A model generated the notes under the pieces. It did no database searches. It saw only the letters and a program-made list of their open reading frames with translations, and was not told the origin of the DNA. Below, piece by piece: positions 1 to 64,000 of a stretch of DNA of 64,000 nucleotides. The position numbers and the translations under genes were made by a program. Numbering within the stretch: the first letter of the stretch is position 1; the number at the start of each line of letters is the position of its first letter. The DNA comes from Prauserella salsuginis (lineage in GTDB: Bacteria > Actinomycetota > Actinomycetes > Mycobacteriales > Pseudonocardiaceae), in assembly GCF_024648885.1 (NCBI RefSeq), contig NZ_JANBBF010000014.1, forward strand, positions 124,001 through 188,000, given 5' to 3'.

Positions 1-1
1 C

Positions 2-235
2 CAGCACGTACTCACCGACGCGTATGCGCACCGGACGAGCAGCGCCATCGGCGGCTACATGCTGTTCTATTCGCTCGGCTCCGCACTCGGAGCAACCGCG
101 ACCACCACGCTGTACGCCGTCGCGGGATGGACGGGATCCGCCGTTCTCGGTGGAACGTTCGCCCTCTGCGGATTCCTCGTCTGGACCGCCAGCCGGCGCG
201 CAACCACACGGGTACGACAAGACGCCCCCGTGTGA
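2..235 (+). CDS. C-terminal fragment of a membrane transporter, probably MFS
   Basis: An open frame enters from the left edge and stops at TGA 233-235, giving the last 77 residues of a protein that begins outside the window. It shows two hydrophobic segments (about residues 17-40 and 44-61) with a GGYMLFYSLGSALGA stretch typical of the last helices of major facilitator permeases, then a short basic tail (RRATTRVRQ) as expected for a cytoplasmic C-terminus. It faces the acyl-CoA oxidase gene with only 9 bases between the stops. The substrate cannot be read from this fragment, and another polytopic permease family is possible. Confidence 0.6.
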   Translation, partial: QHVLTDAYAHRTSSAIGGYMLFYSLGSALGATATTTLYAVAGWTGSAVLGGTFALCGFLVWTASRRATTRVRQDAPV

Positions 236-244
236 GACCTGCCG

Positions 245-2131
245 CTATCCCGCGATGATCGGCGCGGCCAGGAACTGTTCCGGGACGGCGAACGCGTCGA
301 CGAGTTCGCGGGCCCGCGGGCGCAACTCGCCGCACAGCTCGTTCACCGCCGCCACGACGGCCTTCGCCCGCTGGGCCGTGAACCGGCCGTGCTCGAGGAA
401 CCACGCCCGGTCGGCCTCGATGTTGGCCAGCGCGTAGAGGTCGCACACGCGCTCGAGCAACGCCTTGGCGTCCGGGTCGGCGCACCGGTCGATCGCGCCG
501 ACGAACGCCTCCAGCACGATCCGGTCCACGTGCACGCGACCCGCCCGCAGCACGTGGTCCTGCGCGCTGTTGAACACCTCGAAACTGTTGTCACGGCCCA
601 CTTTCCGCAACCGCTTCACGAGACTGTCGAGCACGTGCTCCTCGCGGTCCTCGAACGCAGCGATCTGCCAGGCGCGGTCGAACAACGAGTCCTCGTCGTC
701 CCGGCGCGGGCTCGCATCCATGATCCGTTCGATCACCTTGCGCGCCGAGGTCCGTTCGATCACGGTGTCGACGACCTGCTCCGCCACGAACCGCGCGGTC
801 TCGAGTGGACTGAGGTCCTGCACCTCCTGCTTGTAGCTCGTCAGCAGACCCTTCGCCACGAGCTGCAACAGCACCGTGTTGTCGCCCTCGAACGTGGTGA
901 ACACGTCGGTGTCGGCCTTGAGCTGCGGCAGTATGTTCTCGGCGAGGTAGCCCGCCCCGCCGCACGCCTCCCGCGCGGCCTGGATCGTCGACGTCGCATG
1001 CCACGTCGCGACCGCCTTCACACCCGCGGCGTGCGATTCGAGCTCCCGGCGAGCTCGTTCGTCGGGCTCCTCGGTGCGCTGCAGCTCGTCGAGAGTGGCG
1101 ACGAGTTCTTCCTGCGCGAAGTGCAGCGCGTACGTCGTCGCCAACGCGGGCAGGAGTTTGCGCTGGTGGCCGAGATAGTCGAGCACGACTACCTCGTCGT
1201 CGGTGCCGGGGCGTTCGAACTGCGTGCGCCGATCGCCGTACCGCACCGCGATCGTCAACGCCCGTTTCGTCGCGCTGCCCGCGCTGCCCGCGACGCTGAC
1301 CCGGCCGCGCACGAGCGTGCCGAGCATGGTGAAGAACCGTTTGCCGTCGCTCTCGATCGGGCTGGCGTACGTGCCGTCAGGGGCGACGTCGCCGTAGCGG
1401 TTCAGCAGCGCCGTCCGCGGCACGCGCACCTCGTCGAACGTCAGCCGTCCGTTGTCGACGCCGTTGAGCCCGGCCTTGTGCCCACAGTCCTCGATCGTCA
1501 CACCCGGCATCGCGACACCCGCGTCGTCACGGATCGGCACCAGGAAGGCGTGCACCCCACGGCTCTCGCCACCCGTGACGAGCTGGGCGAACACCGCAGC
1601 CATCCGCCCGTCCCTCGCGGCGTTGCCGATGTACTCCTTGCGCGCCGAGGAGTCCGGCGTGTGGATCACGAACTCCTCGGCGGCCGGGTCGTACGTGGCC
1701 GTGGTGCGCAGGTTCTGCACGTCCGAACCGTGGCCGTACTCCGTCATCGCGAAGCACCCCGGCAACTCCAGGTCCATGATCGACCGGAGGTACTTCTCGT
1801 GGTGCTCCGTCGTGCCCAGCAGTTCCACCGCGCCGCCGAACAGCCCCCACTGCACGCCGGCCTTGACCATCAGCGACAGGTCGCCGAACCCGAGCATCTC
1901 GAACGCGACGATCGTCCCGCCGATGTCGCCCTTACCGCCGTAGGCGACGGGAAAGCCCAGATGCGGCCTGCCCGTCGCGGCGAGTTCGTGCAGCTGCCCC
2001 AGCACCTGCGCGCGGTGCTCCTCGCGGTCGAGGCCGTAGGCATCGGGCTGGGCCGTACCGGCCACCTGCGCACGCACGTCACGGCGGATACCCGCCCACC
2101 GGCCGTCGAGGACGTCTGTCAGGGAGTTCAT
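245..2131 (-). CDS. acyl-CoA oxidase/dehydrogenase family flavoprotein
   Basis: A 628-residue flavoprotein expected to oxidise acyl-CoA to trans-2-enoyl-CoA. The length is that of acyl-CoA oxidases rather than the roughly 380-residue dehydrogenases. The FAD-binding signature FAMTEYGHGSDV is at 127-138, followed by the ATYDP stretch found in peroxisomal-type oxidases. The glycine-rich CGGAGYLAEN is near 390-399, and TFEGDNTVL near 413-421 carries the probable catalytic Glu (about 415). The rest is a C-terminal four-helix domain plus extension. ATG at 2131 lies just upstream of conserved sequence. It is followed on the same strand only by the window-edge transporter on the opposite strand, so it is probably monocistronic. 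Oxidase versus dehydrogenase chemistry is inferred from length and motifs. Confidence 0.85.
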   Translation of the reverse strand: MNSLTDVLDGRWAGIRRDVRAQVAGTAQPDAYGLDREEHRAQVLGQLHELAATGRPHLGFPVAYGGKGDIGGTIVAFEMLGFGDLSLMVKAGVQWGLFGGAVELLGTTEHHEKYLRSIMDLELPGCFAMTEYGHGSDVQNLRTTATYDPAAEEFVIHTPDSSARKEYIGNAARDGRMAAVFAQLVTGGESRGVHAFLVPIRDDAGVAMPGVTIEDCGHKAGLNGVDNGRLTFDEVRVPRTALLNRYGDVAPDGTYASPIESDGKRFFTMLGTLVRGRVSVAGSAGSATKRALTIAVRYGDRRTQFERPGTDDEVVVLDYLGHQRKLLPALATTYALHFAQEELVATLDELQRTEEPDERARRELESHAAGVKAVATWHATSTIQAAREACGGAGYLAENILPQLKADTDVFTTFEGDNTVLLQLVAKGLLTSYKQEVQDLSPLETARFVAEQVVDTVIERTSARKVIERIMDASPRRDDEDSLFDRAWQIAAFEDREEHVLDSLVKRLRKVGRDNSFEVFNSAQDHVLRAGRVHVDRIVLEAFVGAIDRCADPDAKALLERVCDLYALANIEADRAWFLEHGRFTAQRAKAVVAAVNELCGELRPRARELVDAFAVPEQFLAAPIIAG

Positions 2132-2247
2132 GCCGCCAGCGTGCCGGACGGGCCGGGCGAGCGCACTGTGACACGCTCCGCGCCCCGGCAGGCTTCACCC
2201 TGCCGCGCGGCACCACAGTGGACACTCGGGCGACGGCGGCGGCGCCC

Positions 2248-2265
2248 GGCGACACGGGTGTCGCC
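2248..2265 (-). terminator. hairpin downstream of the YyaL-type gene
   Basis: GGCGACAC and GTGTCGCC form 8-base perfect arms separated by two bases, about 37 bases past the stop codon of the minus-strand gene that ends at 2302. There is no T-run, as is common for actinobacterial terminators. Confidence 0.4.
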
Positions 2266-2301
2266 GCACCGGACTCGGCTTGCCGAGCTCCGGCCCCGGA
2301 G

Positions 2302-4329
<2,028 letters not shown>

Positions 4330-4590
4330 ACCGAGAGTCTCCCCTGTCACCGCGCGCCACGCACGTGTGCCCGCCGCCGCGGACGTACCCGGTCCGAGCC
4401 GCTCGGTCACACGCTGCGCTCCGAGGCCGCACACCCGTCTCGGAGCGGGATCCGGTCGCGGCTCGGCGGCGCGAGGCCGACGGACACCACATTGTCCGCC
4501 GATGGCGCTCCCCCGCAGGCACTCGCCGTCCTGCCGCCGATCCTCTCCGTTCCATGGTCAACATCGACGTGCCCGGCTAGCGTGAGCGCC

Positions 4591-5310
4591 ATGTCGAGTA
4601 CCGAATCCGAGGATCAGGCCTTGCTCCGACAGTCGGTGGCCGGCCTGGGCGAAGCCCTCGCGGCGCTGGGCCGCTACGGCTCGGATGCCACCGAGATCCG
4701 CAGGGCGAATGCGCTCGGCGCCGTAGTGCCCTGGGCCGACAACCACCATTGGATCGACGCCGCAGCCGTCCCGGTCGGAACGACAACTCCGTCCACCGGC
4801 GAGCATCTCCCGCACTGCCTGTGGACGAGCTCCGGCGCGCCGGACGGTCGTCGCGAGCAACCCGAGGTGGCGATGCCTGCCATGGCACGGGACCTGCCGG
4901 AGCCGGAGACCGGTTCCGAGCGGAACGAAGCCGGCACCGTGGGCGCTGCCGAGTTCGGCGAGATCGGCGCACTCAACGATCTGGCTTACCGGCAGCAGGC
5001 GTTGGGGCCGCTCCTGGCCGCATTCCCGCCGGAGGTGGGACACGGTTACGGCATCCGCGACCACTCCGGCCGGCTCGTCAGCGCCGCAGTCGCCCTCGAC
5101 GTCGGTTCCGATACCTCGGTGCAGTGGGTGGTCACTCATCCCGATCACCGGCGCCAGGGCTTGAGTGCCCGGCTGTTGCAGGTCCTCCTCGCCGAGGCGC
5201 GAGGGCGCGGGCAGCGGACAGCCACCCTGCAGTCCAGTCCGGACGGGTTCTCGCTCTACCAACGTCTCGGCTTCCGCACGGTCGGCACTCTGCACGCCTA
5301 CGTGAGCTGA
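4591..5310 (+). CDS. GNAT family N-acetyltransferase with extra N-terminal region
   Basis: A 239-residue protein. The C-terminal half (about 120-239) is a GNAT acetyltransferase: VQWVVTHPDHRRQGLSARLL (about 178-196) is the acetyl-CoA-binding motif A with a Q-G-L variant of the usual Q/R-x-x-G-x-G/A, and YQRLGFRTVG near the end is motif B. The first 110 residues match no domain I recognise and contain a Pro/Glu-rich linker. ATG 4591 was chosen; GTG 4582 in the same frame is an alternative. The acceptor substrate is unknown. It is divergent from the YyaL-type gene across about 260 bases in which I see no gene. Confidence 0.7.
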   Translation: MSSTESEDQALLRQSVAGLGEALAALGRYGSDATEIRRANALGAVVPWADNHHWIDAAAVPVGTTTPSTGEHLPHCLWTSSGAPDGRREQPEVAMPAMARDLPEPETGSERNEAGTVGAAEFGEIGALNDLAYRQQALGPLLAAFPPEVGHGYGIRDHSGRLVSAAVALDVGSDTSVQWVVTHPDHRRQGLSARLLQVLLAEARGRGQRTATLQSSPDGFSLYQRLGFRTVGTLHAYVS

Positions 5311-5348
5311 TCATCTTCTTCCTGCGACGGCCGGCCACCGAAACCCGT

Positions 5349-5366
5349 TGACCGAGCGATCGGTCA
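5349..5366. promoter_or_regulatory. palindromic operator, TetR-like
   Basis: TGACCGA-GCGA-TCGGTCA is a perfect 7-base inverted repeat around a 4-base spacer. It overlaps two possible start codons (TTG 5348, ATG 5366) of the VOC gene, which suggests either that transcription starts close to ATG 5366 or that the true start lies downstream. The sequence resembles TetR-family half-sites (ACCGA...TCGGT). No TetR gene is adjacent. Confidence 0.5.
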
Positions 5367-6112
5367 TGGACAGCCTCGGCGACAGCACGATGCGGTCCTT
5401 CACGACCGCGGCCGCGCCGCTGCCGACAGCGACGAGAACATTCCGGTTGCACCGGACCAATCGGACGTTCACGATCCTCGATATGCGCCCGGCCGGAGAG
5501 TTCTGCTGGATGGACATCAAGACGCCCGACCTCGACGCAACGGGGCGGGAACTGGATGCCGTGCTGGGCTGGGAATGCGTCGTCGACCCGGAGGACCGAC
5601 GGGACCCCGCGACGGCACGGAAAGCCCGGTTCGAGGGCCACTGGATGGCGGGACTGAGCAGTCTCCACAGCGGGGCCTATCCGCCGGGGACCGAACCCCA
5701 CGTGAGCTACTACGTGGCGGTCGTCGACGCCGTCCACGCACACGATGCCGCCGTCGACGAGGGCGCCACCTCGGTCATTCCGCCGTCGCCGATCGCGGGC
5801 CTCGGCGTACTCGCCACCGTCGTCGATCCGTTCGGCGCGACCGTCTCACTGTGGCAGCCCGGCAGGTTCGCAGGCTGGACACATCCGGCGATCCCTGGTG
5901 CGCCGCGACGCATGGTGCACACGTCGATCACCCCGACCGCCGCGGCCGGCTTCTACCGCGACCGCCTCGGACTTCCCCTGACGGGCGCCGTGTTCAGCAC
6001 CCGGACCGGCGAACCGCCGGCGTGGACGGCCGTCATCCAGGTCGCCGACCGGCCTGCCACGGCGTTCGCGCCCCTACGGCTGCCGTCCGGGCACGTCTTC
6101 CTGTTCGCCTGA
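5366..6112 (+). CDS. two-module VOC (glyoxalase/bleomycin-resistance fold) protein
   Basis: About 248 residues. The recognisable fold starts at GEFCWMDIKTPDLDAT (about residues 43-58 from this start), typical of actinobacterial VOC proteins with two beta-alpha-beta-beta-beta modules. The first module runs to about residue 165 (VATVVDPFGATVSLWQPG in weaker form), and the second (about 175-248) is short and ends abruptly with GHVFLFA. The start is uncertain: 5366, 5390 and 5483 are in frame and none has a good Shine-Dalgarno sequence. An 18-base palindrome lies at 5349-5366. The reaction is unknown; the fold supports metal-dependent lyases, dioxygenases and antibiotic-binding proteins. Confidence 0.65.
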   Translation: MDSLGDSTMRSFTTAAAPLPTATRTFRLHRTNRTFTILDMRPAGEFCWMDIKTPDLDATGRELDAVLGWECVVDPEDRRDPATARKARFEGHWMAGLSSLHSGAYPPGTEPHVSYYVAVVDAVHAHDAAVDEGATSVIPPSPIAGLGVLATVVDPFGATVSLWQPGRFAGWTHPAIPGAPRRMVHTSITPTAAAGFYRDRLGLPLTGAVFSTRTGEPPAWTAVIQVADRPATAFAPLRLPSGHVFLFA

Positions 6113-6136
6113 CGACCGCGGCCGCGCCTGCGGACG

Positions 6137-6472
6137 TCAGGACTCGTCGGGCTTGGCCTTGTCGCCGGGCCCGGCCGACACCGTCTCGGCCTCACCCGCG
6201 GCATCGCCGTCACCGCCGACTTCCCCGGAGCCGTCCTCGTCGGCGCCCTCCCCGGCGTCATTTCCGGAGTCGTCGAAGTTCGCGGGCACCCGCTTGAGGT
6301 GCTTGGTCATCGACCGCACCAGGAAGACGACCGCGATCAGGAACACGAGCATCAGCAACAGCCCGACCGGGGAGGACTTGCCGAAGTCCTGCCCCTGCCC
6401 GCCGGTGTCCTGCTGCTGCGTCAGCACCTCGGTCGCCGTCATCGCCGGTCCGGTCATCGCCGCAGGCAACAT
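6137..6472 (-). CDS. small single-span membrane protein downstream of mca
   Basis: A 111-residue protein with one strong transmembrane helix (GLLLMLVFLIAVVFLVRSM, about 37-55) and a very acidic, Gly/Asp/Glu-rich tail. Its ATG (6472-6470) overlaps the mca stop by one base (TGATG), so translation is probably coupled to mca. A small membrane protein follows mca at this place in M. tuberculosis too (Rv1083), which supports it as real. No function is known. The acidic tail is probably cytoplasmic, after the KHLKR positive patch. Confidence 0.75.
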   Translation of the reverse strand: MLPAAMTGPAMTATEVLTQQQDTGGQGQDFGKSSPVGLLLMLVFLIAVVFLVRSMTKHLKRVPANFDDSGNDAGEGADEDGSGEVGGDGDAAGEAETVSAGPGDKAKPDES

Positions 6473-7401
6473 CAGGGATTCACCTTCTCTCGCACACCCG
6501 CGAACAGATCGTCCTCCGGAACGGTGCTGTCGACAAGCGAGCGGGCCAGCTCGTACTCCTCTGTCGGCCACAGTTCGCGCTGGGTCTCGAGCGGAACGGC
6601 GAACCACCGGCTCGTCGGATCGATCTGTGTCGCGTGTGCGCGCAGCGCGTCGTCACGCTGCTCGAAGCACTCGGAGCACGGCACCTGCGTGGTCACCCGC
6701 TCCATGATGTCCGGCTTGTCCGGGTCCCACCGCTCGAGCCACTCGGCCCACGGCGATTCCTGCCCCGCCTCGAGCAGCGCCTCGTGGAACGCGGTGATGC
6801 GGGCACGGGAGAAACCGTGCACGTAGTAGACCTTCAGCGCCTGCCACGGCTCGCCCGCGTCCGGGAACCGGTCCGGATCCGCGGCGGCGTCGAACGCGGC
6901 CATCGACACCTCGTGCGTGCGGATGTGGTCCGGGTGCGGGTAGCCGCCGTTCTCGTCGTAGGTGACCACGACGTGCGGGCGGAACTCGCGCATGACCCGC
7001 ACGAGCGCCTCGGTCGGCTCGTCCAACGGCACCCTGGCGAAGCAGCCTTCAGGGAGCGGCGGCAGCGGGTCACCCTCCGGCAGGCCCGAGTCGACGAAGC
7101 CGAGCCAGCGGTGCTGCACTCCGAGGATCTTCGCCGCGGTGGCCATCTCCTCGCGACGGATCTCGTCCATGTGCTCGTGCACCTCGGGGCGGTCCATCGC
7201 CGGGTTGAGCACGTCACCGGCCTCGCCACCCGTGCAGGTCACGACCATCACCTCGGCGCCCTCGGCGACGTACCGGGCCATGGTGGCCGCGCCCTTGCTC
7301 GACTCGTCGTCGGGATGGGCGTGCACGGCCATGAGCCGCAACCCCTTGCTCGCCTCCGCCTGCCCGGTGTCGACCGATCCAGTTCCGTTCGATCCAGTCA
7401 T
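6472..7401 (-). CDS. mca: mycothiol S-conjugate amidase
   Basis: A 309-residue zinc amidase of the PIG-L/LmbE fold. Mca cleaves mycothiol S-conjugates to a mercapturic acid and GlcN-Ins, which is detoxification of electrophiles and antibiotics in the cytoplasm. The zinc site is visible as AHPDDE (about 28-33) and HPDH (about 156-159), with [13 protein letters not shown] intact. Length and the [13 protein letters not shown] region fit Mca rather than the shorter MshB deacetylase. ATG 7401 was chosen; the frame extends upstream without homology. It is divergent from the DUF4307 gene and coupled to the downstream small membrane protein gene. Its presence shows that the organism makes mycothiol. 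Confidence 0.93.
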
Positions 7402-7633
7402 GACCGACCAGACCCCTCTCACACCTGTGCTGTATCCGCTGCTGTCCACTGCGGGGCCGACGTCCCGCCGCCGGCCCGCTTCCCGCGCCCCACTGCGCGG
7501 CCTCACCGGCGGGCCGAGACCGGCCTGCCGACCCCGAACCCGCGCGCGGCGGGCCTCCCCGGATACTCATAACGCCGGGGATGACATCCATCTTCCTGGT
7601 AGCCACGACAGTCCCGACCGGGAGGCCTCCGTT

Positions 7634-8128
7634 TTGCCCGAGGAGCCCACGTCCGACGACGCCGCCCGAGACACGACGGCGGGCGACGCGACGCCGCCGG
7701 ACGCCCAGCACACGCGGGACGTGCTGGCCGACCGGTACGGCGCGGCGCGGAAGCCGAACCGACGCCGGCGGCGGTGGCAGGTGTGGACGTTCACGGCGAT
7801 CGCGCTGGTCGCGAGCAGTATCGCCGCCTATGTCGGTTATCAGAACCTGGCCGGCGCGCCCATCGAAGCGCAGCGCGTGACCTACGAGGAGCGGCCGGGC
7901 AACGCCGTGGAGATCACCATCGACGTCTCCCGCAACGACCCCGACCAGAAAGGGGTGTGCATCGTACGCGCGCGCAACCAGTCCGGCCAGGAAAGTGGAC
8001 GGAAAGAGATACTGGTCGCACCTGGCCTGGAACGCGTCTCCACGGTGATCCAGAGCATCGGCCGACCCGTCACGGCGGACGTGTACGGCTGCAGCTACGA
8101 TATCCCGCGATATCTGTCAAGCCCCTAG
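7634..8128 (+). CDS. DUF4307 membrane protein
   Basis: About 164 residues: an acidic N-terminal region, a basic patch (KPNRRRRRW), one transmembrane helix (VWTFTAIALVASSIAAYVGY) and an extracytoplasmic domain with two cysteines. The order matches the DUF4307 family (M. tuberculosis Rv1081c), which sits between mca and greA as it does here. TTG 7634 was chosen because GGGAGG precedes it by about 8 bases; no ATG fits. The extracytoplasmic part is short, with conserved VTADVYGCSYD near the end. Function unknown. The 230-base gap to mca is a divergent promoter region in which I see no other gene. Confidence 0.78.
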   Translation: MPEEPTSDDAARDTTAGDATPPDAQHTRDVLADRYGAARKPNRRRRRWQVWTFTAIALVASSIAAYVGYQNLAGAPIEAQRVTYEERPGNAVEITIDVSRNDPDQKGVCIVRARNQSGQESGRKEILVAPGLERVSTVIQSIGRPVTADVYGCSYDIPRYLSSP

Positions 8129-8217
8129 CGGCCAACGGAGTGAAACGCTCGCCGAGTGCCCGCCGGTAATTGTGCTGAGCGGCATTCGGTCCCGGTTTCG
8201 TGGTAGTCTTCATCATC

Positions 8218-8249
8218 GGCACGGTCCTAGCGGGGCCGTGTCTTTCCTT
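8218..8249 (+). terminator. hairpin between DUF4307 gene and greA
   Basis: GGCACGGTCC and GGGGCCGTGTC can pair (with G-T pairs) around a TAGCG loop and are followed by TTTCCTT. It lies 90 bases after the DUF4307 stop and 70 bases before greA, so it could end the first gene or act in the greA leader. Confidence 0.45.
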
Positions 8250-8318
8250 ATTTCGAACCACGCCGTCGAGCGTGGCGGCCGGCCTGCACACCCAGGCTCG
8301 GCAGGCTAGGAGGAGATG

Positions 8319-8816
8319 GTGACCGTGAGCGACACCAAGGTGACCTGGCTGACCCAGGATGCCTACGACAGGCTCAAGAGCGAGCTCGATGAGTTGATCG
8401 AGAATCGTCCGGTCATCGCCGCGAAGATCAACGACAGCCGCGAGGAAGGCGACCTCAAGGAGAACGGTGGCTACCACGCGGCCCGTGAGGAACAGGGCCA
8501 GCAGGAAGCCCGCATCCGTCACCTGCAGGAGCTCCTGCGCAGTGCGAAGGTCGGCGAGGCTCCGTCCAACAACGGAATCGCCGAGCCGGGCATGGTGCTG
8601 ACCATCCAGTACGACGGCGATGACGACTCCGAGACGTTCCTGCTCGCGACACGTGAAGAAGGCGGCGGGGGCGAGCTCGAGATCTACTCGCCGGACTCCC
8701 CGCTCGGGCAGGCGCTGCTCGGCGCCAAGGAGGGCGAGACGCGGGAGTACCCGCTGCCCAACGGCAAGACCGAGAAGGTCAAGCTGCTCAAGGCGGTGCC
8801 CTACAGCGCCAGCTGA
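8319..8816 (+). CDS. greA: transcription elongation factor GreA
   Basis: About 165 residues. GreA binds in the secondary channel of RNA polymerase and stimulates cleavage of backtracked transcripts. The N-terminal antiparallel coiled coil (about 8-80) carries the tip acidic pair in the conserved [14 protein letters not shown], followed by the C-terminal FKBP-like domain with [25 protein letters not shown] at 8308-8315 abuts ATG 8316 with too little spacing, so GTG 8319 (5 bases after GGAGG) is preferred; ATG 8316 and GTG 8325 are alternatives. It is followed by a strong hairpin and a tandem repeat. The neighbour order is that of M. tuberculosis greA (Rv1080c). Confidence 0.95.
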
Positions 8817-8833
8817 CGACACCACCGACGACC

Positions 8834-8880
8834 ACGACAGCGGCGCGTCCCGGATCGGATCCGGGACGCGCCGCTGTCGT
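8834..8880 (+). terminator. long palindromic terminator of greA
   Basis: Two 23-base arms are perfect complements around a single base (8834-8856 with 8858-8880), which would fold as a long GC-rich hairpin with ATCGGAT as the practical loop. It lies 18 bases after the greA stop. The right arm runs directly into the 19-bp tandem repeat. Confidence 0.75.
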
Positions 8881-8944
8881 ATCGGGTAGCCGCTGTCGTA
8901 TCGGGTAGCCGCTGTCGTATCGGGTAGCCGCTGTCGTATCGGGT
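8872..8944. repeat. 19-bp tandem repeat, 3.8 copies
   Basis: CGCTGTCGTATCGGGTAGC is repeated at 8872-8890, 8891-8909 and 8910-8928 with a 16-base partial copy at 8929-8944. The copies are identical where they overlap. The first half of the unit is the 3' arm of the greA terminator, so each further copy offers another CGCTGTCGT that can pair with the 5' arm. The rest of 8945-9116 is non-coding and I see nothing in it. Confidence 0.9.
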
Positions 8945-9116
8945 CCGCATCGCCCGGCGATCGCATCGGTCCGCGATGCCGCACCGCACGCGGGCCCGTC
9001 GGAGGGAGTCCCGTCGACTCGGTTCTGCCCTGCGCGACTCGGGTCGGCACGGCCCGTTCGCCGGACCGGGTCGTTTCCCGCAGGTCGGCCGCCGCGAGGT
9101 CTGCCAGGCTGGTGCC

Positions 9117-9923
9117 ATGAGCGCCGACCTGCCCATCTGCCTCACCTGCGGGACGCAGTACGCCGAGCCTCGGCCGGACTGCCCCGTCTGCGAGGACGAA
9201 CGTCAGTACGTGCCGTCGTCCGGTCAACAGTGGACGAGTCTGGCCCGGCTGCGCACAGCCGACTACACGGTCGCGGTCGAGCCGCAGGCGCCCGGCGTGT
9301 ACGGCGTCGGCACCCGGGAGCGGTTCGCGATCGGCCAACGCGCGCTCGTCGTCCCCGCCGCGTCGGGGAACGTGTTGTGGGACTGCGTCGCCTATCTGGA
9401 CGACGAGGTGATCCGGCGCGTCACCGCGCTGGGCGGGATCACGGCGATCGCGATCAGCCACCCGCACTACTACACGACCATGGTCGACTGGGCCGACGCC
9501 TTCGACGTGCCGATCTACCTGCACGAACATGACCGCCAGTGGGTCGGAAGGCCGAGTGAGCGCATCCAGTTCTGGGACGGCGACACGCTGCGCCTCGCCG
9601 ACGACCTGACACTCGTGAACCTCGGGGTGCACTTCGCGGGCGGAACCGTGCTGCACTGGACCGACGGGGCAGGCGGTGCGGGCGCGCTCTGCAGTGGCGA
9701 CATCGTGCAGGTCGTGCCCAACCGGGAGCTCGTCGCGTTCATGTACAGCTACCCGAACCACATTCCCGAGCGGCCCAGTGTGGTGCGCCGCGCCGGGCAG
9801 CTACTCGCCGGCTTCGCGTTCGACGACATCTACGGCGCCTGGTGGGACGCGACGATCATTGGCGGCGCGAGCCGGGTCGTCGACCGGTCGGTGGCGCTGT
9901 ACCTGCAGCAGACGTCCGGGTGA
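9117..9923 (+). CDS. MBL-fold hydrolase-like protein with N-terminal CxxC pairs
   Basis: A 268-residue protein. The N-terminus has C-x2-C (CLTC, about 8-11) and a second C-x2-C (CPVC, about 22-25), a small zinc-ribbon-like element. A metallo-beta-lactamase fold follows: AISHPHYYTTMVDWADAF replaces the usual HxHxDH, so the first metal motif is degenerate (H-P-H-Y-Y) while a later CSGDIVQVV keeps the Asp of the fold. Actinobacterial proteins of this type are annotated only as MBL-fold proteins. The changed metal site makes either altered metal binding or non-hydrolytic function possible. ATG 9117 follows a weak ribosome site. It converges on the Lrp gene. Confidence 0.7.
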   Translation: MSADLPICLTCGTQYAEPRPDCPVCEDERQYVPSSGQQWTSLARLRTADYTVAVEPQAPGVYGVGTRERFAIGQRALVVPAASGNVLWDCVAYLDDEVIRRVTALGGITAIAISHPHYYTTMVDWADAFDVPIYLHEHDRQWVGRPSERIQFWDGDTLRLADDLTLVNLGVHFAGGTVLHWTDGAGGAGALCSGDIVQVVPNRELVAFMYSYPNHIPERPSVVRRAGQLLAGFAFDDIYGAWWDATIIGGASRVVDRSVALYLQQTSG

Positions 9924-9981
9924 GGCCGGCAGGCACCACCACGCGGCCACCGCACCCCCGGCGCGGTCGCCGACCGGCGAG

Positions 9982-10458
9982 TCACGGTCGTTCGCCGCGG
10001 GCGATCCGCTCCAGCAGGGGCCGCACCCGCGGCGCGACGGGTGTCGACAGCGCGATCGACGTCGAGGTCCTGCGCACGCCGGGAACCCCGACGACCTCGT
10101 CGATCACCCGCTGCAGGTCGTCGTTCGAGCGGGCGACCATGCGAACGAACAGGTCCCCCTGACCCGTCGTCGCATGCACCTCGCACACCTCGTCGATCGC
10201 AGCGAGCGCCTCCGCGACCTCCCCTCGCCGGCCCTGGGCGATCTCCAACACGGCGAAGGCGGTGAGGCCGTAGCCGAGTGCGTCGAGGCGCAGCTCCGGC
10301 GGGAACCCCGTGAGCACCCCGTCGGTGGTAAGCCGGTCGAGGCGGGCCTGGACGGTGCCGCGCGCCACGCCGAGCCGCCGCGCGCACTCGAGCACGCCCA
10401 GCCGCGGCGAATCGGTCAACAGCAACAACAGGCGGGCGTCGAGCGCGTCGAAGGCCAT
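9982..10458 (-). CDS. Lrp/AsnC family transcriptional regulator beside hppD
   Basis: A 158-residue regulator: N-terminal helix-turn-helix (LDARLLLLL...ARRLGVARGTVQARLDRL, about 4-45) and C-terminal RAM ligand-binding domain (about 65-150, with GQGDLFVRMVARS). ATG 10458 was chosen because AGGAG precedes it by 9 bases and the family starts at this residue; ATG 10500 lies inside the putative operator. It is divergent from hppD with a repeat-rich 120-base promoter region, so it probably controls hppD in response to an aromatic amino acid or ketoacid, and itself. The ligand is an inference. Confidence 0.85.
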   Translation of the reverse strand: MAFDALDARLLLLLTDSPRLGVLECARRLGVARGTVQARLDRLTTDGVLTGFPPELRLDALGYGLTAFAVLEIAQGRRGEVAEALAAIDEVCEVHATTGQGDLFVRMVARSNDDLQRVIDEVVGVPGVRRTSTSIALSTPVAPRVRPLLERIARGERP

Positions 10459-10473
10459 CGCGAACTTCTCCTG

Positions 10474-11788
<1,315 letters not shown>

Positions 11789-11806
11789 CCCGGGGGAGGG
11801 AGAAAA

Positions 11807-11856
11807 GCCCCAAGGGCACCTTCGGGGCGCTGAACGTCCCGAAGGTGCCCTTGGGG
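11807..11856. terminator. bidirectional terminator between hppD and ilvA
   Basis: CCCCAAGGGCACCTTCGGG (from 11808) pairs with CCCGAAGGTGCCCTTGGGG (to 11856) around an 11-base loop. It is centred between two convergent genes. AGAAAA on the left acts as a U-tract for the minus-strand transcript; a G-run follows on the right. Confidence 0.8.
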
Positions 11857-11876
11857 GGGGGCACTACTGTGCGTCG

Positions 11877-13100
11877 TCAGTGGTCGGCGGCGGCGACCGT
11901 GTAGCCGGCGCGCTGCAGTTCCGCGATGACGTCGTCGCAGTGCTGCGGCCCCCTCGTCTCCAGTTTCAACGCCACCTCGACCTCGCCGATGCCGAGCCTG
12001 CCCGAGATGCGCGAGTGCTCGATGTCGACGATGTTCGCGCCGAGCTCGCTCAGCCGCGTCACCACGCCCGCGAGAGATCCGGGCCGATCCGGCACCCACA
12101 GCCGGACGTAGAGGTACCGCGCCGCGGCGGTCATACCGTGCTGGATGATCTGCATCAGCAGCAGTGGATCGACGTTGCCGCCGGACAGCACGGCCACGAC
12201 CGGCGGTTCGAAAGCACCCTCGTGTTCGAGCAGCGCCGCCACCGGTGCCGCGCCCGCGGGTTCGACGACGAGTTTGCGGCGCTCCAGACAGTTCAGCACT
12301 GCCCGAGACAGCGCCTCCTCGCCGACCGTCACCACGTCGTCCACGAGCGCCGTCACGTGCTCGAACGTCAGCTCCCCCGGCCGTGCCACCGCGATCCCGT
12401 CGGCGAGCGTGTGCGTGCTGTCCAACCCCACCGGAGCGCCCGCCGCCAGCGACGGCGGGAACGCCGCCGCGGCGTCCGCCTGCACCCCGACCAGCCGCAC
12501 CTCGGGCCTGCTCGCCTTGATCGCGCTCGCCACACCGGACACGAGCCCGCCCCCGCCGGTGGACACGAGCACCGTGCCGACGTCCGGCACCTGCTCCAGG
12601 ATCTCCAGTCCGACCGTGCCCTGGCCTGCGATGATGTCGGGGTGGTCGAAGGGGTGGATGAACACCGCACCGGTCCGCTCCGCGAACTCGACCGCGCCCG
12701 CGAACGCCTCCTCGAACGCCGTGCCCACGAGTTGCACGTCCGCGCCGTAGCCCCGCGTGGCGGCGACCTTCGGCAACGGCGCCTTCCGTGACATGAACAC
12801 GGTCGCCTGCGTGCCGACCAGCGACGCGGCCAGCGCGACACCCTGCGCGTGGTTGCCCGCGCTCGCCGCGACCACACCGCGGGCCCGTTCCTCCGACGAG
12901 AGCCCGTGGATCCGCGTATACGCGCCCCGCACCTTGAACGAGCCCGTGCGCTGCAGGTTCTCGCACTTCAGATGGACCGGACCGCCGAACGAGTCGGCGA
13001 ACTCGCGCGCGTGCTCCATCGGCGTCACGCGGACGACACCGCCCAGCAGGTCACGTGCTTGCAGAATGCGGTCAAGGTCGACGAGCCGCGTGGCGGTCAT
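11877..13100 (-). CDS. ilvA: threonine ammonia-lyase (threonine dehydratase)
   Basis: A 407-residue PLP enzyme deaminating threonine to 2-oxobutanoate. The PLP lysine is K56 in SFKVRGAY, the phosphate-binding loop is STGGGGLVSG, and ASAGNHAQG is intact. The C-terminal 75 residues form a single ACT-like domain (LYVRLWVPDRPGSLAGVV) instead of the two of classical biosynthetic IlvA, a pattern found in catabolic or allosterically distinct actinobacterial forms. ATG 13100 is the first homologous start; a longer frame upstream is spurious. It is divergent from the small membrane protein gene, whose start lies 110 bases away. It may serve isoleucine synthesis or feed 2-oxobutanoate metabolism with cbs and metB. 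Confidence 0.92.
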   Translation of the reverse strand: MTATRLVDLDRILQARDLLGGVVRVTPMEHAREFADSFGGPVHLKCENLQRTGSFKVRGAYTRIHGLSSEERARGVVAASAGNHAQGVALAASLVGTQATVFMSRKAPLPKVAATRGYGADVQLVGTAFEEAFAGAVEFAERTGAVFIHPFDHPDIIAGQGTVGLEILEQVPDVGTVLVSTGGGGLVSGVASAIKASRPEVRLVGVQADAAAAFPPSLAAGAPVGLDSTHTLADGIAVARPGELTFEHVTALVDDVVTVGEEALSRAVLNCLERRKLVVEPAGAAPVAALLEHEGAFEPPVVAVLSGGNVDPLLLMQIIQHGMTAAARYLYVRLWVPDRPGSLAGVVTRLSELGANIVDIEHSRISGRLGIGEVEVALKLETRGPQHCDDVIAELQRAGYTVAAADH

Positions 13101-13209
13101 GACTGTGACGACTCTCCCTCCGAGATCGGAGCTTCCGTGTATGTCGCGCGTGAGCATTGGGTACCCTGGAGCCGACCCAGGGGGACGAATCCACGACCGG
13201 AGGATCAGC

Positions 13210-13485
13210 ATGGCACGGCCGTCGGCACCGCGGGACGCACGCTCGCAGGGCCGTGTCACACCGCTGCTCGCCGGCATCGTGTCGGCCATGGCACTGGCCG
13301 GAGCGGCGGTGTTCACAGTGGGTTATGCCTCGTGCGGCGATCAGGGCCAGTACGTGCGCCACGCCGACAACGTGCAGTTCATCGGCGGTTGCGTGGACGG
13401 TGAGGACCTGCCCGCCACCGGTCCCGGCGAGCAGCACGGCCCGGCCGGCGGTAACGACGAGGCGCCCCGCAACTACCGGCCGTAG
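13210..13485 (+). CDS. small exported or membrane-anchored protein
   Basis: A 91-residue protein with a basic N-terminus (RDARSQGR), one hydrophobic helix (LLAGIVSAMALAGAAVFTVGYASC, about 19-42) and a hydrophilic extracytoplasmic tail with two cysteines (YASCGDQ and GGCVDGED) that could form a disulphide. GGAGG lies 6 bases before ATG 13210, which decides the start against longer frames. No family recognised. It stands alone between divergent ilvA and convergent metB. Confidence 0.7.
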   Translation: MARPSAPRDARSQGRVTPLLAGIVSAMALAGAAVFTVGYASCGDQGQYVRHADNVQFIGGCVDGEDLPATGPGEQHGPAGGNDEAPRNYRP

Positions 13486-13554
13486 CCATTACTGCCGCGC
13501 TCGCCCGGGCCACCGCGGCCGACGCCTGCGCCGCACCGACCCGGGCCACCAGTC

Positions 13555-14712
13555 TCAGCCCAGCGCCTGCCGCAGATCATCGACGAGATCCTCGGCGTCC
13601 TCGATCCCCACCGACAGCCGCACCAGCTCGGCCGGCACCTGCAGCAACGACCCCTCGGCCGAGGCGTGCGTCATCCGGCCCGGGTGTTCGATCAGCGATT
13701 CCACCCCGCCCAGCGACTCGGCAAGGATGAAGACGTTCGTGCCCGCGGCAGCCTTCAGCGCGGCCTGCTCCCCGTCGACGTGGTCGAACGCGACCATCCC
13801 GCCGAACCGCCGCATCTGCTTGGCCGCGACGTCGTGTCCGGGGTGTTCGGCGAGGCCCGGGTAGTACACCCGCGAGACCTTCGGGTGGCTCTGCAGCATC
13901 GCCGCGATGCGCTCGGCGTTGTCGCAATGCCGTTCCATACGCACCGACAGCGTCTTCAGGCCGCGCAGCGTCAGCCACGCGTCGAACGCCCCCGGCACGG
14001 CTCCGGCCGAGTTGCGCAGGAAGAACAGCTGCTCCCGCAGGTCGTCGTCGCCGGTCACGACCGCGCCGCCGACCACATCCGAGTGACCGCCGAGGTACTT
14101 CGTCGTGGAGTGCACGACGACGTCGGCCCCCAGGTCGAGCGGCGTCTGCAGGTACGGCGTCGCGAACGTGTTGTCGACGACCAGCTTCGCCCCGCCCTCG
14201 TGCGCGATCCCGGCGAGCGCGGTGATGTCGGAGATGCCCAGCAGCGGGTTGGTGGGCGACTCGCACCAGATCAGCTTCGTCTCCGGGCGCATTGCAGCGC
14301 GCACCTCGTCCACATCGGACAGGTGAGCCACGCTGTAGGTGACGCCCCAGCCGGTGAGGACCTTGTCGATGAGACGGAACGTGCCGCCGTAGACGTCGTT
14401 GCCGAGCACCAGGTGGTCACCGGGCCGCAGCGTGGTGCGCAGCACGGCGTCGCTGGCGGCCATGCCCGAACCGAATGCCAGCGCGTGGCGGCCGTTCTCC
14501 AGCGCGGCGAGCGCCTCCTCGAGGGCGGTGCGCGTGGGGTTGGCGGTGCGCGAGTACTCGTAGTCGCCTTCCCTGGTGCCGCCTACACCGTCCTGGGCGT
14601 ACGTGGAGGTCTGGTAGATCGGCACGATGACCGACCCGGTTCGCGGGTCGGGCTTCTGACCGGTGTGGATGGCGCGGGTGGAGAAGCCGGTGTCGGCGGA
14701 TTCGTGGGACAT
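13555..14712 (-). CDS. metB: cystathionine gamma-synthase / gamma-lyase family enzyme
   Basis: A 385-residue Cys/Met-metabolism PLP enzyme. The PLP lysine is K205 in STTKYLGGHSD; YSRTANPTR, SGMAA, and NPLLGISDI are family landmarks. By position (same order as M. tuberculosis Rv1077 cbs, Rv1078 pra, Rv1079 metB) it is MetB, joining O-acyl homoserine and cysteine into cystathionine, with possible gamma-lyase activity. Together with Cbs upstream it forms a transsulfuration pair in both directions. ATG 14712 has the family N-terminus (ADTGFSTRAIHTGQ). Confidence 0.92.
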   Translation of the reverse strand: MSHESADTGFSTRAIHTGQKPDPRTGSVIVPIYQTSTYAQDGVGGTREGDYEYSRTANPTRTALEEALAALENGRHALAFGSGMAASDAVLRTTLRPGDHLVLGNDVYGGTFRLIDKVLTGWGVTYSVAHLSDVDEVRAAMRPETKLIWCESPTNPLLGISDITALAGIAHEGGAKLVVDNTFATPYLQTPLDLGADVVVHSTTKYLGGHSDVVGGAVVTGDDDLREQLFFLRNSAGAVPGAFDAWLTLRGLKTLSVRMERHCDNAERIAAMLQSHPKVSRVYYPGLAEHPGHDVAAKQMRRFGGMVAFDHVDGEQAALKAAAGTNVFILAESLGGVESLIEHPGRMTHASAEGSLLQVPAELVRLSVGIEDAEDLVDDLRQALG

Positions 14713-14764
14713 GTGCCCACCCTATTGCGGCCACGCGCGTCGGACACCCCGACACGGGAAATGC

Positions 14765-14797
14765 CGACGCCCCGGCCGCTCGAGCGACCGGGGCGTC
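14765..14797 (-). terminator. hairpin downstream of the second pra-like gene
   Basis: CGACGCCCCGG and CCGGGGCGTCG are perfect 11-base arms around CCGCTCGAGCGA. It lies about 25 bases past the stop of the minus-strand gene ending at 14821 and upstream of metB, so metB probably has its own promoter. Confidence 0.75.
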
Positions 14798-14820
14798 GTG
14801 GTGCGTTCTTGTTCAGCGCC

Positions 14821-15723
14821 TCACCACTGCGGCGGCGGGCCCTGCGGCGGCTGGCCCTGCGGCGGCGGACCACCGTAACCACCGGGCTGACCCGGCTGCT
14901 GCGGCGGCTGACCGGGAGCACCGAAGCCGCCGGGCGGTCCGGGCTGCCCCGGCGGTCCGAAGCCACCCGGTGACCCTGGAGCACCGGCACCGGCACCGGG
15001 CTTCGGACCGACGCCGAGCATCCGAGCCGTGCCGTGCATCGAACCGAGAAGTCCCGCCAGAGTGATCAGGATCCCGAAGATCAGGGTGAGCACAACGCGC
15101 GTCACATTGCCGGCCTCGTCGAGGAACATGATCGAGAACCCCAGCATCACGACGCCACCAGCCGCAGCGATGATCGGCACGTTCCTACGTAGCGGCGTGG
15201 CTAACTTGTCGTTGAACGCCCACAATGCACCGGCGGCGACGGCGAGGAGGCCGGAAAACAGCAACATGACGACGTAGAACGTGAGCGTCGCGGCCGTGCT
15301 TTCAGCCTGTTCCCGCGCGTCCTCGGCGTCCTCCTGGAGATTGCGCAGCTGATCACAGGTCGCATGGCCCTCGCCAAGCTGCTGGACGCATTGCTCGTAG
15401 GTCATGTCTGCCTGCCCCGAGGCCTCCGGCACGTCAGGGGCGCTTCCGATGTCCACCCAGAGCGTGATCGAAAGGATCAAAGTCACGAGACCGAGGAGCC
15501 CGACAACGCCTCCGGTGATCCACCCGCCGACGTTCGAGTTGCCGCCGCCGGGACCCGAATGGCCGGGTCGTGGCCCACCGAAGCCGCCGGGTTGTCCGGC
15601 AGCCGCCCCGCCGGGTACGCCGACCCCTGGTTGCTGCGGCAGACCGAAGCCCTGCGGTGCGCCGGGACCGTGGGGCGGCGGTCCCGGCCAGGCCGGCTGG
15701 TTCGGCGGTTGTGGCGCACTCAT
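14821..15723 (-). CDS. Pra-like Pro/Gly/Gln-rich membrane protein, copy B
   Basis: A 300-residue protein: N-terminal Pro/Gly-rich region (1-65), then about four hydrophobic helices (GWITGGVVGLLGLVTLILSIT; LTFYVVMLLFSGLLAVAAGALW; VPIIAAAGGVVMLGFSIMFL; VVLTLIFGILITLAGLLG) with an acidic loop carrying two cysteines (about 105-140), then a Pro/Gly/Gln tail ending PPPQW. The position between cbs and metB is that of proline-rich antigen Pra (Rv1078). It is paralogous to the gene just upstream, with closely matching 3' ends. Function unknown; low-complexity flanks may lie in the cytoplasm or wall. Confidence 0.78.
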   Translation of the reverse strand: MSAPQPPNQPAWPGPPPHGPGAPQGFGLPQQPGVGVPGGAAAGQPGGFGGPRPGHSGPGGGNSNVGGWITGGVVGLLGLVTLILSITLWVDIGSAPDVPEASGQADMTYEQCVQQLGEGHATCDQLRNLQEDAEDAREQAESTAATLTFYVVMLLFSGLLAVAAGALWAFNDKLATPLRRNVPIIAAAGGVVMLGFSIMFLDEAGNVTRVVLTLIFGILITLAGLLGSMHGTARMLGVGPKPGAGAGAPGSPGGFGPPGQPGPPGGFGAPGQPPQQPGQPGGYGGPPPQGQPPQGPPPQW

Positions 15724-15789
15724 GCGTCCGTGAACCCTTTCACCAACGATCGGTCCGTACCCGGCGGATGAGCGCTACTGATCAGCGCC

Positions 15790-17232
15790 TCACCACTGCG
15801 GCGGCTGGCCCTGCGGCGGCTGGCCGGGAGGCGGCCCCTGCGGCGGCGGACCACCGTAACCACCGGGCTGACCCGGCTGCTGCGGCGGCTGACCGGGAGC
15901 ACCGAAACCGCCCGACTGCGGGTTGGACCCACCGGGCTGACCGAAGCCGCCCGACTGCGGGTTGGGGCCGCCAGGCTGGGCGAACCCACCGGACGGCGGA
16001 CCGTAACCACCGGGCTGGCCCGGCTGCTGCGGCGGCTGACCGAACCCGCCGGGCTGGCCGTGCGGCGGCTGGCCGAAACCACCGGCCTGGCCGCCGAAGC
16101 CACCCGGACCACCAGGGCCTCCCTGACCGGTGTTGCCGAGTCCGACGAACTGCGCCGACTGCGGGATGAGCCCGACAACCCCGACTGCGACCACCAGCAA
16201 GCCGAAGATCAACTCGAACACGATCCGCGTCGACGATCCAGCACCCTCGGCCAGGAACAAAATGGCGAACAGCAGGAGCAAGAACCCGCCGGCCGCCTCG
16301 GCGATCGGAGCGATCTTCTTGAGCATCGGGTTCATCATCGCCATGGCATGCATCGCACCGCCTGCCAACGCCCCAAGGCCACCCAGCAACAACATCCAGC
16401 AGTAGAACGTGATGTAGCCGACGTAACCGGCAAGCTCGGACAACAACGTGATCGCCATGATCGTGCCGATGAGACCGAGAAGCGCGACCGCACCGCCGGC
16501 GATCCACGCGAACAGCTGCGGATTACCGCCACCCTGCTGGCCGCCGAAGCCGGGCTGGCTGCCGAACTGGCCGGGAGGCGGTCCGCCGAAGCCGCCCGGC
16601 TGACCGGGAGGCGGGCCGTAGCCCTGAGGCGGCTGGCCGAAACCACCCTGCGGTGGCTGGCCGGGAGCGCCGAAGCCCTGCTGCCCCTGCGAGGGGTCGA
16701 AGCCGCCGGGCTGGCCCGGTGCACCGAACCCCTGCTGACCCTGCGACGGGTCGAAGCCGCCGCCGGGCTGGCCCGGTGCGCCGAAGCCCTGCTGGCCCTG
16801 CGAGGGGTCGTACCCCTGCTGGCCCTGCGGAGCGCCGTAGCCCTGGGGGTTCACCGCAGCGGGGTTGTCCGCCGCACTCGGCGGCGGGGCGTACGGAATC
16901 GACGCCTGCGGCTGCATGTCGGGCGACACCAGCTGCGTCGACTCGGAGCCGCCCTGGGGTGGCTGCTGACCGGGCTGCGCAGGCTGGACGACCTGGGTCG
17001 CCTCCCCGCCCTGGTCGGCGGGCTGCTGCGGCGGCTGGGCCGCGTTGCCTGCCTGATCGGCGGGCTGCTGCGGCGCCTGGCCACCCTGATCCGACTGGCC
17101 GGGCTGTACGACCTGCGTCGGCTCGGCCGACTCGAACGGGCCGTCCTGGGCAGGCTGGGAACCACTCGGCTGCCCCTGCGGCGGCTGCTGCTCGCCACCC
17201 CCGGGCTGGTTCGGTGGCTGCGGAGCACTCAT
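15790..17232 (-). CDS. Pra-like Pro/Gly/Gln-rich membrane protein, copy A
   Basis: A 480-residue paralogue of the next gene. A long N-terminal disordered region (1-245) contains three tandem copies of a module PSQGQQGFGAPGQPGGFD (about 137-195). Four hydrophobic helices follow (about 247-375; LFAWIAGGAVALLGLIG, YITFYCWMLLLGGLGALAGG, GGFLLLLFAILFLAEG, FELIFGLLVVAVGVVGLI). A Pro/Gly/Gln C-terminal tail ends PPQW. Both copies begin MSAPQPPNQP. The encoded tail repeats are also DNA repeats. No ligand or catalytic motif is visible. Probably co-transcribed with copy B (66-base gap). Confidence 0.78.
   Translation of the reverse strand: MSAPQPPNQPGGGEQQPPQGQPSGSQPAQDGPFESAEPTQVVQPGQSDQGGQAPQQPADQAGNAAQPPQQPADQGGEATQVVQPAQPGQQPPQGGSESTQLVSPDMQPQASIPYAPPPSAADNPAAVNPQGYGAPQGQQGYDPSQGQQGFGAPGQPGGGFDPSQGQQGFGAPGQPGGFDPSQGQQGFGAPGQPPQGGFGQPPQGYGPPPGQPGGFGGPPPGQFGSQPGFGGQQGGGNPQLFAWIAGGAVALLGLIGTIMAITLLSELAGYVGYITFYCWMLLLGGLGALAGGAMHAMAMMNPMLKKIAPIAEAAGGFLLLLFAILFLAEGAGSSTRIVFELIFGLLVVAVGVVGLIPQSAQFVGLGNTGQGGPGGPGGFGGQAGGFGQPPHGQPGGFGQPPQQPGQPGGYGPPSGGFAQPGGPNPQSGGFGQPGGSNPQSGGFGAPGQPPQQPGQPGGYGGPPPQGPPPGQPPQGQPPQW
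16670..16820. repeat. in-gene tandem repeats of about 57-60 bases
   Basis: The segment encoding PSQGQQGFGAPGQPGG is repeated three times in a row on the minus strand, with one extra Gly codon in one copy and a shorter GQQGYDPSQGQQ variant at the start. The near-identity of the copies shows recent slippage or unequal exchange. Confidence 0.8.
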
Positions 17233-17349
17233 GTGGGCTTGAACCCCCTTGACGAGGACCTTCTGTCTCTAGCTCGAGCACACGCTAGCGGATACACCTA
17301 ATCGTGACCCGGAACGCCCCGCTGGGCAGCGTGCGAAAACGAGCTGTAG

Positions 17350-18723
17350 TCACTCGCGTCCGGAGATGAACGCCAGCAGGTCCTGCCGGGTGACGACGCC
17401 TGCGGGCTTGCCACCCTCCAGCACCAGCGCACCATCGGCCGAGGTCAACGCGTTGATGGCGGCGGTGATCGACATCCCGGCGCCGATCGTGGGCAGCGGC
17501 GGGGACATGTGGGTCTGCAACATGTCGGCGAGCGCGACCTCGCCGCCGAACAGTTTGTCGAGCAGATCACGTTCGTTCACGGCGCCGACGACCTCCGCGG
17601 CCATCACGGGCGGCTCGGCGCTGACGACCGGCATCTGGCTCACGCCGAACTCGCGCATGATCGCCACGGCCTCGGTCACGGTCTCGTGGGGGTGAGTGTG
17701 GACGAGGTCCGGCAGCGTGCCGTCCTTGCGCCGCAGCACGTCGCCGACGGTTGCGTCCGTCGAGTCGGGCGGCAGGAACCCGTACGCCCCCATCCACGAG
17801 TCGTTGAAGACCTTGCCGAGGTAGCCGCGGCCACCGTCGGGCAACAACACGACGATGACGTCGTCGGGGTCGCACCGCTTGGCCAGTTCCACCGCGGCCG
17901 CCACGGCCATGCCGCACGAGCCGCCGACGAGCAGCCCCTCCTCCGCGGCGAGGCGGCGGGTCATGATGAACGAATCGGCGTCGGAGATCGCGATGATCTC
18001 GTCGGCGATGTCGCGGTCGTAGGTCTCCGGCCAGAAGTCCTCGCCGACGCCTTCGACGAGATACGGCCGACCGGCGCCACCCGAGTACACCGAACCCTCC
18101 GGGTCGGCGCCGACGACCTTGACCGCGCCCTCGGAAGCGTCCTTGAGGTAACGACCGGTGCCGGAGATCGTGCCGCCGGTGCCCACGCCCGCGACGAAGT
18201 GAGTGATCTTGCCTTCGGTCTGCCGCCACAGTTCGGGGCCGGTCGAGTGGTAGTGGCTCTCGGGGTTGCTCGGGTTGGCGTACTGGTTGGGCTTCCACGC
18301 GCCGTCGATCTCGGTGACGAGCCGGTCGGAGACGCTGTAGTACGACTCGGGGTGCTCGGGCGGCACGGCGGTGGGGCAGACGACGACCCGCGCGCCGTAG
18401 GCCTCGAGAACGTTGCGCTTGTCCTCGCTGACCTTGTCCGGGCAGACGAACACGCAGTGGTACCCCTTGCGCTGCGCGACCATCGCGAGGCCGATGCCGG
18501 TGTTGCCGGACGTCGGTTCGACGATCGTGCCGCCCGGTTTGAGCTCCCCGGACGCCTCGGCGGCCTCGACCATCCGCAGCGCGATGCGGTCCTTGACGCT
18601 GCCACCGGGGTTGACGTACTCGACCTTGGCGAGCACGAGGGGGCCTGCTCCGTCGGTCACGGAGTTCAGCTTGACCAACGGGGTGTCTCCCACGAGGTCG
18701 ATGACGTGTTCGGCGTAATCCAT
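17350..18723 (-). CDS. cbs: cystathionine beta-synthase
   Basis: A 457-residue PLP enzyme condensing serine and homocysteine to cystathionine. The catalytic core (1-320) has the PLP lysine K44 in PGGSVKDR, the SGNTG loop at about 72-76, GTGGTISGTGRYLK and SCGMAV. Two CBS domains (about 335-457) follow, with DVLRRK and VVTRQDLLAFIS, as in the mycobacterial and eukaryotic enzymes. ATG 18723 is the homologous start; the frame continues upstream with no similarity. It begins a probable cbs-pra-pra transcription unit and is divergent from the exported metallophosphatase. Confidence 0.95.
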   Translation of the reverse strand: MDYAEHVIDLVGDTPLVKLNSVTDGAGPLVLAKVEYVNPGGSVKDRIALRMVEAAEASGELKPGGTIVEPTSGNTGIGLAMVAQRKGYHCVFVCPDKVSEDKRNVLEAYGARVVVCPTAVPPEHPESYYSVSDRLVTEIDGAWKPNQYANPSNPESHYHSTGPELWRQTEGKITHFVAGVGTGGTISGTGRYLKDASEGAVKVVGADPEGSVYSGGAGRPYLVEGVGEDFWPETYDRDIADEIIAISDADSFIMTRRLAAEEGLLVGGSCGMAVAAAVELAKRCDPDDVIVVLLPDGGRGYLGKVFNDSWMGAYGFLPPDSTDATVGDVLRRKDGTLPDLVHTHPHETVTEAVAIMREFGVSQMPVVSAEPPVMAAEVVGAVNERDLLDKLFGGEVALADMLQTHMSPPLPTIGAGMSITAAINALTSADGALVLEGGKPAGVVTRQDLLAFISGRE

Positions 18724-18772
18724 GCCGCCAGAGTAATCAGCCGATGACCGTTGCACATCGTTAGTCGGGGTT

Positions 18773-18797
18773 CTTTTCGATTTCATTGTCCGAAAAG
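18773..18797. promoter_or_regulatory. inverted repeat in the divergent cbs/metallophosphatase promoter
   Basis: CTTTTCG and CGAAAAG form a 7-base inverted repeat around 11 bases in the AT-richest part of the 134-base divergent region. It could be an operator. No PHO box was found. Confidence 0.35.
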
Positions 18798-18857
18798 GAC
18801 CACTGTGATTAGCTCACGGCGTTTCGACCGTCACGTCCGTAACAAGGAGTCCCCGCC

Positions 18858-20735
18858 GTGAAAGCCCTGCCGAGACGGCACAAGCGGGTGGCGCGAGCTG
18901 CCACCGCCACCGCCCTCGCGAGCGCGTTGCTGGCGACGTCCGGTGGCGTCGCCGGAGCCGCACCGAACGCGAAGGCGTTCGGCTTCTTCGACGACGCCCC
19001 CGTGTTCACCCTCAACGTCCTGTTCACCAACGACATGGAATCCGCGCTGCTCGGTGTGCCCGGCGACGGCACCGACGAGGGTGAGATCGTCGACGGCGGA
19101 CAGAACCCCTACGGCAGCCCGTCGCGCATGGCCACGGTGATGGACGACCTGCGCAAGGACGTTGTCACGGGCTGGCCGAAGCCGGGCCAGGCGTTGTGGC
19201 GGGGCGAGGTCTCGATATCCGGCGGCGACAACTTCCTGGCCGGCCCCGAGTTCTCGGCCAGCCAGCAGGACGGTGCCCCGTTCTACGACGCCCGCGCGGT
19301 CGAGGAGATCGGTTTCGACGCGACCACGATCGGCAACCACGAGTTCGACTTCGGACCGGAAGTATTCGCCGACTTCATCTCCGCGTTCGACGGTTCACTG
19401 GATTTCGTGAGCGCGAACGTCGACGTCTCCGGTGAGCCGACGCTCGACGCGCACGCCAAGGACGGCACGATCCTCAAGAGCAAGGTGCTGCATTCGCGGG
19501 GCCAGCGCATCGGCATGATCGGCCTGACGACGCCGGAACTGCCGTCGCTGTCGAGCCCGAGGAACGTCGAGGTCGACCCCCGGATGGCGAAGCTGACGAA
19601 CGCGCTCGCCTCCGACTTCGCCGACCGTGGTATCGACAAGGTGCTGCTCGTCTCGCACCTGCAGGACATCGACAACGAGCTCGAACTGGTGCCGCAGCTG
19701 AAGGGCGTGGACGCGGTCGTCGGCGCGGGCGGCGGTGAGATCCTCGCCGGCGACGACGACCGGCTCATCCCCGGTGACGAGGCCGAGCGGGGCTTCCCGC
19801 TGTACGCCGACGACGCGAACGGCAACAGCGTGCCCGTCGTCACCACGACCGGCGACTACAAGTACGTCGGCAGGCTGGTGCTGAACTTCAACTGGCGCGG
19901 CGAGGTCGTCGGCGTCGACGACGCCGAGTCGGGCCCGGTGCGCGTGTCCGGCGTCGGCCCCGACGCGGTCCGCGGCGACGAGAAGGTCCGTTCCGAGGTG
20001 GAGGAGCCGGTCGCACAACACCTGGAGGAACTGGCCGACACCACCGTGGCGACCAGCGAGGTGCCGCTGAACGGCGTCCGGAACGACGTGCGCTCGAAGG
20101 AGACGAACCTCGGCAACCTCGTCGCCGACAGCCTGCGCTGGACGGGCGAACAGCAGGCCGAGGAGTACGGCGTGACGCCACCGCAGGTCGGTATCCAGAA
20201 CGGCGGCGGTATCCGCAACGACTCGACGCTGCCCGCGGGTGATGTCAGTGCGCTGGACACCTACGACGTCGCACCGTTCTCCAACTTCGTCGCGGTCGTG
20301 CCCGAGGTGCCGCGGGAGGTGTTCCGCCAGCTGCTCGAGCGCGGCGTGGCGGCCTCGCCCGACGCTTCCGGCGCGTTCATGCAGGTCTCGGGCGTGAAGT
20401 TCACCTACGACCCGAACGCCAAGGCCCAGGTCGTCGACGAGAACAGCGGCGAGGTGCTGGAGCCGGGCGAGCGGGTGCAGAACGTGACGCTCGACGACGG
20501 CACCGTGGTGGTCGAGAACGGCCAGGTCGTGGAGGGTGCGCCGATCTCGGTCGCCACCAACGACTTCTCGGCCCGTGGCGGCGACGGCTACCCGTTCGGC
20601 GACCTGGACTTCACCTCGGTCGGCACCACCTACCAGCAGGCCGTCGAGGGCTACGCCAGTGAGGGCCTGAACGGTTCCGTCACCGCCGAGCAGTACCCGG
20701 AGGGCGGCAACGGCCGCATCACCACAACCGGTTGA
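18858..20735 (+). CDS. exported 5'-nucleotidase/metallophosphatase-like protein
   Basis: A 625-residue secreted protein. The signal peptide (basic KRVARAATATALASALLATSGGVAGAAP) ends near 35. The calcineurin-like domain keeps D59 (TNDMES), D124 (GGDNF), N160-H161 (GNHEFDFG) and H267 (SHLQD). The first motif lacks the usual second His (E61) and the usual GHxQ/GHTH site is GGGE (291-294). The C-terminal substrate domain has NGGGIRNDS and FSARGGDGYPF. GTG 18858 has AGGAG 8 bases upstream. It probably hydrolyses nucleotides or other phosphoesters outside the cell, but the changed ligands place it in an atypical subfamily. Confidence 0.82.
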   Translation: MKALPRRHKRVARAATATALASALLATSGGVAGAAPNAKAFGFFDDAPVFTLNVLFTNDMESALLGVPGDGTDEGEIVDGGQNPYGSPSRMATVMDDLRKDVVTGWPKPGQALWRGEVSISGGDNFLAGPEFSASQQDGAPFYDARAVEEIGFDATTIGNHEFDFGPEVFADFISAFDGSLDFVSANVDVSGEPTLDAHAKDGTILKSKVLHSRGQRIGMIGLTTPELPSLSSPRNVEVDPRMAKLTNALASDFADRGIDKVLLVSHLQDIDNELELVPQLKGVDAVVGAGGGEILAGDDDRLIPGDEAERGFPLYADDANGNSVPVVTTTGDYKYVGRLVLNFNWRGEVVGVDDAESGPVRVSGVGPDAVRGDEKVRSEVEEPVAQHLEELADTTVATSEVPLNGVRNDVRSKETNLGNLVADSLRWTGEQQAEEYGVTPPQVGIQNGGGIRNDSTLPAGDVSALDTYDVAPFSNFVAVVPEVPREVFRQLLERGVAASPDASGAFMQVSGVKFTYDPNAKAQVVDENSGEVLEPGERVQNVTLDDGTVVVENGQVVEGAPISVATNDFSARGGDGYPFGDLDFTSVGTTYQQAVEGYASEGLNGSVTAEQYPEGGNGRITTTG

Positions 20736-20749
20736 TGAGCCACGGAGCG

Positions 20750-20775
20750 GCGCGGGGAGCCTGCGGGCTTCCCGC
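20750..20775 (+). terminator. hairpin after the metallophosphatase gene
   Basis: GGGGAGCC and GGGCTTCCC can pair (one G-T) about 15-20 bases past the stop. The remaining 175 bases to 20950 show nothing recognisable. Confidence 0.4.
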
Positions 20776-20950
20776 GTCGCCCCGCCATCACCAAACCACG
20801 GATCGACGCCGGAAGTCCGCCTGCCACGACCGCGCGCCCCGCCGGCTCACCACCACAAGCGGCGCCGACGCCCCGCCCGGCATGCTGCCCATGACACGCA
20901 TCGGTCCTCTCCTTTCCGGTGTCGAAGGCCTTGCTCGCGGACTGTGTTCA

Positions 20951-21877
20951 CTACGACGCGCCGAGTGACTCACCGGTTTCGACCTGCCGCAGGTCGGCCC
21001 ATCCCGGATCGTCCTCCGATTCGCACGCTTCCCACCCCGGCGGCCAGCTGCGTCCCACTCCGGTCCTGGTCACCGCGCCGGCGAGATTCGCGGCGGTGTG
21101 CTCGCCGAACCGCACCGGCCCCTCGAAACGCGCGCCGCGGAACTGGCTTCCGTTCCGTCCGAAGTCCACGTTGCGGAAGTCCGCGTCATCGAGGAACCGT
21201 GCTTCGACGAAATCGGCCTTGGATCCGAATTCGGTTCCGCGGAACGTGGCGAGCTCCGTGAACACCGCCCCGCGACAGTTCAGCGAGCGGATCCGGCAGC
21301 GCGAGAAGTTGAACCACGGCAATCGCGCTCCGGAGAGGTCGAGATCGATGTCGTCCCAGAAGGCGTCCTCGACGTCGGGGCGCAGGTGCAACTGCAGGAT
21401 CCGCTGCACCGCGAAGCGGACCTGCCGTTCCTCGGCCGAATCGTCGAACGGCATGCGCAGATAGGCGCAGAGCACGTTGACGATCGTCTGGCGTTGCGGC
21501 CGGTGGTCGGCGGCCAGACGTTCCAGCGCGTACATGCCCGCCAGCCGGACCGCGGCGCTCTCGTGGCCGAGCTGTTCGGCCGCTTGGCCGTACAGCTCGG
21601 TGATGCGGCGTTCGGTGGCGTCGTGGTCACGCTGTTCGAGGTCGAGCTCGTTGGACCGCTGCCGCCGGGCGGCCAGCAGCAGCGCGGCTCCGCCGCCCGT
21701 CCCGATGACCAGACTCGATGCGGTACGCAGGGCGTCCAGTCTGGCGCGGTCCTCGGGCCGGCCACCGCCGAGCAGCGACAGCATCGTGGTGGCCGCGGCA
21801 GTGGCGACCAGCAACAGTCCGACGGCCCACAGTGCGATCGTCCGTGGCCGTAACGCTGTGCTCCGGTGATTCGACAC
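20951..21877 (-). CDS. pentapeptide-repeat membrane protein
   Basis: A 308-residue protein with two N-terminal transmembrane helices (ALWAVGLLLVATAAATTMLSLLG, about 15-37; ASSLVIGTGGGAALLLAA, about 53-70). A charged linker with the conserved LYGQAAEQLGHESAAVRLAGMYALERLA segment follows, and then roughly ten A(D/N)LXX-like pentapeptides (about 180-270: FNFSRCRIRSLNCRGAVF, ADFVEARFLDDADFRNVDFG). This architecture is common in actinobacteria; the membrane-bound form has no established role. It is divergent from the thiolase. Confidence 0.82.
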   Translation of the reverse strand: MSNHRSTALRPRTIALWAVGLLLVATAAATTMLSLLGGGRPEDRARLDALRTASSLVIGTGGGAALLLAARRQRSNELDLEQRDHDATERRITELYGQAAEQLGHESAAVRLAGMYALERLAADHRPQRQTIVNVLCAYLRMPFDDSAEERQVRFAVQRILQLHLRPDVEDAFWDDIDLDLSGARLPWFNFSRCRIRSLNCRGAVFTELATFRGTEFGSKADFVEARFLDDADFRNVDFGRNGSQFRGARFEGPVRFGEHTAANLAGAVTRTGVGRSWPPGWEACESEDDPGWADLRQVETGESLGAS

Positions 21878-21952
21878 GGCGTGATGATGACACCGAAGTG
21901 ATGCGTTGCGCCCGCCACTGGCCAGGGCGCGAACCGACAGGCAGGATGTACG

Positions 21953-21966
21953 TAAGCATCCGCTTA
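21953..21966. promoter_or_regulatory. short palindrome upstream of the thiolase gene
   Basis: TAAGC-ATCC-GCTTA lies 25 bases before the thiolase start codon. The arms are only 5 bases, but the position and the form suit a TetR-type regulator of fatty-acid genes. Confidence 0.35.
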
Positions 21967-21990
21967 GGTTGATCCGAAGGAGTGTCCACC

Positions 21991-23211
21991 ATGCCCGAAG
22001 CCGTGATCGTGTCCGCAGCCCGTTCGCCCATCGGCAGGGCGGGCAAAGGCTCGCTGGTGGACAAACGTCCCGACGATCTCGCCGCGGAGATGGTGCGCGC
22101 CGCCCTCGACAAGGTGCCCCAGCTCGACCCGGCCGAGATCGACGACCTGATGCTCGGCTGCGGCCTGCCCGGCGGCGAGTCCGGATTCAACATGGGCCGC
22201 GTCGTGGCGACCCTGCTCGGCTACGACCACCTGCCCGGCTGCACCATCACCCGCTACTGCTCCTCCAGCCTGCAGACCACACGCATGGCCCTGCACGCGA
22301 TCAAGGCGGGCGAGGGCGACGTGTTCATCTCCGCAGGTGTCGAGGCCGTGTCCCGATTCGCCAAGGGCAACTCCGACTCGCTGCCCGACACACACAACCC
22401 GCTGTTCGCCGACGCCGAGGCCCGCACCGCCGCCACGGCCGAGAAGGAGACCGACAGCTGGACCGACCCGCGTTCCAACGGCCAGCTGCCCGACGTCTAC
22501 ATCGCCATGGGCCAGACCGCCGAGAACCTCGCACGACTCAAGGGCATCTCGCGCGAGGAGATGGACGAGTTCGGCGTGCGGTCGCAGAACCTCGCCGAGA
22601 AGGCCATCGCCGACGGCTTCTGGGCCAAGGACATCACCCCCGTGACCCTGCCCGACGGCACGGTCGTCGAGAAGGACGACGGCCCCCGCGCCGGCGTGAC
22701 GATCGAAGGCGTGGCGGGCCTCAAGCCGGTGTTCCGCCCCGACGGCCGGATCACCGCAGCCAACGCCTGCCCGCTCAACGACGGCGCCGCCGCGCTGGTG
22801 ATCATGAGCGACACCAAGGCCAAGCAGCTCGGCCTCACCCCGATCGCCCGCATCGTGTCCACCGGCGTGTCCGGACTCTCGCCCGAGATCATGGGCTACG
22901 GCCCCGTCGAGGCCTCGAAGCAGGCACTGTCCCGCGCCGGCATGTCCGTCGGCGACATGGACCTGGTCGAGATCAACGAAGCCTTCGCCGCCCAGGTCAT
23001 CCCCTCCTACCGAGACCTGGGCATCGACCTCGACAAGGTCAACGTCAACGGCGGTGCCATCGCCGTCGGCCACCCCTTCGGCATGACCGGCGCCCGCATC
23101 ACCTCGACGCTGATCAACTCGCTGCAGCACCACGACAAGCAGTTCGGCCTCGAAACCATGTGCGTCGGCGGCGGTCAAGGCATGGCCATGGTCCTCGAAC
23201 GCCTCAGCTGA
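21991..23211 (+). CDS. acetyl-CoA acyltransferase (thiolase)
   Basis: A 406-residue thiolase. The nucleophilic cysteine is C90 in RYCSSSLQT, the [10 protein letters not shown] His motif lies near 355, and the acid/base Cys is in CVGGGQG near 392; NEAFAAQ is also present. AAGGAG is 8 bases before ATG 21991; GTG 21982 in frame is too close to it. Similar proteins are annotated acetyl-CoA C-acetyltransferase in beta-oxidation or ketone-body routes. No other fatty-acid gene is adjacent. Direction (condensing or degradative) cannot be read from sequence. Confidence 0.92.
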
Positions 23212-23411
23212 AACGAAGGCAAGGTTTGCTGCCGGACTTGCGTAGCGGTGCAGGTGGCAGAACCTCAGCGCGCCACCGGCTCCGGGATCACCGACTCATG
23301 AATGTCCAGTTCACCACGTCGGGGCTGTCCTTGCCGGGGGCGTGCTGGGAACCTGCGGCGGCGCGAGGGGACGGCCGGGCCGAAAGCGACTTCGTCACTT
23401 CCCCATGAGTC

Positions 23412-23456
23412 CTGCTCCCGCATGCATGTTGCGCGGCAGCGTGCATGCGGGTGCAG
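23412..23456. terminator. long inverted repeat between thiolase and DUF3870 genes
   Basis: CTGCTCCCGCATGCA (23412-23426) pairs with TGCATGCGGGTGCAG (23442-23456) with a single mismatch around a 15-base loop. It lies 200 bases after the thiolase stop in a 323-base stretch (23212-23534) with no convincing gene, so it may be a distal terminator or a dispersed palindromic element. Confidence 0.5.
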
Positions 23457-23522
23457 GTGACGGTTGAGTAACGTCTGCCGGTGAGCTCCTGCGAGGACTA
23501 CCGGGAGACGGTGGCCCTGTCC

Positions 23523-23534
23523 TAATGTCTCGCC
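23523..23534 (+). promoter_or_regulatory. -10-like box for a leaderless DUF3870 transcript
   Basis: TAATGT at 23523-23528 ends 6 bases before ATG 23535, and there is no Shine-Dalgarno sequence. This spacing is that of leaderless actinobacterial transcripts. No clear -35 box is visible. Confidence 0.4.
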
Positions 23535-23855
23535 ATGTCCACGTCGGTCTTCGTCACGGGCGAGGCCAAAGCACCCTCGAACAACCCGATCACCAACCAG
23601 TACGGGTTGTTCTTCATCGCCTTCGAGATCGACCCGGACACACACCGAATCCTTGATGCCGAGTGCTCGGCGACGTTGGCCCTGACGAACCGGTTCGTCA
23701 AAGGCTTGTTCGTTCGAGAGTGCATCACGGAGGAAGGTCTTCTTACGGAGCGCATCTCCGCGCGCTATCACGGTTCGTCGCAGCGAGCCTTGATCGCGGC
23801 ACTGCACCACGCCGCGACCAAGTACCGCAGCGCGGTCGGTCTCACCGCCGGCTGA
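23535..23855 (+). CDS. DUF3870 domain protein
   Basis: A 106-residue cytoplasmic protein that is DUF3870 along its whole length: VFVTGEAKAPSNNPIT at the start, IDPDTHRILDAECSATLALTNRFV in the middle, and the ISARYHGSSQRALIAAL stretch at the end. Family members often lie beside racemases, epimerases or amino-acid carriers, as here (DUF819 permease and epimerase downstream), but no activity is established. The start is ATG 23535 with no ribosome site. A strong intrinsic terminator follows 50 bases after the stop. Confidence 0.82.
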   Translation: MSTSVFVTGEAKAPSNNPITNQYGLFFIAFEIDPDTHRILDAECSATLALTNRFVKGLFVRECITEEGLLTERISARYHGSSQRALIAALHHAATKYRSAVGLTAG

Positions 23856-23904
23856 CGTCTCCGTAAGACCCAGCGATTGCCTGGCCCCTGATCGGGCCGG
23901 ACCC

Positions 23905-23959
23905 AGTCGGAAACACGCACCCGACCACCTCGGTCGGGCGTGTGTTTCCGACTTTTTTT
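23905..23959 (+). terminator. intrinsic terminator/attenuator before the DUF819 operon
   Basis: Arms of 22 bases (23905-23926 and 23932-23953) pair with one mismatch and one G-T around a 5-base loop, and seven Ts follow directly (23953-23959). The ATG of the DUF819 gene lies only 36 bases later. It either ends the DUF3870 transcript or controls read-through into the downstream operon. Confidence 0.85.
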
Positions 23960-23994
23960 GCGTGTAAGGAAGAAAGGACGGCGGCGACGCGAAC

Positions 23995-25140
23995 ATGATT
24001 ACGGACGGGTTCCTCTATCTCGGTGTGCTACTGGGGTTGGCCGCGGTCATCGTCTACGTCACCCAACGCAGGCAGTACCGGTTCCTCAAGTACGTACCCG
24101 GCTTCGTGCTGCTCTACCTCGGAGCGGCGCTGCTGAACACGGTGGGCGTGTTCGGCGAGTCCGATTCGGTCGACGCGACCGGCGACGCGGTGAAGGACGC
24201 GCTGCTGCCGGCGATGATCCTGCTGCTGCTGTTCAAATGCGACATCCGCAAGATCATCAAGCTCGGTCCGAAACTCCTGCTGACGTTCGTGATCTCGGCG
24301 CTCAGCATCGCGGTCGGATTCGTCATCGCGTTCCTGATCTTCCAGGCGACGCTGGAAGGCGAGGCGTACAAGGCACTCGGTGCGCTCGCCGCGTCGTGGA
24401 CCGGTGGTTCGGCGAACCTGGTCGCGGTGCAGTCCATCGTGGACGCACCGGAGACGCTGATCGGCTACGTGCTCATCGTCGACACGGTGCTCTACTCACT
24501 GTGGCTGCTGGTGATGTTCAGTTCCGTGGGCGTCGCCGACCGGTTCAACCAGTGGGCCAAGGCGAAGGCGATCAACTTCGACGGACACGCGGCCGACGAG
24601 CAGGAACGGTCGATCGACCTGACGTCACTGATGACGTTGATCGGCTTCAGTCTGCTCGTGTCCGCGCTCGCGACCTGGGTCGGCGGTCTGCTTCCGGAGC
24701 TCGGCGACGTCGTCACCGGCACCACGTGGACGATCCTCATCGTCAGCGTGCTCGGCCTCGTCATCGCCTCGACCCGGTTCGGCAGGACGGCCGGCTCGTC
24801 CGAGCTCGCGATGGTGATGCTGTACGTGATCATCGGCATCATCGCCTCCGGCTCCGACTTCTCGTCGCTGGCAGAGGCGCCGCTGTACCTGCTGATCGGC
24901 GTGATCGCACTGATCGTGCACGCGACTGTCATGGTCGTCTACGCCAAGCTCACGAAGTCCGAACTGGCGAGCCTGGCGGTGGCCAGCACGGCCAACCTCG
25001 GCGGCATGGCCTCCGCGCCGGTCGTGGCCAGTGCCTTCCACCGGCAGATGGTCCCGGTGGGTGTGCTCTTCGCTCTGATCGGCGCGTTCTCGGGCACGTT
25101 CGTCGGCCTGGCGACGGTGAACGTGCTGGGGGTGATCTGA
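23995..25140 (+). CDS. DUF819 family permease
   Basis: A 381-residue polytopic membrane protein with about ten hydrophobic segments. DUF819 landmarks include the early LLLLFKCDIRKIIKLGPKLL loop, AASWTGGSANLVAVQ (about 133-147), a re-entrant-type substrate region, and a matching second-half STANLGGMASAPVVASAFH (about 333-351). The two related GG-N/A segments suggest an inverted-repeat carrier. It is translated just ahead of a dipeptide epimerase (GTG one base after the TGA), so I infer that it carries a peptidoglycan-derived peptide or dipeptide. No strong ribosome site precedes ATG 23995. Bacillus YjcL is a family member of unknown substrate. Confidence 0.85.
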   Translation: MITDGFLYLGVLLGLAAVIVYVTQRRQYRFLKYVPGFVLLYLGAALLNTVGVFGESDSVDATGDAVKDALLPAMILLLLFKCDIRKIIKLGPKLLLTFVISALSIAVGFVIAFLIFQATLEGEAYKALGALAASWTGGSANLVAVQSIVDAPETLIGYVLIVDTVLYSLWLLVMFSSVGVADRFNQWAKAKAINFDGHAADEQERSIDLTSLMTLIGFSLLVSALATWVGGLLPELGDVVTGTTWTILIVSVLGLVIASTRFGRTAGSSELAMVMLYVIIGIIASGSDFSSLAEAPLYLLIGVIALIVHATVMVVYAKLTKSELASLAVASTANLGGMASAPVVASAFHRQMVPVGVLFALIGAFSGTFVGLATVNVLGVI

Positions 25141-25141
25141 G

Positions 25142-26236
25142 GTGCTGCCCGCTGTCGCGGCCCTGCGGGCGCGGCCCTATTCGGCGCCGCTGACGCGCCC
25201 GTTCATCACGGCTCGTCGACGTGTCGACACGATGCTCGGCGTGCTCGTGGAGATCGAGCTGGCCGACGGGACCGTCGGCCATGGCTCGGCGGGCCAGTCC
25301 CTCGGCGTCACGGGCGAGTCCGTCGATTCGGTACTGGCGGTGTTGAACGGGCCGGTGAAACAGGCCCTGACCGAACGGGCCAGCACCGGACGGCGTGAGG
25401 TCGCGGCGGGCATCGCCGGGTCCTGCGTCGGGAACTTCGCGGCCAAGGCGGCGGCCGACGTGGCGTTGCACGATGCGTGGGCCCGAACGCTCGGCGTGCC
25501 GCTGGCCGAGGCCCTCGGTGGGGACACCGCCACGGTACTGCGCACCGACATGACGGTCAGCCTCGACACTCCGCAGCGCATGGCCGACGCCGCCGTCGAA
25601 GCGGTCGGCGACGGCTTCGACGTGCTGAAGATCAAGCTCGGCAACGACTGGCGCGCCGACCTGGACCGGCTCCGCGCGGTCCGGGAGGCCGCGCCGGACG
25701 TGCGGTTCCGCCTCGACGCCAACCAGGGCTGGGACGTGAAATCGGCGATCCGCGTGATCAGGGCCATCGAGGATGCCGGGATCCCCCTCGAGCTGGTCGA
25801 GCAGCCGGTCGCCAGCCGCGATCTGGCGGGCATGGCCGCGGTGACGGCCGCGGTCGACGTGCCGGTCATGGCGGACGAATCGGTGTCCTCGCCGCACAGC
25901 GCGCTGGAGATCGTGCAGCGGCGGGCGGCCGACCTGCTGAACATCAAGCTGGCCAAGTGCGGCGGGATCGACGAGGCACTCGCCATCGCCGACATCGCAC
26001 GCGCAGCCGGGATCGAATGCATGGTCGGCGCGATGATGGAGCCGAGGATCTCCATCGCGGCGGCCGCCCACCTCGCAGCCGCCCATCCCGCGGTCACCCT
26101 CGTCGACCTCGATTCGGCCGAGTGGATCGACGACCCCGACCTCAGCGGCGGTTACACCCTGCGCGGCAGCGAGATGCATCTCCATCCCGGTCCGGGAATC
26201 GGTTTCGCTCCATGGGTGAAAGGAGAACAGGAATGA
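25142..26236 (+). CDS. dipeptide epimerase (L-Ala-D/L-Glu type)
   Basis: A 364-residue enolase-superfamily enzyme of the muconate-lactonising subgroup. It would epimerise L-Ala-D-Glu to L-Ala-L-Glu. The two acid/base lysines are seen: KIK (K163/K165) and K269 in NIKLAKCGG. Metal ligands are D192 (RLDANQGW), E220 (ELVEQP) and D245 (MADES). The C-terminal ECMVGAMMEPRISIAA is typical of dipeptide epimerases. GTG 25142 is one base from the DUF819 stop, and the stop overlaps the next gene (ATGA). Exact dipeptide specificity is not certain. Confidence 0.9.
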   Translation: MLPAVAALRARPYSAPLTRPFITARRRVDTMLGVLVEIELADGTVGHGSAGQSLGVTGESVDSVLAVLNGPVKQALTERASTGRREVAAGIAGSCVGNFAAKAAADVALHDAWARTLGVPLAEALGGDTATVLRTDMTVSLDTPQRMADAAVEAVGDGFDVLKIKLGNDWRADLDRLRAVREAAPDVRFRLDANQGWDVKSAIRVIRAIEDAGIPLELVEQPVASRDLAGMAAVTAAVDVPVMADESVSSPHSALEIVQRRAADLLNIKLAKCGGIDEALAIADIARAAGIECMVGAMMEPRISIAAAAHLAAAHPAVTLVDLDSAEWIDDPDLSGGYTLRGSEMHLHPGPGIGFAPWVKGEQE

Positions 26237-27264
26237 ACCTCCGCAGAACGACGGTCGCACTGCTGGTCACGGGGCTGGTCGGCGCGAGCGCCGGCACAGC
26301 GGCAGCCACGCCGCACGGGGCTGCACACGGACACGGCATCGAAGCGGGTGACCACGCCTTCGTCGACGTGACCACCGCGACCCTGTGGGTCGAGCCGGGG
26401 CTGGACCGGCCGGTCGACGCACCGTCGCTGACCAACCCGGTCGACCTGGACCAGTGGAACCGGAACATGGCCGACACCGAGACGCGGCGCTGGCTCACCG
26501 GCAAACTCGAGACGCAAGCCGTGCTCGGTTCCGGGGTCGAGGTCACCGAGGTCGACGGCGACTGGGCCCACGTCGTGGTCGAGGGACAGGACACCCCGCG
26601 TGACGACCGCGGCTACCCCGGCTGGATGCCCGTCGACCAGCTCGTCGAGAACGACAAGTTCGACGCCCTGGTCGACACCCGTCCGTGGGCGCAGGTGACC
26701 GGCGACAAGACATGGCTGACGGGCACCCCCGCCGGCGCGCAGCCGCTGTCGGAGATCAGCTTCAACACGCGACTTCCCGTGCTCGCCGAGACCCCGCAAG
26801 CGGTGCGGGTCGCTCTGCCGGACGGTTCGCGCGCGTGGCTCGAGCAGGACGCGGTCGACGTGCACGACCAGGGCGAGCAGCCCGCCGCGCCGACCGGTGA
26901 GGACCTGGTCGCCACCGGGAAGCAGTTCCTGGGCCTGCGCTACCTGTGGGCGGGTGTGTCCGCGTACGGGTTCGACTGTTCGGGCTTCACCTACAGCGTC
27001 CACCGGGCACACGGCGTGTCGATCCCGCGGGACTCGTCGGCGCAGGCCGAGTACGGCCAGGACGTCGCCGTCGAGGATCTGCAGCCCGGTGACCTGTTGT
27101 TCTTCGCCCAGCCCGGCGGAGTCGGCCGCGTGCACCACGTGGGCATGTACATCGGGGAAGGGAAGATGATCCACGCGCCCAACGCGTCCGAGTCGGTGTC
27201 GATCGTCGACTGGCAGGAATGGGACACCGACGACGAGTTCTCCGGCGCCAAGCGCATGATCTGA
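26233..27264 (+). CDS. secreted NlpC/P60 gamma-D-glutamyl peptidase, YkfC-like
   Basis: A 343-residue exported protein. Signal peptide 1-26 (LRRTTVALLVTGLVGASAGTAAA). Two SH3b-like regions follow (about 40-140 and 145-212, with WMPVDQLV and TWLTGTPAG), then the NlpC/P60 domain (about 222-343) with C249 (YGFDCSGF), H301/H302 (RVHHVGMYIG) and H314 (MIHAPN). The SH3b-SH3b-NlpC/P60 order is that of YkfC, which releases L-Ala-gamma-D-Glu from stem peptides. The ATGA overlap with the epimerase gene supports one pathway: cleave outside, import, epimerise. A terminator follows. Confidence 0.9.
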   Translation: MNLRRTTVALLVTGLVGASAGTAAATPHGAAHGHGIEAGDHAFVDVTTATLWVEPGLDRPVDAPSLTNPVDLDQWNRNMADTETRRWLTGKLETQAVLGSGVEVTEVDGDWAHVVVEGQDTPRDDRGYPGWMPVDQLVENDKFDALVDTRPWAQVTGDKTWLTGTPAGAQPLSEISFNTRLPVLAETPQAVRVALPDGSRAWLEQDAVDVHDQGEQPAAPTGEDLVATGKQFLGLRYLWAGVSAYGFDCSGFTYSVHRAHGVSIPRDSSAQAEYGQDVAVEDLQPGDLLFFAQPGGVGRVHHVGMYIGEGKMIHAPNASESVSIVDWQEWDTDDEFSGAKRMI

Positions 27265-27315
27265 GCGGCTCTGCGTAGCTGACGCAGCGGCGCAACTCGA
27301 GCGGCGCCGACGAAG

Positions 27316-27357
27316 AGCGGCCCCCTGGTGGCGTGACCGTCACCAGGGGGCCGCTTT
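27316..27357 (+). terminator. terminator of the DUF819-epimerase-NlpC operon
   Basis: AGCGGCCCCCTGGTG and CACCAGGGGGCCGCT are perfect 15-base arms around a 10-base loop, followed by TTT. It lies about 50 bases after the stop. Confidence 0.85.
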
Positions 27358-27725
27358 CCGTAGCGGGCAGGGCTTCGTCGCGAGCCGCTTTTCGTCGCGG
27401 GCAGGGCTGCGCGGCCGGCTCGCCCGAGGCGCACTCGCCACGGGCAGGGGGCTTCGCGGGCAGGGCTTCACGGCCGGCTCTCCCCTTCACAGCCGGCTCC
27501 GCAGGGGCGCGCTCGCCGCGAGCCGGGTCTTTGCCGAGCGGGCTCCGGCTCGGGGCCGGGTGCGCCGGGGCCGGGCTCGTCGGAAGCACCGGAACCCGTG
27601 GGCGCTCACTCGACCGGATGCCTACCTTCGTCGGCGGACATCCGGGTGGTGTTGTACGGCACTCGCCGAGCCGGACCGGACCGCGCCAGGGCCCGCGACC
27701 TCCCCGGTACACCCCCTGAACGACA
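27358..27725. repeat. GC-rich non-coding stretch with degenerate repeats
   Basis: The 368 bases between two terminators hold imperfect copies of GCGGGCAGGGCTTC and CGGCCGGCTC (27361-27500). An open frame at 27333-27719 encodes only low-complexity Gly/Arg/Ser sequence with no ribosome site, so I do not call a gene. Confidence 0.5.
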
Positions 27726-27758
27726 GCAGTCGCCCGGCCGATTCGGCCGGGCGACTGC
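27726..27758 (-). terminator. terminator of the BI-1 gene
   Basis: GCAGTCGCCCGGCCG and CGGCCGGGCGACTGC are perfect 15-base arms around ATT, 24 bases beyond the stop of the minus-strand BI-1 gene. Confidence 0.8.
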
Positions 27759-27782
27759 CGCAGGAGGGAGACGTGGCGGGAG

Positions 27783-28601
27783 CTATTCGCTCTGCAGGTA
27801 GGTCAGCAGGCGCAGGATCTCCAGGTACAGCCAGACCAGCGTCGTCATCAGGCCGAAGGCCACGTACCAGGCGAACTTGGCGGGAACGCCCTGGCGGATC
27901 GCCTGGTCGGCCATGTCGAAGTCCAGCAGGAAGCTGAACGCGGCCACGCCGATGCAGACGATGCTGAAGATGATCGCCATGGTGCTGCCGTCGCGCAGGC
28001 CGACGTTGACGCCGAACAGGCTCATCACGAGGTTGAACAGCATCAGGACGGCGACACCGCCGATGGCGCCGATCATCCACTTGCGGAACTTCGGCGTGAC
28101 CTTCACGGCGCCGGTCTTGTAGACGACCAGCATCACGACGAAGACCGCGGCGGTGCCGACGACGGCCTGCAGGGCGACGCCCTGAACGATCATTTCGAAC
28201 ACGCCGCTGATCGCACCGAGGAACACACCCTCGGCCGCCGAGTAGGCGAGCGTCATCGGCGCGCTGACCATCTGCTTGAAGATGATCACCAGGGCCAGGA
28301 TCAGGCCGACGATCATGCCGCCGATCATGGCGCCGGTGACGGCACCCATCGAGCCGGCCGCGATCTGCCCCTGGGCCCAGATCGCAGTGATGATGCCGAT
28401 GAGCAGCGTCACGCCGAGGCTGGCGCCGGTCTTCATGACGACGTCGTCGACCGTCATCGGGCGGTCGGCCTCGCCCGAGGGGGCCTGTGGGGTTCCGTAG
28501 CCGGGGACGCCGCCCTGGGGCTGCTGGAAACCCGCGTACGACGCCTGACCGGCCGCGCCCTGCGGCAGGTTGCGGAAGGCGGGGTTGCTTGAGGTTCGCA
28601 C
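27783..28601 (-). CDS. Bax inhibitor-1/YccA family membrane protein
   Basis: A 272-residue protein with a Gln/Gly/Pro-rich cytoplasmic N-terminus (1-48) and seven transmembrane helices (about 55-270). MTVDDVVMKTGASLGVTLL opens the membrane part, AYSAAEGVFLGAISGVFE and the late LDFDMADQAIRQG carry the acidic residues of the proposed pH-sensing site (Asp pair). GTG 28601 was chosen: AGGAGG lies 4 bases upstream; a longer frame to 28754 has no support. Bacterial homologues (YetJ) are pH-dependent calcium leak channels. It is divergent from the sortase-substrate gene. Confidence 0.88.
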   Translation of the reverse strand: MRTSSNPAFRNLPQGAAGQASYAGFQQPQGGVPGYGTPQAPSGEADRPMTVDDVVMKTGASLGVTLLIGIITAIWAQGQIAAGSMGAVTGAMIGGMIVGLILALVIIFKQMVSAPMTLAYSAAEGVFLGAISGVFEMIVQGVALQAVVGTAAVFVVMLVVYKTGAVKVTPKFRKWMIGAIGGVAVLMLFNLVMSLFGVNVGLRDGSTMAIIFSIVCIGVAAFSFLLDFDMADQAIRQGVPAKFAWYVAFGLMTTLVWLYLEILRLLTYLQSE

Positions 28602-28667
28602 TGATCCTCCTGGATCTACTGGCCTTGCACCGGTACAACGACCGGGCTCGCCGGCCGGTTCCCGTAG

Positions 28668-28688
28668 GTCGGTAAAACCGACTTTACC
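28668..28688. promoter_or_regulatory. overlapping palindromes upstream of the BI-1 gene
   Basis: GTCGGT-AAA-ACCGAC (28668-28682) and GGTAAA-N6-TTTACC (28671-28688) overlap. They lie 67-87 bases upstream of the BI-1 GTG in the 383-base divergent region and could be two states of one operator. Confidence 0.4.
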
Positions 28689-28832
28689 CACGATCCCCGG
28701 GAAGGGTGGTAGGGACGTGGGGAACATCGTGTACTGCGATCCAAGCAGGTCCACTCAAGTGGCCGATTGCCGGTTGCGCAGCGGGCAGCGAGTATCACGA
28801 GCCGTATCCGACCGATTACCGAACGCGTGCCC

Positions 28833-28883
28833 GCTGTACCGCCCGAGTAGCTGTACCGCGCGAGTAGCTGTACCAACCGAGCA
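28833..28883. repeat. 17-bp tandem repeat, three copies
   Basis: GCTGTACCGCCCGAGTA (28833-28849), GCTGTACCGCGCGAGTA (28850-28866) and GCTGTACCAACCGAGCA (28867-28883) lie head to tail 100 bases upstream of the surface-protein gene. The first two differ at one base. Confidence 0.85.
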
Positions 28884-28984
28884 GTCGACCGGGGTCACCT
28901 CGACGAGCCCCGACCGGGACGCTCGGCCGCCTCTGGGGGTGTGGTGCACGGCGGGGCGCCTTTGTGACCTTAGGGGGACTTCTC

Positions 28985-30496
28985 GTGGCGCCTACCCTGC
29001 GCCCTTCCCGCAGCCGAGGCTCTGCCGACCCCGCCGGCGCGCAGAGCGCCGCAGGCTCGCTGTTATCGGCCGCCGTGCTTCGCCGCGGCTTCACCCGGCG
29101 CGCCGCCGTGGCGGTGCGACTGCTCGTGGCGGTCGCACTCGCCTCGTTCTCGTTGGTCGTCGTCGCTCCCGCGGCCTCGGCCGAAGTGAAGGAGGGCAAC
29201 GGCCACACCACGACGCCGGGCCAGCCCTACGGCGGACAGGACCGCGAGAGCGACTGGCTCGGCTCCTATGTCGTCGGCGGCAAGCAGGTGTTCTGCGTGC
29301 AGTTCGCGCTGAAGGCACCCGATTCGGGCGAGCAGTACCGGCCCGGTGACGAGCTGCTGACCAAGTGGGGCGAGAAGATCCCGGAGGACACGGCCGCGAA
29401 CATCTCGTACCTGCTGCTGCGCTACGGCGACACGCAGAACGCCGACGAGGCGGCCGCTCTCGCCCACCTGCTGCACTCGTGGACGGCCGCCCCGCGCACG
29501 CCCGCCGACCTCGATCGGAACCTGCCGTTCGACCGGATCGCCTACAACGTCGACGGGCAGTTCGCGAAGCTTCCGCAGGGCGCGAAGGACGCGGTGGAAC
29601 GCCTCCGCGCCGACGCCAACGCGAACCGCGGTCCCTGGACGGCCGAGGTCACCGCTCCGGAACAGGAGCAGACCATCGGCGAGGCGGGCGAATGGTCCGT
29701 GTCCGTGACCAATGCCGCAGGTAAGGGCGTGCCGGGCGTTCCGGTGACACTGTCCGCCGAGGGCGCGCAGGTCGGCGGCGAGCGGGCCGACGTGACGACC
29801 GGCGAGGACGGCACCGCCACGTTCCCGGTCACGCCGCAGGCCGAGGAGCCTTCGGTGACGGCCACGATGTCGGCCCCTGCCGCACGGCCGTACGTCCAGG
29901 ACCCGGTCACCGCGAACACCCAGCGAGTGGTCTCGACCGGAGGGGAGCAGGAGCTGACGGCCTCGGCCACGGGCACGGCGAAGAACGCTCCCGGCGGCGT
30001 CGAGGTCACGAAGGTCGACGCCGAGTCCGACAAGGGCATCGCGGGCGTCCCACTGCGCATCACCGCAGGCGACAAGGAATCGGCGGCCAAGGGCGACGAC
30101 GGCAAGCCGCTGGTCGGCGAGGACGGCAAGCCCGCCGTGGTGACGACCGAGGGCGACGGCGGCGCCGCCACGGTCGACGAGCTGAGCGCGCCGCAGCGGA
30201 TCTGCGTCATCGAAGTCAGCCCGCCGAACGGCTACGCCGACGCGTTCGATCCGGACAATCCACCGTCGGCGTGCGGAAAGGTACAGCCCGGCGGCACGCT
30301 CGAGTTGACGATCAGCAACAAGGCCGACCAGGTGCCGACCGTGATCCCCGCCGGTGAACAGGGCCAGCCGACGGCACAGAGTCCGACGACGACGTCGACG
30401 CCGACCGGTGCGCTCGTCGGCATGGGCGGACTGGCGCTCGCGGTGGCCGTCGCATCCGGACTCCTGGTGCGTCGCCGGCAGCTGTCCGGGGACTGA
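28985..30496 (+). CDS. sortase-anchored surface protein with SpaA/Ig-like domains
   Basis: About 503 residues. A long signal peptide with hydrophobic core AVAVRLLVAVALASFSLVVVAP ends at PAASA (about residue 65). The next region (about 75-205) has VFCVQFALK and a helical ISYLLLRYGD...AALAHLLHSW, reminiscent of thioester/TED-like adhesin heads. An Ig-like domain (about 210-300; SVSVTNAAGKGVPGVPVTL) and a SpaA-like domain (about 325-440; GGVEVTKVDAESDKGIAGVPL) follow. A Thr-rich stalk, STPTGA, a hydrophobic helix and RRRQ end the protein, a sorting-signal layout without canonical LPxTG. GTG 28985 has GGGGGA upstream; GTG 28964 is in frame. Confidence 0.82.
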   Translation: MAPTLRPSRSRGSADPAGAQSAAGSLLSAAVLRRGFTRRAAVAVRLLVAVALASFSLVVVAPAASAEVKEGNGHTTTPGQPYGGQDRESDWLGSYVVGGKQVFCVQFALKAPDSGEQYRPGDELLTKWGEKIPEDTAANISYLLLRYGDTQNADEAAALAHLLHSWTAAPRTPADLDRNLPFDRIAYNVDGQFAKLPQGAKDAVERLRADANANRGPWTAEVTAPEQEQTIGEAGEWSVSVTNAAGKGVPGVPVTLSAEGAQVGGERADVTTGEDGTATFPVTPQAEEPSVTATMSAPAARPYVQDPVTANTQRVVSTGGEQELTASATGTAKNAPGGVEVTKVDAESDKGIAGVPLRITAGDKESAAKGDDGKPLVGEDGKPAVVTTEGDGGAATVDELSAPQRICVIEVSPPNGYADAFDPDNPPSACGKVQPGGTLELTISNKADQVPTVIPAGEQGQPTAQSPTTTSTPTGALVGMGGLALAVAVASGLLVRRRQLSGD

Positions 30497-30497
30497 C

Positions 30498-31226
30498 GTG
30501 GCGAGGCGCGAGCGGGTCTCCGCCTACCTACTGGGCGCGGCATCGGTACTGGTGGCGCAGGCGTTGGTGGGCGCGGCGGTGTTGATGCCGCCCACCGACG
30601 CCGTCGCCGGTACCGCCGAGCCCGCGGCCGAGCGGAAGACCGTGCAACGGCAGCAGACCGGGGCAAAGCAGTCGGAACCGACAACATCGGAAGAACCGGA
30701 CGACAACGCGACATCCCGTGACGAACCGAAATCGGGCGAGGAACGGGATCGCGACCCCGAACCGGACGTGACGCCCGCGCCGAGCGGTCAACGCCCCGGG
30801 ACGATCCTGCTGCCGGACGGCGGATCGGCGGCGCTCGTCCGCCACGAGCTCGGCCCCGACGCTGTGCTGCCCGTCCCCGAGAATCTCGGCGAGGCCACGT
30901 GGTGGGGCGCAGGGCTCGGCGCCCCGAGTGGTGCCAGCGTCTTCGCGGGGCACGTCAATTGGCAGGGCAGGGAAGGCCCGTTCTCCGAGCTGTGGCAGGT
31001 GCGAGTCGGCGAGCGCGTCACCATCGCCGACGACGGCGGGAAGAAGTTCCGCTACGAGGTCTCGCGGATTCTGACGCTGGACAAGGACGAGGTGCCCGCG
31101 CGGGCGAGCGAGCTGTTCGGGCAGAGCGGCAGGCACCGCGCCGTACTGGTCACCTGTGGCGGCAACTGGCAGGGCGGCACGACCGGCTACGAGGAGAACC
31201 GCGTCGTCATCGCCGAACCCGTCTGA
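30498..31226 (+). CDS. class F-like sortase
   Basis: A 242-residue membrane-anchored transpeptidase. N-terminal helix 8-30, an acidic/Pro linker (35-100), then the sortase barrel with the catalytic triad H152 (FAGHVNW), C220 (VLVTCGG) and R235 (YEENRVV). GTG 30498 begins one base after the TGA of the surface-protein gene, so the two are translationally linked and this enzyme is very probably dedicated to that substrate. It would act outside the membrane, joining the substrate's cleaved sorting signal to a wall amine. A terminator hairpin follows at 31230. Confidence 0.9.
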   Translation: MARRERVSAYLLGAASVLVAQALVGAAVLMPPTDAVAGTAEPAAERKTVQRQQTGAKQSEPTTSEEPDDNATSRDEPKSGEERDRDPEPDVTPAPSGQRPGTILLPDGGSAALVRHELGPDAVLPVPENLGEATWWGAGLGAPSGASVFAGHVNWQGREGPFSELWQVRVGERVTIADDGGKKFRYEVSRILTLDKDEVPARASELFGQSGRHRAVLVTCGGNWQGGTTGYEENRVVIAEPV

Positions 31227-31229
31227 GCG

Positions 31230-31267
31230 CTCGCGGCGGCGGCCCGCGGCCGGGTCGCCGCCGCGAG
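31230..31267 (+). terminator. terminator after the sortase gene
   Basis: CTCGCGGCGGCG (31230-31241) and CGCCGCCGCGAG (31256-31267) are perfect 12-base arms around a 14-base loop, just past the stop. Confidence 0.7.
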
Positions 31268-31319
31268 ACACCGGGCCAGGTGTCCTGTCACCACAGCCGG
31301 CGCTCGCAAAGGTACGGTC

Positions 31320-32591
31320 TTGAGTATGGCTTCCGAGCACGACAACCGACTGCTGCCGCTGCGGCGGGAATTCAGCCAGGCGTGGCACGGGTTCGACCGC
31401 GCCCAGGTCCTGCAGTACGTCGAGCACCTCGAGGCTCAGGTGCAGCGGATCGTGGCCGACCGCGACAACGCGAACGCCCGGCTCACGACGCTGTCCCGCG
31501 AGCTCGAGAACGCCCGCCGCGAGGTGACCCGACTGCAGAACCGGGTCGAGGAGCTGAAGAAGCCGCCGGAGCGGCCCGAGGATCTGGACGAGCGCATGCA
31601 GCGTTCCGTCGACCTCGCGAACACGCGGGCCGAGGAGATCGTGGGCCGCGCCGAGGAAGCCGCCACGAAGACGTGGGCCGAGAGCGGCGAGGTCTCGAAG
31701 AAGCTGCACGAGCGCTACATGAAGTTGGTCGAGACCCTCGACCAGCACGCGGAGGAGCTGCAGCGCGAGCACACCGATGCGCTGGCGGCCACGAAGGCCG
31801 ACGTGCAGAAGATGACCTCGGAGGCCGCCGAGCGGCAGGAGCGGCTCGACCGCGAGGCCGAGGAGAAGCGCCGCACCATCGAGCGCGAGTTCGACAAGAA
31901 GATGACCGCCGAGAAGGCCGCGCTCGAGAAGCACGTCGCGGACACGAAGGAAGCCAGCAAGAACGCCGCGGAGCGCAGGATCGCCGAAGCGACCACCGAG
32001 TCCAAGCGCATGGTGGACGAGGCAACGGCCAAGGCGAAGAAACTCGTCGACGACGCGACCGCGGACGCCGAGCGCCGGACGGCCGAGGCCAACGGGGTCG
32101 TCGAACGGCTCACCAAGATCCGCAACGAGGCACGCGCCCGACTCAAGGCGGCGGAGGATGCGCTGCACGCTGGTGAGTCGGCACTGGATCCCGTCGACGA
32201 CGAGGACACCGAGCTCTCGGAACTGCCCGAGTCGCTGACTGCGCCGTTCGACGCGGCCAAGACCGCTAACGCCGTCCAGCTCTCGCACGCCACCGGGAAC
32301 GGTGCCGCGGGCGACGCGGCGTCCGGTTCGTCGGACGGTTCCGGGGACGCCGAGGCCACCCGGCCGACGCAGCAGCCCGTGAAGGTCGGTACGAACAACG
32401 CGACGTCCGGCGAGGACGCGGCGGGTTCCGGCGACGCGGGCACCGACTCGGACGATGCGGCCGCGGGATCGGAGAAGGCAGCGGACTCATCGGACTCGTC
32501 GGACTCGTCGGACTCGTCCAGCGAGACGACGACTCCGAGCACCCCGGCACAGCGCCCCTCGCCCGGGCCGAAGAACACGTCGTCCCAGTGA
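31320..32591 (+). CDS. DivIVA-like coiled-coil protein
   Basis: A 423-residue protein. The N-terminus LPLRREFSQAWHGFDRAQVLQYVEHLE (about 12-38) resembles the membrane-binding DivIVA/Wag31 head. Almost continuous coiled coil follows (about 38-290), rich in Glu/Lys/Ala/Arg. The tail (about 300-423) is acidic and Ser/Asp/Thr-rich with runs of SSD. TTG 31320 has AAAGG 7 bases upstream; ATG 31326 is an alternative. Similar actinobacterial proteins (Scy/FilP-like or DivIVA paralogues) act at growing poles or in cytoskeletal scaffolds; the exact role here is open. Confidence 0.8.
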   Translation: MSMASEHDNRLLPLRREFSQAWHGFDRAQVLQYVEHLEAQVQRIVADRDNANARLTTLSRELENARREVTRLQNRVEELKKPPERPEDLDERMQRSVDLANTRAEEIVGRAEEAATKTWAESGEVSKKLHERYMKLVETLDQHAEELQREHTDALAATKADVQKMTSEAAERQERLDREAEEKRRTIEREFDKKMTAEKAALEKHVADTKEASKNAAERRIAEATTESKRMVDEATAKAKKLVDDATADAERRTAEANGVVERLTKIRNEARARLKAAEDALHAGESALDPVDDEDTELSELPESLTAPFDAAKTANAVQLSHATGNGAAGDAASGSSDGSGDAEATRPTQQPVKVGTNNATSGEDAAGSGDAGTDSDDAAAGSEKAADSSDSSDSSDSSSETTTPSTPAQRPSPGPKNTSSQ

Positions 32592-32634
32592 CGCCGGCGT
32601 GCGGCGGCCGCCCGGCGTGACGCCGCAGTCGCCG

Positions 32635-32671
32635 TCGTGGTGGGCCCACCGCAACCGGGGACCCACCACGA
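32635..32671. terminator. bidirectional terminator between the coiled-coil and iron-binding genes
   Basis: TCGTGGTGGG and CCCACCACGA are perfect 10-base arms around 17 bases, placed between convergent genes (stops at 32591 and 32678). Confidence 0.75.
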
Positions 32672-32677
32672 GACGTG

Positions 32678-33700
32678 TCAGACGACCTTGCGGGCGCCTT
32701 CCAGGTTCTCGGCGAGGCGGTTGATCGTGGCGGCCTGCGCGACGTAGTCCATCGCGCTGAACTCCCACGGGTAGACCTGTTTCGCCTCGGCGGCAGGCAT
32801 GTTCGCGAACGTCGGCTGCTTGAGCATCTCGTCGCCGCTCATCGCGCGCAGTGAGTACAGCACGACGTCGGTGCGGAAATCGGTGATGTTCTCCCACGCC
32901 ACCTGGCGCCAGTAGTACGTGTCGCCGCCGGGGTCGGGGTACTTCACGCCGAGTTCGGTGTAGCTGCGCAGCGCCGGATCGTCCTCGGCCTTGGCGATGT
33001 GGACGCCGTCGGTCTCGTACGCCGCGACGGCCATGACGGTCAGGCCGGACGACGCGGCCTCGCGGAGCCGGTCGCGCGCGGAGTCGTACTCGCGCTTCTT
33101 CTCGGTGAGGAGTTTCTGATCGGCGTCGAGCGACTTCGCGAACTGGGTGGTGCGCTCGACGACCTTGTCGGCCGAGCCGGTCATCGACAGCGCCACGATG
33201 GGTGCGATCTTCGCGGCATCCTCCTGCTGCTTGAGGTCCTTGAAGCCGTACAGCGGCTTCTTCGGGTCGACCTTGCCGGAGTCGTCCTCGGGGTAGGCGT
33301 GCGTGATGATCAGATCCGGCTTCTGCGCCTCGAGGCGCACCAGGTTGATCTCGCCGTAGGTGGCGCCGACCTCGGTGACCTTCGAGGTGTCCTTGTCGTC
33401 GAAGTTCACGTCGGCGTCGAGACCGGTGTAGCCGAAGGACGCGACGGGCACGATGCCGTAGTTCCACAGGGAGGCGATGGCGTCGTTGAGGCCCGCGATG
33501 CGGGTCGGCGTGCGGTCGAGGGTGACCTTCTCGCCGCGATCATCGGTGAACGACCAGCCGCCCGAACCGCCACCGCCGTTCTCGTCGTCCGAGGTGTTGG
33601 GGCCGCAGGCGGACAGGAATCCGGTGGCGGCGAGCGCGGCGGCACCGGTGAACAGGCCGCGGCGGGACATCCGGTAGGGACCGGGCAGTGTTCCAGACAT
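32678..33700 (-). CDS. iron-regulated ABC substrate-binding lipoprotein
   Basis: A 340-residue protein of the periplasmic siderophore-binding (FepB/FhuD, helical backbone) type. The N-terminus combines a twin Arg (MSRRGLFTG, about 11) with a lipobox (FLSAC, Cys at about 32), so it is exported, possibly by Tat, and lipid-anchored. The mature part starts FTDDRGEKVTLDRTPTRIAGLNDAIASLWNYG, typical of this family. No permease or ATPase genes are adjacent, so it must use components encoded elsewhere. A DtxR-type iron box sits directly upstream. The ligand, iron-siderophore or haem, is not determined. Confidence 0.87.
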   Translation of the reverse strand: MSGTLPGPYRMSRRGLFTGAAALAATGFLSACGPNTSDDENGGGGSGGWSFTDDRGEKVTLDRTPTRIAGLNDAIASLWNYGIVPVASFGYTGLDADVNFDDKDTSKVTEVGATYGEINLVRLEAQKPDLIITHAYPEDDSGKVDPKKPLYGFKDLKQQEDAAKIAPIVALSMTGSADKVVERTTQFAKSLDADQKLLTEKKREYDSARDRLREAASSGLTVMAVAAYETDGVHIAKAEDDPALRSYTELGVKYPDPGGDTYYWRQVAWENITDFRTDVVLYSLRAMSGDEMLKQPTFANMPAAEAKQVYPWEFSAMDYVAQAATINRLAENLEGARKVV

Positions 33701-33709
33701 GTCGACCAA

Positions 33710-33727
33710 GATAGGCAAGCCTAAGTT
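33710..33727. promoter_or_regulatory. DtxR/IdeR-type iron box
   Basis: ATAGGCAAGCCTAAGTT contains the 12-base near-palindrome TAGGC-AA-GCCTA, with TTAGG-type half-sites when read on the minus strand (TTAGGCTTGCCTAT). It lies about 10 bases upstream of the substrate-binding protein start. AGGCTAGG a little further out may extend it. Confidence 0.8.
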
Positions 33728-33823
33728 AAAAACCTAGCCTGTGTGATGAACCTCGACACGGCGGCCGGCAGTCACGGACCCGCCCGCGGCCGCGGCGGTG
33801 GGCGATCGGCGCACCACGGGCCG

Positions 33824-35236
33824 TCAGGACGGGCCGAGCCAGCGGCACAACAGCAGGCAGACGTCGTCGTCGTGATCGGTGCCGCCCAGCATCTCGTGCA
33901 GCACGTTGTCGGTGCGCTCGTCGACCTTGCCATCGCCGCACCGCTCGAACGCCGCAGCGAGACGCGCCATCCCGGCATCGATGTCGCTCCTGCGGCGCTC
34001 GATGAGGCCGTCGGTGTACAGCGCCACGGACGAGTCCGACGTCAGGGAACGCCGGTGCTCGGGTATCGACGGCGTCAGGTCGATGCCGAGCATCGGACCG
34101 TGATCGGCGTCGAGATACACGACGTCGCCGGAGGCGTCCTGCACCAGCGGCGGCGGATGCCCCGCGCTCGCCCACCGGATCATTCCGTTGCGCCGCTGCA
34201 CCTCGACCACGACGGCCGTGGCGTACAGCGAGCCGCGGCCCTCCCGCAGCAGTTCGTGCACGAGCCGCAGCGACGAGGCCGGGCCGTGCCCCTCCAGTGC
34301 GTAGGCGCGCAGCGCGTTCTGCAGCTGGCCCATCACGACGGCCGCGTCGAGCCCGTGCCCGGTGACGTCGCCGACGGTGAGCACGACCGTCCCGTCGGAA
34401 CGGCTGAACGCGTCGTACCAGTCACCGCCGATGTGGACACCGCGGGTCGACGACCGATACCGCGCTGCGATGTCGAACTCGTCCAATTCGGCCAGCGCCG
34501 GCAGCATCGCGTACTGCAGCCGCTCCGCGAGCTCGTGCTCCCGCTCGTACTCGTAGGCGTTGCGCAGGCCGAGCGCGGTACGGCCCGCCACGGCGTGCGC
34601 GAGCGAGATGTCGTCGGAGGTGAAGCCGCGGTGCCTGCGCTCAAGATCCAACACCCCGAGAGCGTGGCGGCCAGCCAGCAGCGGCACGCTCAGCCTGCTC
34701 GATCCGGTACGAACGGACCGTCGTGTGATCAACGCCTGCTGGGCGGTGAGGTCGGGGCGCGCGTCACCCGACGACGGCGTCACGCACCGCAGACCGTCGT
34801 CGGTCGAGCGCCACACGCGCGTGATGTCGGCGAGCTGGTGCGACTGGACGAGTGCCGAGATCTGGGAGAGCATCTCGGCACTGTTGAGCGACGTCGCGGA
34901 GGCACGGCTGACTTCGTCCAAGAAGGCCGTGCGGTCGATGTCGTCACGTGAGGGCGACCCCACCATGGGCTTGTCGGCCAGCCGCCACCGCAGGTCCCGA
35001 TCGCGGCTGCCACGGGCAGGGGCGCGCACCTCCTGGGACGGCAGCTCGGCCTCGCCCAGTTCGCCGGGCACGATGTCGGTCAATGACTCCACGACGTGCC
35101 CGACGGGCACCGCGGGGTCCAGACTCTCGAGCACCTCGGCCAGCACCGCCCACGCATCGGCAGGCAGCCGCCCCGCACGCACCGCCCTGGCAAGTTCCGC
35201 GCTGAGCGGACCGCTCAGCTCACGCTCGACGCTCAC
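33824..35236 (-). CDS. GAF-domain SpoIIE-type PP2C phosphatase
   Basis: A 470-residue protein: a helical N-terminal region (1-95), a GAF-like sensor (about 105-240; DRTAFLDEVSRASATSLNSAEMLS, ALGVLDLERR), then a SpoIIE PP2C domain (about 255-470). Metal-binding acidic residues are visible in HIGGDWYDAF, VGDVTGHGLDAA, LYTDGLIERR and TDHDDDVCLLL. Such enzymes dephosphorylate anti-anti-sigma proteins. It lies 268 bases from a divergently transcribed HATPase, which would be the opposing kinase. GTG 35236 has GGAGG 9 bases upstream. No STAS partner is in the window. Confidence 0.9.
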   Translation of the reverse strand: MSVERELSGPLSAELARAVRAGRLPADAWAVLAEVLESLDPAVPVGHVVESLTDIVPGELGEAELPSQEVRAPARGSRDRDLRWRLADKPMVGSPSRDDIDRTAFLDEVSRASATSLNSAEMLSQISALVQSHQLADITRVWRSTDDGLRCVTPSSGDARPDLTAQQALITRRSVRTGSSRLSVPLLAGRHALGVLDLERRHRGFTSDDISLAHAVAGRTALGLRNAYEYEREHELAERLQYAMLPALAELDEFDIAARYRSSTRGVHIGGDWYDAFSRSDGTVVLTVGDVTGHGLDAAVVMGQLQNALRAYALEGHGPASSLRLVHELLREGRGSLYATAVVVEVQRRNGMIRWASAGHPPPLVQDASGDVVYLDADHGPMLGIDLTPSIPEHRRSLTSDSSVALYTDGLIERRRSDIDAGMARLAAAFERCGDGKVDERTDNVLHEMLGGTDHDDDVCLLLCRWLGPS

Positions 35237-35504
35237 CGGGACTCACCTCCGAACAAGCCGGCTTCCACTATGCCCGCTGCCAGCGAAGATGTCTCGTCGT
35301 AGCCATTGTGGGTGTCACCCATGCAGCGCAATGCGAGAAGTTCGTCCGGGTGCGTGTACCGATCCACGACAGAGGGCACACGGAGGTTGTGAACGATTCC
35401 GCGGTCGACGCCCGATCGGCGGAGTCACCGGACACCGGGTGTTCCACCCGCCGGTCGACTCCGCCTCATCCACGGCGAGAACCACCGAGCCGACGGGGCT
35501 GACG

Positions 35505-35957
35505 ATGATGATTGAGCAGAGCCGCGTCGCGGCCGACACCCTCGTAGTCGACATCGCACTGGACATGAACCTCAGGGGACCCACCGACGCCCGCCACGCC
35601 GTGGACGCCGCGCTCGGCGCGGGCGACGAGTCCTCGCGCGAGAACGTGCTGCTACTGGTCACCGAGCTGGCGACGAACGCCGTCATCCACGGCAGCCCGC
35701 CGTGCAGACTGCGCGTGCACGCCAGGTCGGAGCGGCTGCGCATCGAAGTGTCCGACACCGACCCACGGCGTCCCGTCGTGCTGCACCCTGGACCCGACGT
35801 CGACCACGGTCGTGGCCTGCTGCTGGTGGCGGCTCTCGCCGACGACTGGGGCGTCGACCAGATCGACCACCACGGCAAGGTCGTGTGGGCGGAGCTGCCG
35901 TTCACGCCGCCGACATCGCCCGAACGAGGGGTTTCACATCAGGCGCTCCGGTCCTGA
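35505..35957 (+). CDS. RsbW-like HATPase (anti-sigma/serine kinase)
   Basis: A 150-residue GHKL ATPase: the N-box is ELATNAVIHG (about 62-71), the D-x-G-x-G-type box is PDVDHGRGLLLVAALADDWGV (about 99-119), with VVWAELPF at the end. Proteins of this kind bind sigma factors or phosphorylate STAS antagonists. ATG 35505 (or 35508) follows GGGG; the upstream frame is not conserved. The divergent SpoIIE-type phosphatase makes a partner-switching pair; sigma factor and STAS partner are not nearby. Confidence 0.85.
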   Translation: MMIEQSRVAADTLVVDIALDMNLRGPTDARHAVDAALGAGDESSRENVLLLVTELATNAVIHGSPPCRLRVHARSERLRIEVSDTDPRRPVVLHPGPDVDHGRGLLLVAALADDWGVDQIDHHGKVVWAELPFTPPTSPERGVSHQALRS

Positions 35958-36084
35958 ACACCCCGCTCCCTCGGACGCCCTGCGCCGGAATGAACGGGCT
36001 GCGCTGCAGGTGAGCGCCGCGGTACTCAATCGGCGGCGGACACCCGCACCGACATCCTCCGTCGGGTGGACCCACAATGGGTGA

Positions 36085-36459
36085 ATGACGACCTGGGCAC
36101 GACTCGTACCGGCACTCCTGCTGCCTGCCGTCGTGCTGGCCGGAGCAGGCGCGTGCACGGACGACCCGAACCCCGCACCGACGTCCCGCACGTCCGCGTC
36201 CGCGGCACCGCCGTCGGGCTCGGCGCCGCATTCGCAACAGCCGCGGACGTCGCCGGGCGGTCCCTCGGCCCGCGCGGGCGACACCGACACCGGACCCGGT
36301 TGCGGGGAGCGGGCCGTCGAGGCGGGCGAGTTCAACCCGGACTGCAAGGAGTACCAGGGGCATCTCGACCCCGGCGGGCGAGGCCGCGGCGACACGGCTG
36401 GCGAGGCGCAGCTCGAGTACGCCTGCGAGCAGGGCTACGTCCCGAAGGAGAAGTGCTGA
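36085..36459 (+). CDS. small exported protein, possible lipoprotein
   Basis: A 124-residue protein with a signal sequence (WARLVPALLLPAVVLAGAGAC, about 4-24). The Cys at about 24 is preceded by AGA rather than a good lipobox, so lipidation is uncertain. A Ser/Pro/Thr-rich linker (26-68) and a small domain with four further cysteines (GPGCGERAV, NPDCKEY, YACEQGY, EKC terminal) follow, possibly two disulphides. A C-terminal Cys as last residue is unusual. ATG 36085 has only a weak ribosome site. No family recognised. Confidence 0.65.
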   Translation: MTTWARLVPALLLPAVVLAGAGACTDDPNPAPTSRTSASAAPPSGSAPHSQQPRTSPGGPSARAGDTDTGPGCGERAVEAGEFNPDCKEYQGHLDPGGRGRGDTAGEAQLEYACEQGYVPKEKC

Positions 36460-36463
36460 GCTC

Positions 36464-36526
36464 TCGCCCCGCGTGTCCTGCACTCGGCCCCGCGTGTCCT
36501 GCACTCGGGCTCGCGTGTCCTGCCCC
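36464..36526. repeat. 21-bp tandem repeat, three copies
   Basis: CTCGCCCCGCGTGTCCTGCA-like units occur three times with period 21 (core GCGTGTCCTGC at about 36471, 36492 and 36513) just after the stop of the small exported protein. A further related CGCATGTCCTGCACGCG is at about 36572. The rest of 36527-36881 has no gene that I can support. Confidence 0.8.
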
Positions 36527-36881
36527 CACTCGTCACTGGCCGTTCGGCCGGCGTTGAATGGGGGCATCCGTTCGCATGTCCTGCACGCGGGACGTCATAG
36601 CGTCGCCGGCTCGTAGCCGACAAGCACGGTCCGGTGCGGCCCGTTGACGGCACCCCCAGCACTCGGGTGATTCCACCCCGTCCGGCGACGTCCGCCGCAG
36701 CCCGGCGACATGGGTGAGAACCCGGTCGACGCATCCGGCGGACGACACGTATCCGGCGGTCGACACTGCCCCGGCCGGCACCGCGGCGTGGGCCGAAGCC
36801 TTTCCGAAACCCTGCCGGAGCCCCTCCCTTCGACGATCGGGATCGACACACCACAGCCCGACCGAAAGGGAGTCGATTCCG

Positions 36882-37520
36882 ATGACCACCACCAGCACGA
36901 CCGACCAGGACACCGCCGACCGGACGGGCGCCCCCACGCGACTCGCCGTGATCGTGGGCAGCATCCGCGCGGACCGGTTCGGCCCCACCCCGGCGAACTG
37001 GATCGCCGACCATGCCCGCAAGCGTGACGCCCTGCAGGTCGACGTCGTCGACCTGGCCGACTACGACCTGCCGGTCGTCCTGGGCGGTAACGACCCCGAT
37101 GCTCCCCCGCCCGCACCGGTGGCCGCGCTGGGCGAGCGGCTGGCCTCGGCGGACGCCTTCGTCGTGGTCACACCCGTCTACAACCGCGCCTACCCGGCTT
37201 CGCTGAAGAACGCCATCGACTGGTTCTACGACGAATGGCAGCTCAAGCCGGTGGGGTTCGTCTCCTACGGCGGCATCACCGGCGGCCTGCAGTCCATCGA
37301 CGCGCTGCGCGGGGTGTTCACCGAGTTCCACAGCGTTCCGCTCCGTGACTCGATCATGTTCGCCAACTTCTGGGAGGTCTTCGACCACGACGGCCGCCCC
37401 GTGAACGCCGAACGCACCGCGGAACTCGCCCGCGGCTTCCTCGATCAGCTGACCTGGTGGGCACAGGCGCTGCGTGACGCCCGCACCGGGCGGCCCTACC
37501 CGTTCGCGGCGTCCGAATAG
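36882..37520 (+). CDS. NADPH-dependent FMN reductase, paired with MFS (pair 1)
   Basis: A 212-residue flavodoxin-like reductase. LAVIVGSIRADRFGPTPANW (about 21-40) is the FMN phosphate-binding loop, VVTPVYNRAYPASLKNAIDWFYDEW (about 96-120) and GFVSYGGITGG (about 126-136) are the other FMN contacts. ATG 36882 follows AAGGGAG by 9 bases. An MFS gene follows after 45 bases. A closely similar reductase lies at 56898, also with an MFS gene. Likely roles are quinone, nitro or azo reduction; the substrate is unknown. Confidence 0.87.
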   Translation: MTTTSTTDQDTADRTGAPTRLAVIVGSIRADRFGPTPANWIADHARKRDALQVDVVDLADYDLPVVLGGNDPDAPPPAPVAALGERLASADAFVVVTPVYNRAYPASLKNAIDWFYDEWQLKPVGFVSYGGITGGLQSIDALRGVFTEFHSVPLRDSIMFANFWEVFDHDGRPVNAERTAELARGFLDQLTWWAQALRDARTGRPYPFAASE

Positions 37521-37565
37521 GACCCGACGGCCCGGCTCCGCGCCGCACTCCTGGAGTTGATCTCG

Positions 37566-39215
37566 ATGAGCACGACGACGTCCACCTCGGCACGCCCTAC
37601 CTGGCGGGCTTGGACCGGCCTGGCCCTGCTCGCCTTGCCCCTGTTCATGATGGCCACGGACTTCACCGTGATGTTCCTGGCCATGCCGGCCGTCACCGCC
37701 GACCTCCTGCCTTCGACCACACAGACGCTGTGGATCCTGCACATCGGAGAGTTCGTCGCGGCCGGCTTCGTGATCGCGATGGGCTGGCTCACCGGCCGGA
37801 TCGGACCACGCACCCTGCTGCTCGTCGCGATCGTGCTCTACGGCACGGCATCGACGCTGGCGGCGTTCGCACCCGACGCCGAGACGCTGCTGACCGCGCG
37901 AGTCCTCATCGGACTGGCCGCAGCGGCCGCCTCCCCTGCGGCGATCTCGATGTTGCGTTCGCTGTTCGGCGGCTCCCGGCACTTCGGTATCGCCTTCGCG
38001 GTGCTCATGGGGACGTTCTCGGCGGGCAGCGCACTCGGCCCGCCGATGGGTGGCATGCTGCTCGAGCACTTCTGGTGGGGTTCGGTGTTCCTCATCAACG
38101 TGCCGGTCGCCGCCGTGGTCCTGCTGGGAGGTCCGTGGGTGTTCCCCAAGGGCGGACGAACCACTGCCGAACGGATCGACATGACCAGCGTGGTGCTGTC
38201 CATGGGTGCGGTCATTCTGGTGGTGTTCGGGCTGCAGGAGATCGCCGACCGAGGGCCGGCGGTGCCCTACGTGCTCGCCACCCTGGTCGGCCTCGTGCTC
38301 GGCACATGGTTCGTCCGCCGACAACGGCGCCTCGCCAACCCGTTGCTGGATCTCGGCCTCTTCGCCATCCGCACACTTCGCGTGACGGCGATCGCCTTCG
38401 TACTGTCCTCAGCGGCTTTCGTAGCGGTGGATTTCCTCCTGTTGCAGTACTTGCAGATCGTGGCCGGGGTGCCGACCGACCGGCTCGGCCTGCTGCTGGC
38501 CGCTCCGGGGATCGCCGCCGTCCTCGGTACCGCTGTGACACCGATACTGGCGCGCTGGGTCGAACCGGCACGCCTGATGGCATCGGGGGTGGGTCTGGCG
38601 CTGGTCGGAGCGATGGCCGTCATCTGGTCGATCGCCGGCGGCACACAGCAGACCTGGTTGTCCATCACCGGCACCACCGTCGTCTCGCTGGGAGTGACGC
38701 CGCTGATGATGCTCGGTGCCCAGCTCATCGTCACCGCCGCGCCGGCCAAGCGCACCGGCTCGGCCGTGGCCGTGCAGGACATCAGTGCGGGGCTGGGTGG
38801 CGCGCTGGGCATGGCGTTCATCGGCAGTCTGGCCATGGCCGTGTTCGGCCGGGTGCTGACGGCGGGGGCAGCGGACGGTCTCACCGGAGCGGAACTCGAC
38901 ACCGCCGCACAGAACCCCGGGAGCGCGGTCGCCGTCGCCGGGGACCTCGGCGGCGCCGACGGTCAGGCTCTGCTCACCGCAGCCCATGACGCACTGTCCT
39001 GGGGCACGGTCGCCGCCTACGGCACCGCCGTGGTGCTCGGCATCGCCACCATCGTGCTCGTGGTCCGCGGCCTGCGCGGGGCACGGCTGGATACGGCCCC
39101 GGACGAGCCGGATGCCAGCACCGACGACACCGCACACCCGGACCGTCCGCGACACGACCCGGCCCCCTCCCCTTCCGCCGCGTCGACGAGCGCAGCTCTC
39201 GAACCCACCACGTGA
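37566..39215 (+). CDS. MFS drug/metabolite exporter, DHA2-like 14-TM (pair 1)
   Basis: A 549-residue permease with about 14 hydrophobic helices. MATDFTVMFLAMPAVTADL is the DHA2-type motif D1 region, GWLTGRIGPRTLL (about 75-87) motif A, and LGPPMGGMLLEHFWWGSVFLINVP (about 155-178) motif C. The C-terminal 50 residues are Asp/Pro/Thr-rich and cytoplasmic. GGAG is 9 bases before ATG 37566. Co-transcribed with the FMN reductase. The module is probably efflux plus reductive detoxification; the compound is unknown. Confidence 0.88.
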   Translation: MSTTTSTSARPTWRAWTGLALLALPLFMMATDFTVMFLAMPAVTADLLPSTTQTLWILHIGEFVAAGFVIAMGWLTGRIGPRTLLLVAIVLYGTASTLAAFAPDAETLLTARVLIGLAAAAASPAAISMLRSLFGGSRHFGIAFAVLMGTFSAGSALGPPMGGMLLEHFWWGSVFLINVPVAAVVLLGGPWVFPKGGRTTAERIDMTSVVLSMGAVILVVFGLQEIADRGPAVPYVLATLVGLVLGTWFVRRQRRLANPLLDLGLFAIRTLRVTAIAFVLSSAAFVAVDFLLLQYLQIVAGVPTDRLGLLLAAPGIAAVLGTAVTPILARWVEPARLMASGVGLALVGAMAVIWSIAGGTQQTWLSITGTTVVSLGVTPLMMLGAQLIVTAAPAKRTGSAVAVQDISAGLGGALGMAFIGSLAMAVFGRVLTAGAADGLTGAELDTAAQNPGSAVAVAGDLGGADGQALLTAAHDALSWGTVAAYGTAVVLGIATIVLVVRGLRGARLDTAPDEPDASTDDTAHPDRPRHDPAPSPSAASTSAALEPTT

Positions 39216-39225
39216 GGAGACCGTC

Positions 39226-39362
39226 TTGTCCACGAACGAAGGCCCGATCCGGTTGTCGGTGCTGCCACCGTCGGCATCAGCGCAATACTCGTCCTGGCCT
39301 TGGGCAGTCGTCCCTCACGGGCGGCCGGCGGAGACGAGCGGGCCGATGACCGCGTCCAGCTG
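39226..39362 (+). pseudogene. possible frameshifted small membrane-protein remnant
   Basis: GAGGAG and TTG 39226 directly after the MFS stop would start a frame reading STNEGPIRL; after one shift at about 39252 a second frame reads VVGAATVGISAILVLALGSRPSRAAGG, a hydrophobic helix, and stops at about 39362. Each part alone is not a gene; together they suggest a small decayed membrane protein. Weak evidence. Confidence 0.25.
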
Positions 39363-42300
39363 TGAGGCGGGCTCGCACGCTTCTCCTCGGCGGAAGGCGG
39401 CAGCAGCGCGTTGCTCGGGGAGTCGTTCGTGGACCCCGGCGCGCACCCGGTCGATGTCCTCGCGTTCCGGGGCCGAGGGCTCGATTCCCACCCGGGTCCG
39501 GAGCGCGGCGGCTGCTCCCAGCAGTCCCGCGGCCACCTCTGCCTCGTCACGGAGCAGGTGTATCGCCGCCCCCAGCTCCAAGAGCCGTGCCGTCGCAGGT
39601 ACGTCGGTAACGGGAACCAGCAATGCGCCCAGGCGGCGGAAGGCGTCCTCCGCCTGGGCCGTGTCCCCCTCGTGGACCGCCAGGAAACCCCGTTCGAAGT
39701 GCGTCGCGGAATCGTGGGAGGCCGTCGGCCCGGCGCCGGTCAGCCAGCGATCCAGCAGAATTCGGGCGGTCGCCGGATCTCCGGTGAAGCGTGCGACGTT
39801 CGCCTCCGCGAAATCGGCGAACTGCAGGCCGTGTGCATCGGCGATGTCGGATGAGATCGACCTCGCCGCTGCCAAGCGTTCTTCGGCCAGCGTGACGTCG
39901 CCGGAGTGCACGGCAGCGACAGCCGTCGCACTCAACCAGTAGGAAGCCTCGACCCGCAGGTCCAGGTCGAGGCAGATGTCGAGTGCACGCTCGGCGGCCG
40001 CGGCGGCACGCGCATGCTGGCCGTTCAGTTCGGCGATGCGGTGCTGCACACCGAACACCTGCGACAGACCGTAGCCGTCGCCGACTGCGCGCAGCACCGT
40101 TTCCGGGTCGCGACCGTCCGGCAGACCCCACGGCTCGGCACCCCACATGCTCACGGCGAACCAGTCCCGCTGACTCGCCGCCACGGCTACGTCCCACTCG
40201 AACCCACGAGCGTGCAGGATCGCGATGGCCTCCTCGATGTGCTTCTCCCCTGCCTCACGCACGCCGACGGCCAGCAGTGACGCACCAGCGAACCACTGCA
40301 CCTGCGCACGGGCGACATCGTCGTGGAAGAGCCCGAGAGCCTCTTCGACACGGCGTGCCTCCTGCCCCGGCTGTCGATGGACGCTCAGGCACGCCGCGAG
40401 CGTGGCCGCCGCTGCGTGGGTGTCGTCCCTAGGGCCCGGGAGAGCGGTCGCCACGGTCAGATCGTGTTCCAAATTGGACTGATGTCCGGCGATCCACTGG
40501 TACCAGAAGGTCCGCACGGCCAGTGCCGCGGCGCTACCACCGTCGCCCGCGTTCACGGCTGCATCGAACGCGTGTCGCAACTGGTGACGTTCGGCCTCGA
40601 GCTCGGTCAGCCACCGTCGTTGCCGCGGACCGCGCAGATGCCGGTCCGCCTCGCGAGCCAGGTCGAGGTGGTAGCGGAGATGACGACGGGTGACCGCGGC
40701 ACGTTCACCCGCTTCGTCGAGCTTCTCCGCGGTGTAGGCGGCGATCGACTCCAACAGCCCGTAACGCATCCCCGTTTCCGCGGGAACGGTGGTGACCATG
40801 CTGCGATCGACGAGCCCGGTCAGCAGATCCGCCGTGCTCGCCCGTTCCAGGAGCTGCTCGCCGGGTTCGTCGGCACAGATCGCCTCGGCCGCAGCCAGGC
40901 TCACCGTTCCCGGATGGACGGCGAGCCGGCGCAGCACGACCTGCTCGGGCCCGCTGAGCAACGACCAGCTCCAGTCGATCATTCCGCGCAGGGTCTGCTG
41001 CCGCCGGGGCATCGCTCGCCCTGGGCGGCGCAGCAGGTTCAGCCGGTCGTTGAGGCGATGCAGCAGCTCCGGCACCGGCAGACCACGAATCCGGCCGGCG
41101 GCCAGTTCCAGCGCCAGGGGCAGCCCGTCCAGCCGGCGGCACAGCTCGGCGACGGCATCGAACGCGCCGTCGTCGAGGCTGAAGGTCGGATCACCAGCCC
41201 TGGCCCTGGCGACGAACAACTCCATCGCCGCACTGGCGCCGCCGTCTGCGGGTGGCTCGGTGCTCAACGCGGGAACGTCGTAGCGTTGTTCCTCCGGCAG
41301 GCCGAGCGGTTCGCGACTGGTCGCCAGCAGCCGCACCCCCGGCACGTGGCGCAGCAACTCGCCGGCGAGGGCCACGGCCTCGTCGGCCACGTGCTCGCAG
41401 TTGTCCAGCACCAGCAGCGCCGACCGCGCTCCGAGTGCTTCCCGCAGTCGCGCGAGCGCGCCCTCGTCCGTGGTCTGGACGGGAAGTTCCAGCGCATCGA
41501 CCACCAGGGCCGCGATGCGCTCGCCCGAGCCGAACTGCTGCCCGGCCGTCGCGCTCAACTGCGTCAGATCGATGAACCAGACGCCGCGTTCGAACCGTTC
41601 CGCCTGCTCCCGGGCCACGTGCAGCGCGAGCCTGGTCTTGCCGACACCGCCGATGCCGGTCATCGTGACCAACCGGGACCGCCCCAGCAACGCCGTCGTC
41701 TGCTCGACCTCGCGACGGCGTCCGATCAGCGATGCGGTCTCGGCGGGCAGATTGGACCGGCGCGTACCGGATGGTGTGGCCGTTTCCGGCTCCTGCCGCT
41801 GGAGCGCCGGTTCCTGTCGCAGAATCCGGCCGTGGAGCTCGCGGATACGCGGCCCCGGATCGACGCCGAGGTCGGTTGCGAGGCGATGGCGCAGCGACTC
41901 GAACGTCGCCAGCGCCTCCTGTTGTCGGCCGGCCTGATACAGGGCGAGCATCAACGCGCCGATCAGTCCTTCGCGCGTCGCGTAGTCGTCGGCGACTCGG
42001 CCGGCGAAGCCGATCGCCTCCTCCGGCGAACCCTGCCGAACCAGGGTCTCCACCACCATCTCCACCGCGTCGCCCCGCCGCTCCTTCAGCTGCGCGACCG
42101 TCGGGGCCAGCCAGACCTCCTCCGCGACGTCGCCGTACGGCTCGCCGCGCCACAGCCCCACCGCTTCGGTGAGAACCTCGACCCGCCGCTGGGAGTGCTG
42201 CATGCGCCGCGCGTGTTCGACCGCCTCCCTGAACCGGGCAGCGTCGGTGATCTCGGAGTCGCCGGTGAGGCGATAGCCTCCTGCGTGGTGCGTCAGCAGG

Positions 42301-42548
42301 TCGCGGGCACCGGGCTTCGCCTCGTCCAGCAGGGTGCGAAGCCGGGACAGTTTGGCGCGCAGCACCTTCCTGGGGTTCGCCGGGAGCGTGTCGCTCCACA
42401 GCCGGTCGATCAGCGCATCGGCCGACACCGGCTCGCGGTTCGCAGCGACGAGCGACGCCAACAGCAGCCGCAGCTTACGTTCGGGCACGTCGACCGGATC
42501 TCCCGCGTCGGTGACGAGCCGAACCGGGCCGAGCACCTCGATCCGCAT
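39315..42548 (-). CDS. AfsR/SARP-family transcriptional regulator with NB-ARC ATPase
   Basis: A 1,077-residue regulator. N-terminal winged-helix OmpR-type DNA-binding domain (about 1-95; VPERKLRLLLASLVAA), bacterial transcriptional activation domain (about 100-245), then an AAA/NB-ARC ATPase with Walker A TGIGGVGKTRLA (about 290) and Walker B LLVLDNCEHV (about 375), and a TPR-like helical C-terminus (about 600-1060). This is the large AfsR-like layout that activates antibiotic or transport genes. ATG 42548 begins MRIEVLGPVRL, the normal SARP start; a longer frame exists. It is convergent with the MFS gene, which it may control. No biosynthetic cluster is adjacent. Confidence 0.9.
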   Translation of the reverse strand: MRIEVLGPVRLVTDAGDPVDVPERKLRLLLASLVAANREPVSADALIDRLWSDTLPANPRKVLRAKLSRLRTLLDEAKPGARDLLTHHAGGYRLTGDSEITDAARFREAVEHARRMQHSQRRVEVLTEAVGLWRGEPYGDVAEEVWLAPTVAQLKERRGDAVEMVVETLVRQGSPEEAIGFAGRVADDYATREGLIGALMLALYQAGRQQEALATFESLRHRLATDLGVDPGPRIRELHGRILRQEPALQRQEPETATPSGTRRSNLPAETASLIGRRREVEQTTALLGRSRLVTMTGIGGVGKTRLALHVAREQAERFERGVWFIDLTQLSATAGQQFGSGERIAALVVDALELPVQTTDEGALARLREALGARSALLVLDNCEHVADEAVALAGELLRHVPGVRLLATSREPLGLPEEQRYDVPALSTEPPADGGASAAMELFVARARAGDPTFSLDDGAFDAVAELCRRLDGLPLALELAAGRIRGLPVPELLHRLNDRLNLLRRPGRAMPRRQQTLRGMIDWSWSLLSGPEQVVLRRLAVHPGTVSLAAAEAICADEPGEQLLERASTADLLTGLVDRSMVTTVPAETGMRYGLLESIAAYTAEKLDEAGERAAVTRRHLRYHLDLAREADRHLRGPRQRRWLTELEAERHQLRHAFDAAVNAGDGGSAAALAVRTFWYQWIAGHQSNLEHDLTVATALPGPRDDTHAAAATLAACLSVHRQPGQEARRVEEALGLFHDDVARAQVQWFAGASLLAVGVREAGEKHIEEAIAILHARGFEWDVAVAASQRDWFAVSMWGAEPWGLPDGRDPETVLRAVGDGYGLSQVFGVQHRIAELNGQHARAAAAAERALDICLDLDLRVEASYWLSATAVAAVHSGDVTLAEERLAAARSISSDIADAHGLQFADFAEANVARFTGDPATARILLDRWLTGAGPTASHDSATHFERGFLAVHEGDTAQAEDAFRRLGALLVPVTDVPATARLLELGAAIHLLRDEAEVAAGLLGAAAALRTRVGIEPSAPEREDIDRVRAGVHERLPEQRAAAAFRRGEACEPASQLDAVIGPLVSAGRP

Positions 42549-42666
42549 GCTCACCACTCTAGAGGGCACCCCCGGTCGAACCGGGCCAACAACGGCCCCG
42601 CAGATCGCGACGGCTGCGCACAGACACTGCCCGCCGTGGTCGCCGATCCGGCGGGACGTCCGCCTC

Positions 42667-44007
42667 TCAGGCGTTCCGGGCGGACAGGAAACGCTGCCTG
42701 CCGTCCGCGAGGTCGACAACCGGGCCCGGGTAGGTCAGCGCCCTGCGTTCGGGTACGGGCAGGTTCCACGGTTCATGCACCGCAGCGCCCGGAATGCAAT
42801 CCAACTCCGGAACGTACCGACGCACGTAGTCGCCCGACGGGTCGTACCGCATCGCCTGCCGGAGCGGGTTGAGCACACGGTTCGGCCGCGTGTCGGCCCC
42901 CGTACCGGCGACCCATTGCCAGTTCAGCTGGTTGTTGGCCACGTCGGCGTCGACCAGATGCTGCTGGAAGTGCCGTGCTCCTTCCCGCCAGTCCACATAC
43001 AGGGTCTTGGTCAGAAAGCTCGCCGTGATCATGCGGGCACGATTGTGCATCCAGCCTTCCCTGAGCAACTGGCGCATCCCGGCGTCGACGATCGGATAGC
43101 CAGTGCGGCCTTCCCGCCACGCGGCCAGTTCCTCGGGTGCATCACGCCACCGGTCACCGCGGGGCCGGTAGTCCTCACGCGCGGTACGTGGCCGGGCGGC
43201 CAACATCTGGTGGTGGAAGTCCCGCCAGGCGAGCTGTCTGCCGAACTCCCGCGCTCCCTGCGAGTCCCGACCCACCCGGTACAACACCTCCACCGGCGAG
43301 AGCGTGCCGAAGTGCAGGTGTGGGGAAAGCCGGGACGTGCGGTCGCCCGCCAGGTCGTCACGCCCGTCGGCGTAGCCGGCCACCGGACCGTCCACCCACT
43401 CGGACAGCAACGCGCGGCCGGTTCGCTCCCCGCCCTCGGCGAGCTCCGGAGCGGGCAGCCCTTCCCCGGACGCGACGTCGTGGAATCCCGCCGATTCGAC
43501 CTCCGGAATCGTGATCCGGGACGGCGGCGGCAGCGGAATCCGGCTCGCCGCGGTCTGCCACCGCCGCAGATACGGTGTGAAGACGGAGAAGTGATCACCT
43601 CCACCGGTAGGCGTGAGGGAGCCGGGCGCCGCGGCGGTGGTGACCGTTTCGTGGACGTGTACGCCGACGCCGGGTATCGCCTCCAGTCGGCCCTGCCTGC
43701 GCTGGGCGTAACCGCTGACATCCGCCGAGACGTGCACATCTGACACCCCGTGCTCGGCGATCAGCCGCGACACCTCCGTGACGGGGTCGCCGTGCCGCAC
43801 GATCAGCGCCCCGCCCAGGTCCCGAAGCGCATCGTCCAGGTCGGTCAGGCATCGGAGGAGAAACGCCGCGCGGTTCGGCGGCGTGGGCAGCTTCGGGTCG
43901 AGCACGAACAACGGCACGACCCTGTCGGCCCCGGCCACAGCGGCATACAGCATCGGGTTGTCGCTGACGCGCAGATCTCGGGTGAACAGCGCGATCGAGG
44001 TCCGCAT
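42667..44007 (-). CDS. phr: deoxyribodipyrimidine photolyase
   Basis: A 446-residue photolyase/cryptochrome-family flavoprotein that would repair cyclobutane pyrimidine dimers with light. The N-terminal Rossmann antenna domain starts SIALFTRDLRVSDNPML. The FAD-binding domain has TSRLSPHLHFGTLSP, GREFGRQLAWRDFHHQ-like sequence, EGWMHNRARM and NQLNWQWVAGTGADTRP, with DYVRRYVPEL near the end; these are class I CPD photolyase landmarks. Its ATG lies 20 bases after the rskA stop, so it is the last gene of the SigK operon. SigK control of a photolyase fits a light-stress response. Confidence 0.94.
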   Translation of the reverse strand: MRTSIALFTRDLRVSDNPMLYAAVAGADRVVPLFVLDPKLPTPPNRAAFLLRCLTDLDDALRDLGGALIVRHGDPVTEVSRLIAEHGVSDVHVSADVSGYAQRRQGRLEAIPGVGVHVHETVTTAAAPGSLTPTGGGDHFSVFTPYLRRWQTAASRIPLPPPSRITIPEVESAGFHDVASGEGLPAPELAEGGERTGRALLSEWVDGPVAGYADGRDDLAGDRTSRLSPHLHFGTLSPVEVLYRVGRDSQGAREFGRQLAWRDFHHQMLAARPRTAREDYRPRGDRWRDAPEELAAWREGRTGYPIVDAGMRQLLREGWMHNRARMITASFLTKTLYVDWREGARHFQQHLVDADVANNQLNWQWVAGTGADTRPNRVLNPLRQAMRYDPSGDYVRRYVPELDCIPGAAVHEPWNLPVPERRALTYPGPVVDLADGRQRFLSARNA

Positions 44008-44027
44008 CGTAGGAAGACCCTTCCGGT

Positions 44028-44777
44028 TCAGGCGCGCAGGGACAGCAACATGAACGGGTCGGTGGTCGGCTGTGGCGACCCGCCCGTGGGTTCGGTCGTC
44101 ACACCGAGCTTCGCGGTACCGCCGGGCATGTCCGCCGTGACCGGCACGTCGCCGTCGGTCAGCACACCCATCGAGGTCGCTCCCTGCTCGTCGATGGCCC
44201 AGAGCTGGTGCACCTTGTCCTCGGGCGCGGCGGGCATGTGCTCACTCATGAACACGGCTTTGCCGAGGTCGGCCGACACGATCACGGTCGCCACCGCTCC
44301 TCCCTCGGAGGCATGGATGACCCGGGCGTCCGGGGCGTGCAGCACGCGGGCCATCTCGGCACCACGCGTACCCGCCTGCTCGATCCGCTGCCGCGCCTGG
44401 TCGAGTTCCTGCTGCGACTGCCACGCGGCGACACCGAACACGGCGGCCAGTCCGATCCCGACCACCGAGGCGGCCACCGCCAGCCGCGTCCCCCACCGGG
44501 ACGCCTCCCGCCTCTTCCGGGTGCCGATCGGCACCGGTTCGGCCATCGGCGGTTCCTGCCGGGTGTGTGCGATCTCGTGCAATACCCGGCCCTTCAGCTC
44601 CGCAGGTGGCTCCTCGGCGGCGGCGACGCCGAGCAGACCCGCCGTCTCCCGCAGCTCCCGCACTTCCTGCGCGCACTCCTCGCATTCGGCGAGATGGTGC
44701 TCGAACTCGGCGCGTTCCGGCCCGGTGAGCGCATCCACGGCGTAGGCGCCGGTGAGACTCGACATCTCGGTGCTCAT
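44028..44777 (-). CDS. rskA: anti-sigma-K factor RskA
   Basis: A 249-residue membrane anti-sigma factor. The N-terminal cytoplasmic domain (1-90) has H28-x3-C32-x2-C35 (EHHLAECEEC), a zinc-binding ZAS motif. One transmembrane helix (LAVAASVVGIGLAAVFGVAAW, about 98-118) is followed by a coil (QQELDQARQRIEQA) and the extracytoplasmic RskA domain (about 140-249) with KVHQLWAIDEQGATSMGVL. ATG 44777 overlaps the sigK stop (ATGA), so the two are coupled. Release of SigK is expected through regulated proteolysis from the outside; a redox or zinc-mediated signal is possible because of the cysteines. Confidence 0.92.
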   Translation of the reverse strand: MSTEMSSLTGAYAVDALTGPERAEFEHHLAECEECAQEVRELRETAGLLGVAAAEEPPAELKGRVLHEIAHTRQEPPMAEPVPIGTRKRREASRWGTRLAVAASVVGIGLAAVFGVAAWQSQQELDQARQRIEQAGTRGAEMARVLHAPDARVIHASEGGAVATVIVSADLGKAVFMSEHMPAAPEDKVHQLWAIDEQGATSMGVLTDGDVPVTADMPGGTAKLGVTTEPTGGSPQPTTDPFMLLSLRA

Positions 44778-45388
44778 GAGCCCACCCCCAGGCAATCGCG
44801 CAGGCGGATCAGCCCGTCCCGTAGGCGGGTCTTCACCGTGGCCATCGGCGATCCCACCAATTCGGCCGCCTCCCGGTAGGTGTATCCGCGGTAGTAGGTC
44901 AGCAGCACCGATTCCCGCTGCAGCTCGGTCAATGTGGACATACACCGGCGCACCTGGAGCTGTTCCAGGCGACCGAGCACAGACTCACTCACCTCGTCGA
45001 ATGCCCGGGCACCGGACCGGGAACCCACCTTGGCCTCGCGGTCGGCCGCAGACTGTTCGGATCGCACCCGGTCCACCGCGCGACGATGTGCGAGGGTCAG
45101 CACCCAGGTCATCGCACTGCCCTTGTCGGGGCGATAGTGCGTCGCGGTGCGCCACACCTCGACGAGCACCTCCTGGGTGACCTCCTCGGACTGCGCGGCG
45201 TTCCGGAGCAGGCGCCGCACGAGCCCGAAAACCGGCCTGGCGATCACCTCGTAGAGCTGGTCGAACGCCGCCTCGTCGCCCTTGGCGACCTCGGCCAGCA
45301 GGGCGCGCGCGTCCGGGGCCGGCTGCGGGTCGGCCGACCAGCCCGGCGGCCGCTCGGCGCGTTGCGGCTCCTCGTCCACACCGATCAA
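44774..45388 (-). CDS. sigK: ECF sigma factor SigK
   Basis: A 204-residue group 4 sigma factor. Region 2 (about 30-105) contains FDQLYEVIARPVFGLVRRLLRN and the DNA-melting DKGSAMTWVLTLAHRRAVDRVR; region 4 (about 140-200) contains LTELQRESVLLTYYRGYTYREAAELVGSPMATVKTRLRDGLIRLRD. The extended start MIGVDEEPQ from 45388 matches SigK proteins. It lies between the CFA-type methyltransferase (41-base gap) and rskA. Four promoter-like sites in this region share a pattern close to that reported for mycobacterial SigK. It probably autoactivates the whole operon. Confidence 0.93.
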   Translation of the reverse strand: MIGVDEEPQRAERPPGWSADPQPAPDARALLAEVAKGDEAAFDQLYEVIARPVFGLVRRLLRNAAQSEEVTQEVLVEVWRTATHYRPDKGSAMTWVLTLAHRRAVDRVRSEQSAADREAKVGSRSGARAFDEVSESVLGRLEQLQVRRCMSTLTELQRESVLLTYYRGYTYREAAELVGSPMATVKTRLRDGLIRLRDCLGVGS

Positions 45389-45429
45389 CTCCCATCTCCG
45401 CGACGTCTGTCACGCCGCTCGAACATTCT

Positions 45430-46713
45430 TCAGCGACGTGCGGCCTTGTGCAGGCCGAACTGCCAGACGTCGAGGTAACCGGAGCGGAAGCCCGCCTCGC
45501 TGTATGCGAGGTAGAACTCCCACACCCGCGGCAGCGCTTCGCCCAGCTCGAGCTCGGCGACGTCGGCGTGCCGCTCGGCGAGCCGCTCCCGCCAGCACCG
45601 CAGGGTCTCCGCGTAGCCGGGCCCGAAGCAGCGCCGCTCGGCCAGGGTCATACCGGTGTTCACCTCGACATTGCGTTCCACAACCCGCACCGAGGGCAGC
45701 AGCCCGCCCGGAAAGACGTACTTGTGGATCCAGGTGTATGAGTCGCGAGTTGCCAGCAACCGATCATGCGGCATCGTGATCGCCTGGACGCTCGCCCGGC
45801 CGCCGTCAGCCAGCAGCCGGTCCAGCGTGGCGAAGTAGGACGGCCAGTACTCCCAGCCGACCGCCTCGATCATTTCGATGCTGACCACGGCGTCGTAGCG
45901 GCCGTCGACCTCCCGGTAGTCGCGGAGCTGCACATCGACGACGTCGCCCAATCCAGCGGCCCGCACCCTCTCGACGGCGAGTCTCCGCTGCTGCTCCGAC
46001 AACGTGATGGTCGTGACCCTGGCACCGCGGCGCGCAGCGCGCATCGCCAGGGACCCCCACCCGGTGCCGATCTCCAGCATCCTCGTGCCCGCCCGGACTC
46101 CCGCCAGATCGAGCATCGAGTCGAGTTTTGACAGCTGTGCGGCTTCGAGGTCGCCGCCGGGCTCGAGGGGTGCACCCGAGTAGGTCATCGTCTCGTCGAG
46201 GAAGCCGGCGAAGAACTCGTTGGACAAATCGTAATGGCGGTGAATGTTGCTGCGTGCGCCGGAAACGGTGTTGCGCTCGGACTCCGGCCGCGTGGCGTCC
46301 ACCCAACGCCGCAGGACCTGCAACGGCGCCGGGACCAGGCTGGGCAACTGCGCCGCGAACCGGGTCAGCAGCTCGGTGAGTTCGGGACTCGACCAGTCCC
46401 CGGCGAGATACGCCTCCCCGAAACCGATCTTGCCGTCCACTCCGAGGCGATGGAAGAACTCCGTCGGCCGCTCGATGCGCATCAGGGGCGCCGCGGGACC
46501 GCCTGCGCCGAGCCGCTCCCCGCCCGCGAGTGCGATGCGGACCGGCAGCCTGCGGACCGCGTGCCGGAAGAGCCTGCCGGCCGCGGCGGCACGCAACGGC
46601 GCGTGCGGTGCACAGGGAACGTCCTGCCACGGCGACATCGGTCGCGCGGCAACCGTGTCGGAGGAAACCTCATGGAATCCAGCGTTGTGGGGTCCGGCGT
46701 CGGTGGTACTCAT
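45430..46713 (-). CDS. SAM-dependent fatty-acid methyltransferase (CFA synthase/UfaA1 type)
   Basis: A 427-residue cyclopropane-fatty-acid-synthase-family enzyme. The SAM-binding motif is RMLEIGTGWGSLA (about 211-223); IHRHYDLSNEFFAGFLDETMTYS (about 157-179) is the signature of the family, and MIEAVGWEYWPSYF and PGGLLPS follow. It would methylate or cyclopropanate unsaturated acyl chains in membrane lipids. ATG 46713 overlaps the DUF1365 stop (ATGA), and AGGAG is 5 bases upstream. The M. tuberculosis homologue in the same context is ufaA1 (Rv0447c). Product (cyclopropane, methyl or furan precursor) is unknown. Confidence 0.92.
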   Translation of the reverse strand: MSTTDAGPHNAGFHEVSSDTVAARPMSPWQDVPCAPHAPLRAAAAGRLFRHAVRRLPVRIALAGGERLGAGGPAAPLMRIERPTEFFHRLGVDGKIGFGEAYLAGDWSSPELTELLTRFAAQLPSLVPAPLQVLRRWVDATRPESERNTVSGARSNIHRHYDLSNEFFAGFLDETMTYSGAPLEPGGDLEAAQLSKLDSMLDLAGVRAGTRMLEIGTGWGSLAMRAARRGARVTTITLSEQQRRLAVERVRAAGLGDVVDVQLRDYREVDGRYDAVVSIEMIEAVGWEYWPSYFATLDRLLADGGRASVQAITMPHDRLLATRDSYTWIHKYVFPGGLLPSVRVVERNVEVNTGMTLAERRCFGPGYAETLRCWRERLAERHADVAELELGEALPRVWEFYLAYSEAGFRSGYLDVWQFGLHKAARR

Positions 46714-47447
46714 CGGTTCTCCTGACGGCGCCGTGGACGGCGCGGGGTGATCGGAACTCTCCGCAGCCACAGCGCCACGCCGTGGCGACGGATCGATGTG
46801 GAAACCCGTTGCGGCACAAGCGGTCTGCGCAGCAGCATGCTCACCAGTACACGTTCGGTCGCGGGGCTGCGGGTCCCGGTCATGGTGGCGCTGAGCAACC
46901 GTTTCCCCGCGTCGCCCAGCTCGATCCGAATCGCCAGCCGCTCGCCCGGCCGCGGCAGCCGCATGCGATAGCGGCCGTGATCGGGCAGAAACGGTGACAC
47001 GTAGAGCTGTTTGTCCGCCTCGGCGCGGCCGCCCGGGTCCGGCGACAGCAAATAGCGATGCCGCTGCCCGTAGGTGTTGTGCACCTCCGCGACCACGCAG
47101 GCCTGCTCGCCGTCGGGGAAATGGCACCAGTAGACCGTGATCGGGTTGAACACGTGACCCAGCACCCTGGCGTGCGCGAGCATCAGCACCCGGCCGCCCT
47201 CCAGGTGCACGCCGTGAGCGGCGAGCCACCGATCGAGGTCGCGGCGGATCGGTTCGCCTTTCGTTCCGAGGTGGTCGCGCGCGTCGAAGCCGGCGAACGG
47301 GCGCAACCACCACGGCAGCCGCGGCAGCCGGTCCAGGTCGACGAGCCAGACGTAGAGGTGGTGGCGGAACGAACGGACTAGGCCGGTATGGCGGGTGTGC
47401 GTCACCACGGCGTCGTAGAGCGCGGGCGCGGTCACGGCGAACCCCAT
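46710..47447 (-). CDS. DUF1365 protein
   Basis: A 245-residue protein with the DUF1365 landmarks: YDAVVTHTRHTGLVRSFRHHLYVWLVDLD at the start, GRVLMLAHARVLGHVFNPITVYWCH (about 83-107), EVHNTYGQRHRYLL, and QLYVSPFLPDHGRYRM. The family is found almost always beside a CFA-type methyltransferase and an FAD oxidoreductase and seems to help lipid modification; no reaction is established. It overlaps the FAD-oxidoreductase gene by 16 bases and the methyltransferase gene by 4, so all three are translated as one unit. Confidence 0.9.
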   Translation of the reverse strand: MGFAVTAPALYDAVVTHTRHTGLVRSFRHHLYVWLVDLDRLPRLPWWLRPFAGFDARDHLGTKGEPIRRDLDRWLAAHGVHLEGGRVLMLAHARVLGHVFNPITVYWCHFPDGEQACVVAEVHNTYGQRHRYLLSPDPGGRAEADKQLYVSPFLPDHGRYRMRLPRPGERLAIRIELGDAGKRLLSATMTGTRSPATERVLVSMLLRRPLVPQRVSTSIRRHGVALWLRRVPITPRRPRRRQENR

Positions 47448-48703
47448 CCCGCACCGAGGTTCTCGGCGACCCGTACCCCGGAGGCGCAGCCATCCTCGTG
47501 GAATCCCCAGCCGTGGTACGCACCTGCGAAGCTGACGCGATCGTCGCCGAGTTCGTGAAGTCTGCGCTGCGCGGCGACGGAATCACGGGTGTAGATCGGA
47601 TGTCGATAGGTCGGTGCGGCGATGACCGTCCGCGGGTCGACCCGCCCGACATCGCCGAGCGTGACGATGTAGTCCTCGGGCTCGGCGAGCTGCATCAGCC
47701 TGTTCATGTCATAGCTGACCCGGACCTCGTCCGTCCCCGCCGCACACGAAGGTTTCCAGTAGTTCCACGACGCCCGCGCACGCCGGGACGACGGCACCAG
47801 TCGCGCGTCGGTGTGCAGCACGGCCTGGTTCTGCGAGTACTCGAACGCACCGAGCACCTCCCGTTCGGCAGGCGTCGGTGCCGCGAGCATGGCCAGCGCG
47901 TCGTCGGCATGGGTGGCGATCACCGCGTGGGCGACCTCGTGTACCCGATCGCTCCCGTCGCGCACGTCGACTCCGCGCGCGGACCGCCGCACCGAGCGCA
48001 CCGGTGTGGCCACTCGCACCGCCGGGAGCTGCTTGCCGATGCGATCGACGTAACTCCGCGAACCACCGACGACGGTGCGCCAGGCGGGCGACCCGCCGAC
48101 CGACAGCATGCCGTGGTTGCGCAGGAACTCGAACAGGTAGCGGGCCGGGTACCGCAGGCTGGTGTCCGGCCCGGCCGACCACACCGCGGACACCAGCGGA
48201 ACCGCGAAATGGTCGACGAAGTAGCGCGAGTAGCGGCCGTCGGCGAGGAAGGTGCCGAGTGTCGGGTGGTCATCAGCGCCCACGTCCAGCAGCTCGTTCG
48301 CGCTCCGGTGGAACCTGCGTACCTGCGCGAGCAGCCGTAGGTAAGCCGGGCGAGCCAGGTTCGATGGCTCCGCGAACAGCCCGTCGAAACCCTTCGCGCC
48401 GGCATACGTCAGTCCGCATTCGACGCAGCTGACGCTCATCGACATCTCCGTGCCCTGCGTGGACACCCCGAGCTCGTCGAACAGGCGCGTCAGATTGGGG
48501 TAGGTGCGATCGTTGTGCACGATGAATCCGCTGTCCACCGCGATCGCCCTGCCACCGGCCGCGACGACGTCGTGCGTTTGGGCGTGGCCGCCGAGCCGAT
48601 CGTCGGCGTCGAACAGCACTACTCGGTAACGACGGCTCAGCAGATAGGCGGCGGTCAGCCCGGACACCCCGGCACCGATCACGGCCACGGTCGGTTCGGT
48701 CAT
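47432..48703 (-). CDS. FAD-dependent oxidoreductase (flavin amine oxidase-like), first gene of SigK operon
   Basis: A 423-residue flavoprotein. N-terminal dinucleotide-binding GAGVSGLTAAYLL (about 9-21), GGHAQTHDV and VDSGFIVHNDRTYPNL are typical of the NAD(P)/FAD-dependent proteins that accompany DUF1365 and CFA genes (M. tuberculosis Rv0449c). The C-terminal FAD contact is FAGAYHGWGFHEDGCASG. It probably desaturates or oxidises fatty-acyl chains. GGAGG is 5 bases before ATG 48703; a longer frame is not needed. The SigK-type promoter at 48845-48872 lies 140 bases upstream and should drive the entire operon down to the photolyase. Confidence 0.9.
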   Translation of the reverse strand: MTEPTVAVIGAGVSGLTAAYLLSRRYRVVLFDADDRLGGHAQTHDVVAAGGRAIAVDSGFIVHNDRTYPNLTRLFDELGVSTQGTEMSMSVSCVECGLTYAGAKGFDGLFAEPSNLARPAYLRLLAQVRRFHRSANELLDVGADDHPTLGTFLADGRYSRYFVDHFAVPLVSAVWSAGPDTSLRYPARYLFEFLRNHGMLSVGGSPAWRTVVGGSRSYVDRIGKQLPAVRVATPVRSVRRSARGVDVRDGSDRVHEVAHAVIATHADDALAMLAAPTPAEREVLGAFEYSQNQAVLHTDARLVPSSRRARASWNYWKPSCAAGTDEVRVSYDMNRLMQLAEPEDYIVTLGDVGRVDPRTVIAAPTYRHPIYTRDSVAAQRRLHELGDDRVSFAGAYHGWGFHEDGCASGVRVAENLGAGWGSP

Positions 48704-48844
48704 GCCGCCCTCCAGTTCCTCGTCCGGAACGGAACACGACCGCACGACCGGTCACCGTGGGCCGGGGACGCAGCAACACCGGGCGGTGGAGCCGTGCCGT
48801 CGGGCGCTGCCCGGGACTCCGGTTCAGCGATGTGCATGCCCGTC

Positions 48845-48872
48845 ATTCGGAGCCGCTCCGCGAAGCGATTGC
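48845..48872 (-). promoter_or_regulatory. SigK-type promoter of the FAD oxidoreductase-to-photolyase operon
   Basis: On the minus strand: GCAATC (48872-48867), 16 bases, CCGAAT (48850-48845). Spacing and sequence match three other sites in this cluster. The 5' leader would be about 135 bases. Confidence 0.7.
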
Positions 48873-48900
48873 CGATGTGACGACGCGCACATATACGCGG

Positions 48901-48928
48901 GCGATCCGCCACGACCCCGGCTCCGAAT
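48901..48928 (+). promoter_or_regulatory. SigK-type promoter facing DUF1295
   Basis: GCGATC (48901-48906), 16 bases, CCGAAT (48923-48928). It is back to back with the minus-strand promoter, the two -35 boxes being 28 bases apart. It leaves a leader of about 190 bases before ATG 49126, in which I see no gene. Confidence 0.6.
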
Positions 48929-49125
48929 GCTCGATATGGGCATTGCGACAGCCGACATCGCGATCGGGGAGACGCCGCCCGCCTACTCGAGGGCGAGGTC
49001 TCCCGGGCGCGGCGTCCGGCGGGTGGGGCAGTCGTCTCCGGGCAGTACAGGCCGGGCGTAGACCGGATGCCCGCCGTGGAGCTGGACGGAACCGGCGGCA
49101 CGACCGCGATCCGGGAGGGGGCCCG

Positions 49126-49905
49126 ATGAACCTGGTGGCCGCCGCAGCGCTCGCACTCGGTGTGGCGTTGCTCGTCGTCGTGGTCACCTTCGGTGTCGCA
49201 CGGTTGCGGGGCCGCTACGACACGATCGATACCGCCTGGGGCGCCGGATTCGCAGTGATCGCAGCCGTCGGCTTCGCCGCCGACCCGACCGATGCCGGCA
49301 GTCCGCTGCTGGCGACGGTTCTGGTCATCGTCTGGGGCATCCGACTGTCGGTGCACCTTCACCTACGCAACGCCGGGCAGGGCGAGGATCACCGTTACCG
49401 GGCGATGTCGGCACGGGCGAGATCGCATCCAGGGGCGCGGATGTTCTTCCGTACGTACCTGACCCAGGCGGGGGTGATGTGGTTCGTCTCGCTCCCGGTG
49501 GTCTTCGCACAGCAACGGCCGGCCGAGATCGGTGTGCTCGGCATTCTCGGCGCGCTGGTGTGGTGCGTCGGGTTGACCTTCGAAGCGGTTGGCGACGAGC
49601 AGCTGCGGAGGTTCACCGCGGACCCGGCGAACAAGGGGCGAGTGCTCGATCGAGGGCTGTGGCGCTACACCCGGCATCCGAACTACTTCGGCGACGCCTG
49701 CGTGTGGTGGGGGCTGTACCTGATCGCCGCCCAGCAGCCGCCCGGTGCCGCGACGGTGCTCTCCCCGGTACTGATGACCTGGCTGCTCGCCCGCGGCACC
49801 GGAAAGCCGATGACGGAACGTCGGCTGCGGGAAACCCGGTCCGGCTACCCCGACTACGTCTCCCGGACAAGCGGTTTCCTCCCTCTACCGCCCAAGAAAG
49901 GCTGA
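49126..49905 (+). CDS. DUF1295 membrane protein (steroid-reductase-like)
   Basis: A 259-residue protein with about six membrane helices and the DUF1295/ICMT-like core: RYDTIDTAWGAGFAVIA, GEDHRYRAM, FRTYLTQAGVMWFVSLPV, and near the end GRVLDRGLWRYTRHPNYFGDACVWWGLYL (about 181-209), the conserved NAD(P)H/substrate segment of the family. GGAGGGGG precedes ATG 49126. In M. tuberculosis the homologue (Rv0446c) lies inside the SigK cluster; here it is divergent from the main operon and has its own SigK-type promoter. It probably reduces or otherwise modifies a lipid. Confidence 0.9.
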   Translation: MNLVAAAALALGVALLVVVVTFGVARLRGRYDTIDTAWGAGFAVIAAVGFAADPTDAGSPLLATVLVIVWGIRLSVHLHLRNAGQGEDHRYRAMSARARSHPGARMFFRTYLTQAGVMWFVSLPVVFAQQRPAEIGVLGILGALVWCVGLTFEAVGDEQLRRFTADPANKGRVLDRGLWRYTRHPNYFGDACVWWGLYLIAAQQPPGAATVLSPVLMTWLLARGTGKPMTERRLRETRSGYPDYVSRTSGFLPLPPKKG

Positions 49906-49913
49906 CCCCGCAA

Positions 49914-49941
49914 CCAATCGTCGGCCGCATCGGAAACGAAT
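49914..49941 (+). promoter_or_regulatory. SigK-type promoter giving a leaderless transcript
   Basis: CCAATC (49914-49919), 16 bases, ACGAAT (49936-49941). The -10 ends 7 bases before ATG 49949, so transcription should start at the start codon. No Shine-Dalgarno sequence is present. It lies between the DUF1295 stop and the next gene. Confidence 0.75.
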
Positions 49942-49948
49942 CATCGGT

Positions 49949-51664
49949 ATGTCAACTCCAACGGCCGCTCGCCGGCCCGGTGCGCTCCGCGCGATGTTCG
50001 CGAGCATTTCCGCGGTGGCGTTCGCCCTCGGTATCGGGCATCTGACGTCGGGACTCACCCAGCCGAACGCGTCGCCGTACCTCGCCGTCGGCAACACCGC
50101 GATCGACCTCACGCCGGAGCCGGTGAAGCAGTTCGCCATCCGACAGTTCGGCGATTCGGACAAGCTCGTCCTGCTCGGCGGTATGGGTGTGGTGATCCTG
50201 CTGCTCGCGGTGGTCGCCGGGGTGCTTTCACGGCGCACCGCCACGCCCGGCCTCGCGGTGATCGGAGCGTTCGGCGCGATCGGGGTGATCGCCGCGTTGT
50301 TACGCCGCGACCTGACCGCCCTCGACACGCTTCCCGCCGTTGCGGCTTTGGTGTCCGGCATCGGAGCGTTCGGGGGGCTCCACCGGCTCGCTTCGCGTTC
50401 GGCGGCGCCGATCCGCCCACGCGGCCACAAGGCCACGGGCGAACACACCGACCGCGACGCCGGCACCGGTTCAGCGGACTCCGTACCCAGCGGCGCCGAC
50501 GAGGAGAGCGGCTCCGAGGAGCACGGTTCCGGCCGCGCGGCCGATTCGCGAACAAGCAGGGACCGAGGTCCGGACGGCGATGCGACGGTGGTTGCGGCCA
50601 CGGCCGCATCGCGGCGAACGTTCGTACTCGCGGTGGCCGGCGTCGCGGCGGCCGCCGGCGGAGCCGCGGCCGGCGGGCGGCTGCTCGCGAACCGATCCGG
50701 AGTGGATGCGGCCCGCACCGAGGTCGGACGCCTCGTTCCGGCCAATCCGCCCGTCCCGCGCGGTGCGGACTTCGCTTCGCAGGGAACGCCGTCGTTCATC
50801 ACCCCGAACAAGGATTTCTACCGGGTCGACACCGCGCTGTCCGTGCCCGGGATCCGACTGGACGACTGGCGGCTGCGCATCCACGGCATGGTCGACCGGG
50901 AGCTGACGCTCGACTTCGACGGTCTGATCACTCGAAGGATCGAACAGCGGACCATCACGATGACATGCGTGTCCAATCAGATCGGTGGCGATTACGTGTC
51001 GACCGCGACGTTCACCGGCGTCCCGATTCGGGATCTGCTCGACGAGGTCGGCGTCCGAAACGGCGCCGAGCAGGTGTTCAGCACGAGTGTGGACGGCTAC
51101 ACCGCAGGCACGCCATTGGATGTACTGCGCGAGGCCGATCGCGGCGCACTCCTCGCCTACGGAATGAACGGCGAAGCGCTGCCCGTCGAGCACGGTTTCC
51201 CGGTGCGAATGGTGACGCCGGGCCTCTACGGCTACCTGTCGGCGACCAAATGGCTCGTCGACATGGAGCTGACGACATTCGACAAACAGACCTACTGGGA
51301 GCAGCGCGGCTGGGCCGAACGCGCGCCGATCAAGACACAGTCCCGAATCGACCGCCCGCAGCCGTTCCAGAAGTTCCCCGCCGGGAAGTTCACCCTCGCC
51401 GGTGTCGCATGGGCGCAACCCACCGGCGTCGAACGGGTCGAGGTGCGGGTGGACGGTGGCCCGTGGCAGCAGGCCGAGCTCTCCACGGAGGTCAACGAAC
51501 AGACCTGGCGGATGTGGCGGGCGGAGCTCGAGTTCGCACCGGGCGGACACGACATCGAGTGCCGCGCCACGGACGCTTCCGGCTACACCCAGCAGTCTCG
51601 TCGGGTACCGACGGTGCCGGACGGTGCGACGGGTTGGCACTCGATCTTCTGCACCGCCACCTAG
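49949..51664 (+). CDS. membrane-anchored molybdopterin oxidoreductase (sulfite-oxidase family)
   Basis: A 571-residue protein. N-terminal membrane domain with about four helices (about 15-35, 72-92, 101-118, 128-146), a charged variable linker (150-215), then a fifth helix preceded by SRRTFVLAV (about 221-229), a Tat-like pattern. The molybdopterin domain (about 280-460) has the Mo-ligand Cys at about 340 in TMTCVSNQIGGD; a dimerisation/Ig-like domain (about 475-560) follows. It is expected outside the membrane, where it could oxidise sulfite or reduce oxidised Met or other sulfur compounds. SigK-type promoter, leaderless ATG. Confidence 0.9.
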   Translation: MSTPTAARRPGALRAMFASISAVAFALGIGHLTSGLTQPNASPYLAVGNTAIDLTPEPVKQFAIRQFGDSDKLVLLGGMGVVILLLAVVAGVLSRRTATPGLAVIGAFGAIGVIAALLRRDLTALDTLPAVAALVSGIGAFGGLHRLASRSAAPIRPRGHKATGEHTDRDAGTGSADSVPSGADEESGSEEHGSGRAADSRTSRDRGPDGDATVVAATAASRRTFVLAVAGVAAAAGGAAAGGRLLANRSGVDAARTEVGRLVPANPPVPRGADFASQGTPSFITPNKDFYRVDTALSVPGIRLDDWRLRIHGMVDRELTLDFDGLITRRIEQRTITMTCVSNQIGGDYVSTATFTGVPIRDLLDEVGVRNGAEQVFSTSVDGYTAGTPLDVLREADRGALLAYGMNGEALPVEHGFPVRMVTPGLYGYLSATKWLVDMELTTFDKQTYWEQRGWAERAPIKTQSRIDRPQPFQKFPAGKFTLAGVAWAQPTGVERVEVRVDGGPWQQAELSTEVNEQTWRMWRAELEFAPGGHDIECRATDASGYTQQSRRVPTVPDGATGWHSIFCTAT

Positions 51665-51695
51665 CAACATTTTCCTGGTTTTTCCACTTCGGACA

Positions 51696-51723
51696 CCAAT
51701 CGATCCGGGCGGCGGCTTCGAAT
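51696..51723 (+). promoter_or_regulatory. SigK-type promoter of the fasciclin lipoprotein gene
   Basis: CCAATC (51696-51701), 16 bases, TCGAAT (51718-51723), leaving a 45-base leader with AAGGAG before ATG 51774. Confidence 0.75.
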
Positions 51724-51773
51724 GCCGATCAGAGCCCGGGATTTTCGGGAACTGAAACAAGGAGTTGATTCCA

Positions 51774-52463
51774 ATGAGGACCATCCGTCGGCAGGTCGTG
51801 GTGACCGGTGCGGTCGCCGCACTCGCACTCGGGCTGAGCGCGTGCGGTGGCGCCGAGGACACCGCGGACCAGGGCGAGCAGGGCGGTGGCCAGGATCAGG
51901 CATCGTCGTCGGCTCCGCCGAGCTCGTCCGGCAACGGAGGCATGAACGCCGGTATGACCACCGCCGACGACGTCTTCGGACCCGGCTGCTCCCAGGTGCC
52001 CACAGACCCGAACGACGAGGGTTCCGTGCAGGGCATGGTCGACGATCCGGTCGGCACGGCCGCGAGCAACAACCCCCTCCTGACGAAGCTCACCGCCGCG
52101 GTCAAGGCCGCAGGTCTGGTGGACACGCTGAACAAGCAGGACGCGAACTACACCGTGTTCGCACCCGCCGACCCCGCGTTCGGGGCCATCCCGGCCGACC
52201 AGCTCGACGCGCTGCTGAACGACCCCGAGAAGAAGGACGACCTCACCAAGACCCTCACCTTCCACGTCGTACCTGAACGCATGGACGCCGCCGGGCTCGT
52301 GGAGGCGGGTTCGGTCGAGAGCGTCGAGGGTGGCGACGTGAAGATCGGCGGCACTGCCGACGCTCCGACGGTCAACGGAGCGAAGGTGCTGTGCGGCAAC
52401 GTGCCGACGGCCAACGCCACCGTCTTCGTCATCGATGAGGTGCTGCAGCCCGGGAAGCAGTGA
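51774..52463 (+). CDS. fasciclin-domain lipoprotein, MPT83/MPT70-like
   Basis: A 229-residue lipoprotein: signal peptide with lipobox LSACGG (Cys about 24), a Gln/Ser/Gly linker (25-65), then one fasciclin/beta-Ig-H3 domain (about 90-229) with NPLLTKLTAAVKAAGL, ANYTVFAPADPAFGAIP and KVLCGNVPTANATVFVIDEVL. Mpt83 and Mpt70, its mycobacterial relatives, are the best known SigK targets, and a SigK-type promoter is present here. It should sit on the outer membrane face or wall; the role may be adhesion or scavenging. AAGGAG precedes ATG 51774. Confidence 0.92.
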   Translation: MRTIRRQVVVTGAVAALALGLSACGGAEDTADQGEQGGGQDQASSSAPPSSSGNGGMNAGMTTADDVFGPGCSQVPTDPNDEGSVQGMVDDPVGTAASNNPLLTKLTAAVKAAGLVDTLNKQDANYTVFAPADPAFGAIPADQLDALLNDPEKKDDLTKTLTFHVVPERMDAAGLVEAGSVESVEGGDVKIGGTADAPTVNGAKVLCGNVPTANATVFVIDEVLQPGKQ

Positions 52464-52577
52464 TCGATGCACCGGGGTCGGGGGACGCAGGGCCGACGTG
52501 TCCTGCCTCCCCCGACAACTGTGCGCCGGCAAGCGAGCGACACTTCCACACGGGCACTTCCGCTGGCTCGTCCGGCA

Positions 52578-53081
52578 TCATTCGACGTCCTCCTGCAGTC
52601 GTGTTCGGACAGTCGTGGTCGCGCGGATGCTGGCCGTCAGGAACCGGACGATCGTGTCGCGTTCGTCGGCGTCGAACGACGACCAGGCTCGCTCCAGCTC
52701 CGCGCCGAGTGGCCGGAACAGCTCGTCCCCGAGTCGCCACGTCGTCTCCGGCAGCTGGAGTTCGATCCGCCTGCCGTCGTTCGCACTCCGGCGTCGCCGG
52801 GCGTGCCCAGCGGTCTCCAGGCGGTCGAGCACCGCGGTGGTCGCGGAAGCGCTCAGCTGCAGCGCCCTGGCCAGCTCTCCGGGCGAGATCGAATCGCCCC
52901 CGCGGACAGCGTCCATGATCACCACGAGAGCGTTGAGGTCCGTCCGGTACAACCCGTGTGCCTCACCGAACATCTCCGCGAACCGATCGGTCTCCACGTT
53001 CAGCTGGCGCAACAGACGAATCAGCACGGCGTCCGGATCCTCGGGATCCGACAGGCCACTTGCGGTTTCCCCGTCCACCAT
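52578..53081 (-). CDS. MarR family transcriptional regulator
   Basis: A 167-residue winged-helix regulator. DNA-binding core about 55-110: LNALVVIMDAVRGGDSISPGELARALQLSASATTAVLDRLETAGHARR, with the wing RRSANDGRRIELQLPET. The C-terminal helices form the dimer. ATG is 53081 on the minus strand; the MMPL gene starts 90 bases away in the other direction, so it probably represses that transporter. TTTGACGATCGAAA (53122-53135) in the gap has a TTTCGATC/TCGAAA-like dyad and could be its site. Confidence 0.88.
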   Translation of the reverse strand: MVDGETASGLSDPEDPDAVLIRLLRQLNVETDRFAEMFGEAHGLYRTDLNALVVIMDAVRGGDSISPGELARALQLSASATTAVLDRLETAGHARRRRSANDGRRIELQLPETTWRLGDELFRPLGAELERAWSSFDADERDTIVRFLTASIRATTTVRTRLQEDVE

Positions 53082-53168
53082 GCGCTACCTCCTCGCTGCC
53101 GCCGCTGTTCAGGCAATGTAGTTTGACGATCGAAATACCCTGCGGGCACGGTGACCGGGAGCCTCACG

Positions 53169-55262
53169 ATGAGACCTGATGGCCATGATGAAGCCGATGG
53201 CAGAGTGCGGCGCCGTCGCATCCTGCGATGGTTGACCCCCGCACTGTTGATCATCATCTGGCTCATCGTTGGCGGAGTGGGCGGACCGTTCGCGGGCAAA
53301 CTGAGTGAGGTCGCCGAGAACGACAACGCCGCGTTCCTGCCCGAGACGGCCGAGTCGACCAACGTCGCAGCACTCGAGCGCAAGTTCACCGACGACGAAT
53401 CGGTGCCCGCCATCGTCGTCGCCGAACGAACCGCCGATGTGACACGCGCCGACCGACGGTTCCTCGCCGAGACGTCCGCGGAGTTCACCGAGATACCCGG
53501 CGTGCCGGGTGAACTTCCGCCGCCCATCCCCTCCGACGACGGTCGGGCTCTGCAACTGGTGGTGCCGATCGCCGCCGACGTCGCACCCGACACCGCTGTC
53601 GAGCAGATCCGCGAGCTGCTGGCCTCCGACCGACCCGAAGGCCTGACGGTGCTCGTCACCGGGCCCGCGGCGCTCGGCGCCGACCTGGGAGAAGCCTTCG
53701 GGGGCATCGACGGGCTCCTGCTGCTCGTCGCGGGCTCGGTCGTCGCACTCATCCTGATCCTGGTCTACCGCAGTCCGCTCCTGCCGGTCCTGGTGCTGCT
53801 GTCCGGTGTGTTCGCGCTGGGACTAGCCAGTCTGGTCGTGTATCTGCTGACCGACCACGGCGTCATCGACCTCAACGGGCAGAGCCAGGGCATCCTGTTC
53901 ATCCTGGTGTTCGGTGCCGCGACCGACTACGCGCTGCTGCTGGTTTCCCGGTACCGGGAGCAGTTGCGGGACTCGGACGACCGCCTGGCCGCGATGGCGG
54001 CCGCGTGGAAGGCGACCATCGAGCCGATCGCGGCATCGGCCGGCACCGTGATCCTCGGCGTACTCTGCCTGCTCTTCAGCGACCTCCGGTCCAACCAGGG
54101 CCTCGGCCCGGTAGCCGCGATCGGCATCGGCTCCGCTCTGGTCGCGGCAACGACGTTCCTGCCGGCCGTGCTCGCCGTGTTCGGCCGGTCGGCGTTCTGG
54201 CCGTACCGGCCGAAACTGGGCCCACCCCATCCCGAGGAGAGCGGCTTCTGGCGGCGGATCGCGGCCCGGGTGGGCTCGTCACCACGGCTGATCTGGGTGG
54301 CCACCACTGTGGTGCTGCTTGTGGGAGCGGCATTCCTCCCGCAGCTGCGCGCTTCCGGCACCGCCGAGTCCGACGTCTTCCTGAACGAGGTGGACTCGGT
54401 CGCCGGCCAGGAGGTCCTGAGCGAACATTTCGTCGCGGGTTCGGGCAGCCCGGCCGTGATCATCAGCGACGCGGACCGGGTGGCCGACGTGGCAGCCGCG
54501 GCACAGGTCGACGGCGTTTCCGAGGTCTCGATCACGACCGGCCCGAACGGCAAGCCCCGGACGGAAGGCGGATTGACCCGTATCGAGGCGACCCTCTCCG
54601 ATCCGGCCGACTCGGAATCGGCCGTCGCCACCGTGGAGCGACTGCGCAACGCCGTGCACGCGGTGCCGTCCGCCGATGCGAAGGTCGGCGGACGCACCGC
54701 GACCCTCCTCGACACGCAGAACATCTCGGAGCGCGATCGCACTCTGATCGTGCCCATAGTGCTGGTGGTGATCTTCGCGGTGCTCGCGCTGCTGCTGCGC
54801 TCACTGCTGGCGCCGCTGCTGCTGATCGCGACGGTCGTGCTGTCGTTCGCCGCGACCATGGGCGTTTCCGCTCTCGTGTTCAACCACATACTGGACTTTC
54901 CCGGTGCCGATCCCGTCGTGCCGCTGTTCGGGTTCGTGTTCCTCGTCGCGCTCGGCATCGACTACAACATCTTCCTCATGACCAGAGTCCGGGAGGAAAC
55001 GCTCCGGCGGGGCACCAGGGCCGGTGTCCAGCGCGGCCTGACGGTCACCGGTGGTGTCATCACCTCCGCCGGGGTCGTACTGGCCGCCACTTTCGCGGCC
55101 CTGGCGGTGCTGCCGATCCTCTTCCTCGCGCAGATCGCGTTCGTCGTCGCGTTCGGCGTTCTGCTCGACGCCCTGATCGTGCGGTCGCTCCTCGTCCCGG
55201 CCCTGGCCATCGACATCGGCGGGCGCATCTGGTGGCCGTCGCGGCTGCGGGAACGCGACTGA
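53169..55262 (+). CDS. MMPL family transporter (RND)
   Basis: A 697-residue RND-type permease with about 11-12 helices: one at 20-40, five at about 180-345 and six at about 375 and 530-685. SQGILFILVFGAATDYALLLVSRYRE (about 240-265) and the second-half FLVALGIDYNIFLMTRVREE (about 597-616) are the paired MMPL motifs with proton-relay Asp residues. GGGAG is 7 bases before ATG 53169; GTG 53151 is in frame. Substrate probably a lipid or hydrophobic drug. Divergent MarR gene. An mmpL gene also lies near the SigK lipid genes of M. tuberculosis (Rv0450c). Confidence 0.9.
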   Translation: MRPDGHDEADGRVRRRRILRWLTPALLIIIWLIVGGVGGPFAGKLSEVAENDNAAFLPETAESTNVAALERKFTDDESVPAIVVAERTADVTRADRRFLAETSAEFTEIPGVPGELPPPIPSDDGRALQLVVPIAADVAPDTAVEQIRELLASDRPEGLTVLVTGPAALGADLGEAFGGIDGLLLLVAGSVVALILILVYRSPLLPVLVLLSGVFALGLASLVVYLLTDHGVIDLNGQSQGILFILVFGAATDYALLLVSRYREQLRDSDDRLAAMAAAWKATIEPIAASAGTVILGVLCLLFSDLRSNQGLGPVAAIGIGSALVAATTFLPAVLAVFGRSAFWPYRPKLGPPHPEESGFWRRIAARVGSSPRLIWVATTVVLLVGAAFLPQLRASGTAESDVFLNEVDSVAGQEVLSEHFVAGSGSPAVIISDADRVADVAAAAQVDGVSEVSITTGPNGKPRTEGGLTRIEATLSDPADSESAVATVERLRNAVHAVPSADAKVGGRTATLLDTQNISERDRTLIVPIVLVVIFAVLALLLRSLLAPLLLIATVVLSFAATMGVSALVFNHILDFPGADPVVPLFGFVFLVALGIDYNIFLMTRVREETLRRGTRAGVQRGLTVTGGVITSAGVVLAATFAALAVLPILFLAQIAFVVAFGVLLDALIVRSLLVPALAIDIGGRIWWPSRLRERD

Positions 55263-55430
55263 GACGGCGCTCCTCGCACCAAGAGAAGCGCCGACTCCCC
55301 CGTGTTCTGCGCCCGTCACCCGGCGCCGCCCCTCGACGAGCGGCGGCATCCTCGCGCGCGTGTTGCACCCGGGATGTCGCCACGACGTCGATGCGCGACC
55401 GGTGCGGCTGCGGAGCCCGGCACCTGCCGG

Positions 55431-56876
55431 TCACGTCGCCACCGGCGTCGCCGGTGCGTTCCCGGTGAGCTGGCGGACAGGGGCCAGCAGCGTGCTGACC
55501 GCCACCGCGCCGAGTGCGGTCAGGGCCGCGACGGCCCAGAGGATGGCGTGCCAGGCGTCGGTCAGGTACAGGGCGTGCTCCCCGTTCGTGAGCGTGCCCG
55601 TGGCGACGGCGCCGGCGTCGTCCCCGACCGTGCCGCTCAGCAGCGTGATGAGCACCGAGCCGAACAGCGCCATGACCAGGGTCTGAGTCCCGCCCCTGAC
55701 GGTGTTGAGCAGTCCGGCGGCCATGCCGGTGCGTGACTGTTCGACCTGGTTCATGGCCTGGGCGTCGATGAGACCGGTGGCCAGACCGATTCCGATACCG
55801 ATCGTCAGCAGCGGGCCGAGCAGTTCCCAGCCGGTGATCCCGGGGTGCAGCCGGGTGAGCCAGGCGTTGCCCGCCGAGATCAGCAGCAGTCCCGTGGTGA
55901 TCAGCAGCCGTGGCGGCACGCCCCGGTTGACCAGCCGTCCGGTGAGTACGGGCAGGAACAGTGTCGGGACCGTCGACATCATCGTGATCAATCCGGAGTC
56001 CCGTGCCGACATCCCGACGGCACCCTGGAGGTAGGTCGGCAGGTACGAGAGCATCCCGCCGAAGCCCAGCACCATCACCACACCGGCGAGCAGCCAGCCG
56101 ACGAAACGCCGGTTCCGCAACAGCGTCAGGTCCAGCACCGGATGCGCGTTGCGCCGTTCGACGACGACGAACGCCGTGAGCAGCGCCGCGCCGCTCGTGA
56201 ACAGTCCGAGTACCAGCGGGCTCGTCCACCCGACGCGGGAACTCTGGGTGATGGCGAACATGACCGAGGCGATCCCGGCGATGAACGTCACCGCGCCCGC
56301 CCAGTCCACACGCGTGCGCTGTGCGGCGCGATACTCGGCCATCGCGAGCGTGCCTGCCAGTAGCAGTACGCCCGCGACGGCAAAGGTGCCGAAGGTGGCG
56401 CGCCAGCCGAGTGTGCCGACCAGCCAGCCGGCCAGCGTCGGGCCGATCGCCATGCCCACGCCCGCGATGGTCCCCATCGCGGCGAAGGCCTTGGTGCGCT
56501 CGCTCCCGGTGAACGTCGACGCCAGGATCGCGCCGCCGCCCGCCATCACGCCGGCGGCACCGACCCCGGTGATCGTGCGGGCCACGTCGAGCAGCACGAT
56601 GCCCGGCGTGAGGGCCGCGACGAGATTGCCGAGCGCGTAGGTCACCGCTCCGATGCGGTAGATCCGGCGCTTGCCGAACAGATCGGCGGTCGACCCGGCG
56701 ACGAGCATGAACGACGACGCGGTCAGGAAGTAGCCCGTCACCACCCATTGCAGGACGGTCCCCGAGGCCTCGAGCGATGTGCCGATGCGGGGCAACGCGA
56801 CGGTCGCCCCGGACATCGACATCGGCAGCGTGAGATAGCCGAGCAGTACGACGGCCAGGGTCAGTTTGTTCTTCAC
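55431..56876 (-). CDS. MFS drug exporter, DHA2 14-TM type (pair 2)
   Basis: A 481-residue permease with about 14 helices. PRIGTSLEASGTVLQWVVTGYFLT and STADLFGKRRIY (motif A) open the protein; GGGAILASTFTGSERTKAFAAMG and GPTLAGWLVGTLGWRATFGTF (motif C) are typical of antiporters. It is encoded 21 bases downstream of an FMN reductase gene, which repeats the arrangement at 36.9-39.2 kb. A terminator is not obvious in the 168 bases to the MMPL gene. Expected to be controlled by the TetR gene at 57572. Confidence 0.9.
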   Translation of the reverse strand: MKNKLTLAVVLLGYLTLPMSMSGATVALPRIGTSLEASGTVLQWVVTGYFLTASSFMLVAGSTADLFGKRRIYRIGAVTYALGNLVAALTPGIVLLDVARTITGVGAAGVMAGGGAILASTFTGSERTKAFAAMGTIAGVGMAIGPTLAGWLVGTLGWRATFGTFAVAGVLLLAGTLAMAEYRAAQRTRVDWAGAVTFIAGIASVMFAITQSSRVGWTSPLVLGLFTSGAALLTAFVVVERRNAHPVLDLTLLRNRRFVGWLLAGVVMVLGFGGMLSYLPTYLQGAVGMSARDSGLITMMSTVPTLFLPVLTGRLVNRGVPPRLLITTGLLLISAGNAWLTRLHPGITGWELLGPLLTIGIGIGLATGLIDAQAMNQVEQSRTGMAAGLLNTVRGGTQTLVMALFGSVLITLLSGTVGDDAGAVATGTLTNGEHALYLTDAWHAILWAVAALTALGAVAVSTLLAPVRQLTGNAPATPVAT

Positions 56877-56897
56877 TGTTTCTCGGCCTCCGCCTCG

Positions 56898-57467
56898 TCA
56901 CGCTTCGTACGGGTCGACGGCGCGCGCGTTCCGCAGCGCGCGGGCCCACCAGCTCAGCTGGCCGAGCATGCCCTTGGCGGCGGCGTTGCAGCCCTCGTCG
57001 AGCGGGGCGCCGGACTCGTCGAAGTGGTTCCACGCGTTGTGGAAGCTGACGGAGTCGCGCACGGTCGTCGCGTGCAGTTCGGCGAAGACGAGGCGCAGCT
57101 GTTCGACGGCGCGCAGGCCGCCACCCATGCCGCCGTAGGAGACGAAGCCGACCGGTTTGGCCTGCCACTCGGAGCGGTACAGGTCGATCAGGTTCTTCAG
57201 CGGCGCGGGGAAGCTGTGGTTGTACTCGGGCGTGACGACGACGTAGGCGTCGGCCGCCGCCAGGCGTTCGCCGAGTGCGCTCACGTGGGGGTCCGGTGCG
57301 GCCCCGAAGTCGATGACGGTGGGCAGCGGGATCGTGGCCACGTCGATGACGTCGACGTCGATCCCCTCGAACTGTGCGGCCTGTTCGGCGAACCAGTCGG
57401 CCACGGTCGGGCCGAAACGGCCTTCGCGGTTGCTTCCGACGATGACGGCGAGGCGCAGGGCAGACAT
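56898..57467 (-). CDS. NADPH-dependent FMN reductase (pair 2)
   Basis: A 189-residue flavodoxin-like reductase closely related to the one at 36882: LAVIVGSNREGRFGPTVADWFAEQA (about 5-29), VVTPEYNHSFPAPLKNLIDLYRSEW (about 77-101) and GFVSYGGMGGG (about 107-117). AGGAG lies 5 bases before ATG 57467; the longer frame crosses the operator and is spurious. First gene of the operon with the MFS pump. Probably reduces quinones or nitro/azo compounds with NADPH. Confidence 0.9.
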   Translation of the reverse strand: MSALRLAVIVGSNREGRFGPTVADWFAEQAAQFEGIDVDVIDVATIPLPTVIDFGAAPDPHVSALGERLAAADAYVVVTPEYNHSFPAPLKNLIDLYRSEWQAKPVGFVSYGGMGGGLRAVEQLRLVFAELHATTVRDSVSFHNAWNHFDESGAPLDEGCNAAAKGMLGQLSWWARALRNARAVDPYEA

Positions 57468-57510
57468 GGACACTCCTGGATGTCGAGGTGCGGGATGCTG
57501 ACAACTGGTA

Positions 57511-57553
57511 AAGTACAACATGTATTGCACTAGGTGCAATAGTCGTTGTACTT
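57511..57553. promoter_or_regulatory. double TetR operator, concentric palindromes
   Basis: AAGTACAAC and GTTGTACTT (9-base perfect arms) surround ATTGCAC-TAG-GTGCAAT (7-base perfect arms); both dyads are centred on 57532. Read another way, two sites GTRCAA-N6-TTGYAC (57513-57530 and 57534-57551) lie 21 bases centre to centre. They fill the gap between the divergent TetR and FMN-reductase genes. Confidence 0.85.
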
Positions 57554-57571
57554 ATCTGATGGGAGTGTGCT

Positions 57572-58207
57572 TTGAGCAGGGAAAACGAACCGCAACGCGG
57601 AGCGGCGAAGCGGCAGGCCATCCTCAACGGCGCCCGCCAGGTGTTCGGACGTGACGGCTACAGCCGCGCCAGCATCGGCGCGATCGCCGGCGAGGCCGAG
57701 GTGTCGACCCGCACCATCTACAACCACTTCGCCGACAAGAAGGAGCTGTTCCGCGCGGTCATCCTGGAAAGCGCGGAGCAGGTTCGCGAGGTGCAACTCG
57801 CCGACCTAGAGCGGCACCTCGGCAAGATCGTCGACCTGGAGGCGGACCTGATCGCACTCGGCCGCGCCTTCACGACCGTGATGCCGCGGTTCGGCGCACA
57901 TTTCGCCCTGGTGCGGCAGATTCAGGCCGAGATCGGGCACGTCCCGGACGACGTGCTGCGGTCGTGGCAGGAGACCGGGCCGGGGCCCGTACAGGGAGAC
58001 CTCGCGCGACGGCTGGCCGAACTGGGTGAACGTGGTCTGCTGGAGATCGACGACGCCCACCGCGCGGCCCGGCACTTCGTCGCGCTGGTCGGGAGTGAGA
58101 TACAGGGCCGCACCTACTACGGCGCCCTGCCCATCGACGACGCGGAACGCGACGCGATCGTCACGGCAGGCGTGAAGGTGTTCCTGCGTGCCTACCGGCC
58201 CCGATAG
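57572..58207 (+). CDS. TetR family transcriptional regulator
   Basis: A 211-residue repressor. N-terminal HTH (about 12-58): RQAILNGARQVFGRDGYSRASIGAIAGEAEVSTRTIYNHFADKKELF. The C-terminal ligand domain (about 70-205) belongs to the TetR_C_7/AefR-type. TTG 57572 is used because GGGAG lies 6 bases upstream and no ATG fits. It is divergent from the FMN-reductase/MFS operon, with the double operator between. It would autoregulate and derepress the pump on binding the exported compound. Confidence 0.92.
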   Translation: MSRENEPQRGAAKRQAILNGARQVFGRDGYSRASIGAIAGEAEVSTRTIYNHFADKKELFRAVILESAEQVREVQLADLERHLGKIVDLEADLIALGRAFTTVMPRFGAHFALVRQIQAEIGHVPDDVLRSWQETGPGPVQGDLARRLAELGERGLLEIDDAHRAARHFVALVGSEIQGRTYYGALPIDDAERDAIVTAGVKVFLRAYRPR

Positions 58208-58246
58208 ACACGCAGGAACACCGGGACCTGCCGGGACCCGCGGTCG

Positions 58247-58639
58247 TCAGAGCGGGTCGATGCGAGCCTTGAGCAGGCAGAAGGTGTTGCCTTCGGGATC
58301 GGCGAGCACGTTCCACGGCTCCCCGCCGTTCTGGCCGATGTTGGCCTGCCGCGCGCCGAGCTCCAGGAGCCGTTCGAGTTCGGCGTCGGGGTCACGGTCG
58401 GTGGGGTTGAGGTCGATGTGCAGGTTGGACTTCGCCTCGGCCGGCTCACCGGTGCGCAGGATGATCGTCGGCTGCGGACCGCCGAAACCTTCGCGCGGGC
58501 CGATCTCGATGGCGTAGCCGTCGACGTCGTCGGGATACTCGCGGCCGAGCTCGACGAAGTCGAGAACCTCGCACCAGAACCGCGCCAGCACCTCGGGGTC
58601 GCGGCAGTCGAGCACGAGCTCACCCATACGACACGCCAT
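58247..58639 (-). CDS. VOC family protein
   Basis: A 130-residue glyoxalase-fold protein: MGELVLDCRDPEVLARFWCEVLDF at the start, LHIDLNPTDRDPDAELERL in the middle and WNVLADPEGNTFCLL at the end, the pattern of single-domain actinobacterial VOC proteins of unknown function (often annotated glyoxalase). ATG 58639 or 58627 may be used. It is convergent with the TetR gene. Confidence 0.85.
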   Translation of the reverse strand: MACRMGELVLDCRDPEVLARFWCEVLDFVELGREYPDDVDGYAIEIGPREGFGGPQPTIILRTGEPAEAKSNLHIDLNPTDRDPDAELERLLELGARQANIGQNGGEPWNVLADPEGNTFCLLKARIDPL

Positions 58640-58785
58640 GGACGAAACCTACTTTCACCGTGGGATCAGCGGACGGCCACCGCGACGGGCTCGCCGGCCC
58701 GGCGGCAACGAGGCGCGACCGTACCCGGCGCGCCGGGCACGTGCGACGGGTTTTCCGGACTGTGGGTTGTCGGGTGTTCGCGACC

Positions 58786-61674
58786 TCACCCCTCGACCTC
58801 GACCAGCCGCACCGGGCCGAGCAGCCCGGACGGCTGCACGTCCCACTCCGCAGGCGGCGTGGTCCGCCAGCTCATGAAGTAGTCGTCGGGCAGCGTCCCG
58901 CCCCGCGCCATCGCCCGGACCCGGTTCGCCGCGAGGTTCGTCACCTCGATCTCCAACACGTTCTCACCGGGCCGGAGCGCCTCCCCGAGCGGAATCCGGA
59001 ACGGGATCGCCCACGCGACGCCGACCTCGGTGCCGTTCACCGTCACCCGCGCCGTCTCCCGCACGGTGCCGAGGTCCAGCGCCCAGGAACGTTTCGCGTG
59101 CTCGGGCGCCAGCGTGAACGTCAGCGAGTACCGCGCGGTTCCCGAGAACGCCGCTTCCGGTCCGCCCAGCTCGGTCCACGACACGAGTTCGTCCAGCATG
59201 CGCCGACGTGGGAGGTCCGGACCGCCGTCCAGGAACTCCAGGGACCACCGGCCGCGGAGGTCGCGGCGCTCTCCGGTGGGGCTCGACGTGCGGTAACCGG
59301 GTGCGCTGATGCGCTGCCGCTCGAACGCTCTGAGGACGATGCTCTCGCCGGGGTCGAGCGACACCTGCACCTGGCTTCCCTGCCCCGCACGCCGGTGCCG
59401 GGCGCGGCCACGTTCGTCTCGCAGCGGATCGAGCGCGGCTACCGACTCCGCCGTGGTTCCGAGCGTGTGCCAGCCACGGACCGGTTCCGCGGTCAGGTTG
59501 GCCACGAAGTAGTCCGCGCCGTCGTCGTGGAACCGACGCACCACGTGCAGACCCGCGTCGGCCAACGGTTCGCGCACCGCGCCGGCATCGGCGAGCACAT
59601 CGTCCACACCGCCGCGATCGGTGACCACGACCCGGCCCGCGCCCACCCGGCGCGTCCCACGGGAGTCCGTACCCGCAGTCAGCGCGGCGGTCAAATCCCG
59701 CAGCCTGTTGCGACGCTCGTCGAGCCCGCCCAAGCCGGGAACGTCTCGGGGCGGTGCGCCCACGAAGATCACCGTCGCTCCGGCGGCGGCGAGCTCGTGA
59801 AGCTTCGCTAGCGTGCCCACCGGCATCAACTCGGCGCCGGGAACAACGACAGCCGCATAACCGGACCGTCCATTGGAGACACCGCCACGGCGGCCGTCGA
59901 ACTCGGCCAACTGCCGGTCGGACACCCAGTCGAACTGCCAGCCGCTGCGCTCCAGACCACCGACGACCTCGTCGGCGCCGCTCGGATGCGGATACATCCA
60001 GCCTTCGCCGTCCCAGTGATAGTCCGGGGTCAGCTCGCCGTCCTGCTCCCGCATACCGCCGCCGTTCGGCGTGGCCCACACGTCGTGCTGCGGCCAGTAC
60101 ACGAGCACGTCGTTGCCGTGCCGGCCGTGCTGCAGGATCGACTGGCAGCGCGTGATGTATCCGGTCAGCTCGGAGACGTACCGCCACCACGGGTTCTCCG
60201 GTCGCAGCTGGGTGGCCGCGTAGAAGTTGACGCCCGGCCACGGGGCTTCCTGCGGCGAGTACGTGGTGCCGTGGAACACCACGTGGTTGATCCCGGCGGC
60301 GAACAGGATGTCGACGGCGGGCTTCACCTGGGACAACGACACGTGATGGTGCTCGTCGCGCCAGGTGACCGTCTCCGCGCCGACGAGCTTGCCGCCGTTC
60401 AGGTGGGCGGCCGAGGACGCCATGCGCCACACCAGCGGAACGGGATCCTGGGGACCGGCGCCGTGCCGCAACCCCGGAATCGGGATGTTCTCACCGCCGG
60501 TGTACTCGGTCTCCGGAATGTCTGCCGCACCATAGATGTCGAGCAGGTTCGCGGGCGAGCCGTGTGCCTGATTCCGGGTGAGCCAGTCGCGCTTCCCGCT
60601 GAACTCGGTGAACGGCCGCGCGAAACGCTCGAGGAACAGATCGGAGAAGGTCTCCCGGACATCTGTCAACAGCCGGGCCCGTTTCTCGGGCGCGGCGTGC
60701 TCATCGAAGAGCTCCGGCAGGTGCGGCGTGAGGTCGTAGCCGCGGAGTCGGGCGAAGTCCCGCAGCGCTGTCGGAGTCCAGTCGATTCCGCCCAATTCGA
60801 AGGAGTCGTGGAACAGCGCGCGGATCCCGTTGCGGTCACCGACCGCGTCGCCGAAGTGGTCCAGATGGCGCCGGATCGCGCTGTCGTCGAAGTAGTCCGC
60901 CATCAGGCCCTTACCACCGGGTCCGGCTCGTTCGACCCGCTTGAGGACCCAGCCGTTGAACACACCGGTGAGAGTCCAGTGGCCGGGCGGGGCGGTCCAG
61001 TCCAGCTTCCGGTTCTCGTCCACGCGCGCGGTCAGATCCACGGTGTCGCCGGTCTCGACCTCGCGAGCCACGAGCGCGGCAAGGTCCGGCTCGGGAATGG
61101 GCGGCATCGGCGGGCGCAGGTCCGGGCGCGACAGTCGCTCCTCGTCGACCAGATCCGGATGCGGCGGATGAATCGTTTTCACCGGCTCGTCGAGCCGCTG
61201 CCCGCCCCGCAGCTCCCAGTGTTCGACGAGAGCACGACCGGCGCTGTGCCGCACGTCCATCCACGGCCCGCCGAAAGTCCAGCCGGAACCGGAGGTCAGG
61301 TCGACACCCAGGTCACGCTCCGCCGCCGACCGGAGCGCGGTGTCCAGAGCGGTGAACCATTCGCGACTCAGGTACCAGCGGATCCGATCCTCGTCGCCCT
61401 GGGATTCGTAGATGGGTTGGATCTCGACTCCGCCGAAACCGTTGCCCGCGAGCTGATCGAGTTCCTCGCGAAGACCGTCCTCGGTGACTGCACTGCCCAG
61501 CCACCACCAGCGGGTCCACGGTCGTGTTTCGCGATCGAATGCGGGCCAGCTGAGCGAACCCGGCCCACCGCCCGGAGCCACCCCCTGCGCCGCCTGCGCG
61601 GGCAGCGCCGCACCGCCGACCACCGCGATCCCCGTCAACGCTCCGCCGTAGATGAACTGCCTGCGATTGAGCAT
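58786..61674 (-). CDS. secreted GH106-type alpha-L-rhamnosidase
   Basis: A 962-residue exported glycosidase. NRRQFIYGGALTGIAVVGGAALPAQA is a Tat signal (RRQFI). RPWTRWWWLGSAVTEDGL opens the GH106-like catalytic part; LFHDSFELGGIDWTPTALRDFARLRGYD (about 288-315), ETEYTGGENIPIPG (about 383-396), SAAHLNGGKLVGAETVTWRDEHHHVSLSQVKPAVDILFAAGINHVVFHGTTYSP (about 417-470) carry the likely acidic catalytic residues. A jelly-roll C-terminal region (about 820-950) binds sugar. ATG 61674 was chosen (GTG 61680 is near). A LacI-type operator lies 18 bases upstream. Substrate: rhamnose-containing plant or wall glycans, inferred. Confidence 0.87.
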   Translation of the reverse strand: MLNRRQFIYGGALTGIAVVGGAALPAQAAQGVAPGGGPGSLSWPAFDRETRPWTRWWWLGSAVTEDGLREELDQLAGNGFGGVEIQPIYESQGDEDRIRWYLSREWFTALDTALRSAAERDLGVDLTSGSGWTFGGPWMDVRHSAGRALVEHWELRGGQRLDEPVKTIHPPHPDLVDEERLSRPDLRPPMPPIPEPDLAALVAREVETGDTVDLTARVDENRKLDWTAPPGHWTLTGVFNGWVLKRVERAGPGGKGLMADYFDDSAIRRHLDHFGDAVGDRNGIRALFHDSFELGGIDWTPTALRDFARLRGYDLTPHLPELFDEHAAPEKRARLLTDVRETFSDLFLERFARPFTEFSGKRDWLTRNQAHGSPANLLDIYGAADIPETEYTGGENIPIPGLRHGAGPQDPVPLVWRMASSAAHLNGGKLVGAETVTWRDEHHHVSLSQVKPAVDILFAAGINHVVFHGTTYSPQEAPWPGVNFYAATQLRPENPWWRYVSELTGYITRCQSILQHGRHGNDVLVYWPQHDVWATPNGGGMREQDGELTPDYHWDGEGWMYPHPSGADEVVGGLERSGWQFDWVSDRQLAEFDGRRGGVSNGRSGYAAVVVPGAELMPVGTLAKLHELAAAGATVIFVGAPPRDVPGLGGLDERRNRLRDLTAALTAGTDSRGTRRVGAGRVVVTDRGGVDDVLADAGAVREPLADAGLHVVRRFHDDGADYFVANLTAEPVRGWHTLGTTAESVAALDPLRDERGRARHRRAGQGSQVQVSLDPGESIVLRAFERQRISAPGYRTSSPTGERRDLRGRWSLEFLDGGPDLPRRRMLDELVSWTELGGPEAAFSGTARYSLTFTLAPEHAKRSWALDLGTVRETARVTVNGTEVGVAWAIPFRIPLGEALRPGENVLEIEVTNLAANRVRAMARGGTLPDDYFMSWRTTPPAEWDVQPSGLLGPVRLVEVEG

Positions 61675-61691
61675 TTCCACCCGCCTCGTCG

Positions 61692-61728
61692 TTGAAACGT
61701 TTCAAGAAAAACTAATCGTTTGCAAAGC
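61692..61728. promoter_or_regulatory. LacI-type operator upstream of the rhamnosidase
   Basis: TTGAAACGTTTCAA (61692-61705) is a perfect 14-base palindrome of the LacI/CcpA type. A second, weaker dyad TCGTTTGCAAAGCGA (61714-61728) with perfect TTTGCAAA core lies 9 bases further. No LacI gene is in the window. Confidence 0.8.
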
Positions 61729-61871
61729 GAACAGTCAACTGCGACGCCGACAGCCGGGGCGTATCCGTCGCGGTGATCGATACGGGCGCGCGCCCGTGCG
61801 CCGGAGACGTCGAGGGCAGCGGCACTGCCGGGGCCTCACCGACATCCGTGCGCAACTCGCCTGGAAGTGAC

Positions 61872-62006
61872 GCACTCGGTCACGGCGCACTCGGTCACGG
61901 CGCACCCGGTCACGGCGCACCCGGTCACGGCGCACCCGGTCACGGCGCACCCGGTCACGGCGCATTCGGCCACGGCGCACTCGGTCACGGCGCACCCGGC
62001 CACCTC
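61872..62006. repeat. 15-bp tandem repeat, nine copies
   Basis: GCAC(C/T)CGGTCACGGC is repeated nine times head to tail (period 15) with few changes; the seventh and ninth copies have GGCCAC. It codes for HPVTA-like or GHGAP-like pentapeptides in every frame because the period is a multiple of three, but no ribosome site precedes it. It fills the gap between the rhamnosidase and lrp-like genes. Confidence 0.92.
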
Positions 62007-62046
62007 GTACCGCCGCACACTTCGGCACAACCGCGGTCGAAGGCCG

Positions 62047-62070
62047 ATATCATGCATAGATATGTACATA
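62047..62070. promoter_or_regulatory. AT-rich palindromic promoter region of the Lrp-like gene
   Basis: ATATCATGCATAGATAT (62047-62063, arms ATATC/GATAT around a TGCAT core) and TATGTACATA (62061-62070) overlap in the AT-richest 60 bases nearby, 85-110 bases upstream of GTG 62157. They probably form the operator/promoter of the Lrp gene. Confidence 0.5.
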
Positions 62071-62156
62071 TGAGCCCCAATCACGTAAGTTCATCCAAAT
62101 CAGGCCTGAATTACCCAGCAACTAGGGCTGGGTGTGCACCCGCGGAGGAACTCAAC

Positions 62157-63116
62157 GTGCCGGAACTCAGCGACCTCGACCGCCGTATCGTCGCGGCGCT
62201 GCAACTGGATGGCCGCAGCTCGTGGGCCGACGTCGCCAAACTGGCGGGCACCACGGAGAGCACGGCATCGCGCCGGGGTGGCCGACTGCTCGACGACGGC
62301 ACCGTGCACGTGGTCGGCGTCGCGGATCCGCTCGTCTGCGGCCTCGGGCAACCCGTGCTGGTGCAGCTCGCCTGCGCCCCCGACTCCGTGCGGCACGTCG
62401 TCGACACTCTGGCCGAACGCACCGACACGCGGTTTCTCACCATCACGACCGGCGATTGGGACGTCGTGACCGAACTGATCGTGCCGTCCCAGCACCAACT
62501 GGTCACGACACTGATCGACGAGCTGGGAGCACTACCAGGCGTACATCGCTCGTCATCGGCGCTGATCACCAAGAACTTCACGATGCGCCACGACTGGAGT
62601 CGCGACCTGCTCGGCGATGTCGATCACTCACCGGAGCCGGGCACCACGGACGCCCCGAACGGAGTGGAGCTCGACGACGTCGACCGTCGCCTCCTCGCGG
62701 TGCTCGCGGAGGACGGCAGACGCCCGTACCGCGACATCGCGAAAACGCTCACGCTCGGCGAGACCGGCGTACGCCGGCGCGTGGAACGGCTCGTGGCCGA
62801 GCGCGCCCTCGTGTTCAGCACGCTCGTCTCGCCCACGACGCTCGGTTTCCGCACCGAGCTGTTGCTCTGGCTCCGCGTGGCCGCCGATCGCCTCGACGAG
62901 GTCGCCCAGCTCGTGGCGGCCCGGCCCGAGGTGCGGTACGTGTCCGCGACGGCAGGCTCGGCCGACCTCGTGTGCGAGGTCATCCTCCCGCAGCCCTCGG
63001 AGATCTACACCTTCACCACACGGGTGCTGGGCGCACTGCCCGGCATCCGCTCCATCGACGTGGCGCTCGAACTGGAGAACCACAAGCGCGCCTACCGGCC
63101 GTTCACGCTCGAATGA
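62157..63116 (+). CDS. tandem Lrp/AsnC regulator (two HTH-RAM units in one chain)
   Basis: A 319-residue regulator made of two Lrp units: HTH 1 (LSDLDRRIVAALQLDGRSSWADVAKLAGTTESTASRRGGRLLDDG, about 3-47) with RAM 1 (about 65-135), then HTH 2 (LDDVDRRLLAVLAEDGRRPYRDIAKTLTLGETGVRRRVERLV, about 173-214) with RAM 2 (about 230-305, ATAGSADLVCEVILP). Standard Lrp has about 150 residues and dimerises; here the dimer is fused. GTG 62157 has GGAGG 8 bases upstream. The downstream racemase gene starts 27 bases later and is the likely target. Confidence 0.9.
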   Translation: MPELSDLDRRIVAALQLDGRSSWADVAKLAGTTESTASRRGGRLLDDGTVHVVGVADPLVCGLGQPVLVQLACAPDSVRHVVDTLAERTDTRFLTITTGDWDVVTELIVPSQHQLVTTLIDELGALPGVHRSSSALITKNFTMRHDWSRDLLGDVDHSPEPGTTDAPNGVELDDVDRRLLAVLAEDGRRPYRDIAKTLTLGETGVRRRVERLVAERALVFSTLVSPTTLGFRTELLLWLRVAADRLDEVAQLVAARPEVRYVSATAGSADLVCEVILPQPSEIYTFTTRVLGALPGIRSIDVALELENHKRAYRPFTLE

Positions 63117-63143
63117 GCCGGTCCAGACCATCCTGGAGGTCCG

Positions 63144-63926
63144 ATGCAGCTGACCTACCTGCTCCCAGCGCCGATGCACGTGACACCGCTCGGCGAAACC
63201 GAGATGCGACGCCGCGCCGACCTGCTCAAGCAGTGGGCAGGCGACGACACTCGCATCACCGTGACCGCCGTCGACCGGGGCCCGGCCTCGGTCGAGTCCG
63301 CCTACGAGGAATATCTGGCCGTTCCGGCGATGGGCACCGCACTGCGACGCGCCGAACACGACGGGGCCGATGCCGTCGTGCTCGGCTGCTTCGGCGATCC
63401 CGGACTCGACGGCCTGCGTGAGATCGCCAGCTCGCCGGTTGTCGGGCCCGCAGCCGCGGCGATGTCGCTGGCCTGCACGCTGGGCCACCGGTTCACGGTC
63501 GTCACCGTCGCCGACGGTGTCCGCCCGCTCCTGCGCCGGATCGCGTGGGAGACCGGCGTCCTCGACGCACTCCACGAGGTTCGCTCCGTGGAGCTGTCGG
63601 TTCTCGCCCTCAACTCCGACCACGATGCGGCTTACGCGGCGTTGCGCTCCGAATGCGCGAACGCCCTCGCCGCCGGCGAGGCCGACACCCTCGTCCTCGG
63701 CTGCATGAGCATGGGCTTCCTCGGCGCGGCCGAGCGGCTGACGGCGGAACTCGGCGTGCCCGTGATCAACCCGATCCGCGCCGCGATCCACCATGCGCAA
63801 ACGCTGCACCGCATGGGCCTGTCCCACAGCAGGCGCGCCTACCCCCGCCCACCCGCACTCGCCGACGACGTCGTCGACACCGGCCTGCTGCGCGAAGCGG
63901 AACACCCCATGGAGGTCACCGCATGA
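63144..63926 (+). CDS. Asp/Glu/hydantoin racemase family protein
   Basis: A 260-residue cofactor-independent racemase. The two catalytic cysteines are C82 (VVLGCFGDPG) and C187 (LVLGCMSMGF), in mirrored halves, with VVGPAAAAM and GVPVINPIRAA as substrate-binding loops. ATG 63144 follows the Lrp gene by 27 bases (GGAGGTCCG upstream), and its stop overlaps the next gene by ATGA. Substrate could be a hydantoin, allantoin or amino acid; the exported protein that follows may supply it. Confidence 0.9.
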   Translation: MQLTYLLPAPMHVTPLGETEMRRRADLLKQWAGDDTRITVTAVDRGPASVESAYEEYLAVPAMGTALRRAEHDGADAVVLGCFGDPGLDGLREIASSPVVGPAAAAMSLACTLGHRFTVVTVADGVRPLLRRIAWETGVLDALHEVRSVELSVLALNSDHDAAYAALRSECANALAAGEADTLVLGCMSMGFLGAAERLTAELGVPVINPIRAAIHHAQTLHRMGLSHSRRAYPRPPALADDVVDTGLLREAEHPMEVTA

Positions 63927-64000
63927 CGAGAAGAACCGTCATACCCGTGGTGTTCGCCGTCGGCGCGATGCTCGGTATCGCCTCACCGGCGGCCGCCCAG
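63923..64000 (+). CDS. N-terminal fragment of an exported protein
   Basis: The first 26 residues only: a signal peptide (TRRTVIPVVFAVGAMLGIASPAAAQ) that is cut by the window edge. ATG 63923 overlaps the racemase stop. Probably a secreted or binding protein acting with the racemase; identity cannot be read. Confidence 0.6.
   Translation, partial: MTRRTVIPVVFAVGAMLGIASPAAAQ

Follow-up and report, generated by a model that had tools for sequence, protein, structure and literature searches.

Four probable SigK-type promoters in a gene cluster of Prauserella salsuginis that encodes its own SigK-RskA pair

A cluster of lipid, photolyase and fasciclin genes in Prauserella salsuginis carries closely similar sites upstream of its transcription units, and this raises the question of whether these sites are promoters and, if so, which sigma factor reads them. 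We analyzed a stretch of 64,000 nt (GCF_024648885.1, contig NZ_JANBBF010000014.1, positions 124,001-188,000, forward strand), referred to below as the window. A preliminary description had picked out four sites by eye, likened them to mycobacterial SigK promoters and joined the genes behind them into one local regulon. All four are indeed present at the coordinates and on the strands given there, and they are the only matches in the window to the pattern SCRATC-N17-CGAAT (see table).

Judged by profile matches, a SigK-class sigma factor and an anti-sigma factor of the RskA class are both encoded in the cluster itself. In a structure search the best hit of the former was M. tuberculosis SigK (4nqw, 157.2 bits, versus 73.6 for RpoE, 2q1z), and its Cys149 and Cys199 align to the redox cysteines C133 and C183 of that protein. 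The RskA protein contains a zinc-type HX3CX2C motif (HLAECEEC). The reading frames of sigK and rskA overlap at ATGA, and the photolyase gene follows rskA after a gap of 20 nt as the last gene of an apparent minus-strand operon, with the order FAD oxidase, DUF1365, cyclopropane-type methyltransferase, sigK, rskA, photolyase. On the plus strand, the molybdopterin oxidoreductase (mo) has a long N-terminal extension. The fasciclin lipoprotein (fas) matches MPT70 (1nyo) in the PDB with an E value of 2.7e-30, the top-scoring entry being human TGFBI, which shares the fasciclin domain.

Table. Sites and genes of the cluster, in window coordinates
Feature	Position	Strand	Remarks
SigK-type promoter GCAATC-N16-CCGAAT	48845..48872	-	heads the minus operon; hold-out rank 2 in the window
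SigK-type promoter GCGATC-N16-CCGAAT	48901..48928	+	upstream of DUF1295; hold-out rank 3 in the window
SigK-type promoter CCAATC-N16-ACGAAT	49914..49941	+	molybdopterin oxidoreductase gene; hold-out rank 4 in the window
SigK-type promoter CCAATC-N16-TCGAAT	51696..51723	+	fasciclin lipoprotein gene; rank 1 in the window and the genome
DNA photolyase	42667..44007	-	PF03441, 249.8 bits; PF00875, 132.9 bits
RskA anti-sigma factor	44028..44777	-	PF10099, 94.6 bits (cut-off 29.4)
SigK, ECF sigma factor	44774..45388	-	NF007228, 269.4 bits (cut-off 226)
Cyclopropane-fatty-acid-synthase-type methyltransferase (UfaM-like)	45430..46713	-	PF02353, 266.5 bits
DUF1365 protein (UfaO-like)	46710..47447	-	PF07103, 219.9 bits
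FAD-dependent amine-oxidase-type enzyme (UfaD-like)	47432..48703	-	PF01593, 78.2 bits
Putative leaderless 45-codon ORF	48700..48837	-	between the minus promoter and the FAD gene; ATG 7 nt past the -10
DUF1295 / steroid-reductase-like membrane protein	49126..49905	+	PF06966, 230.2 bits
Sulfite-oxidase-type molybdopterin oxidoreductase (mo)	49949..51664	+	PF00174, 147.4 bits, residues 297-450
Fasciclin-domain lipoprotein, MPT83/MPT70 type (fas)	51774..52463	+	PF02469, 105.9 bits

Shuffled sequence and a genome scan had been named as checks in the preliminary description, and both outcomes favor the sites. Dinucleotide shuffles of the window (n = 100) gave 0.18 matches on average and never reached four. 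The whole genome (5,641,633 bases) contains 17 matches, four of them in the cluster, and none to the reversed pattern. The probability of at least four matches within a 2,879-base span, calculated from the 13 off-cluster matches, is about 8e-11 for a pattern that was itself picked by eye; tests independent of that pattern serve as the correction for this choice.

All pairs of a 3-mer and a 4-mer separated by a gap were searched in 165 upstream regions from 80 SigK loci and the window. The two best pairs of the pooled set were AAT-N18-CGAA, found in 64 of the 165 regions (1.2 expected), and ATC-N17-CGAA, found in 74 (1.8 expected); in upstream regions of fas only or of DUF1295 only, other pairs outrank both. 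An expectation-maximisation motif, seeded from a pair search of this kind, was trained on the regions preceding mo, fas, sigK and fad (the FAD enzyme gene), 123 in number, with the genus of the window excluded. It placed the four sites at ranks 1-4 in the window (29.6, 26.2, 23.5 and 21.4, the fifth match scoring 15.8). A matrix built from 121 sites of other genera again ranked them 1-4 among 127,944 positions (27.3, 23.7, 22.8 and 20.6; fifth 15.1), with a maximum of 8.5 for the reversed matrix; this test is partly circular because the training sites were picked with a near copy of the original pattern. The fifth match of this matrix (6868-6895) lies antisense within a long coding frame and was dropped. 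That the four sites are chance look-alikes spotted by eye in GC-rich DNA is hardly conceivable, and we reject it: the pattern was defined post hoc with some positions left free, but the shuffles fall far below four matches, motif learning free of the pattern and of the genus puts the same positions on top, which refutes a chance origin, and 16-spaced sites are kept at cluster genes in 64 of 81 loci of the family and in 34 of 37 loci from seven other families.

On the genome scale, a separate sequence model (R1) was applied to 150 of 18,561 first-look candidates. Three cluster sites took ranks 1-3 (18.7, 17.5 and 17.0 bits), and no off-cluster site among those scored exceeded 13.5 bits, which fits the proposal of one local regulon, with the caveat that the mo site also falls below 13.5. 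With 10.3 bits and rank 26 among these candidates, the mo site is the weakest point by sequence, and it is its position and its conservation that support it. Eight of the 13 off-cluster exact matches were scored with the 121-site matrix and gave values from 6.0 to 16.1. Flanking genes were checked by a rough GC-frame rule for these eight and for seven related-pattern loci. Three off-cluster sites precede coding-like frames, for a GntP permease (L004, 27 nt ahead of the likely gene, score 6.0), an AraC-type protein (L006, 13.8) and a MerR-type protein (L007, 72 nt, 7.7), whereas the cluster sites score 20.6 to 27.3; they are kept as candidates, and none is claimed as a further SigK target.

The distribution of the sites in relatives was studied with a threshold of at least 10 of 11 positions and a spacer of 15-17, counts including the window. 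Sites were found at mo in 17 of 22 loci, at fas in 18 of 26, at fad in 16 of 35 and at sigK in 38 of 81, compared with one of 28 at cfa and none of five at phr, the operon-internal controls. The lack of a site at the other 19 fad loci is partly explained by another gene heading the operon there. A recognisable mo or fas site was present in 20 of 22 SigK genomes, the exceptions being G017 and G023. Among 30 mo loci, a fas site was seen in 17 of the 18 SigK genomes whose locus includes fas, versus one of six SigK-less ones (Fisher p 0.0008). In one genome (G013) the fas site is kept though mo and fas lie more than 1 Mb from sigK. Relatives thus often retain a site at each of these genes, also at a distance from sigK, and most SigK-less genomes are without them.

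Taken together, the evidence makes it very probable that the four sites serve as promoters for the SigK-RskA pair of their own cluster. The alternative that they are real but recognized by a different ECF sigma factor, alone or alongside SigK, seems improbable to us. Specificities of ECF sigma factors can overlap. Two or three SigK-like genes are present in several genomes, and one SigK-less genome (G153) retains a full mo site, with weaker matches in two others (G059 and G043). Against this, a SigK search of the P. salsuginis genome gave a single match at E <= 1e-40, and the sites mostly accompany SigK. The SigK-less congeners G067, G116 and G133 show no match above 14.9 bits, but the best match is similarly low in some genomes with SigK: 13.5 (G117), 14.8 (G149) and 15.1 bits (G176).

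Of the four promoters assigned to SigK, the one at DUF1295 shows the lowest conservation at the gene it now precedes: it stands directly upstream of DUF1295 in only two of 30 loci, window included, at the same threshold. A plus-strand site in the interval between fad and DUF1295 is nevertheless found in 24 of 29 loci (also with the window), and in 26 of 29 this interval harbors a second CFA-like methyltransferase gene, of which the 48901 site is the divergent promoter in other genera. The site at DUF1295 therefore looks inherited and is best explained as the former promoter of a methyltransferase gene lost in the P. salsuginis lineage. It might even be a relic without function at DUF1295, leaving three promoters that matter, as its association with the second CFA-like gene elsewhere and the 197 nt separating it from the DUF1295 start would allow. 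We regard this as unlikely: the site still ranks third in both window and genome and its extended -10 is intact. In Prauserella isguenensis most of the lipid genes and most of DUF1295 are deleted. There the plus promoter has decayed, whereas the adjoining minus promoter keeps a full pattern match and is identical at 27 of 28 bases; through the deletion it has come to lie some 0.4 kb upstream of sigK. This single case suggests that the plus site is under selection where DUF1295 survives.

At three of the four window sites an ATG begins exactly 7 nt past the -10, which suggests leaderless mRNAs. The same distance was observed at 15 of 17 mo, 16 of 21 fad and five of seven duf1365 sites; the rule fails at fas (one of 29), cfa2 (none of seven) and most sigK sites (10 of 52). 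The mo transcript is thus probably leaderless. At the minus promoter the ATG would open a putative short ORF whose TGA overlaps the ATG of the FAD gene. A frame of 44-45 codons with the same ATG spacing occurs in all four genomes of the genus group that have SigK, but a clear amino acid likeness is confined to the window and P. isguenensis.

From these features we infer that the sites are active promoters, that they depend on SigK and where their transcripts start, and propose the following model. Release by RskA would free SigK to transcribe four units. Since the minus operon includes sigK and rskA, SigK probably drives its own operon (the ufaD-, ufaO- and ufaM-like genes, sigK, rskA and photolyase) and would rise together with its own inhibitor. 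It would transcribe DUF1295 divergently, from the promoter inherited from the lost methyltransferase gene, as well as mo, probably as a leaderless mRNA, and the MPT83-type fasciclin lipoprotein.

What such a regulon is for can be addressed with much less certainty than the promoter assignment. The likeliest role, which we favor tentatively, would be the protection of membrane lipids, exported proteins and DNA from light-driven and oxidative damage. The FAD-DUF1365-CFA order is that of ufaD-ufaO-ufaM, with identities to the Azospirillum operon of 44% (AZL_RS28305), 39% and 44% (AZL_RS28315). In Rhodopseudomonas palustris RPA2571-2569 are named ufaD, ufaO and ufaM (PMC7380195). The gene set resembles the RpoE-ChrR (ECF11) singlet-oxygen response of Rhodobacter sphaeroides, where a sigma/anti-sigma pair also stands over ufaD, ufaO, ufaM and photolyase (PMC6852236, PMC7074977, PMC7380195). 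On Azospirillum pAB510d the same three genes lie divergent to a sigma-ChrR-type pair. In contrast to RpoE-ChrR, the window sigma is SigK-class, and the fasciclin and molybdopterin targets are extra. The window anti-sigma factor matches RskA_C and gave no match to a cupin domain of the ChrR type, while the Azospirillum anti-sigma has Cupin_7. In Rhodobacter capsulatus the RpoE/ChrR pair is called nearer to M. tuberculosis SigK/RskA; photo-oxidative stress induces this SigK-RskA-like pair (log2 3.7 and 3.4), and the organism is described as being without RSP_1090/1091 homologs (PMC7074977).

By analogy, the SigK-RskA regulon may be an actinobacterial counterpart of the alphaproteobacterial singlet-oxygen response, a suggestion that we make with caution. 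Light or reactive oxygen would free SigK, which would switch on furan-fatty-acid synthesis (ufaD-ufaO-ufaM), photolyase and the extra-membrane pair of molybdopterin oxidoreductase and fasciclin protein. Feedback of the resulting lipids on the release by RskA is conceivable, by analogy with the effect of furan fatty acid genes on ChrR. If this is true, MPT70/MPT83, the fasciclin antigens, would have been left over from a response to photo-oxidative stress. The regulon could instead answer general envelope or thiol stress, its lipids being cyclopropane or 10-methyl rather than furan fatty acids, and this possibility deserves serious weight. A cell-envelope-active compound raises SigK regulon genes of M. 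tuberculosis (PMC5547695), and M. tuberculosis UfaA1 is reported to have made 10-methylstearate in vitro (PMC5660069). The redox cysteine pair of SigK would also suit thiol stress. In M. kansasii, light induces mpk83/mpk70, which speaks for a light response, but by only 6- and 3-fold, and dipZ, with a predicted SigK site, is not light-regulated (PMC9861118). Against envelope or thiol stress stand the gene set and order, ufaD-ufaO-ufaM plus photolyase, which match the Rhodobacter singlet-oxygen set. A search of the open-access literature, with most subscription papers outside it, returned no link of SigK to photolyase, furan lipids or Pseudonocardiaceae.

Among the closest known systems is the mycobacterial one. 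As the reference motif we used CCCATC-N16-CCGAAT, taken from the Mycobacteriaceae SigK loci examined here, where it heads a fad or DUF1365 unit, and compared it with the CCATCC/CCGAAT elements quoted in the preliminary description. The -10 core (CCGAAT) and the spacing are the same, whereas the -35 is CCAATC in the cluster versus CCCATC in mycobacteria. Position 3 is A at three cluster sites and G at one; of 18 Mycobacteriaceae sites, 17 have C there, and the match is not letter-for-letter. With SigK and RskA encoded in the cluster and the motifs agreeing bar one -35 base, the proposed SigK-type resemblance is supported. We dropped an assignment of the SigK residue that reads A or C at position 3: some residues do correlate with the base, yet the correlation is confounded by lineage, and the simplest residue rule is contradicted by families f11 and f13. 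The gene order in M. tuberculosis is FAD/DUF1365/CFA/sigK/rskA. SigK, RskA, a fasciclin lipoprotein target and an autoregulated operon of this composition, the last two predicted for the cluster, are common to the cluster and the mycobacterial SigK-RskA regulon (mpt83/mpt70 and the Rv0449c unit; PMC7509140, PMC5547695). The P. salsuginis cluster differs from it in the photolyase ending the operon, the divergent DUF1295 and the putative molybdopterin oxidoreductase target, and its RskA keeps the HX3CX2C motif, which is absent in all 13 scored Mycobacteriaceae RskA proteins. The hold-out motif may serve as a tool for a search of SigK targets across Actinobacteria, and a compact non-mycobacterial cluster with photolyase and a furan-lipid-type operon offers a simple testbed for what SigK senses. 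By its sequence features, the cluster is a further instance of the known SigK regulon.

All four SigK-type sites proposed in the preliminary description are present at the coordinates and on the strands claimed for them (see the table). Four matches to the pattern were found in the window against 0.18 expected, and none of 100 shuffles of the window reached four; the whole genome contains 17 matches, including these sites. Since the pattern had originally been picked by eye, the sites were additionally tested without it. In 165 pooled upstream regions the top pairs of a 3-mer and a 4-mer separated by a gap were AAT-N18-CGAA (64, expected 1.2) and ATC-N17-CGAA (74, expected 1.8); when the fas (fasciclin lipoprotein) and DUF1295 upstream regions were taken singly, other pairs outranked them. 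The motif grown from such a pair seed, with 123 regions as input and the window's genus excluded, had the consensus gCCAATCCGg...CgGCtCCGAAt and placed the four sites at ranks 1–4 in the window (scores 29.6 to 21.4; next hit 15.8). An identical top four was given by a matrix from 121 sites, whose training sites were picked with a near copy of the original pattern. Under a sequence model trained on 60 sites that came from other genera, ranks 1–3 of the whole genome went to three of the four (18.7, 17.5 and 17.0 bits; next 13.5), and the site of the molybdopterin oxidoreductase gene (mo) ranked 26 with 10.3 bits.

Features of the SigK cluster in the window
Feature	Position	Strand	Remark
FAD oxidase gene (fad)	47432–48703	-	first gene of apparent operon
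DUF1365 gene	46710–47447	-	
CFA-type methyltransferase gene (cfa)	45430–46713	-	
sigK	44774–45388	-	NCBIfam score 269.4, cut-off 226
rskA	44028–44777	-	
Photolyase gene (phr)	42667–44007	-	
DUF1295 gene		+	
Molybdopterin oxidoreductase gene (mo)		+	
Fasciclin lipoprotein gene (fas)		+	
GCAATC-N16-CCGAAT	48872–48845	-	precedes fad
GCGATC-N16-CCGAAT	48901–48928	+	precedes DUF1295
CCAATC-N16-ACGAAT	49914–49941	+	precedes mo
CCAATC-N16-TCGAAT	51696–51723	+	precedes fas
45-codon frame	48700–48837	-	possibly leaderless
Two genes after fas	52578–55262		

The six minus-strand genes overlap or are located at most 41 nt apart, and therefore look like one operon. The window RskA contains HX3CX2C, known as the zinc-type anti-sigma motif; it was found in 77 of 77 scored proteins of the family and in none of 13 scored Mycobacteriaceae proteins. 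Among the RskA proteins of the window and of loci L039–L225, it is missing outside Mycobacteriaceae solely in one of the two scored proteins of family f3. The closest PDB entry to the window SigK is M. tuberculosis SigK, and the alignment shows that both redox cysteines, described as redox-dependent (PMC7509140), are retained.

The window's genome also carries a second molybdopterin oxidoreductase copy (51% identical; G000:C6:105684-107378), where the lists of genome pattern matches, related-pattern matches and best model hits contain no site. The two genes following fas, which encode a MarR-type regulator and an MmpL-type transporter, are kept in the two Prauserella relatives; the 14 top-scoring matrix hits of the window all lie elsewhere.

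SigK homologues were revealed in 100 of 200 family genomes (E ≤ 1e-40). The analysis covered 80 SigK loci, none longer than 20 kb, some of them shorter at contig ends and some genomes contributing two or three. With the window included, sites matching at 10/11 bases or better with spacers of 15–17 were found upstream of mo (17/22), fas (18/26), fad (16/35), DUF1295 (2/30) and sigK (38/81, a total that takes in operon-internal sigK genes and paralogs); the control regions gave 1/28 for cfa and 0/5 for phr. A 16-spaced site of this quality is located at a cluster gene in 64 of 81 family loci, and in 34 of 37 extra loci picked from SigK search hits, 17 from Mycobacteriaceae and 20 from six other families of the order (absent in L198, L200 and L219). 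The spacer is 16 bases long at 141 of the 156 sites that match at 10/11 bases or better, ties being settled in favour of 16. Position 3 of the -35 element varies by lineage (A in 78/91 family sites, C in 17/18 Mycobacteriaceae sites), and conservation extends to positions unused in site choice, e.g., a CG that follows ATC and a GGC ahead of the -10 element. Together with the SigK and RskA genes in the cluster, this conservation supports the earlier interpretation of the sites as SigK-type promoters.

Among 21 scanned genomes the best SigK-type site (22.8 bits) was that of P. alba at position 8197 of locus L226 (G095:C3:48196-48223). For approximately 340 nt behind it there is no coding-like frame, and by eye an inverted repeat lies downstream; perhaps it drives a small RNA. 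In relatives (L228, L240, L255, L253) SigK-type sites also precede genes for an EmbC-type arabinosyltransferase, family-2 glycosyltransferases and a DUF4383 protein.

In the 30 best-matching mo loci of the 173 genomes with a match, a mo or fas site (10/11 or better) was present in 20 of 22 SigK genomes versus three of eight SigK-less ones, namely G153 (full match), G059 and G043 (both weaker). For the fas site alone the figures in this set were 17/18 versus 1/6 (p = 0.0008), and for full-match fas sites 16/18 versus 0/6. The fas site is present even in G013, where mo–fas lies >1 Mb from sigK. This co-occurrence is supportive but not proof, since what matches mo in SigK-less genomes may be a paralog. 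Three SigK-less genomes of the window's genus (G067, G116, G133) gave no model hit >14.9 bits; the best hits of the SigK-bearing G149 (14.8) and G117 (13.5) likewise fall below this value.

Among sites with 16-base spacers, ATG or GTG is located exactly 7 nt past the -10 element at mo (15/17), fad (16/21) and DUF1365 (5/7); the rule fails at fas (1/29), cfa2, the second CFA-like gene (0/7), and most sigK sites (10/52). Three of the window's four sites are followed by an ATG at this distance. Because of this exact spacing we infer that transcription from such sites would be leaderless. The ATG of the minus promoter opens the 45-codon frame, whose TGA overlaps the ATG of the FAD oxidase gene (ATGA); within the genus group, all four genomes that carry SigK have a frame of 44–45 codons at the same offset.

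Among 29 loci of divergent layout, cfa2 is located between fad and DUF1295 in 26 (domain checked in one locus); it is absent from the window, P. alba and L041. A plus-strand site (10/11 or better) lies within the fad–DUF1295 interval in 24 of the 29, a few perhaps by chance in intervals of up to 5 kb, and a divergent pair precedes cfa2 in four of five Mycobacterium or Mycobacteroides loci. In the window and P. alba cfa2 is gone and the plus promoter now faces DUF1295, which supports inheritance of this promoter from the lost gene. In P. isguenensis (L039, G033:C1:1682898-1702506) most of the FAD/DUF1365/CFA operon and most of DUF1295 are deleted, and the plus site has decayed (spacer 15, -10 altered). 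The minus promoter is preserved about 0.4 kb ahead of sigK and agrees with that of the window at 27 of its 28 bases; mo and fas also retain intact sites. In this single natural case, retention of the minus promoter may be read as selection for SigK autoregulation.

Photolyase genes were found within eight of 118 SigK loci and within five of the 11 loci L274–L284 (Streptomyces, Mycobacterium or Mycobacteroides). A plasmid of Streptomyces sp. NBC_00158 (L293) carries a FAD-DUF1365-CFA-DUF1295 operon with a SigK-type site at 7591 (score 27.1), adjoining a MerR protein (12517–13548) with B12-binding domains, a domain type also present in light sensors of the LitR/CarH kind. The first three operon genes of the window match ufaD-ufaO-ufaM in the same order; according to PMC7380195, Rhodobacter and Rhodopseudomonas use these genes to synthesize furan fatty acids. 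On an Azospirillum plasmid the same gene order (44, 39 and 44% identity to the window genes) adjoins a sigma–ChrR-type pair. According to PMC6852236 and PMC7074977, the RpoE-ChrR regulon of R. sphaeroides includes furan-lipid genes and photolyase, and full RpoE activation needs the furan-lipid genes. For R. capsulatus, PMC7074977 reports a photo-oxidatively induced sigma/anti-sigma pair nearer to SigK-RskA and no RSP_1090/1091 homologs. Light modestly raises mpk83 and mpk70 in M. kansasii, yet dipZ, with a predicted SigK site too, does not rise (PMC9861118), and RskA drops under UV in Nesterenkonia (PMC8965627). Taken together, the gene match, these parallels, the light data and the photolyase genes make a photo-oxidative role of the regulon plausible but unproven; a response to envelope or thiol stress instead remains as an alternative.

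The four-site system is thus supported as a member of the SigK regulons, already known as a kind. As far as the accessible literature shows, the following are new: (i) a compact local regulon with photolyase, (ii) the CCAATC form of the -35 element, (iii) the putatively leaderless spacing, (iv) a promoter apparently inherited from a lost gene, and (v) a testable link to the furan-lipid, light-stress response.
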